A DNA stretch of 29,110 nucleotides, from the IMG/VR virus record IMGVR_UViG_3300042470_000435, positions 1-29,110 of that record, one strand, 5' to 3'. A program made the translations under genes and the position numbers. This stretch comes from a virus. The notes beneath the pieces are model-generated. The model had not been told where the DNA came from, did no database searches, and saw nothing but the letters and a program-made list of their open reading frames with translations. This document shows positions 1 to 29,110 of this stretch, piece by piece. How positions within the stretch are numbered: the first letter of the stretch is position 1; each line of letters begins with the position of its first letter.

Positions 1-776
1 CAGCAGTAGGGACAATGACAATTTGTAGATATAGTAGTTCATGCCATTCATCTGCTACTCACGGTTTTGTAGCTGCAGGAGGACAAAATCCAGGATTTGT
101 TTGCACAATAGAAAATTTTCCTTTTACTGCAGGGTTTAATTCTACATGTGTAGGTAATTTGGGTACTCCTGCTACTGAAGGGTATGTCGGGACTTCATCA
201 TCTACTTTTGGGTTTGTTTCTGGCGGTGGTGGCCCCCAAAGCGCAATAACTAAATTTCCATTTGCCTCAGGTGGCGTTGCTACAAGTGTCGGATCATTAA
301 CACAAGCAAGAGATTCGGGTTCTGGTCATTCTTCTTATACGCACGGGTATGACGCAGGGGGTGCGCCAGTAGGACCAACAAATAATATACAAAAATTTTC
401 ATTTCAATCTGACGCTAATGCTACTAATATAGGAACAATGTCTCCTGTAGCCAGAAGAAGTGCTGGTGGCATATCTTCTTGTATTAATGGATATGCTACA
501 GGTGGTGGATATCCTGTAAAAAGTACTATTACTAGATTTCCTTTTGCTACAGATTCAGGTGGTACTGATATATCAAATCTAGCCACTTCTAGAGAAAGAG
601 TTGCTGGATCTTCTTCAGTTACACATGGGTATTCTGCTGGTGGTAATACTTCAGGTACTGCATCTGGACCTTTTTTATCTAATGTGGAAAGATTTGCTTT
701 TTCAGCTGATACTTCTAACGCAAGTGTTGGAAGTTTATCATATGCTTCGCAAAATATAGCGGGCATGCAAGACTAA
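1..776 (+). CDS. Kelch-like propeller fibre protein 1 (5' truncated)
   Basis: The reading frame is open to the left edge: the codons before the first ATG (position 15) already encode the repeat pattern (AVGTM..CR), so the true start lies upstream, outside the window. The visible 257 residues hold the tail of one repeat and five complete ones, each with GY/GF..GG, then K/R/N-F-x-F, then VG-x-L and a basic residue. By comparison with the next four genes, about 80 residues are missing: an N-terminal anchor module and the start of blade 1. The probable role is a receptor-binding or decorating fibre protein of the virion. It ends in AGMQD-stop, and the TAA overlaps the ATG of the next paralogue (TAATG). 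The fold and role are inferred from the repeats; which anchor type it carries cannot be seen. Confidence 0.85.
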   Translation, partial: AVGTMTICRYSSSCHSSATHGFVAAGGQNPGFVCTIENFPFTAGFNSTCVGNLGTPATEGYVGTSSSTFGFVSGGGGPQSAITKFPFASGGVATSVGSLTQARDSGSGHSSYTHGYDAGGAPVGPTNNIQKFSFQSDANATNIGTMSPVARRSAGGISSCINGYATGGGYPVKSTITRFPFATDSGGTDISNLATSRERVAGSSSVTHGYSAGGNTSGTASGPFLSNVERFAFSADTSNASVGSLSYASQNIAGMQD

Positions 777-1795
777 TGGCTATTAAAATATATCCTAATA
801 GAATAGAGTTTGAAAGGTACTCGTTAGTTATAAATGAGACCGGATTCGTTGTGACCAGTAATGCTGATCCAACAAATACTAGTGCATATGGAACATTTAC
901 TGCAGCAGATACTGGAATAGGCAATACTTTTCAAGGATCATTACGAGGTTACACAACAGGTGGATTCATTCCACCGTTTTCAGCAGTTATAGATAAATTC
1001 CCTTTTGCTACAGATACAAATGCCACAAGTGTTGGTTCACTAAGTCAGTCTAGAGGTGACGTAACTGGACAATCATCTAAAATATTTGGTTATACTTCAG
1101 GGGGAGCAAATCCAGGATTTTTAAGTACAATTGATAGATTTCCTTTCGCCACTGATACTAATGCTACAAATATAGGATCTTTGTCATGTGCAAGATCATA
1201 TGCGGCTGGTCAATCTTCATTTGTAAATGGTTATACTAGTGCCGGTAGGGTTACCGCACCAGGGGGATGTGTTAGTGTAATAGATAAATTTCCCTTTACA
1301 TCAAATAATAATGCTACTAATGTAGGATCTTTGACTCAAGCAAGATGGGGACCTGCAGGAGAATCTTCGACTATAAGTGGATATTCAACTGCCGGCGCAG
1401 CACCTAGTAATTCAAATGTTATAGATAAATTTCCTTTTGCAACAGATGCTAATGCTACTAATGTTGGCACATTATATGAATCAAAAGCATATACTGGAGC
1501 AGGTCAATCATCTTCTACAGATGGTTATACTAGTGGAGGCAATGTACCAACAGGAAATTCATGTATTATAGATAGATTTCCTTTTGCAACAGATAATAAT
1601 GCAAGCTTTGTAGGTAACTTGACAAGGCAAAATAATAACATGGCCGGACAATCTTCATTAGTTTCTGGTTATACATCTGGAGGGCAACCTACAACTAACG
1701 TTATAGATAAATTTCCATTTGCGGCAAATAATAATGCAACAAACGTAGGGACTTTGACTCAATCTAGATTTTTACCAGCAGGACAGCAAGTTTAA
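776..1795 (+). CDS. Kelch-like propeller fibre protein 2 (anchor type A)
   Basis: 339 residues. Residues 1-55 form a non-repetitive anchor beginning MAIKIYPNRIEFERYSL. After it come six repeats of about 45-50 residues, each with a GYT(S/T)GG turn, a variable loop, IDKFPFATD, NATNVGSL and a basic residue, then AGQSS. The protein ends in LPAGQQV, which matches the strand that opens the next repeat, as expected for ring closure of a propeller. The repeats are the most regular of the five paralogues. The start is fixed by the TAATG overlap with the upstream stop and by the near-identical start of the gene at 2811. The likely role is a phage tail-fibre or receptor-binding head domain; this is inferred from the location in a T4-like structural region and the repeat architecture, not from a characterised homologue. 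Confidence 0.88.
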   Translation: MAIKIYPNRIEFERYSLVINETGFVVTSNADPTNTSAYGTFTAADTGIGNTFQGSLRGYTTGGFIPPFSAVIDKFPFATDTNATSVGSLSQSRGDVTGQSSKIFGYTSGGANPGFLSTIDRFPFATDTNATNIGSLSCARSYAAGQSSFVNGYTSAGRVTAPGGCVSVIDKFPFTSNNNATNVGSLTQARWGPAGESSTISGYSTAGAAPSNSNVIDKFPFATDANATNVGTLYESKAYTGAGQSSSTDGYTSGGNVPTGNSCIIDRFPFATDNNASFVGNLTRQNNNMAGQSSLVSGYTSGGQPTTNVIDKFPFAANNNATNVGTLTQSRFLPAGQQV

Positions 1796-2811
1796 TGGCT
1801 ATTATAGTTAATTCATCTAATATACAAATAGGATTGTATGTTCTATGTGAGAACAGTAGTGGATTATACTTTAGTGGTCAATTTGCTGCTACAGGATTTA
1901 ATGAATTAAGTCCAATGGCTGGAGCTATTGCTGGATTTTCATCAGCAGGATATAGTATGGCTGCTGCTGATATATCCAATAGAGTAGATAAAACTATATT
2001 TTCATCTGGTGGTAATTCTGCATGTGTTGGACAGTTATGCAATAATAGAGGTTCTTCATCAGGCCAATCTTCTTCAACACATGGATACACAAGTGGAGGA
2101 AGTAATGCTGGTCCTGTATATGTCAAATCAGATGTTATAGATAAATTCCCATTTGCCTCAGGAGGTACTGCTACAGGCGTCGGTACCTTAGCTGGTTGTG
2201 CAAGAGAAAGATCTGCTGGATCAAGTTCTACAGTAAGCGGATATGCGTCAGGTGGAGGTTTTCCAACAGTTAGTTGTATTAATAAATTTCCTTTTGCTAC
2301 TGATTCAAGCGCTCCAGTAATAGGAGGATTAGTAGCAGCAAGACAAAATCCAGCCGGATTATCGTCTTATGTATCTGGATATGTAGCAGCGGGAGGACCA
2401 CCGGCTACTAATATTATAGAAAAATTTCCTTTTGCTTCAAATAGCTCCAGTATACAAATTGGTTGTTTAACTGTGGCTAGAGATGACACTAAAAATGGTA
2501 TATCATCTAGTACAAATGGATACGTTGGTAATGGATTCGCCCCAAGTTTATCTCCAAGTACATCATGCGTTGTAGATAAATTTCCATTTGCCACTGATTC
2601 TAATGCGAGAGACGTATTAGACTTTAGCACTTTTAGAGCAGTAACTGCTGGGTTTAGTTCAACTTTAGATGGTTACTCGTCTGGTGGATTTATTTCACCT
2701 GCAGGAGATTCAGGTGTTATAGATAAATTTCCATTTGCTACAGATTCGGTAGCTGTTTGTATCGGATGCTTAAGCCAATCTAGATATTTGCCAGCAGGAC
2801 AACAAGACTAA
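1795..2811 (+). CDS. Kelch-like propeller fibre protein 3 (anchor type B)
   Basis: 338 residues. The N-terminal ~45 residues (MAIIVNSSNIQIGLYVLCE...) belong to a second anchor type, different from that of the preceding gene and shared with the gene at 3890. Six repeats follow (the first diverged, with TIFSSGG in place of the KFPFA motif), then a closing LPAGQQD. The protein is noticeably rich in cysteine for a phage fibre, with cysteines just before the VDKF/INKF strand and around the VG-x-L strand. The start is defined by the TAATG overlap with the upstream stop. The probable role is a virion receptor-binding or decorating protein. The different anchor suggests it may attach to a different partner from its neighbours, but this is inference. 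Confidence 0.87.
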   Translation: MAIIVNSSNIQIGLYVLCENSSGLYFSGQFAATGFNELSPMAGAIAGFSSAGYSMAAADISNRVDKTIFSSGGNSACVGQLCNNRGSSSGQSSSTHGYTSGGSNAGPVYVKSDVIDKFPFASGGTATGVGTLAGCARERSAGSSSTVSGYASGGGFPTVSCINKFPFATDSSAPVIGGLVAARQNPAGLSSYVSGYVAAGGPPATNIIEKFPFASNSSSIQIGCLTVARDDTKNGISSSTNGYVGNGFAPSLSPSTSCVVDKFPFATDSNARDVLDFSTFRAVTAGFSSTLDGYSSGGFISPAGDSGVIDKFPFATDSVAVCIGCLSQSRYLPAGQQD

Positions 2812-3890
2812 TGGCTATCAAAATATATCCTAATAGAATAGAGTTTGAAAGATACTCACTTATTATTGGATGCAATGGTCTATTTGTAAGTAGTAACGCA
2901 GATTTATCTAATACTTCAGCATATGCTTGTTTAACATTTCCTGATAGAACATTTGGATCTGCTTTTCAAGGAACTATAGCTGGATACTCTATAGGGGGAT
3001 CTATTACTCCTGGTGCTGGTAATGCTACTACTTTTATAGAAAAGTTTTCTTTCACTTCTCCGGTTGCAGGCGCATCTGTTGGTTCTTTGACAAGTTGTGC
3101 CAAGTCATTCGCCAGTACATCTCAATCTTCAGAAATAAGTGGATATGCTTCGGGTGGTAGTACAGGAGCTCCGGTTTCTTTTCTTATTTCTAGAATAGAA
3201 AAATTTCCTTTTGCCTCGTTTACTACTGCTATATGTATTGGAAGTATTGTGACTGCAAGATATTTTAATGCCGGGCAATCGTCATCAGTTCATGGTTACA
3301 CTACCGGAGGTTATACTACTCCGCCGACAGCAATATACAATACTATGGAAAAATTTCCTTTTGCTAATAATGGCAGCTCTGTATCAATAGGAACTTTAGG
3401 GTTATGTGTTGCAGGAGGAGCAGGTATTTCTTCATCTGTAAATGGATATACTGCAGCAGGTTATATGGTGCCAGGATCAGCGTATGGTTGCAGAATTGAT
3501 AAATTTCCTTTTGCTGTGGATACAAGTTCTATTTCTGTAGGTAGTATAACTAGCAATAGAAATACAGCTGCTGGTATATCTTCAGCAATAGATGGATATG
3601 TTAGTGGAGGATTGTTATCAACTCCTACCTTTATAAACACAGTTAGTATAGATAAATTTGCATTTGCTTCAGATGTAAATAGTGCATGTGTTGGGTCATT
3701 GCTATATTGTACATCTTGGTCATCTGCTCAATCATCTACTTCTGATGGTTTTAATTCTGGAGGATTTAAAGATCCTGGAAGTGTGAGAATTGGTGATATC
3801 CAAAAGTTTCCGTTTTCTTCTGTGGGTACCGCTACAAGTATTGGATGTTTAGCACAGGCAAGAGCAGAAATAACTGGAGCTCAAGATTAA
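2811..3890 (+). CDS. Kelch-like propeller fibre protein 4 (anchor type A)
   Basis: 359 residues. The start repeats anchor A: the first ~17 residues are identical to those of the gene at 776 and the DNA is nearly identical, whereas the six following repeats have diverged strongly. The repeats keep GY..GG, (I/M)(D/E)KFPFA and (V/I)GS(L/I). Several carry longer loops with proline after GG. The cysteine content is high (for example ACVGSLLYC). The C-terminus ITGAQD matches the propeller-closing motif. The stop overlaps the next ATG as TAATG. The role as a fibre or receptor-binding subunit is inferred from context and repeat pattern. Confidence 0.87.
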   Translation: MAIKIYPNRIEFERYSLIIGCNGLFVSSNADLSNTSAYACLTFPDRTFGSAFQGTIAGYSIGGSITPGAGNATTFIEKFSFTSPVAGASVGSLTSCAKSFASTSQSSEISGYASGGSTGAPVSFLISRIEKFPFASFTTAICIGSIVTARYFNAGQSSSVHGYTTGGYTTPPTAIYNTMEKFPFANNGSSVSIGTLGLCVAGGAGISSSVNGYTAAGYMVPGSAYGCRIDKFPFAVDTSSISVGSITSNRNTAAGISSAIDGYVSGGLLSTPTFINTVSIDKFAFASDVNSACVGSLLYCTSWSSAQSSTSDGFNSGGFKDPGSVRIGDIQKFPFSSVGTATSIGCLAQARAEITGAQD

Positions 3891-4921
3891 TGGCTATTAT
3901 AGTTAATCCATCAAATGTTCAAATAGGATTATATGTCCTATGTGAAACTTCTACTGGTATTTGTTTTACTGGTTCTGCAAGAGCACTAAAATTTAATGAT
4001 TCGTCTCCTTTGTGGGGAGCTAATTTTGGATATGCATCAGGTGGTAGATGCGATGGTCCATCAAGCACTTGTATGTTTACACAAATAGATAAATTCCCAT
4101 TTGCTACAGATACAAACGCAGTAGAAGCGGGTAATTTAGCATCATTTGGTCGACATGGAACTGCTGGTGTATCATCACAAGTTAATGGTTATGTCATTGC
4201 TGGATATGGAGGAAATCCTGTACCAACATCGGCGCATAGAAGTTGTATAGAAAGATTTCCATTCACTGCTTCATTTACAACTACTTCTAATGTTGGTAAT
4301 TTAACGGATGCAGGTAGATATGGTGTTGCCGGAGCATCGTCTCCTGTTAGTGGATATGCTATGGGTGGTTTACGACAAGGAACTAGATATTCTTGTATTG
4401 AAAAATTTTTATTTACTGCAGAGTCATCAGTAAGTAATATAGGTAGTTTAACTAATGCTTTATCATATACTGCAGGTATATCTTCATTGGAACATGGATA
4501 TGCTGCTGGTGCCAGTACACCGACCACATATTTAGGTTGTATAGACAAATTTCCATTTTCTACAAATTCTGGTAAAGTTATGATGGGGGTGTTAACTAAT
4601 ACTTTAGCAGTTGGGGCAGGAGCTTCTTCATCTATTTCCGGTTATCATGTAGGAGGAGCAACTCCTACCACAAAATGTTCAACAATACAAAAATTTCCTT
4701 TTGCTACTGATAGCTCAGCAACAAATATTGGTAATTTATTAGCAGCTTTGGACAACTCTACAGGAATATCTTCAAATCAATCTGGGTATACTGCAGGGGG
4801 CGCTACTACTGTTGTAATAAACAATATAGGCAAATTTCCTTTTGCGTCTGAAATATGCTCAACTAATATAGGAACTCTATCTACTACATGTAGATATCAA
4901 CCCTCCGGGACGCAAGATTAG
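3890..4921 (+). CDS. Kelch-like propeller fibre protein 5 (anchor type B)
   Basis: 343 residues starting at MAIIVNPSNVQIGLYVLCE. An in-frame ATG 45 bases upstream exists, but it lies inside the previous gene, and the homologous start at 1795 plus the TAATG junction argue for 3890. The anchor is type B, followed by six kelch-like repeats (GY..GG, I(D/E)KFPF, (N/V)(V/I)GNL) and the closing SGTQD. Cysteines occur repeatedly before the I(D/E)KF strand (SCIERF, SCIEKF, GCIDKF). This is the last member of the propeller array. The TAG stop is followed by a 38-base gap with a candidate late promoter, so a transcription unit boundary is plausible here. The function is inferred: a phage adhesin or decorating protein. 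Confidence 0.87.
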   Translation: MAIIVNPSNVQIGLYVLCETSTGICFTGSARALKFNDSSPLWGANFGYASGGRCDGPSSTCMFTQIDKFPFATDTNAVEAGNLASFGRHGTAGVSSQVNGYVIAGYGGNPVPTSAHRSCIERFPFTASFTTTSNVGNLTDAGRYGVAGASSPVSGYAMGGLRQGTRYSCIEKFLFTAESSVSNIGSLTNALSYTAGISSLEHGYAAGASTPTTYLGCIDKFPFSTNSGKVMMGVLTNTLAVGAGASSSISGYHVGGATPTTKCSTIQKFPFATDSSATNIGNLLAALDNSTGISSNQSGYTAGGATTVVINNIGKFPFASEICSTNIGTLSTTCRYQPSGTQD

Positions 4922-4932
4922 CCAAAACATAC

Positions 4933-4940
4933 TATAAATT
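4933..4940 (+). promoter_or_regulatory. Candidate T4-type late promoter (TATAAATT)
   Basis: TATAAATT differs at one base from the T4 late promoter element TATAAATA. It lies in the 38-base gap after the propeller array, 20 bases before the stem-protein ATG. Transcription would start about 6 bases downstream of the element, leaving a very short leader. The gap placement supports it; the mismatch and AT-rich context lower confidence. Confidence 0.45.
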
Positions 4941-4959
4941 AGGAATAATAAATAATAGA

Positions 4960-6528
4960 ATGCCTACAAGAACAAGATATATTGCTGACTTTATAGTATC
5001 TAGCAATGATATTGCTAATGGCACCATTACCTTTAGTGATCTTGGACTAGTATATACTAGCAACATCACAGAGAATACTAATTTATTCTTCACAAATACA
5101 AGAGCCAGAACAGCGATTTCTGTAACTGGTTCTGGTTCATATGATAACAGTACCGGTATTATTACAATCACTGGTGGTGTTTCAAGTGTCAACGGTGCTA
5201 ATGGAGCAGTTGTTTTAACTACTGCTAACATTGCAGAACAATCAAATCTATATTATACTAATAATAGAGTATATTCAAACGTTATTTCCATATTACCAAA
5301 TTATACTGGTAATGTTGGCGGTAATTTAGTTGGATCAGATTCCAATACTTTAATTATTGCTGGTAGTTATAATTATTCGTTTTTAAATACTGGTGAATTA
5401 CAAATACCAGTATTAAGAGCAAATGTAGTATATGCAAATACTGTAGGATTTACTACAAGTAATATTACTGAAGGTACAAATCTATATTATACGAATGCGA
5501 GAGCTCGCACTGCTATAACAGTTACCGGTTCAGGTTCTTACGATAATAGTACAGGTGTTATCACTATTACCGGCGGTGTTTCAAGTGTTAATGGAGCCAA
5601 CGGTACGGTTGTTTTAACTACTGCTAATATTGCAGAACAATCAAATTTATATTATACAAATGCTCGTGTTAGAACAGCAATTAGCGTTTCTGGTAATTTA
5701 ATCACATATAATAATACAACAGGTGTAATTACTATTACGGCTGATAATGTAGCAAATGTAAATAAATTTTATTATACAGCCACAAGCAATCAGACAATAT
5801 TTGCCGGTGCTGATGATAATGGTAGAATATTATCATTATTAAAACCAAGTGATGTGTACGTATTTTTAAATGGTGTTTTACTTGTTCCAACAATTGATTA
5901 TTCTGCTAATTCTTCAGCAGTTGTATTTACAGAAAACGTAGCAGCAAGTAGTAACGTTGTTTTTGTAGATACGTTTGTATCAGTAGGACCATTAGCTACT
6001 GCCAATATACATAGATATACTTACAATTCAACAGAAGGACAAACAGTATTTTCTGGTGCTGATAGAGACGGGCAAACATTGTTCTTAGATGTGCCAGGAT
6101 CAGCATATGTATATTTAAATGGTATATTATTAACGTCAAATAATGATTACAACGCATACACTACTAATGTAACATTTACTACAGGTGTATCGGCTAATAG
6201 TACAATTACTGTTATTGATGCCTTATTACAAGCAGGTGGATACGCTTCTGAAGCATTTGTTACTCAACAAATTACTAATCTAATTGATGCTGCACCTGGC
6301 GCACTTGATACTTTAAATGAACTTGCAGCTGCTCTAGGGGATGATGCTAATTTTAGTACTACTGTATTAACTAGTTTATCTAATAAAGCAAATGTATCTC
6401 AGTTAACCACTGCAAATGTTACTGAATTAACTAATCTATACTATACTAATGCAAGAGTATATTCTAATGTTACAGCGATTGGATATTCAACGGCAGCAAA
6501 AACATATGCATTTACTAGAATTTTTTAA
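4960..6528 (+). CDS. Tail-fibre stem protein with tandem beta repeats
   Basis: 522 residues. Residues 1-45 form a module (RYIADFIVSSNDIANG...) that recurs at 8628 and, in variant form, 10875. Residues ~46-110 and ~165-260 contain repeats of LYYTNARARTAI, TGSGSYDNSTG(I/V)ITITGG and VSSVNGANG-VVLTTANIAEQ, a pattern I know from marine myophage fibre proteins. Residues ~269-338 and ~351-420 are two copies of a beta domain with YV(F/Y)LNG(V/I)LL and a following DY. Residues ~430-480 (IDAAPGALDTLNELAAALG) match a common phage fibre segment. The protein ends KTYAFTRIF, a tag also seen on the other stems. It is the first gene of cassette 1 and the longest stem. It probably forms a trimeric fibre shaft; this is inferred. 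Confidence 0.85.
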   Translation: MPTRTRYIADFIVSSNDIANGTITFSDLGLVYTSNITENTNLFFTNTRARTAISVTGSGSYDNSTGIITITGGVSSVNGANGAVVLTTANIAEQSNLYYTNNRVYSNVISILPNYTGNVGGNLVGSDSNTLIIAGSYNYSFLNTGELQIPVLRANVVYANTVGFTTSNITEGTNLYYTNARARTAITVTGSGSYDNSTGVITITGGVSSVNGANGTVVLTTANIAEQSNLYYTNARVRTAISVSGNLITYNNTTGVITITADNVANVNKFYYTATSNQTIFAGADDNGRILSLLKPSDVYVFLNGVLLVPTIDYSANSSAVVFTENVAASSNVVFVDTFVSVGPLATANIHRYTYNSTEGQTVFSGADRDGQTLFLDVPGSAYVYLNGILLTSNNDYNAYTTNVTFTTGVSANSTITVIDALLQAGGYASEAFVTQQITNLIDAAPGALDTLNELAAALGDDANFSTTVLTSLSNKANVSQLTTANVTELTNLYYTNARVYSNVTAIGYSTAAKTYAFTRIF

Positions 6529-6540
6529 CGGATAATAAAA

Positions 6541-6900
6541 ATGGCATTACCTAATTTATTAACAGCTACAATAATCACTGGTAGAACTGCTTATGCTAAT
6601 GTGACTACTGCCACATCTAATGTGTTAGTGAATCCGGCAAGTTCTGGTAATTCTTTTAGAATTGTTAATATTATGGCAGCAAGTATTGATACTAGTAATA
6701 CAGGAAATATAACCGCAAGTGTTTTAAGATCAGGTGTGTCTAATTATCTTGGGTTTGGATTATCTATTCCTTCTCGTGCTACACTTATTTTATTGGGTAA
6801 GGAAAATCCAGTTACACTTGAAGAAGGTGATGCTTTACAAATGTCTGCCGATGCTAATAGCAGAATATGGGCTACAATTACATATGAGGACATTAGATGA
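6541..6900 (+). CDS. Small ~120-residue beta-rich virion protein, cassette copy 1
   Basis: 119 residues, paralogous to the products at 8820 and 11367. Shared features are a start like M-A-x-P-N-L, a hydrophobic centre, a segment (L/I)S/N(I/V)P-x-x-(A/S)TL, then (T/Y)LEE(G/N)D-x-L, alternating Ala/Ser and a C-terminal SYxxIR-type end. There is no signal peptide or membrane segment. The family is one I associate with marine T4-like phage structural regions, but I do not know a defined function. Its fixed position between a stem protein and a glycine-rich adhesin suggests an adaptor or a small fibre subunit. Its last four bases overlap the next gene (ATGA), so the two are probably translationally coupled. 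Confidence 0.8.
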   Translation: MALPNLLTATIITGRTAYANVTTATSNVLVNPASSGNSFRIVNIMAASIDTSNTGNITASVLRSGVSNYLGFGLSIPSRATLILLGKENPVTLEEGDALQMSADANSRIWATITYEDIR

Positions 6901-8618
6901 GACCTTATGGTAGTTTAATTGGTGCGTACAGAGTATCTACAACTACTGCTGCTACTGGGGTATGGACATCTACCGAACATCATGCGTTATCTTTACAAAG
7001 AATTTTTCCAGTTTACAGTGCAGGTTACTATGTAGTGCAAACCTTTTTGGCAAGCGGTACTTGGACCGCTCCAACAGGTGTAACTGAAGTAGAATATTTA
7101 GTAGTAGGCGGTGGGGGCTCAGGGGGAAATGACAGATCAGGAGGAGGAGGAGCAGGTGGTTTCATAACTGGAACTGGGTATAACGTTACAGCTGGAAACA
7201 CATACACAGTAACGGTAGGTGCGGGAGGAACTGGCGCACTTAATAATGTGTCTAGTCTAAACGGTAATAATGGAAATTTTTCTAGTTGGAATTCTTATGC
7301 TGTAGGTGGGTCTACTATACAATCAGCCGGCGGGGGATTTGGAAACGGAGGAGGTTCGAATCCTAATGCTAATGGGGGGTCTGGGGGATCTGGCGGTGGA
7401 GGATACGCTCCAAATGGATCAGGTGGTATTGGTAATATCCCATCAATAACCCCATCTCAAGGAAATAATGGGGGAGCTTCACCTAGTGCTATTCCTAATT
7501 ATGGCGCAGGTGGCGGAGGTGGGGCAGGGGGTGTAGGTGGAGCTGGTACTAGCACCACTGGCGGCGCAGGGGGTATTGGTGCTAATAGTACTATCAGCGG
7601 GTACTCAGTTACCTATGCTGGAGGAGGCGGCGGAGGTTTATTTAATAATGGGGGTACGGTGGGTACTGGTGGCCTCGGTGGAGGCGGTAACGGAGGACCA
7701 GGCAGTCCCCAAGGGACAGCTCCTCCATTCTCACCGTCAATGAATGGCACACCAAATACCGGCGGAGGTGGCGGAGGTGGCGGAACAGAAGGGGGCAGCC
7801 CTTATAGTAAAACTGGAGGTGGATCAGGCGGCTCCGGTATCGTAATACTTAAATATTTAGTGCCAAGACAGTCAATACTTACATTTAAATCTACATCTTC
7901 ATTTATTGTTCCGACTGGTGTAACAAGTATGGATTATCTTATAGTTGCCGGAGGGGGATCTGGAGGTGGTTATGGAGGAGGTGGTGCTGGGGGTTTAAGG
8001 CTTGCTACAGGAGTATCAGTCACTGCTGGTAATACTTACGTTGTTACAGTGGGTGCAGGTGGCACTTATTCAGCTGCAAAAGGATCTAATTCATCTATAT
8101 TTGGCGCTGCTTTGATAGAAAGCCCAACGGGGGCTGGTGCTAATACTATTGTAGCAAGTGGAGGAGGATATGGGGGAGGACAAACTGAAATAGGTGGTGT
8201 CACTGCATCATCTGGAGGTTCAGGCGGGGGCGGAGGATATGGTCCTAATAATAGTGCAGGAACAGGTAACATTCCTAATACTTCACCTTCTCAAGGCAAT
8301 AGTGGAGGAACTGGTGCACCAAGTAATCCTACAGCCGGCTCAGGGGGCGGCGGAGGCGGTGCAGGGGAAGCTGGATTTTCTTCAGTTTCACCTTATGGAA
8401 ATGCGGGTAGAGGAGGTAATGGTATATACTCTACAATATCTGGTTCAAATGTGGCATACGCTGGAGGCGGTGGCGGAACTGGCACTTCAACTAATGGTGC
8501 AGGTGGTGCAGGTGGTGGGGCTACTTCCCCAAGCGCTGGTACTACAAATACTGGAGGAGGGGGAAGTGGAGTAACATCAGGTGGTTCTGGTATCGTTATA
8601 ATCAAGTTTAATCAATAA
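6897..8618 (+). CDS. Glycine-rich adhesin, two modules
   Basis: 573 residues. The N-terminal ~43 residues contain ATGVWT..., a short segment shared by all four glycine-rich adhesins here, probably for attachment. Two modules follow (about 44-325 and 326-573). Each opens with a beta segment (ASGTWTAPTGVTEVEYLVV, then STSSFIVPTGV), runs through long GGG/GGAGG stretches with T(A)GNTY-VTVGAGG and PSQGN-GG, and closes with GSGIVI(L/I)K. Runs of glycine like this can form packed polyglycine-II helices, as in the gp38-type adhesin of phage S16; that comparison is by composition only. The stop codon follows FNQ. The likely role is host receptor binding at the fibre tip. Confidence 0.83.
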   Translation: MRPYGSLIGAYRVSTTTAATGVWTSTEHHALSLQRIFPVYSAGYYVVQTFLASGTWTAPTGVTEVEYLVVGGGGSGGNDRSGGGGAGGFITGTGYNVTAGNTYTVTVGAGGTGALNNVSSLNGNNGNFSSWNSYAVGGSTIQSAGGGFGNGGGSNPNANGGSGGSGGGGYAPNGSGGIGNIPSITPSQGNNGGASPSAIPNYGAGGGGGAGGVGGAGTSTTGGAGGIGANSTISGYSVTYAGGGGGGLFNNGGTVGTGGLGGGGNGGPGSPQGTAPPFSPSMNGTPNTGGGGGGGGTEGGSPYSKTGGGSGGSGIVILKYLVPRQSILTFKSTSSFIVPTGVTSMDYLIVAGGGSGGGYGGGGAGGLRLATGVSVTAGNTYVVTVGAGGTYSAAKGSNSSIFGAALIESPTGAGANTIVASGGGYGGGQTEIGGVTASSGGSGGGGGYGPNNSAGTGNIPNTSPSQGNSGGTGAPSNPTAGSGGGGGGAGEAGFSSVSPYGNAGRGGNGIYSTISGSNVAYAGGGGGTGTSTNGAGGAGGGATSPSAGTTNTGGGGSGVTSGGSGIVIIKFNQ

Positions 8619-8627
8619 ATAACAAAA

Positions 8628-8819
8628 ATGCCAATAACAAAATCAAGATACATAGCAGATTTTATAATTAGTAGTAACAATATTGCTGATGGTGCAGTAA
8701 CGGCAAGTGACTTGGGCACTGTTTATACCTCAAATATTACTGAAAACACCAATTTATATTTTACCAATGAAAGAAGCCAAAAAACTGCTTATACTGTGAA
8801 TCTTTTATTTGGAGGATAA
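8628..8819 (+). CDS. Minimal fibre-stem protein (head module joined to C-terminal tag)
   Basis: 63 residues. Residues 1-50 (SRYIADFIISSNNIADG...NITENTNLYFTNER) match the first 50 residues of the 522-residue stem at 4960. They run directly into QKTAYTVNLLFGG, equivalent to the C-terminal tag of the other stems. It therefore looks like a stem from which the whole repeat shaft has been deleted in frame. It keeps its place as the first gene of cassette 2, and the downstream genes are intact, so it is probably still expressed. The two final glycine codons also form a GGAGG Shine-Dalgarno for the next gene. Alternatively, it could be a decaying remnant. Confidence 0.72.
   Translation: MPITKSRYIADFIISSNNIADGAVTASDLGTVYTSNITENTNLYFTNERSQKTAYTVNLLFGG
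8811..8815 (+). promoter_or_regulatory. Shine-Dalgarno GGAGG encoded by the upstream gene's last codons
   Basis: GGAGG lies within the Gly-Gly codons that end the 63-residue stem protein, 4 bases before the ATG at 8820, which itself abuts the TAA. It explains how the next gene is initiated with no intergenic space. Confidence 0.7.
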
Positions 8820-9182
8820 ATGGCAGCACCAAATTTAATTAACATTAGTTCAGTTACCGGTAAAATAACTGGTAACGTTCTAACCACCAGCAATTCCACT
8901 TTAGTTGTTAATGCTGCATTAAGTAATAATCTAGTAAAGATTAATTCTATAGTTATAGCAAACGCAAATGGAACTTCATCTGCAGATGTGACTGTTGGAC
9001 TACTTAAAAATAATGTTAGTACATTCTTCATATCTTATACAATCAATGTGCCTGCAGACTCAACCTTTGTAGCAGCAACAAAAGACATGCAAATATATCT
9101 TGAAGAAAATGATTCGTTGTATGCTTATGCAAGTGCAAATAGTGTTCTTCAATCCTTAGTTAGTTACGATTTAATACGATAA
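8820..9182 (+). CDS. Small ~120-residue beta-rich virion protein, cassette copy 2
   Basis: 120 residues, a paralogue of the products at 6541 and 11367. Recognisable shared segments are MAAPNLINISSVTGK, INVPADSTFV, YLEENDSLYAYAS and a SYDLIR end. Motifs and length match the copy at 6541 closely, although the sequence has diverged. The ATG follows the upstream TAA without a gap, and the stop overlaps the adhesin ATG (TAATG). No enzymatic motif is visible. A structural or adaptor role is inferred from its conserved place between stem and adhesin. Confidence 0.8.
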   Translation: MAAPNLINISSVTGKITGNVLTTSNSTLVVNAALSNNLVKINSIVIANANGTSSADVTVGLLKNNVSTFFISYTINVPADSTFVAATKDMQIYLEENDSLYAYASANSVLQSLVSYDLIR

Positions 9183-10867
9183 TGAAATCTTTTGGTGGCG
9201 CATTAGGTAGATTAAATTTAGCAAATACTGAAGTTGCCTCTGGTTTATGGTCTAGCCAAGAACAATTTTTGTTTAAAGTAGCTGGATTATGGCCTTCATC
9301 TGGTTACTATGTAATACAAACCTTTTTGGCTAGTGGTTCTTGGACAGCTCCAACAGGTGTGACTGAAGTCGAATATCTTGTTGTAGCAGGTGGAGGCGGT
9401 GGCGGCGGAAGTTCTTCTGCAGGAGGTGGCGGAGCTGGTGGATTTAGAACTGGTACAGGATTAGCAGTAACTGCAGGTAATACTTATAGTATAACGGTTG
9501 GGGCTGGCGGACCTGCAAATACGACAGGTGAAAATAGTATATTCAGCTCTATTACGTCCACAGGAGGCGGTGGCGGTACTGTAGCAGGTAGTGGAAAAAA
9601 TGGAGGTTCTGGTGGAGGCAGTTACCCAGGACAAATTGGGGGATTAGGAAACACCCCTGCTACGACCCCTAGTCAGGGAAATAGAGGAGGAAACGGAGGA
9701 ATCCCGTTTACTTCTCCATATACATCAGGCGGTGGAGGCGGTGCTTTTTCAGCTGGGATTGATGGGAATACTTCCACAGGAATTTCAGGGGCAGGGGGAG
9801 AGGGAGCAATATCAAGTATTTCTGGAACTTCTATTACATATGCAGGTGGTGGTGGAGGCGGTGCAAATACTGTATATGGTGGAACTAGAGGTTTAGGTGG
9901 TAATGGTGGAGGAGGCGCTGGTGCAGCTCCTGGAGGTTCTGCAACTAGTGGATCACCTAATACGGGAGGAGGGGGTGGTGGAAGTTCCACAGCTCCTGGT
10001 AATGCAGGAAGTGGAACAGGTGGTTCAGGTATAGTTATACTTAAATACTTAGTACCTAATAGATCAATACTAACATTTACTTCTACATCTTCTTTCGTTG
10101 TTCCAACAGGTGTATCTAGTGTAGATTACTTAGTAGTTGCTGGAGGCGGTGGCGGTGGCGGTGGCGGCGGAGGAGGTGGTGCTGGAGGTTTACGATATGG
10201 TGTTAATTTTCCAATAACCGCCGGAAATACATATACTGTTACTGTAGGGGCAGGAGGATCTGGTGTAGGTAGCGGGAACGGAGGATCGGGTAGTAATTCG
10301 GTGTTTAGCACAATTATATCTGCAGGAGGTGGTGGTGGACAAAGTTATCCCCCACCTAATCCGTCCGCAGCAGCTTCAGGTGGTTCTGGGGGAGGAAATG
10401 CAATAGATTCTACTGCACCTGCAGGTGGGGTCGGAAACACTCCAGCATCAGCTTCGCCTCCAGATACGAATTCTGTTCAAGGTTACAGCGGAGGACGTTC
10501 CGGTTCTGGTCCTAGCTGGAATGCAGGTGGAGGAGGCGGAGGCGCAGGTGGTGCCGGCGGTGCAGGTGTTGGGCTAGGTGCTGGCGGTAATGGTGGTCCT
10601 GGATATAGTGTCCCAATAACAGGAATAAGTGTTGTATATGGAGGTGGTGGAGGCGCAGGAGGTACTGGCGCAACTAATGGTATAGCAGGTACTGGTGGTA
10701 ATGGTGGTGGAGGTAATGGTGGAGAAAGAGATACTACTAATTCTGGATATGCTGGTTCAAATGGTACTGGAGGTGGTGGAGGAGGCGGTGCGAGAGCAGC
10801 GATACAAGCTCAAGGACCTGGAGGACCAGGTGGTTCTGGTATCGTCATAATCAAATTTAACCAATAG
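9182..10867 (+). CDS. Glycine-rich adhesin, two modules
   Basis: 561 residues. The N-terminal segment has VASGLWSSQEQF...LWPSSGYYVIQTF, then modules at about 44-293 and 294-561. Each module starts with a (S/T)GSWTAP or SSFVVPTG beta segment and YLVVAGGGG, carries TAGNTY(S/T)(I/V)TVGAGG and PSQGN, and ends GGSGIVI(L/I)K. The second module opens with a run of about a dozen glycines. The C-terminus IIKFNQ is the same as in the adhesin at 6897, and the 5' part of module 1 is also close to it in DNA, so the two are recent paralogues. A receptor-binding role is inferred. On the opposite strand the same DNA reads as proline-rich open frames, which are not genes. Confidence 0.83.
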   Translation: MKSFGGALGRLNLANTEVASGLWSSQEQFLFKVAGLWPSSGYYVIQTFLASGSWTAPTGVTEVEYLVVAGGGGGGGSSSAGGGGAGGFRTGTGLAVTAGNTYSITVGAGGPANTTGENSIFSSITSTGGGGGTVAGSGKNGGSGGGSYPGQIGGLGNTPATTPSQGNRGGNGGIPFTSPYTSGGGGGAFSAGIDGNTSTGISGAGGEGAISSISGTSITYAGGGGGGANTVYGGTRGLGGNGGGGAGAAPGGSATSGSPNTGGGGGGSSTAPGNAGSGTGGSGIVILKYLVPNRSILTFTSTSSFVVPTGVSSVDYLVVAGGGGGGGGGGGGGAGGLRYGVNFPITAGNTYTVTVGAGGSGVGSGNGGSGSNSVFSTIISAGGGGGQSYPPPNPSAAASGGSGGGNAIDSTAPAGGVGNTPASASPPDTNSVQGYSGGRSGSGPSWNAGGGGGGAGGAGGAGVGLGAGGNGGPGYSVPITGISVVYGGGGGAGGTGATNGIAGTGGNGGGGNGGERDTTNSGYAGSNGTGGGGGGGARAAIQAQGPGGPGGSGIVIIKFNQ

Positions 10868-10874
10868 GTTTTAA

Positions 10875-11141
10875 ATGGGATCAAGATCAAGGTACGTTGC
10901 AAATTTTGTAGTATCCAATGCTGATATTTCGGCACTATACTCTGCCAACATAATTGAATCAACTAATTTATTTTATACTAATGCAAGAGCACGAACATCA
11001 ATAACTTTAACATCAAACACCGGTGATGGTACTTACGATAATTCAACAGGCGTAATAAATATTACAAGAAGCAACACTGAGGATTGGGGTCTAATTACTG
11101 GTGCTATAGATTCAACAGACGATTTCGGGAGTATCGCCTAA
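10875..11141 (+). CDS. Short fibre-stem protein (repeat module only)
   Basis: 88 residues. It starts RSRYVANFVVSNADI, a variant of the head module of the stems at 4960 and 8628, followed by one repeat (NLFYTNARARTSITL, GDGTYDNSTGVINIT). It ends with DWGLITGAIDSTDDFGSI, two half-repeats of a D-(W/F)-G-x-I motif that I associate with marine phage structural proteins. It lacks the hydrophobic C-terminal tag, which is instead on the next, overlapping gene. The two genes together correspond to one stem in the other cassettes. The stop overlaps the next ATG (TAATG), which looks like a normal junction rather than a frameshift. Confidence 0.75.
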   Translation: MGSRSRYVANFVVSNADISALYSANIIESTNLFYTNARARTSITLTSNTGDGTYDNSTGVINITRSNTEDWGLITGAIDSTDDFGSIA

Positions 11142-11356
11142 TGGCTAAACAAATTCAATTAAGACGTGGTACAACAACACAGCATAATACTTTTACTGGT
11201 GTTGCTGGAGAAGTTACTGTTGATACTGATCTTAATACACTAAAAGTACATGATGGCACATCTGCCGGTGGAACTCGACTTGCTAAATATAGTGAAGTCG
11301 CCAGTGCTGCAACTACAGGTAAAGCGATCGCAATGTCATTAATTTTCGGATTTTAA
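11141..11356 (+). CDS. Small Mtd_N-like fibre protein with stem C-terminal tag
   Basis: 71 residues from the ATG in the TAATG overlap. A longer frame opens further upstream but lies inside the previous gene, and only the 11141 start begins with the domain MAKQIQLRRGTT. That start, with GEVTVDTDLNTLKVHDG, resembles the N-terminal domain of the phage major tropism determinant (Mtd_N family), used to attach or trimerise fibre proteins. The C-terminus GKAIAMSLIFGF is the hydrophobic tag found at the end of the other stems. It therefore supplies the second half of a split stem in cassette 3. The domain assignment is by recognition of the motif and is not tested. Confidence 0.75.
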   Translation: MAKQIQLRRGTTTQHNTFTGVAGEVTVDTDLNTLKVHDGTSAGGTRLAKYSEVASAATTGKAIAMSLIFGF

Positions 11357-11366
11357 AGGTTAAGAA

Positions 11367-11768
11367 ATGCCGAATCCTAATATAGTTAGCGTAACTTCCA
11401 TTAAAGGAGGTACAGCATATTTAACACCCACGGATACTACAGCAAACGCTGCCTGGAGATATGATGGTACTACAGCTTTAACTGGATTGAACCCCGGAAC
11501 AAGTAATGTACATAAAATAGATAGCATTGTTGTTTCTAATTTAACCGGTAATACTGTCCCTGCTAGTGTTGCAATAAGTAATAACGCAACGTTTGCTAGC
11601 GGAACACCTTTTTATCTGGCGTATCAAATTAATGTGCCACCTAACGCATCTTTGATTGTTACTGATAAGACAACTTCTTTTTATGTGACAGAAAATCAAT
11701 CAGTGGGCGTAACTAGCAATACAGGTAGCGCATTATCTTTTGTGGCATCATTCGAATTAATCACTTAA
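11367..11768 (+). CDS. Small beta-rich virion protein, cassette copy 3
   Basis: 133 residues, the longest and most diverged of the three paralogues (with those at 6541 and 8820). It keeps a start like M-x-x-PN, then INVPPNASLIV, DKTTSFYVTEN and a closing SFELIT. The extra length is an insertion of roughly a dozen residues (WRYDGTTALTG region) before the shared core. A GGTTAAG-like ribosome site lies 5-10 bases upstream of the ATG. No known catalytic motif is present. A structural adaptor role is inferred from position. Confidence 0.78.
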   Translation: MPNPNIVSVTSIKGGTAYLTPTDTTANAAWRYDGTTALTGLNPGTSNVHKIDSIVVSNLTGNTVPASVAISNNATFASGTPFYLAYQINVPPNASLIVTDKTTSFYVTENQSVGVTSNTGSALSFVASFELIT

Positions 11769-11771
11769 TTA

Positions 11772-14270
11772 ATGTCTATACATAGATATACTGGCGGAAT
11801 AATATCCGCCGTCGGTCCTACAGTTGATGCTGCTCAAGCGAGTGGCGTATGGACTCTTGCCAAACAGTTTTATTATAAGGGTAGAAATTTATGGCCCGGA
11901 CCAACTGTTGAATATTTAGTTGTTGCTGGAGGCGGAGGTGGTGGAACCGGTTATTCTAGCGGTGGAGGTGGTGGCGGTGGAGGTGCCGGAGGATATTTAT
12001 ATGGTACCAATTTTTCCGTCAATACCGGATTAACTTATGTAGTGACAGTTGGGTCTGGAGGTTCAGGAGCAACATATAGTGGTTCAGTTGGAAACAGCGG
12101 TAAACAAGGAACTAATTCCTCTTTCTCGTCTATTATATCTGTAGGTGGTGGTGCAGGAGGAGGCGTAGATCATGGTGTTAGTTCTACTCCATGGACAGGT
12201 GGTAATGGAGGATCTGGAGGTGGTGGTGGAACTTATGGAGGTGTCCCTTCCTTTACACTTGGATCTAAAGGTATACCTGGGCAAGGTAATACTGGTGGTA
12301 ACGGGGGTTTTAGTATAGGTGGGGGCGGTGGCGGTGCTGGAGGCAACGGTGCTAGTTCTCCTAGTTCCGGGGGTGGATCGGGTTTAGCAAATAGTATTTC
12401 TGGTAGTTCAGTTACTTATGCTACAGGAGGAAGTAATTCAGGTGGCGCTTCTGCATCTAATAATACAGGTAATGGTGGAGCTGCAGGACAATCTAGCACT
12501 CCTGGCGGTTCAGGCGGCTCTGGTGTAGTTATTCTTCGTTATCTTACTGGCACTATGAATGCTATAGGTGGTACAGTAACAAGATCAGGTGGTTATACTA
12601 TTCATACCTTTAATTCAACAGGTATGTTTCAAATTGCTCCTTCAGGTTATCAGTTTGTTTATCAAGAATTTACAACTTCAGGTTCATGGACATGCCCAAT
12701 AGATGTGTCATCTGTTGACTACTTAGTCGTAGCAGGTGGCGGAGGTGGACAACATAATAGAGCAGGCGGCGGCGGGGCTGGGGGATTAAGATATGGTTCT
12801 GGATTAGCTGTTCAATCGGGTAATACATATTCTATTACGGTTGGTTCAGGCGGTTCAGGTGGTATTATGCCGTCAACAACAGCAACAGCTGGCGGCAATT
12901 CTTCTTTTCATACTATTACTGCTAATGGTGGGGGTAGAAGTGGTGAATTGGGTGAAAAAGGATCCAATGGTGGATGTGGGGGAGGAGCTGGTTCTGGTGG
13001 GCATGCTAATTTTGGAATAATACCTCAACCTGGAGGATTAGGAAATGTGCCGTCAACCTCACCTTCACAAGGCAATAATGGTGGACAGAATTTCACATCA
13101 GGCCCACAATATTCAGAAGTCAGAAATACTGGAGGTGGCGGAGGAGCTGGGCAAGTAGGATTGGGATTAAATGCTGGTCCATCAATGAGACCTGATGGTG
13201 GTAATGGTATAGCTTTAGTTATTTCTGGTAATTCTGTTTATTATGCCGGAGGCGGTGGAGGTGGCGCTGGAGCGGCTGCCCCTGCATCTCCAGCATATCC
13301 TTCAGCTGGTGCAGGTAATGGAGGTTTAGGTGGAGGTGGCGCTGGAGGAACAATTGGTTCTCCTGGCGCATCAGGCACTTCAGGCACAGCTAATACAGGA
13401 GGGGGTGGTGGCGGCGCCGGCGATAGCCCGTATGGACCTGGTGGTTCAGGTGGTTCTGGTATCGTAGCTCTTCGTTATTTAATACCACCTACTAATAAAG
13501 TAGCAATATTTACAACTTCAGGAAAATGGACAGCCCCGGTCGGTGTTAATCAGGTCGAATACTTAGTAGTTGCTGGAGGCGGTGCCGGGGGTGCTTTATA
13601 CGGCGGTGGCGGTGGCGGTGGTGGATTTAGAATAGGGACAGGATTTACAGTTACTGCAGGTAATACATATACCATTACAGTGGGTGCTGGAGGCACCGCT
13701 AGTCCCGATCAAACAACAACAGCTGGAATAAGTGGTTCAAATTCTACATTCTCTACAATTACTTCTAATGGCGGTGGAGGTGGTGGCGCAGGAAATAACT
13801 CGACTGGAAGAAATGGTGGGTCTGGCGGCGGTGGCGGTGGTTACGGTACTACTTCTGGGGGTACAGGTAATATACCAAATACTTTCCCCTCTCAAGGCAA
13901 TAACGGCGGCAACGGAGTAACACTGCAAAAAATTGGTTCCGGTGGCGGAGGAGCAGGGGAAACAGGGTTTAATGGTAACAGCAGTGCAGCTGCGGGTAAG
14001 GGTGGCAACGGTACTACATCAAGTATAAGCGGAACTAGTGTAACTTATTCCGGTGGCGGGGGAGGCGGATGCGATGGCTCTTCTCCTGGAGGTACTGCAG
14101 GTGGTGCCGGTGGTGCGGGCGGAGGTGGAGGCGGTGGATTTGCATCTTATCCAGGCACCGCATCAGGCACCTCGGGGACATCTAATACTGGCGGTGGAGG
14201 CGGCGGTTCTGCTCAAGTTGGTGTTTCTGGTGCCGGTGGTTCTGGAATCGTAATACTTAGATGGAGTTAA
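11772..14270 (+). CDS. Glycine-rich adhesin, three modules (largest)
   Basis: 832 residues. The N-terminal segment (QASGVWTLAKQF...NLWPG) is followed by three glycine-rich modules beginning near residues 44, 295 and 576. Between modules 1 and 2 is a linker with GGTVTRSGGYTIHTF, as seen in other glycine-rich phage and bacterial surface proteins. Each module has YLVVAGGG, a (V/I)TVG(S/A)GG strand and a GGSGIV(I/A/V)LRY end; modules 2 and 3 carry PSQGNNGG. The protein ends LRWS, and its Trp-Ser codons supply a GGAG for the next gene. It is the third gene of cassette 3. The likely role is a distal adhesin; unlike most fibre genes here, it includes isolated cysteines (WTCP, GGCGG, GGGCDG). Confidence 0.83.
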   Translation: MSIHRYTGGIISAVGPTVDAAQASGVWTLAKQFYYKGRNLWPGPTVEYLVVAGGGGGGTGYSSGGGGGGGGAGGYLYGTNFSVNTGLTYVVTVGSGGSGATYSGSVGNSGKQGTNSSFSSIISVGGGAGGGVDHGVSSTPWTGGNGGSGGGGGTYGGVPSFTLGSKGIPGQGNTGGNGGFSIGGGGGGAGGNGASSPSSGGGSGLANSISGSSVTYATGGSNSGGASASNNTGNGGAAGQSSTPGGSGGSGVVILRYLTGTMNAIGGTVTRSGGYTIHTFNSTGMFQIAPSGYQFVYQEFTTSGSWTCPIDVSSVDYLVVAGGGGGQHNRAGGGGAGGLRYGSGLAVQSGNTYSITVGSGGSGGIMPSTTATAGGNSSFHTITANGGGRSGELGEKGSNGGCGGGAGSGGHANFGIIPQPGGLGNVPSTSPSQGNNGGQNFTSGPQYSEVRNTGGGGGAGQVGLGLNAGPSMRPDGGNGIALVISGNSVYYAGGGGGGAGAAAPASPAYPSAGAGNGGLGGGGAGGTIGSPGASGTSGTANTGGGGGGAGDSPYGPGGSGGSGIVALRYLIPPTNKVAIFTTSGKWTAPVGVNQVEYLVVAGGGAGGALYGGGGGGGGFRIGTGFTVTAGNTYTITVGAGGTASPDQTTTAGISGSNSTFSTITSNGGGGGGAGNNSTGRNGGSGGGGGGYGTTSGGTGNIPNTFPSQGNNGGNGVTLQKIGSGGGGAGETGFNGNSSAAAGKGGNGTTSSISGTSVTYSGGGGGGCDGSSPGGTAGGAGGAGGGGGGGFASYPGTASGTSGTSNTGGGGGGSAQVGVSGAGGSGIVILRWS
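14263..14266 (+). promoter_or_regulatory. Shine-Dalgarno GGAG supporting a TTG start
   Basis: GGAG is formed by the Trp-Ser codons (TGG AGT) ending the upstream adhesin and sits 7 bases before the TTG at 14274. It supports TTG rather than the internal ATG at 14340 as the start. Confidence 0.65.
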
Positions 14271-14273
14271 ATT

Positions 14274-15938
14274 TTGGATTATCCTGGTAAGATTATATCA
14301 AGAGCTAATATAGAACCGACACTTTATGTTGCATCGGGAATGTGGACTCTATCTCAAGCAGCAGCATACACTCAAGCTGGTCTCTGGCCTGGTACAGGTT
14401 TCAGAGTTATACAATCTTTTACTGCATCTGGTTCATGGACAGCACCTGAAGGTGTTACACAAGTAGATTATCTTGTAGTAGCTGGCGGTGGAGGTGGTGG
14501 TGGAGCTTTAGGGAATGGTGAAACAGGTGGAGGCGGTGGTGCCGGAGGCCTAAGATATGCTACAGGTTTCCCTGTTATAGCCGGAAATACGTATACTATA
14601 ACTATTGGCGGCGGTGGGGCAGGATCAAGTCCAGCTACAAATGGTAGTAATACAACCTTTGATACTATTAGCTCAACAGGCGGTGGACGAGGGGCAGGAA
14701 GAACAGGTTCCTCTCCTTATGCATCTTACACAGCCAATCCAGGTGGTTCTGGAGGCGGTGGTAGTAGATCCAATGTTACAGGTGCAGCAGGAAATGTTCC
14801 TTCATTTAGTCCATCCCAAGGTAATAACGGCGGAAATGGTGGACCTGGAGCAAATAGCGGCGGAGGTGGGGGTGGTTCTCAACAAATAGGATTTTCAGGG
14901 GAAACAAATATAGGAGGTGCTGGAGGTAATGGCACTACATTAACTATTTCAGGAAGTTCTTCTACGTATTCAGGTGGCGGTGGAGGAGCAGGCCCAAGTG
15001 TGGCTGGATCAGGTGGAACAGGTGGTGGAGGTGCTGGTGCTTCTGGAACGGGTAGTGATGGCACAGCTGCTACAACTAATACAGGGGGCGGAGGTGGTGG
15101 TGCTATTGCTTTAGTTGAAGGAAGTTTAACTTATCGAAGCGGTGGGGCTGGCGGCTCGGGCGTTGTTATCCTATCATATTTAATTCCTCGAACAAAGAAA
15201 CGTACAATATTTTATACTTCAGGTAGTTGGACTGCTCCACCTGGAATTACTTCAGTAAATTATCTCGTTGTTGCTGGGGGTGGTGGTGCTAGAGGTATTG
15301 GTGGTGGTGGAGCAGGTGGTTTTCTAACAGGAACAAATTTAGCAGTAACTGCAGGAAATACATATATAGTAACTGTAGGAGCAGGTGGTAGTGGTGCAAG
15401 CGCTACTAACGGAGGCAACTCTGTATTTTCTACAATTACTTCTGTAGGGGGTGGTGCAGGAGGAGCAGGTGAGCCGTCATCTACAGGTCAAGCAGGAGGT
15501 TCCGGAGGAGGCGGAGGTTTCAATAGTAGTCAACCAGGAACTGTTTATTCAGGTGGTCCAGGTACTGCAGGACAAGGGAATAGTGGCGGATCAGGTAGAT
15601 ATGATTTAACACCTTTTGGTGGTGGAGGCGGAGGCGGTGCAAGTTCAGCTGGCACTAGTCACGGTGGTCCAGGAACAGCAGCAGGTAGCGGTGGAGCAGG
15701 ATTATCATCTACTATCTCCGGCATTGCTACTACTTATGCAGGTGGAGGTGGTGCAGGTGGTCGAGGTATACCTTCAGCAGGAACCGGTGGTGCTGGTGGT
15801 GGGGGCGCTGGACAAATAACTCCAGGAGCAACTCCTTCGGATGGAACAACAAACACTGGCGGTGGCGGTGGCGGCGGTGCTATTAATGCTACAGGTGGCC
15901 AAGGTGGTTCAGGTATAGTAATTATTACATGGAGTTAA
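14274..15938 (+). CDS. Glycine-rich adhesin, two modules, TTG start
   Basis: 554 residues from a TTG codon. The N-terminus (IISRANIEP...VASGMWTLSQAA...LWPG) aligns with the first ~40 residues of the three other adhesins, and starting at the later ATG would remove most of that conserved segment. Modules begin near residues 43 (SFTASGSWTAP) and 309 (YTSGSWTAPPG). They contain AGNTY(T/I)(I/V)T(I/V)G, and the first has PSQGNNGGNG. The end is GSGIVIITWS. It directly follows another adhesin with no stem or small protein between them, as if cassette 3 gained a duplicated adhesin. Receptor binding is inferred. Confidence 0.82.
   Translation: MDYPGKIISRANIEPTLYVASGMWTLSQAAAYTQAGLWPGTGFRVIQSFTASGSWTAPEGVTQVDYLVVAGGGGGGGALGNGETGGGGGAGGLRYATGFPVIAGNTYTITIGGGGAGSSPATNGSNTTFDTISSTGGGRGAGRTGSSPYASYTANPGGSGGGGSRSNVTGAAGNVPSFSPSQGNNGGNGGPGANSGGGGGGSQQIGFSGETNIGGAGGNGTTLTISGSSSTYSGGGGGAGPSVAGSGGTGGGGAGASGTGSDGTAATTNTGGGGGGAIALVEGSLTYRSGGAGGSGVVILSYLIPRTKKRTIFYTSGSWTAPPGITSVNYLVVAGGGGARGIGGGGAGGFLTGTNLAVTAGNTYIVTVGAGGSGASATNGGNSVFSTITSVGGGAGGAGEPSSTGQAGGSGGGGGFNSSQPGTVYSGGPGTAGQGNSGGSGRYDLTPFGGGGGGGASSAGTSHGGPGTAAGSGGAGLSSTISGIATTYAGGGGAGGRGIPSAGTGGAGGGGAGQITPGATPSDGTTNTGGGGGGGAINATGGQGGSGIVIITWS
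15931..15934 (+). promoter_or_regulatory. Shine-Dalgarno GGAG inside the adhesin's Trp-Ser codons
   Basis: The terminal TGG AGT TAA of the adhesin gives GGAG 5 bases before the ATG at 15940, the same arrangement as at 14263. Confidence 0.6.
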
Positions 15939-15939
15939 T

Positions 15940-16197
15940 ATGCAAAGTAAGATATATAGATTATATGGTATAGATACAGCAATGGAAATGCTTCGTCCTG
16001 GAGCAAAATGGGAAATTTCCAACACAACCTTTACCAGATGGGAAGATCCAAGACCATGTCCTACCTGGGATGAAGTGATGGATACCATGGATAAAATTAA
16101 ACAATTTGAAGATTCAGTCAATACTATTTGGTTACCAGAACAGCATGCTCAGATAACCGGACAACAGGAGATGATTGAGAAAGCGATTAATGGATGA
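15940..16197 (+). CDS. Conserved small phage protein of unknown function (DPRPCPTW motif)
   Basis: 85 residues. It begins with LYGIDTAMEMLRPGAKWEIS and contains FTRWEDPRPCPTWDEV followed by a helical stretch, a layout I have seen in short proteins encoded next to tail-fibre genes of marine phages. They may act in fibre assembly, but I cannot assign a function. The C-terminal half is charged and probably helical. Its end overlaps the next gene by four bases (ATGA), so it is likely made together with the dioxygenase at 16194. Confidence 0.72.
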   Translation: MQSKIYRLYGIDTAMEMLRPGAKWEISNTTFTRWEDPRPCPTWDEVMDTMDKIKQFEDSVNTIWLPEQHAQITGQQEMIEKAING

Positions 16198-16796
16198 GAG
16201 TACATAATTTATTTCCGACACCAATCGGATTTTTTGACATTGGCAGAGAGTTCACTAAAAAAGAATTAGATTTTATTAATGAACTTGAACAGCGCCCTAA
16301 TATGGGTAATACAACAAGTAAAAATTCTTATGTTCTTGAAGATAAAAAATTAAAAGGAATAAAAGAATTTGTAGAGCAAAGTTTGCACATATATTTGTCT
16401 ACAGTGTATGTACCAAGAAATGATCTTAGTTTAAAAATTACTCAATCTTGGTTTAATTATACTAAACCCGGACAATATCATCACAAACATGCTCATCCAA
16501 ATTCATTTGTATCTATGGTATTATACATAAATACAGATGAGAACGACAAGATATTTTTCTTTAAAGAAGGTTATACGCAGATCAAAATACCAACGGACAC
16601 GTTTAATGATTGGAATAGTGACTCCTGGTGGTTTGAAGCGAAACACGGGCAACTAATTATGTTCCCATCTTCTTTAACACATCTTGTCGAAACAAAATCT
16701 GGTTTGGACACCAGAATTAGTTTAGCTATAAATACTTTTCCGATGGGATATATCGGAGAGGACAACGATTTAACCGGGCTTCATTTAAAGGAGTAG
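16194..16796 (+). CDS. Putative 2-oxoglutarate/Fe(II)-dependent dioxygenase (1)
   Basis: 200 residues. The N-terminal LFPTPIGFFDI and the core ITQSWFNYTKPGQYHHKHAH-PNS (residues ~82-104) are typical of a 2OG-Fe(II) oxygenase family common in marine T4-like phages. Probable iron ligands are H99 or H101 in the HKHAH segment and H163 in the SSLTHLVE strand; R174 (DTRIS) would bind 2-oxoglutarate. The enzyme would couple 2-oxoglutarate decarboxylation to oxidation, often hydroxylation, of a substrate. The substrate is unknown, and candidates include virion fibre proteins given the location. An exact late-promoter-like octamer lies near its 3' end. Family assignment is good; the reaction is not known. 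Confidence 0.82.
   Translation: MRVHNLFPTPIGFFDIGREFTKKELDFINELEQRPNMGNTTSKNSYVLEDKKLKGIKEFVEQSLHIYLSTVYVPRNDLSLKITQSWFNYTKPGQYHHKHAHPNSFVSMVLYINTDENDKIFFFKEGYTQIKIPTDTFNDWNSDSWWFEAKHGQLIMFPSSLTHLVETKSGLDTRISLAINTFPMGYIGEDNDLTGLHLKE
16727..16734 (+). promoter_or_regulatory. Possible internal late promoter (TATAAATA)
   Basis: This is an exact TATAAATA inside the dioxygenase coding sequence (codons for Leu-Ala-Ile-Asn), 64 bases before the next ATG at 16799. T4 late promoters need little beyond this octamer, so it could fire. Being in coding sequence, it may be chance. Confidence 0.4.
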
Positions 16797-16798
16797 AA

Positions 16799-17170
16799 AT
16801 GGCTCATTTTGCTGAAATTGATGGTAACAATATTGTCACAAGAGTTATAGTGGTAGGTAACGCAGATACTTCTGACGCCAATGGTGTAGAAAAAGAACAT
16901 ATTGGTGCAGCATTCTGCGAAAGGCTACTTGGCGGGGTTTGGAAACAAACTTCATACAACGCTAATTTCAGAAAGAATTACGCTGGTATAGGATATTCAT
17001 ATGATGCTAACAGAGACGCATTCATTCCTCCTAAACCATTTAATTCTTGGGTAATTAACGAAGAAACATGTCGTTGGGATCCTCCAACACCAATGCCTAC
17101 AGATGGAAAGATGTACCGTTGGGATGAAGATACAACAAGCTGGGTAGAGGTAGAAACACAGCCTGCCTAA
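16799..17170 (+). CDS. Conserved marine myophage structural-region protein
   Basis: 123 residues. MAHFAEIDGNNIVTRVIVVG, the central FCERLLGGVWKQTSYN, the segment RKNYAGIGYSYDANRDAFIPP and the aromatic C-terminal half (SWVINEETCRWDPPTP) form a pattern I recognise from a protein common near tail-fibre genes of marine T4-like phages. No function is established to my knowledge. The Trp/Pro-rich C-terminal half looks like a binding domain. A ribosome site (AAGGAG) lies just upstream of the ATG. The stop is doubled (TAATAA). Confidence 0.78.
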   Translation: MAHFAEIDGNNIVTRVIVVGNADTSDANGVEKEHIGAAFCERLLGGVWKQTSYNANFRKNYAGIGYSYDANRDAFIPPKPFNSWVINEETCRWDPPTPMPTDGKMYRWDEDTTSWVEVETQPA

Positions 17171-17182
17171 TAAGAGGTTAAA

Positions 17183-18061
17183 ATGCCTGTAAAGAAAATA
17201 GTAGGCAGGGCACTTGATACCCCGTTAGACTTAGGTGGCAAAACTGTAACAGGTAATGTCACCTTTGGAAATATTTTTGCCTCCAGTATATTTGTAAATA
17301 ATGTTAGTGGTGTAACGACACAAACATTAACTACTGCTAATGTAGTAGAACTAACCAATTTATATTATACAAATGCTCGTGCAAGAACAGCACTATCAGT
17401 AACTGGTTCTGGATCATATGACAATAGTACTGGTATTATTACTATTACTGGAGGTGTCTCTTCTGTTAATGGGCAAGTTGGTGCTGTATCTTTAACAACT
17501 GCTAATATTGCTGAACAATCTAATTTGTACTATACTAATGCAAGAGCTCGAACAGCAATATCAGTAACTGGTTCTGGATCATATGATAATAGTACCGGCA
17601 TCATAACTATAACAGGTGGGGTGTCAAGTGTTGCTGGTGCAACTGGTGCAGTTTCAAATGCTCAACTGGCTGCAGGCATAGCAAATACTACAATTAGTAA
17701 TATTACTGTTGTTGGTGCAGTAGATGCTAATTATTTTTCAGAAAAAGTAACTAATGTAACAGCAAGTACTGCTAATACAACCATAGATTGGTCGTTAGGT
17801 GGTATATTTGATATGAACTTAGCAACAAGTACAACAGTAACATTTACTAATCCTCCTCCTTCTTTAAGGGCAAGAACTATATCAATTATAGTTAGACCTA
17901 CCGGATCAGGAACTAAAACTTTAACGGTTCAAAGAGCAAAATATACTGATGGAGTAGCCCCAGTATTAAGTGGACCTGGTAATATAGACATGCTATCTTT
18001 TATGACCGTAGATGGCGGAAATTCTTATTTTGGGTCATATGTTTTAGCAGCATTAGCTTAA
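17183..18061 (+). CDS. Tail-fibre-type protein with two long tandem repeats
   Basis: 292 residues. After a short N-terminal region (DTPLDLGGKTVTGNVTFGN, residues ~12-30), residues ~50-104 and ~105-155 are two close copies of the repeat TTAN-LYYTNARARTA-SVTGSGSYDNSTGIITITGG, also found in the stem at 4960. The C-terminal half is a beta domain (TIDWSLGGIFDMNLATSTTVTF...) with a pattern of alternating hydrophobics, ending in a compact region FMTVDGGNSYFGSYVLAALA. That ending resembles a domain seen at the C-terminus of several phage structural proteins. The likely role is a fibre or baseplate-associated spike; this is inferred from repeats and position. Confidence 0.8.
   Translation: MPVKKIVGRALDTPLDLGGKTVTGNVTFGNIFASSIFVNNVSGVTTQTLTTANVVELTNLYYTNARARTALSVTGSGSYDNSTGIITITGGVSSVNGQVGAVSLTTANIAEQSNLYYTNARARTAISVTGSGSYDNSTGIITITGGVSSVAGATGAVSNAQLAAGIANTTISNITVVGAVDANYFSEKVTNVTASTANTTIDWSLGGIFDMNLATSTTVTFTNPPPSLRARTISIIVRPTGSGTKTLTVQRAKYTDGVAPVLSGPGNIDMLSFMTVDGGNSYFGSYVLAALA
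17330..17656 (+). repeat. Tandem ~165-base repeat within fibre gene
   Basis: Two copies of about 165 bases (17330-17494 and 17495-17656), strongly similar at both DNA and protein level. Related copies occur at about 5050-5270 and 5460-5690 in the stem gene. Such dispersed copies are likely sites of homologous exchange between fibre genes. Confidence 0.7.
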
Positions 18062-18072
18062 CGGAGCAATAA

Positions 18073-18372
18073 ATGTTACGCAACATAGTTATACATGCAG
18101 ATTTTTCAACCCCTGCTAAAGATTTATTTTTATTAAAGAATCATTTGAAAAGAAATAAAATAGAATTTATTGATGCATTTTATCAAGAAGAATATCAAGT
18201 AAAAAGTTTCTTTGCTGGAATGACTACATCATTCGTCAAATATCTTTCCGATAATAATATAGTTATTAGTTGCCCTCTCAAAGACATTGTTATGACTGCA
18301 ATTGATGGTGGGAATCAACAAGTAATAAGAGTGGGTAAAGATTCAATCTTACAAGCAATCACTAACGGTTAA
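18073..18372 (+). CDS. Hypothetical protein
   Basis: 99 residues, not recognised. It begins MLRNIVIHADFSTPAKDLFLLKNHLKRNKIEF and has a mixed alpha/beta look with basic N-terminal and hydrophobic C-terminal halves; no signal peptide or membrane helix is seen. CGGAG lies about 7 bases before the ATG. It sits immediately before the collagen-like gene at 18377 (4-base gap), so it may serve that protein as an assembly partner. That is a guess from position only. Confidence 0.65.
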   Translation: MLRNIVIHADFSTPAKDLFLLKNHLKRNKIEFIDAFYQEEYQVKSFFAGMTTSFVKYLSDNNIVISCPLKDIVMTAIDGGNQQVIRVGKDSILQAITNG

Positions 18373-18376
18373 TTAA

Positions 18377-20350
18377 ATGGCAGGATTTGCATTAAAACGA
18401 ACTATAGTTAATGCAGGTTCATTGACAAGATCCGCTGGAACAAGTGGGTCAATATCATTACCTTTCGGTGTTAGATTGGTTAATGTTTGTCTACTTGGCA
18501 CACCTGGTAATCCCGGTAATGCTGGGTCAAATGGTGTAGCTGGGCCTGGAGGAAATGCAGGTAATTGTGGTAATCCAGGGAGTCCCGGATATAATGGCTC
18601 TGCTGGTAATGCTGGTAACGCAGGTAATCCGGGATCACAAGGAAGTCCAGGAACAAACGGTACCGGAGGTGCAGGAGGAAATGCGGGGAATCCTGGTAAC
18701 AAAGGCAATGATGGTACTAATGGTGCGGGAGGCGCAGGAGGTGCGGCAGGATCGTGTACTCACACTTTCAATAATATAGGTGGAGGTGGAGGAGGAGCTG
18801 GCGGCGGAGGTTGGACAAGTAATTTTAATGATTACAGAGTCGCTAGAACAGGCACTGATGGACTAGCAGGTATTGCTGGGAATTCTGCGCCCGGAGGAGC
18901 ACAAGGATCAGGTGGGCAGGGCATTGGAGGATCTGGTACAGGAGGTAGTACGTCTTTAACAAATGTAACTACTCCAGCAGGAAGCCCTGGAGGAGCAGGA
19001 ACTGCTGGTGCCAATGGTACTGCAGGTTCAGCTGGATCTGGGGCAACTGGAGGTTCCGCGGGCAATGCTGGTAATCCAGGTGCATCTGGCTCACCAGGAA
19101 CTGCTAATCCCGGGACACCAGGTGGTCCTGGAGGTGCGGGAGGTGCTGGATCTCCAGGAGATCCGGGTAATGCTAATCCGGATATGTATGCTCCAAACGA
19201 TTGGCCAGGTAGATTAGGAAGTTCAGGGAGTGCAGGAAGTGCTGGCACTGCTTCGACTTTTGCTAATTTTTCTGGTCCGGGAGGAAATGCAGGTAATGCA
19301 GGAAGCGCTGGCAACGCAGGACAAAAGGGCAATGATGGATACGCAGGCAACGCAGGAGGAGGAGGTGCGGCTGGAAACCCAGGTTCTTCAGGTTCTCCTG
19401 GTAATTGCGGAGTTGGTGGGCCTGGGGGTTTAGGAGAACCTGGTAATAATGGATCAAGTGGAAATAACGGTTCAGCGGGTCCTGGAGGATTGGCTGGTAA
19501 CACAGGTAGCCCAGGGGGTCAAGGTAATGCTGCAAATTTTACGGGGTGTGCCACAGGAGGAGGAGGCGCTACAGGTGGGGTAGGAGCTGGAGCTTGGACA
19601 AGTAATAGTCAAGCCCCATCTTCTGGAACGCAAGGTTTAGGGGGAAATGCTGGAGTAACTAATATACCTGGTAGAGCAGGAGGAAATGCAGGGGTTCCTT
19701 CCACTGCCAATGTTGGTTGTGGAAATTATTATACAGATACTAATGCTTTTTCTTATGCTGCTGGATTTTTTAATTATGGCAATCCTGGTTCTGGTGGATT
19801 AGGTGGTTGTGGAGGTGGTATAGTGGGGAATGCTTTTGGAACATCAAGTGATCCTAAATTTACTCATTTATTCCCAGGGAGTCCTGGATATTGGGTAGCA
19901 GGGGGCGGAGGATCAGGCGGAAATGCTGCAGGAGAAGCAGACATCTTTGGTACTGCATATACTATTTCAGGTAATCCCGGCAACACAGGAGCAGCGGGCA
20001 GTGGGGCTACATCAGCCCCTAATGATTGGCCAGGAAGAACAGGATCAGGAGGAACTCCTGGAAACAATGGAGCCTGCAATACTACTCCTCCAGCTACTTG
20101 GCCTGGAAAAGATGGCTCTCCTGGTTCAGCAGGATCTGAAGGATTCGGTGCTACAGGAGGATCAGCAGGAAATTACGGCGGTCCCGGATATTCAAACGGT
20201 GTGAATGGTTCCGGAGCAACCCCTGGGGGGCCTGGCGGATCAGCTTCTACTGCAACTTATAATTCACAAAAATTAAATTATAGAACAAATTATTCTTATT
20301 CTGTAGCACCATCTACAGGAAGCTTATCTATTTCTTGGAGTAGACAATAA
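18377..20350 (+). CDS. Collagen-like / polyglycine fibre protein
   Basis: 657 residues. The N-terminal ~40 residues form a non-repetitive beta segment (LKRTIVNAGSLTRSAGTSG, then LPFGVRLVNVCLLG). The body has glycine at nearly every third position, in units such as GNAGNPG, GSPGTNG and GAGGAGG. Asn and Ala are more common than in animal collagen, and Pro often precedes Gly. Two larger duplicated landmarks recur: a GGGGGG-WTSN segment (near residues 140 and 400) and APNDWPGR (near 272 and 553), suggesting an internal duplication of roughly 270 residues. The C-terminus is SISWSRQ. It may be a triple helix or a polyglycine-II sandwich. A role as an adhesin or tail fibre is inferred. The following genes include two prolyl-hydroxylase-type dioxygenases. 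Confidence 0.82.
   Translation: MAGFALKRTIVNAGSLTRSAGTSGSISLPFGVRLVNVCLLGTPGNPGNAGSNGVAGPGGNAGNCGNPGSPGYNGSAGNAGNAGNPGSQGSPGTNGTGGAGGNAGNPGNKGNDGTNGAGGAGGAAGSCTHTFNNIGGGGGGAGGGGWTSNFNDYRVARTGTDGLAGIAGNSAPGGAQGSGGQGIGGSGTGGSTSLTNVTTPAGSPGGAGTAGANGTAGSAGSGATGGSAGNAGNPGASGSPGTANPGTPGGPGGAGGAGSPGDPGNANPDMYAPNDWPGRLGSSGSAGSAGTASTFANFSGPGGNAGNAGSAGNAGQKGNDGYAGNAGGGGAAGNPGSSGSPGNCGVGGPGGLGEPGNNGSSGNNGSAGPGGLAGNTGSPGGQGNAANFTGCATGGGGATGGVGAGAWTSNSQAPSSGTQGLGGNAGVTNIPGRAGGNAGVPSTANVGCGNYYTDTNAFSYAAGFFNYGNPGSGGLGGCGGGIVGNAFGTSSDPKFTHLFPGSPGYWVAGGGGSGGNAAGEADIFGTAYTISGNPGNTGAAGSGATSAPNDWPGRTGSGGTPGNNGACNTTPPATWPGKDGSPGSAGSEGFGATGGSAGNYGGPGYSNGVNGSGATPGGPGGSASTATYNSQKLNYRTNYSYSVAPSTGSLSISWSRQ
20337..20340 (+). 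promoter_or_regulatory. Possible Shine-Dalgarno GGAG in Trp-Ser codons
   Basis: TGG AGT near the end of the collagen-like gene gives GGAG 9 bases before the ATG at 20350, similar to the sites at 14263 and 15931. The spacing is at the long end of the usual range. Confidence 0.45.
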
Positions 20351-20640
20351 TGGATTTATCATTTACGCATAAAGTCAAATCTATCAATATTGAGGAAGGT
20401 ACCTTTGTGGTAGAATATATTCCTAATGACCCAGAATTAATTCCTATTTCATATAATTCATATGTATATGAAAAACCTTTTTATGAAATACTCGATCAAA
20501 ATGGTAACCAAGTATACCAAAATCAAGACGATGTGCCTTTTGAAGTTAATTTAGCATATTCAATAGAAAGAGCAGCTCCACTACTTAGATGGAAACGTCA
20601 ACGATTAATGTTAGATAATCTTGATAAATTTGATTTATAA
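20350..20640 (+). CDS. Hypothetical protein following the collagen-like gene
   Basis: 96 residues, acidic in the middle and basic at the end. It starts MDLSFTHKVKSINIEEGTFVVEYIPNDPELIPIS; the centre has several aromatic residues (YNSYVYEKPFYEIL), and the C-terminus has RWKRQRL and LDKFDL. No family is recognised. The ATG overlaps the upstream TAA (TAATG), so it is probably coupled to the collagen-like gene, and it precedes the dioxygenase pair. It could be a fibre chaperone or a minor structural protein; the sequence does not decide. Confidence 0.65.
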   Translation: MDLSFTHKVKSINIEEGTFVVEYIPNDPELIPISYNSYVYEKPFYEILDQNGNQVYQNQDDVPFEVNLAYSIERAAPLLRWKRQRLMLDNLDKFDL

Positions 20641-20645
20641 GGAGA
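20639..20645 (+). promoter_or_regulatory. Strong Shine-Dalgarno AAGGAGA
   Basis: AAGGAGA begins in the upstream stop codon and ends 3 bases before the ATG at 20649. It is one of the two best ribosome sites in the window, the other being that of gp18. Confidence 0.6.
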
Positions 20646-20648
20646 TAT

Positions 20649-21245
20649 ATGAGTAATCCATGTGAATTTGAAAGTTTTATTAGAGTATATGATCAAGCTG
20701 TAAGTAGAGAATTTTGTAAAGGAATCATAGATTATTTTGAATGGTGTTCGCAAAATAATAAAACTTGGGAAAGACCAGACGGCAACAATTCAAAAGAAGA
20801 TGTTTCAGTATCATTAAATCCAATTAATTTTTGGGAAATAGATTTTACGTTTCATAATTTAACTGGTTATATAAATGAATTTAATAATAGTTTTTGGAAC
20901 GTGTGCTATCCTCAGTATTTAAAAGATTTTGACACTTTATCTAGTTTTTCTAAACATTCAATATTAAGTTATAAAATACAAAAAACAATACCATCTGGAG
21001 GATACCATGTTTGGCATTGTGAGAATGGTAATATAGAATTTAGTAGAAGAATAGGTGTTTATATATTATATCTTAATGATGTACCATCAGGAGGTGAGAC
21101 AGAATTCCTACATCAAAGTATAAGAATTCCGCCTAAAGAAGGAACACTAGTAATCTTTCCATCCTCATTTACTCATACCCACAGAGGAAACCCGCCTCTA
21201 AGGGGAACTAAATATATCATGACGGGTTGGATAGAGTTAATTTAA
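20649..21245 (+). CDS. Putative 2OG-Fe(II) dioxygenase (2), prolyl 4-hydroxylase type
   Basis: 198 residues. The C-terminal half has the double-stranded beta-helix signature: HVWHCENG gives H123-x-E125 (a Glu in place of the usual Asp), then YILYLNDVPSGGETEFL, IPPKEGTLVIFPSSFTHTHRG with the distal histidine H176 or H178, and K188 (GTKYIMTGW) as the likely 2-oxoglutarate contact. LxDVxxGGET is characteristic of prolyl 4-hydroxylase-type enzymes. The substrate is unknown; the Pro-Gly-rich collagen-like protein two genes upstream is an obvious candidate. Its stop overlaps the next ATG (TAATG), pairing it with a second dioxygenase. Family assignment is confident, but the substrate is speculative. 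Confidence 0.83.
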   Translation: MSNPCEFESFIRVYDQAVSREFCKGIIDYFEWCSQNNKTWERPDGNNSKEDVSVSLNPINFWEIDFTFHNLTGYINEFNNSFWNVCYPQYLKDFDTLSSFSKHSILSYKIQKTIPSGGYHVWHCENGNIEFSRRIGVYILYLNDVPSGGETEFLHQSIRIPPKEGTLVIFPSSFTHTHRGNPPLRGTKYIMTGWIELI

Positions 21246-21850
21246 TGTCAGTATTTCAATTTTTACCTAATAGACCGTATTATGATTGTTACACATCATT
21301 TGTAACTTGGCAAAATGGATTTACTAATGAAGAGATAGATCAAATAGTTAATTATTGTGATACAAATTTAATTTTAGAAGATGCTGAGGTTGGTGGTAAT
21401 AATATCTATTCAGTGAATCCGGGTATTAGAAGATCTAAAGTTGGTTGGATAAAAAATAATGAAGATACATTTTGGTTTTATAGTAGGTTAGCTTGGATAA
21501 CACGAGAGCTTAATTCAAAATTTTACAATTTTGATTTATATGGATTTGTAGAAGATTTTCAATACACAGTATATAATGATAATGAATCTGGACATTATGA
21601 TTGGCATACCGATTCAAGCCCTAAGGTAGACCTTCCAAGAAAATTAAGTATAGTATTACAACTTAGTTCGCCAGATGATTATGATGGTGGAGAATTAATG
21701 ATTAGACAATCAAGTACTGAAGAAACAGTATATAAAGAAAAAGGATTAATTGCGGGATTTCCTTCATATGTTCAACATAAGGTTAATCCTGTTACTAGAG
21801 GAACTAGAAAAACAATAGTAATATGGTCTGCTGGACCAGCTTTTAGATAA
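21245..21850 (+). CDS. Putative 2OG-Fe(II) dioxygenase (3), PKHD-hydroxylase type
   Basis: 201 residues starting at MSVFQFLPN. An in-frame ATG at 21227 exists, but the TAATG junction at 21245 is the usual pattern in this operon. The motifs are HYDWHTDSS (H121-x-D123, iron ligands), SIVLQLSSPDDYDGGEL, FPSYVQHKVNPVTRGTRKTIVIW (distal H178 and R188 for 2-oxoglutarate). DYDGGEL and QHxVxPVTRGxR are typical of PKHD-type hydroxylases. It is distinct in sequence from the two other dioxygenases here. The substrate is unknown; a virion protein is plausible from the location. It is the last gene before an exact late promoter at 21860. Confidence 0.85.
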   Translation: MSVFQFLPNRPYYDCYTSFVTWQNGFTNEEIDQIVNYCDTNLILEDAEVGGNNIYSVNPGIRRSKVGWIKNNEDTFWFYSRLAWITRELNSKFYNFDLYGFVEDFQYTVYNDNESGHYDWHTDSSPKVDLPRKLSIVLQLSSPDDYDGGELMIRQSSTEETVYKEKGLIAGFPSYVQHKVNPVTRGTRKTIVIWSAGPAFR

Positions 21851-21859
21851 TTCTTAATT

Positions 21860-21867
21860 TATAAATA
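21860..21867 (+). promoter_or_regulatory. T4-type late promoter (TATAAATA)
   Basis: An exact match to the T4 late promoter octamer in the 37-base gap between 21850 and 21888. Transcription would start near 21873-21874, leaving a leader of about 14 bases. The downstream ATGGAGATCACTAATG contains GGAG as ribosome site. It probably drives the genes from 21888 through the terminase. Confidence 0.78.
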
Positions 21868-21887
21868 TTAGATTATGGAGATCACTA

Positions 21888-22217
21888 ATGGCAGTTGTTT
21901 CTAATCTAGTATTAGACCAGGGAGCGGATTTTTCCGTAACCGTTTATTTCAATCAAGAAGCAGGTATACCTAAAGATTTAACAGGTTGGACATCTAGATC
22001 CCAGCTTAGAAAATCTTATTATTCTACCTCAGCAACAACAATAAGTTCTAACATATCTGATGCTTCCAATGGTGAAATAACATTATCACTAACTGCTAAT
22101 ACCACTGCTAATATTAAGGCAGGTAGATATGTTTATGATCTTGAAGTAGTTAATGCTGCATCAGTATTAAGAGTTATAGAAGGTATAATAACCGTAATGC
22201 CAGAGGTAACTAGATGA
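21888..22217 (+). CDS. Small Ig-like beta structural protein
   Basis: 109 residues. The pattern (NLVLDQGADFSVTVYF, DLTGWTSRSQLRKSYYST, NGEITLSLTANTTANIKAGRYVYDLEV, VLRVIEGIITV) is that of a single beta-sandwich. I recognise it as a recurrent small protein in the structural region of marine T4-like phages, and it resembles N-terminal domains of baseplate proteins of the BppU kind. It is the first gene after the late promoter. A baseplate or fibre-base role is likely but not established. It ends with an ATGA overlap to the next gene. Confidence 0.75.
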   Translation: MAVVSNLVLDQGADFSVTVYFNQEAGIPKDLTGWTSRSQLRKSYYSTSATTISSNISDASNGEITLSLTANTTANIKAGRYVYDLEVVNAASVLRVIEGIITVMPEVTR

Positions 22218-22438
22218 CTAATAGAGCAATAGTAGTAAACCAAGGCACTAAAAATCAAGCAGGCATAGTAGTACGAAAAAATACCGGAGATGCTATTACT
22301 CTAAATTCTTTAAAGAATGTAGACACCACAGATCTACAAGATGGATACACTTTAGTTTATGATACAGTAACAAATAAATGGATTAGCCAACAAATCACAG
22401 TAGGTACTGTGGATGCTATTGACGGTGGAACTTATTAA
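22214..22438 (+). CDS. Short structural protein ending in DGGTY
   Basis: 74 residues. A basic N-terminal half (VVRKNTGDAITL) is followed by NVDTTDLQDGYTLVYDTVTNKW, a segment common in phage fibre and whisker proteins, and a C-terminal VDAIDGGTY. The following 499-residue protein ends in the same DGGTY, suggesting a shared docking or maturation signal. It may be a small subunit of the same appendage. Its four-base overlap with the upstream gene indicates coupled translation. Confidence 0.73.
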   Translation: MTNRAIVVNQGTKNQAGIVVRKNTGDAITLNSLKNVDTTDLQDGYTLVYDTVTNKWISQQITVGTVDAIDGGTY

Positions 22439-22460
22439 AAATAATTACAGAAGGTTCTAA

Positions 22461-23960
22461 ATGTCAACAATTATTCAGATAAAAAGATCGACAGGTGCTG
22501 CTGCCCCTATTGATGGTATTTTAGAAAATGGGGAATTAGCATATAGTCAAGACGGTAGTAATAATGGTGCTAATGCCATATTATACATTGAATCGGTTGA
22601 ATCTGGATCAAATGTTATTCATAGAATAGGTGGTAAGTACTACACATCTATTATTGAATCAGCCACATCCTCAAGTGTTCCAAATACATTAGTTAGACGA
22701 GATGCAAATGGTGCTGTTAACTTAACAGTTTCAAATGCTACTACAGCAAACTCTTGGTCCACGCCTAGATACATTTTTCTAGGAGGAGATTTAAGTGGTA
22801 ATGTAGCTATTGATGGTTCATCTAATGTAACATTAACTGCCACAGTAATTAATAATTCTGTTACTTTAGGTGCAGACACTACTGGTGATTATGTAAATAA
22901 TGTGTTGGCAGGTGTTGGACTTGTTGCATCAGGTCAGGGTGGAGAAACTGCTAATGTAACTTTGGCATTAGGTACTTCTGGTGTCACTGCAGGTGTTTAT
23001 GGTAATGTTTCAAGTTTACCATCTATTACTGTAGATCAATATGGAAGAATAACTACTGCTTCAAATGTTAACCTCGTAACTACTAATATTACTGAGGGAA
23101 CAAATCTTTATTATACCAATGCTAGAGTAAGATCTACCTTAACTAGCGGCAATGGTATATCATATAATACCACAACAGGTAATATTACACTTTCACCTAC
23201 AGGCGTAACTGCTAATACGTATGGTGGTGGTGCGACCATACCTGTTATTACTGTAGATCAATTTGGTAGAATTACTACGGCATCAAATTCTAGTATAGCT
23301 ACTTCTTTAAGTATTGCAGGTGGTACTGGCACAGACACAGTCAGTTTATTGACTGATACATTAACATTTGCTGGAACGGCAAATGAAATAGAAACTGCTG
23401 TAACTAATAATCAAGTACAATTTGGATTACCAGATAACGTAACTATTGGAAATGATTTAACTGTTAGTGGTAATTTAGTTGTACAAGGGGTAGTGACTAC
23501 TTTAAATACTGCAGTTGCAGTAGTAGAAGATCCATTACTTAAATTAGGAAATGCCAACCCTGCCGATTCGTTAGATTTAGGTTTCTTTGGTGTTTATACT
23601 TCAGGTGGTACAAAATACGCTGGTTTGTTTAGAGATGCATCAGATTCTGGCAAATTTAAATTATTCCAAGATTTACAAGGCGATCCTGATAGTGTACCTA
23701 ATGTTGTTAATACAGGTGGTGCCGGTTATGCTATAGCAACTTTAGTATCCCATTTAACTGGTGGTAATGTTTCAGGATTATTAAATCCTATTGCAGTTAC
23801 AGATGGTGGTATAGGTAGAGGAACACTTACTGCCAATAGTATTATGTTTCCAAATACAACCTCATCTTTTGGGTTTGCTACAGGTACATCAGGACAAGTT
23901 TTACAATTAAGTACAACAGGTATACCAGTGTTTGGTCACCTGGATGGAGGAACGTACTAA
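22461..23960 (+). CDS. Large fibre/whisker-type structural protein
   Basis: 499 residues. Residues 1-~60 (IIQIKRSTGAAAPIDG, ENGELAYSQDG) resemble the Mtd_N-type attachment domain. The centre contains the repeat SITVDQYGRITTASN / VITVDQFGRITTASN, separated by NLYYTNARVRSTL and TTGNITLSP. Residues ~325-410 include SGNLVVQGVVTTLNTAVAVVEDPLLKLG and LFRDASDSGKFKLFQDL, a combination typical of marine myophage virion proteins. The C-terminus is HLDGGTY. The gene occupies the position of T4 wac (fibritin) just before gp13, but sequence similarity to T4 fibritin is not evident. The role is probably a fibre or whisker. Confidence 0.78.
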   Translation: MSTIIQIKRSTGAAAPIDGILENGELAYSQDGSNNGANAILYIESVESGSNVIHRIGGKYYTSIIESATSSSVPNTLVRRDANGAVNLTVSNATTANSWSTPRYIFLGGDLSGNVAIDGSSNVTLTATVINNSVTLGADTTGDYVNNVLAGVGLVASGQGGETANVTLALGTSGVTAGVYGNVSSLPSITVDQYGRITTASNVNLVTTNITEGTNLYYTNARVRSTLTSGNGISYNTTTGNITLSPTGVTANTYGGGATIPVITVDQFGRITTASNSSIATSLSIAGGTGTDTVSLLTDTLTFAGTANEIETAVTNNQVQFGLPDNVTIGNDLTVSGNLVVQGVVTTLNTAVAVVEDPLLKLGNANPADSLDLGFFGVYTSGGTKYAGLFRDASDSGKFKLFQDLQGDPDSVPNVVNTGGAGYAIATLVSHLTGGNVSGLLNPIAVTDGGIGRGTLTANSIMFPNTTSSFGFATGTSGQVLQLSTTGIPVFGHLDGGTY

Positions 23961-23961
23961 T

Positions 23962-24144
23962 ATGAATGGTTTAGATAATGAAAAATTTTTAACTGCAGTA
24001 TTAGATAAAACTGTACAAAAATTAAATGTGTTAAATACTCAAAATATAGTTTTAGAAACACAATTAAAATTTGCTAATGATAAAATTTTGGCACTGGAAA
24101 AGGAATTAAATGACAGCACCAGCAAGCAGACAGAATCTAATTGA
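23962..24144 (+). CDS. Small coiled-coil protein overlapping gp13
   Basis: 60 residues from the ATG at 23962; a longer frame starts inside the upstream gene, but this start follows the TAA by one base. Hydrophobic residues recur at heptad spacing across almost the whole length (AVLDKTVQKLNVLNTQNIVL... and KILALEKEL), so it is likely one coiled coil. A short coiled-coil gene at this place, before the neck gene, is a recurring feature of marine T4-like phages as I know them. Its last 35 bases overlap the start of gp13 in another frame. Function unknown; it could be a fibritin-like or assembly helper. Confidence 0.7.
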   Translation: MNGLDNEKFLTAVLDKTVQKLNVLNTQNIVLETQLKFANDKILALEKELNDSTSKQTESN

Positions 24145-25072
24145 TTATTGTCTCAGACGCCTAGGGCATCCTGTTATAGAAATAAATTTAGATGACGATC
24201 AAATAGAAGATCGCATTGATGATGCACTGCAATTTTGGCGCGAATATCATTTTGATGGTACAGAATTAACATATGTTAAGGCAGAAATAACCGCATCAAC
24301 AATGACATTATCGTCATTAGTAGGTCTGTTATTTACAATTGGGGAAACTCTAACTGGGCAATCATCTGGAGCTACAGCAAAAGTTATTTCTAAAACATCA
24401 TCTACATCTGTAAAGATCGATGTTTTATCTGGTACTTTTACTGCGGGCGAAACGGTAACAGGGAATTCTTCAGGAATTTCGGGAGCACTAGCTGCTTCAA
24501 ACCCTGTTTCTCTAGGTGTAATAGATAATAATTATTTTGACATTTCAGATTCTGTTATTGGAGTAACTAGAGTTTTTCCATTTTCTAATAGATCAAATGG
24601 TATGAATATGTTTGATATTCGTTATCAAATTCTTATCAATGATCTTTATAGTTTAATGTCAACTGATTTAATTTATTATAGCCAAGTTAAAACTCAACTT
24701 GAATTAATAAACCAATTACTAGTAGGTCAAAAACCTATTAGATTTAATAGGCATATGAATAGATTATATGTGGATATGGATTGGGAAGCAGATGGTGTTG
24801 TAGGTGATTATATGATTGTAGAATGTTATCGGATATTAGACCCAGATACATTTACAGATGTATATAATGATATGTTTCTTAAAAGATATGCTACAGCTTT
24901 ACTTAAAAGACAATGGGGTGAGAACTTGAAAAAATTTGCCGGTGTTCAATTACCTGGTGGTGTAACATTAAATGGAGTAGTAATATATCAAGAAGCAATA
25001 GATGAAATAACTAATCTTGAGAGTGAAATGCAAAGTAAATATGAAATACCTCCGGAATTTATTACAGGTTAA
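24110..25072 (+). CDS. gp13: Neck protein gp13 (head completion) with inserted module
   Basis: 320 residues (T4 gp13 is 309). The N-terminal helices (RQNLIDYCLRRLGHPVIEIN, then DDQIEDRIDDALQFWREYH) and the C-terminal part (VGDYMIVECYRILDPDTFTDV, LPGGVTLNGVVIYQEA) are characteristic of T4-like gp13. With gp14 it seals the filled head and receives the tail. Residues ~68-137 look like an insertion (GETLTGQSSGATAKV...GETVTGNSSG), two copies of a GE(T)-TG-SG motif, placed between helices and core. The start at 24110 has AAGGA 5 bases upstream and lies within the previous coiled-coil gene. This anchors the T4 gene order. Confidence 0.9.
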   Translation: MTAPASRQNLIDYCLRRLGHPVIEINLDDDQIEDRIDDALQFWREYHFDGTELTYVKAEITASTMTLSSLVGLLFTIGETLTGQSSGATAKVISKTSSTSVKIDVLSGTFTAGETVTGNSSGISGALAASNPVSLGVIDNNYFDISDSVIGVTRVFPFSNRSNGMNMFDIRYQILINDLYSLMSTDLIYYSQVKTQLELINQLLVGQKPIRFNRHMNRLYVDMDWEADGVVGDYMIVECYRILDPDTFTDVYNDMFLKRYATALLKRQWGENLKKFAGVQLPGGVTLNGVVIYQEAIDEITNLESEMQSKYEIPPEFITG

Positions 25073-25094
25073 TGAGTCTTATCATCTAGGCTCA
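25073..25094 (+). other. Weak hairpin in the gp13-gp14 gap
   Basis: TGAGTC and GGCTCA flank a 10-base loop and could form a 6-pair stem with one G-U pair. There is no following T tract, so a terminator is not supported. The rest of the 69-base gap (to 25141) shows no clear promoter and is the longest non-coding stretch of the window. Confidence 0.25.
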
Positions 25095-25141
25095 TAGCAA
25101 ATAGTACCACCATGTCAATAGAAAGTCTATAGATTTAGGTC

Positions 25142-25903
25142 ATGCCTACCAATTTTTATTTCCAATCAGGCATTCCAATGGGCAGACGTTCAGAAAGTCT
25201 GCTTATGGAAGACCTTATTATCGAATGCCTAAAAATTTATGGTTTCGATACGTATTATATTCCTCGCAAAGAAGAGAATGAAGATTTAATTTTGAACGAA
25301 GATGTTCTTAATAGTTACACCTATGCTCAGCCTTTGGAAATGTATTTGGAAAATGTTGATGGGTTTGGAGGTGACGGTGAACTACTTACCAAATTTGGTT
25401 TGGAAATAAGAGACACAGCAACATTTATAGTATCCAGAAGAAGATGGGATGAAACTATAGCTCAATTTGGTGATACTGTTTTGACAAATAGACCAGCTGA
25501 AGGTGATATAATTTATTTTCCTTTAACGAAATCATTATTTGAAATAAAGAAAGTAGAAGCAAGAGATCCTTTTTTTCAAGTAGGTCAATTATACGTTTAT
25601 AAATTGTATTGTGAACTAATGCAGTACAGCTCAGAAAGATTTGATACAGGTATAGAAGAAATTGATAATCTTACTGCTGAAATTGGTCAAGATATTCAAA
25701 ACTTTGAATTGTTATTAGAAGGAGCAGGATTTAATAATTATAGAATGTTACTTGAATTAGATGTTGAATCTAAAGTTATTTTAGAAGATTATACCATTAC
25801 AACAGTAGATAAAATTGCAGATAATGAATACTTTGATACAGGTATAGAAGATATACTTGATTTTACAGAAAGAAATCCTTTTGGTGAGGTATTTAATAGA
25901 TAA
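25142..25903 (+). CDS. gp14: Neck protein gp14
   Basis: 253 residues (T4 gp14 is 256). NFYFQSGIPMGRRSESLLMEDLIIECLKIYG at the N-terminus, Y(I)PRK with acidic residues, DGFGGDGELLTKFGLEIRD and FIVSRRRWDE are typical of the T4-like gp14 family. It assembles with gp13 on the portal vertex after packaging, forming the neck to which the tail joins. It follows gp13 after a 69-base gap and overlaps gp15 as TAATG. The ATG at 25142 has TTAGGT just upstream, a weak ribosome site. Assignment rests on motif recognition plus gene order. Confidence 0.9.
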   Translation: MPTNFYFQSGIPMGRRSESLLMEDLIIECLKIYGFDTYYIPRKEENEDLILNEDVLNSYTYAQPLEMYLENVDGFGGDGELLTKFGLEIRDTATFIVSRRRWDETIAQFGDTVLTNRPAEGDIIYFPLTKSLFEIKKVEARDPFFQVGQLYVYKLYCELMQYSSERFDTGIEEIDNLTAEIGQDIQNFELLLEGAGFNNYRMLLELDVESKVILEDYTITTVDKIADNEYFDTGIEDILDFTERNPFGEVFNR

Positions 25904-26658
25904 TGTTAAACAGTAAATTCTATTGGGGTACTATCAGAAAAGCAATAGTTGCTTTTGGTAATACCTTTAATAATATCCATATAGACAGAAAAGACGAAAA
26001 TTCAGATGTTATCCAAACTCTGAAGGTTCCTTTGTCTTATGCTCCTACTCAAAAATTCTTGGCAAGAATAAAACAACTTCCTAATCCAGATACTGAAGTT
26101 AGAACTGAAGTTGTTTTGCCTAGAATGTCTTTTGAAATGACATCTATACAATATGACCCTAGTAGAAAGATTGCTCCTACACAAGCTAATAGAGTAAATA
26201 ATACTTCTACAGTAACGCAAACTAAACAGTTTGCACCTGCTCCATATAATATGGGAATATCATTGTATTTATACTCAAGAAATCAACACGATGCATTACA
26301 AATTGTTGAACAAATACTTCCATATTTTAATCCAGATTTTAATTTAACGTTAAAAGCTGTCCCCGACCTAAATATTAAAAATGATCTACCTATTATATTA
26401 GATGGCATAAATTATGAAGATGATTATGAAAATGATTTTATGTCTAGAAGAATGATTATATGGACATTAAATTTTACATTAAAATTAAATTTTTATGGCC
26501 CTGTAGACCGTCAAGGTATTATTCGTACCGCAGTTGCCAATACGTATTCTAATGAAGAATTAACTAACCAGCAAACAGGTTATACAGTCAGTGTTTATCC
26601 AACTACCGCAAAACCAGGAGACACAATAGATTACACTGAAACATTTGAGGATTTTTGA
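25903..26658 (+). CDS. gp15: Tail sheath stabiliser and completion protein gp15
   Basis: 251 residues (T4 gp15 is 272). FYWGTIRKAIVAFGNTFNNI, the strand KVPLSYAPTQKFLARI, LPRMSFEMTSIQYDPSRK and NMGISLYLYSRNQHDALQIVEQI are recognisable features of the family. The protein caps the finished tail tube and sheath and connects to the neck. It lies between gp14 and gp16 as in T4. Start and stop are both overlap junctions (TAATG with gp14, TGATG with gp16), indicating coupled translation. Confidence 0.9.
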   Translation: MLNSKFYWGTIRKAIVAFGNTFNNIHIDRKDENSDVIQTLKVPLSYAPTQKFLARIKQLPNPDTEVRTEVVLPRMSFEMTSIQYDPSRKIAPTQANRVNNTSTVTQTKQFAPAPYNMGISLYLYSRNQHDALQIVEQILPYFNPDFNLTLKAVPDLNIKNDLPIILDGINYEDDYENDFMSRRMIIWTLNFTLKLNFYGPVDRQGIIRTAVANTYSNEELTNQQTGYTVSVYPTTAKPGDTIDYTETFEDF

Positions 26659-27077
26659 TGAAAGATATAGATCAATTGAATTCTATATTCAATTTAGATA
26701 AAAGTGTTAATGAAGAAAAATTACCTATTTCTTTATCTAAAAGTAGTGAGCATGATCAAGAGAATGATTATGATCTAGCAAGACAAACACTTCGTAATTT
26801 AATTATTAAAGGTGAAGGAACTCTTGATGACATGATTAATTTTGCTCGAAATTCAGAACATCCGAGAGCATATGAAGTTACAGGGCAATTGATTAAAACA
26901 ATGGCTGACACAGCTAAAGATTTACTTAATATTCATAAACAAGTTAAAGATATTAAGGGTAAGGAATCAGCCAATCCTCAAATTGGTACTCAGAATAATG
27001 TAGTATTTGCAGGTTCAACAGAAGATCTTTTAAAGATGTTGAACAAGAAAGACGACGGTAAAGTAATTGAGCAATGA
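26658..27077 (+). CDS. gp16: Small terminase subunit gp16
   Basis: 139 residues from the ATG in TGATG; a TTG directly before it would add one residue but is less likely. The central region (YDLARQTLRNLIIKGEGTLDDMINFARNSEHPRAYEVTGQLIKTMADTAKDLLNIH region, residues ~35-95) is helical and matches the coiled-coil core of T4-like small terminases, which form a ring that regulates gp17 and recognises DNA. T4 gp16 has 164 residues. The C-terminal tail (DLLKMLNKK) is a short segment probably for gp17 contact. Its end overlaps the gp17 start by 11 bases. Confidence 0.87.
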   Translation: MKDIDQLNSIFNLDKSVNEEKLPISLSKSSEHDQENDYDLARQTLRNLIIKGEGTLDDMINFARNSEHPRAYEVTGQLIKTMADTAKDLLNIHKQVKDIKGKESANPQIGTQNNVVFAGSTEDLLKMLNKKDDGKVIEQ

Positions 27078-28734
27078 AGATCATTCATACAATGGTAATC
27101 CAAATCTTAAACCGATAGATTACCAACACACCTTCACTGTAGAACAGGTGAGGGAGTTAATGCTTTGTGGTCAGGACCCAATTTATTTTATTGAAACTTA
27201 TTGTAGAATTATATCACTTGATAAAGGTATTGTTCCATTTAAATTATACGATTGTCAAAAAGAAAAAGTAGATGTTATACTTAATAATCGTAAAGTTATA
27301 TTAATGGAAGGCAGGCAGCAGGGGAAAACAATTACTGCCGCTGCTTGTATATTATGGTATACATTGTTTCAATCAAATAAAACAGTTGCAATTCTAGCTA
27401 ATAAATCCTCTGCTGCTCGAGAAGTACTTTATCGTTATCAGATAATGTACGAACTTCTGCCTATATGGATGCAGCAAGGTGTAAAGACATGGAACAAAGG
27501 TGATATTGAATTAGAAAATGGTTGTAGAATATTTACAGCAGCAACAAGTGCTTCTGGTATTCGAGGAAAATCTGTAAACTGGTTATACATTGACGAAGCA
27601 GCAATTATTCCAAATACGGTTGCTGATGAATTTTTTACTTCAGTATATCCAACAATTTCCTCCGGTGAAACTACAAAAATACTTCTTACCTCTACTCCAC
27701 TAGGTTATAATCATTTCTGGAAGTTCTGGAATGAAGCAGAACAGAAACTTAATGGTTTTATTCCATTGTTTATTCCATATTGGAAAATACCTGGTAGAAC
27801 TGAGGAATGGGCAGCAGAGCAAAAAGCAATGCTCGGTGAACTTAAGTTTAATCAGGAAGTATTATGTAAGTTTCTTGGATCATCTAACACTTTAATTAAT
27901 CCAGATGTTATTGGTAGAATGTCTGCCAAAACACCTATATACAGCAAAGATGGATTAGATGTTTTAGAAGAACCACAAAAAGGACATGTATATGCATTAA
28001 TAGCTGATACATCTCGAGGGGTTGGTGGAGACTATTGCGCTTTTACTGTTACAGATATATCTAAGTATCCCTATACAGTTGTAGCAAAATATAGAAATAA
28101 TAAAGTAAGTCCGTTATTATACCCAGACATAATTCATAAGGTAGCTAAGGATTTTAATAAGGCATATGTACTTGTTGAAATTAATGATAATGGACAGCAA
28201 GTAGCCGATTCCCTGTACATGGATCTTGAATATGAAAATATGTTCTTTGTTGGAGCACATTCAAGATCAGGGCAGTATTTGTCTTCTGGTTATACACAAG
28301 GAGCAACATTAGGTGTTAGAACTACCAAGTTAGTTAAGCGTCTTGGTTGTACAGCATTTAAAGGGTTGGTTGAAAATAATAAGTTACTAATACATGATGC
28401 AGAAATTATTTCTGAGATTTCTACTTTCATTGAAGTACGAGGAACACATAAGGCAGATGAGGGTTATCATGATGATTTAGTAATGACATTGGTATTATTA
28501 GGTTGGGCAGCAAACGATCCTTTCTTCAAGGAATTGACAGATAGTAATTTACGAAAAGTATTATTCGAAGACCAAGCTAAAATTATTGAGGAAGAACTTA
28601 CACCATTTGGGTTGATAGATGATGGTTTAACTCCAGAAATACAGACTGAAGTTATAGATTCTGATATTTGGTTTAGAGAAGATCCTCAAGTGCTTATGGA
28701 AAAAATTAGACAAAAACAGCTTGAACGTGTCTAG
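27067..28734 (+). CDS. gp17: Large terminase subunit gp17 (packaging ATPase/nuclease)
   Basis: 555 residues from TTG (T4 gp17 is 610). The TTG start retains the N-terminal NPNLKP and YQHTFTVEQVRELMLCGQDP segment expected of the family; the first in-frame ATG (27160) would remove it. ATPase domain: Walker A-like GRQQGKT at 82-88, Walker B LYIDEAA around 173-179 with catalytic E177, and coupling motif TSTP at 208-211. RNase H-like nuclease domain: D314 in IADTSRG, E371 in LVEINDNG, D469/D470 in YHDDLVM. It packages DNA into the prohead and cuts headful lengths. Its start lies inside gp16, and an out-of-frame ATG at 27074 is not used. Confidence 0.95.
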   Translation: MSNEDHSYNGNPNLKPIDYQHTFTVEQVRELMLCGQDPIYFIETYCRIISLDKGIVPFKLYDCQKEKVDVILNNRKVILMEGRQQGKTITAAACILWYTLFQSNKTVAILANKSSAAREVLYRYQIMYELLPIWMQQGVKTWNKGDIELENGCRIFTAATSASGIRGKSVNWLYIDEAAIIPNTVADEFFTSVYPTISSGETTKILLTSTPLGYNHFWKFWNEAEQKLNGFIPLFIPYWKIPGRTEEWAAEQKAMLGELKFNQEVLCKFLGSSNTLINPDVIGRMSAKTPIYSKDGLDVLEEPQKGHVYALIADTSRGVGGDYCAFTVTDISKYPYTVVAKYRNNKVSPLLYPDIIHKVAKDFNKAYVLVEINDNGQQVADSLYMDLEYENMFFVGAHSRSGQYLSSGYTQGATLGVRTTKLVKRLGCTAFKGLVENNKLLIHDAEIISEISTFIEVRGTHKADEGYHDDLVMTLVLLGWAANDPFFKELTDSNLRKVLFEDQAKIIEEELTPFGLIDDGLTPEIQTEVIDSDIWFREDPQVLMEKIRQKQLERV

Positions 28735-28745
28735 ATGTCATTGAA

Positions 28746-28753
28746 TATAAATA
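28746..28753 (+). promoter_or_regulatory. T4-type late promoter of gp18 (TATAAATA)
   Basis: Exact match to the late octamer in the 63-base gap between gp17 and gp18. Transcription would begin near 28759-28760, leaving a leader of about 40 bases that contains the hairpin at 28764 and the strong AAGGAGA site. High production of the sheath protein fits a dedicated late promoter. Confidence 0.82.
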
Positions 28754-28763
28754 AATAGTAAAT

Positions 28764-28779
28764 TAGAATGGAAATTCTA
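28764..28779 (+). other. Leader hairpin with GGAA tetraloop upstream of gp18
   Basis: TAGAAT-GGAA-ATTCTA is a perfect 6-base inverted repeat closing a GNRA-type tetraloop. It falls close to the predicted 5' end of the gp18 transcript and 6 bases before the ribosome site, leaving that site free. It may protect the transcript's 5' end; it has no T tract and is not a terminator. Confidence 0.5.
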
Positions 28780-28785
28780 TAAAAT

Positions 28786-28792
28786 AAGGAGA
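28786..28792 (+). promoter_or_regulatory. Strong Shine-Dalgarno AAGGAGA of gp18
   Basis: AAGGAGA lies 5 bases before the ATG at 28798. It agrees with the high expression expected of the major tail sheath protein and fixes the gp18 start. Confidence 0.7.
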
Positions 28793-28797
28793 ATAAC

Positions 28798-29110
28798 ATG
28801 GCATTTCAGCTTTCACCAGGAGTACTAGTTACTGAAAAGGATCTGACTAATATCGTTCCTGCAGTTTCTACTTCTGCTGGCGCATTTGCTGGCGCATTTC
28901 AATGGGGCCCTGTAGAAAAAGTTACTACTGTTGAATCTGAAAATCGTTTAGTTGAGTTGTTTGGCAAACCAAATGATACCACTGCTACATCATTCTTTAC
29001 TGCTGCAAATTTTTTATCTTATGGTAATAACTTACAAGTAGTCAGAGCAGCAAATACCCTTTCAAGAAACGCTGTTGCAAACGTGTCAGGATATCCTTTA
29101 ACAGATTTGG
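28798..29110 (+). CDS. gp18: Tail sheath protein gp18 (3' truncated by window)
   Basis: 104 residues are visible; the frame runs open off the right edge. MAFQLSPGVLVTEKDLTNIV, followed by STSAGAFAGAFQWGPVEKV and LFGKPNDTTATSFFTAANFL, is the classical N-terminus of T4-like contractile sheath proteins. The complete T4 protein has 659 residues. The subunit polymerises around the tail tube and contracts during infection. It has its own late promoter and a strong ribosome site. Family assignment follows from motif and from the position right after gp17, as in T4. Confidence 0.93.
   Translation, partial: MAFQLSPGVLVTEKDLTNIVPAVSTSAGAFAGAFQWGPVEKVTTVESENRLVELFGKPNDTTATSFFTAANFLSYGNNLQVVRAANTLSRNAVANVSGYPLTDL

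Follow-up and report, generated by a model that had tools for sequence, protein, structure and literature searches.

A putative self-modifying tail-fibre cassette with two 2OG-Fe(II) oxygenases in an uncultured T4-like phage

At the locus described here, a gene for a probable Gly-rich tail-fibre protein lies close to two genes for enzymes of a protein-hydroxylating type. The window, meaning the whole 29,110-nt stretch that was analysed (IMG/VR record IMGVR_UViG_3300042470_000435), derives from an uncultured T4-like phage, and its relevant features are listed below.

14274..16796, + strand: second unit with a layout like that of the fibre cassette
14274-15938, + strand: Gly-rich protein (PF21722) of the second unit
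15940-16197, + strand: 85-aa gene of the second unit
16194-16796, + strand: third 2OG oxygenase (PF13759), in the second unit
18073..18372, + strand: 99-aa protein, directly upstream of the fibre gene and present in the closest cassettes
18377..20350, + strand: GXX fibre protein, 657 aa, with an N-terminal beta cap (residues 1-40), Gly-X-Y arms with loops and a C-terminal beta cap (residues ~633-657)
18497..18757, + strand: run of 29 Gly-X-Y triplets (residues 41-127; X mainly N/S, Y mainly A/P/G)
19241..19285, + strand: mid-chain motif STFANFSGPGG (~residues 289-303), which aligns with a beta hairpin predicted in the relative L415
20350..20640, + strand: 96-aa protein, conserved between fibre gene and enzymes
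20649..21245, + strand: q9, a P4H-like 2OG-Fe(II) oxygenase (HxE...H...K)
21245..21850, + strand: q10, a PKHD/P4H-like 2OG-Fe(II) oxygenase (HxD...H...R)
24110..28734, + strand: T4-like neck, tail-stabiliser and terminase genes (equivalents of gp13, gp14, gp15, gp16 and gp17)

Cassette and enzymes

The T4-like gene block at 24110..28734 identifies the surroundings of the cassette as the tail-fibre locus of a T4-like myovirus. The search of cultured phages yielded nothing that matches the cassette. The original prediction described, at 18377-21850, a Gly-X-Y-like protein of 657 residues with many Pro-Gly steps, followed by one small gene and two 2OG-Fe(II) dioxygenases of P4H/PKHD type, and this description holds. 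The small gene is that of the 96-aa protein, a possible chaperone, all found relatives of which sit inside the same type of cassette. Both enzyme ORFs match PF13640 (51.6 bits for q9 and 54 bits for q10; cutoff 27), and their assignment to the P4H/PKHD type is correct since, among solved structures, profile comparison places the Bacillus prolyl 4-hydroxylase 3itq/5hv0 closest to q9 (E 2e-11) and the PKHD-type hydroxylases 3dkq/PiuC closest to q10 (E 3e-14 to 6e-13). The 99-aa upstream gene, which is part of the conserved unit, and the third oxygenase behind another Gly-rich protein had been missed; the layout of that second unit (Gly-rich protein, small gene, 2OG oxygenase) is enriched around q9-type enzymes.

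The catalytic residues of both enzymes are intact. The iron triad and the 2OG-binding Lys of q9 are present as invariant H123, E125, H178 and K188, and q10 has the HxD...H...R arrangement of PKHD-type enzymes as invariant H121, D123, H178 and R188. The start of q10 is more probably the ATG at 21245, which overlaps the q9 stop, than the TTG at 21227. That q9 carries HxE and not HxD counts against the fibre modification proposed below; HxE is found in 24 of 24 fibre-linked q9-type representatives and in 94 of 96 others.

Sequence and predicted fold of the fibre protein

In the 657-aa protein, the uninterrupted 29-triplet run is accompanied by runs of 18 and 13 triplets, while 300 composition shuffles of the same ORF produced no run longer than 10, and Pro stands before Gly in 37 of 48 cases compared with 14.9 expected. 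The protein also matches the Pfam Collagen family PF01391 above cutoff (32.2 bits against 27.2). The stretches might accordingly be read as a true collagen triple helix, a parallel homotrimer in which the two enzymes make stabilising 4-hydroxyproline as in animals, and the long run, the match to collagen chains, the Pro in Y and the frequency of trimers among phage fibres all agree with such a structure. However, collagens have Pro or Hyp frequently in both X and Y, whereas X is nearly Pro-free here, with only 4 Pro in X and 24 in Y over ~124 triplets. Moreover, loops, poly-Gly and a beta motif in mid-chain interrupt the runs, and short members of the fibre family reach only 9-14 triplets per run.

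The modelled fold of a short relative points the same way. In the model of L415 the arms are poorly modelled, but the N- and C-terminal strands both have pLDDT >90, and the best structural match is the fibre tip of cyanophage Pam3 (7YPX; Z 6.7, below 8; rmsd 2.5 over 84 residues), the next, unrelated rows being at Z 5.5. Both terminal strands align jointly to the Pam3 tip, and the modelled chain must therefore go out and return, which is at odds with a triple helix. Rows for gamma-carboxylase in this comparison (Z ~5) were discarded as unrelated beta-sandwich matches, and a Foldseek search of the PDB returned nothing significant (best E 0.6). AlphaFold2 on the 657-aa protein alone, without alignment, gave a pLDDT of 32, and that model was left uninterpreted. 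Judging from the model of L415, in which a single beta base holds the two ends, a collagen rod is probably not what the 657-aa protein forms; caps, residue pattern and model suggest a Gly-rich tail-fibre tip. Hence the triple helix is an unlikely reading, and the ‘collagen-like’ part of the original prediction is doubtful, while its link between enzymes and fibre gains strong support from the conserved linkage described below.

The tips of Pam3 gp24 and of gp38 from Salmonella phage S16 (PDB 7YPX, 6F45) are similar in being about one third Gly, in coming from a phage fibre locus and, as far as the model of L415 suggests, in combining a beta base with Gly-rich extensions. They differ in having short GGX or poly-Gly motifs, whereas the GXX family has regular Gly-X-Y arms, often of 20-100 triplets, and linked hydroxylase genes set the GXX cassette apart. 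For Gly_rich_2 (PF21722), the 657-aa protein had no match above the curated cutoff, and a weak sub-threshold match occurred in one fibre relative only. An hhalign comparison of the N-terminal cap with PF21722 gave a probability of 96% on a set picked with a similar pattern; we do not claim this homology because no Gly_rich_2 proteins came up when an unbiased N-cap HMM was run on 5,667 ORFs. Searches of phages with the whole protein by tblastn, and its back-translated scan, returned nothing because low-complexity filtering strips the body of the protein.

Linkage of fibre and enzymes among relatives

Members of the fibre family were collected by DNA-pattern scans alone, and the enzymes played no part in the selection. 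On the same strand and no more than 4.5 kb away, a q9/q10-type oxygenase was present in 18 of 19 distinct members, a count using alternative C-terminal endings that were partly chosen after the tables had been seen; under a stricter, pre-fixed C-terminal motif, 14 of 15 members had a nearby oxygenase. When the whole contigs (38-63 kb) of the exception, L423, and of two apparent non-carriers, L466 and L361, were searched, each was found to carry exactly one q10 enzyme downstream of the fibre gene, adjoining it or within a few kb (23 bp in L466, ~2.7 kb in L423). Splitting Gly-X-Y proteins by composition, blind to the enzymes, gave enzymes beside 26 of 38 ‘small-Y’ GXX proteins and 10 of 152 others (p 4e-15, near-copies included). 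After dereplication, all 13 loci in which a fibre-family gene lies upstream of q9 carried the q9+q10 pair, compared with 8 of 69 others (p 5e-10). Among relatives picked by gp14 only, upstream enzymes were present in all 3 that have the fibre and in 2 of the 28 that lack it (p 0.002). The linkage is not due to chance.

Fibre loci are exchanged as modules, and in several relatives the cassette sits at an identical site ahead of the gp13 gene, as would be expected if the genes merely hitch-hike in a mobile cassette without functional link. This seems very improbable, because the linkage persists across different intervening genes and reordered genes (fibre-q9-q10, fibre-q10-q9, q10-q9-fibre and q9-fibre-q10) and across different enzyme lineages (q9 enzymes from two separate clades, q10 enzymes from several groups), and the three apparent exceptions were resolved on inspection. 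The trees are compatible with a single origin of the linkage. The median fraction of Pro in Y is 0.89 in loci with an enzyme compared with 0.06 without, a bias confounded with fibre-family identity.

The enzymes in general are not fibre enzymes, since 47 of 82 q9 loci with enough upstream sequence lack a Gly-rich gene and homologues in cultured cyanophages, located at gp23-gp3 or gp5, have no Gly-rich gene beside them; the superfamily thus has other substrates. The original prediction had named equal frequency of the enzymes without Gly-rich genes as evidence against it: the superfamily is indeed common elsewhere, but the fibre family is never found without enzymes, and the dependence therefore runs from fibre to enzyme. 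The homologues far from fibres, and published proposals in which the 2OG oxygenases of cyanophages serve nitrogen signalling and DNA repair (PMC3037559, PMC9602691), would also suit enzymes that modify another target, such as a host receptor, a molecule of the cell surface, a nucleic acid or a different virion protein. Such enzymes would travel with the fibre because selection acts jointly on binding and altering the receptor. This we think improbable, given that the linkage does not extend to fibres at large but concerns a single family with X-Pro-Gly arms, and that the enzyme profiles indicate peptide prolyl hydroxylases. X-Pro-Gly enrichment was looked for in other neighbours of the enzymes, and none was found.

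Proposed modification of the fibre

As related fibre genes are essentially never without such an enzyme, it is probable that these phages chemically modify the fibres they encode. We consider it probable that the cassette is a self-modifying tail-fibre module, whose two oxygenases hydroxylate the Gly-X-Y arms, most likely on Pro. The GXX protein would be a fibre or fibre-tip protein, with its beta caps forming the base and its Gly-X-Y stretches extended arms, which q9 and q10 may hydroxylate in the infected cell, either ahead of assembly or while it proceeds. The most likely target would be Pro in X-Pro-Gly, with Asn at X as the next candidate, and hydroxylation could stiffen, protect or re-shape the receptor-facing surface. 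Pro before Gly is the prolyl-4-hydroxylase position, in which ordinary phage collagen-like proteins differ. On the other hand, snow-flea-antifreeze-like proteins have Pro before Gly and are not known to be accompanied by such enzymes.

Several known systems resemble parts of this cassette. The Bacillus anthracis P4H, the closest solved relative of q9, occurs with collagen-like spore proteins and prefers Y-position Pro (PMC8968730), but is cellular and lacks a fibre cassette. Giant viruses also encode Gly-X-Y or Pro-rich proteins plus P4H-type enzymes, for example mimivirus collagens with L230/L593 (PMC9546862), of which L230 acts as lysyl hydroxylase/glycosyltransferase, and the PBCV-1 prolyl 4-hydroxylase (Eriksson 1999, as cited in PMC9301287); these are eukaryotic viruses, whereas here a tailed phage has a tight fibre-enzyme cassette. 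Phage and bacterial GPT/GPQ collagen-like proteins share Gly at every third residue, but have Pro in X and Thr/Gln in Y and mostly no nearby oxygenase. Cyanophage 2OG-Fe(II) oxygenases (PHROG 61/81) are of the same superfamily (35-41% identity) but lie mostly away from fibre genes; their function is stated as not specifically investigated (PMC9602691), and the use of phage P4H genes has been called cryptic (PMC9301287).

Aquatic T4-like phages have many 2OG oxygenases without known targets, and the cassette provides a concrete candidate substrate beside its enzymes, open to a simple mass test. If the proposal is right, parts of a phage that bind receptors would be modified post-translationally, fibre maturation would depend on host oxygen, iron and 2-oxoglutarate, and compact prolyl hydroxylases could be obtained with matched Gly-X-Y substrates. 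More tentatively, a dedicated oxygen-dependent fibre maturation, with P4H/PKHD enzymes acting on X-Pro-Gly or Asn, might extend to other T4-like Gly-rich fibres and would then account for some of the abundance of 2OG oxygenases among aquatic phages.

Gene setting and fibre protein

The 29,110-base virus record comes from a T4-like myovirus and the cassette lies in its tail-fibre locus, as indicated by equivalents of T4 gp13, gp14, gp15 and the terminase subunits downstream and tail-fibre-like and Gly-rich proteins upstream. The cassette genes (18073-21850) are tightly packed, and by their coordinates neighbours either overlap by 1 base or stand <10 bases apart; the fibre gene is followed by a 96-aa gene and then two 2OG-Fe(II) oxygenases (both PF13640). 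Features of the window are as follows.

15-4921, upstream of the fibre genes, a tandem array of five related genes (253-359 aa each); 4/5 match PHROG 19111 (unknown function)
6897-15938, four successive large Gly-rich proteins, PHROG 2295 (573, 561, 832 and 554 aa), each near an 85-133-aa gene
14274-16796, second unit of cassette-like order: Gly-rich protein, 85-aa gene, 2OG oxygenase (PF13759)
18073-18372, 99-aa gene
18377-20350 (+), 657-aa Gly-X-Y protein, the fibre
20350-20640, 96-aa gene
20649-21245, q9, first oxygenase, P4H-like
21245-21850, q10, second oxygenase, PKHD/P4H-like

The 657-aa protein carries 29 unbroken Gly-X-Y triplets and several shorter runs, and the longest run in same-composition shuffles was 10. 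X is chiefly Asn or Ser and Y chiefly Ala, Pro or Gly, with triplet Pro at Y in 24 cases and at X in 4. This protein and its relatives in other loci, together the fibre family, have three conserved parts: a cap at the N-terminus (PFGV..VN..G), a motif in mid-chain and a second cap at the C-terminus, which ends near ISWSRQ. We modelled L415, a short member, from an 11-row alignment; the caps reached pLDDT >90 and the arms were of low confidence, and the confident part includes N-terminal, mid-chain and C-terminal strands. The best structural match of residues 17-318 was the Pam3 cyanophage fibre gp24 (7YPX, Z 6.7; 7YFW, Z 5.9; unrelated rows from 5.5), which because of these only moderate scores is likely a resemblance and not membership, and the matching predicted viral structures are annotated mostly as glycine-rich domain proteins. 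The strands of gp24 run on into a Gly-rich domain (PMC9608196). The original prediction had pictured a collagen-like fibre; this is probably wrong, since the model and the Pam3 match argue for a chain that would go out from and come back to one base, unlike a collagen rod.

Enzymes and their linkage to the fibre family

In profile comparison the nearest relative of q9 is the Bacillus prolyl 4-hydroxylase, and those of q10 are PKHD-type hydroxylases, with P4Hs next. Residues H123, E125, H178 and K188 of q9 and H121, D123, H178 and R188 of q10 are invariant across cassette members, and we take them, from established superfamily knowledge, to be iron and 2OG ligands; HxE replaces HxD at the iron site in 118/120 q9 representatives across loci. 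Wherever the nearest q9 relatives (57-72% identity) come with upstream sequence, a Gly-X-Y protein lies directly upstream and q10 adjoins q9, and an alignment-based scan added the same content in L283, L286-L288, L290-L292, L295, L298 and L300. After dereplication, 82 q9 loci reached far enough upstream to be scored, and the q9-q10 pair was present in 13/13 with a fibre-family gene vs 8/69 others (p = 5e-10). Gly-rich genes stand two or three genes upstream of q9-type enzymes in 18% and 15%, respectively, vs 2-3%, and downstream essentially never.

The linkage also appears when enzymes are not used in the search. Two enzyme-blind scans by DNA pattern, one for 21 in-register Gly codons and one for an Asn-rich Gly-X-Y pattern, gave 120 loci each. 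A q9/q10 enzyme lay within 4 kb of 26/38 small-Y proteins, a class set by residue composition alone, vs 10/152 other Gly-X-Y proteins (p = 4e-15, near-copies included). Counting each distinct fibre-family member once, 18/19 had such an enzyme <=4.5 kb away on the same strand, a count for which some C-terminal endings were picked after the tables were seen, and a stricter, earlier-fixed motif gave 14/15. The remaining case, L423, was judged there on a 3.2-kb piece; its whole 37.6-kb contig holds exactly one q10, which follows the fibre gene at a distance of ∼2.7 kb and shares its strand. Contig searches likewise found exactly one q10 in each of two loci at first apparently enzyme-free: in L466 it lies 23 bp behind the fibre gene, and in L361 it follows closely on a truncated fibre gene. 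Moreover, among relatives chosen by gp14 only (31 loci with >=6 kb upstream), enzymes occurred in 3/3 with the fibre family vs 2/28 without (p = 0.002). In L601 and L605 different genes occupy the corresponding slot, and the cassette therefore behaves as an exchangeable fibre module. The enzyme-fibre link originally proposed is thus upheld by conserved linkage across the family.

A ∼240-aa gene (..IPEPYPARKLIPEWYKALP..), absent from the window, adjoins q10 in many cassettes.

L385:9500-10216, ∼240-aa recurring gene
L387:4154-4849, the same
L407:9036-9752, the same
L414:4754-5485, the same
L393:4735-5448, the same
L254:8531-9280, the same

Ordinary collagen-like proteins (X = Pro; Y = Thr/Gln/Lys) lie near q10-like oxygenases in L265-L271, L123, L161, L186, L457 and L463, a second association, rarer than that of the fibre family.

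Rearrangement, proline position and proposed substrate

Several orders were seen: fibre-96aa-q9-q10, fibre-q10-q9, q10-q9-fibre, q9-fibre-q10, and fibre with q10 alone. Fibre-linked enzymes form two well separated clades in the q9 tree (3 changes vs 20.6 in shuffles) and spread over several groups in the q10 tree (6 vs 23.1); in L003, L006, L283 and L292, q9 belongs to the window's q9 group and q10 falls outside the window's q10 group. A single origin of the linkage is compatible with both trees, and passive inheritance would leave a linkage that survives order changes and partner exchange hard to explain.

The classical P4H site is a Y-position Pro followed by Gly. The median share of triplet Pro at Y was 0.89 in fibres with an enzyme vs 0.06 in those without, a bias that may simply be a trait of this fibre family. 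The Bacillus P4H prefers Y-position Pro (PMC8968730). An informative case is the natural body swap of L254:7042-7950 and L248:7072-7950, where under the same N-cap (E 5e-6) the body consists of Pro/Tyr/Asn tandem repeats (NPTVPGNDNYTPYY) with VPGN and no Gly-X-Y, and a q10-type oxygenase begins 12 bases downstream.

Virus-encoded collagen modification has a giant-virus precedent (PMC9546862), and the literature searches made found none in phages. Our proposal is built on observed gene content, catalytic residues, linkage and proline position. We infer catalysis on the fibre, as well as its modified site, timing and benefit. Proline has about an even chance of being the main hydroxylated residue. 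The co-encoded fibre is probably the substrate, and the oxygenases would hydroxylate its arms.
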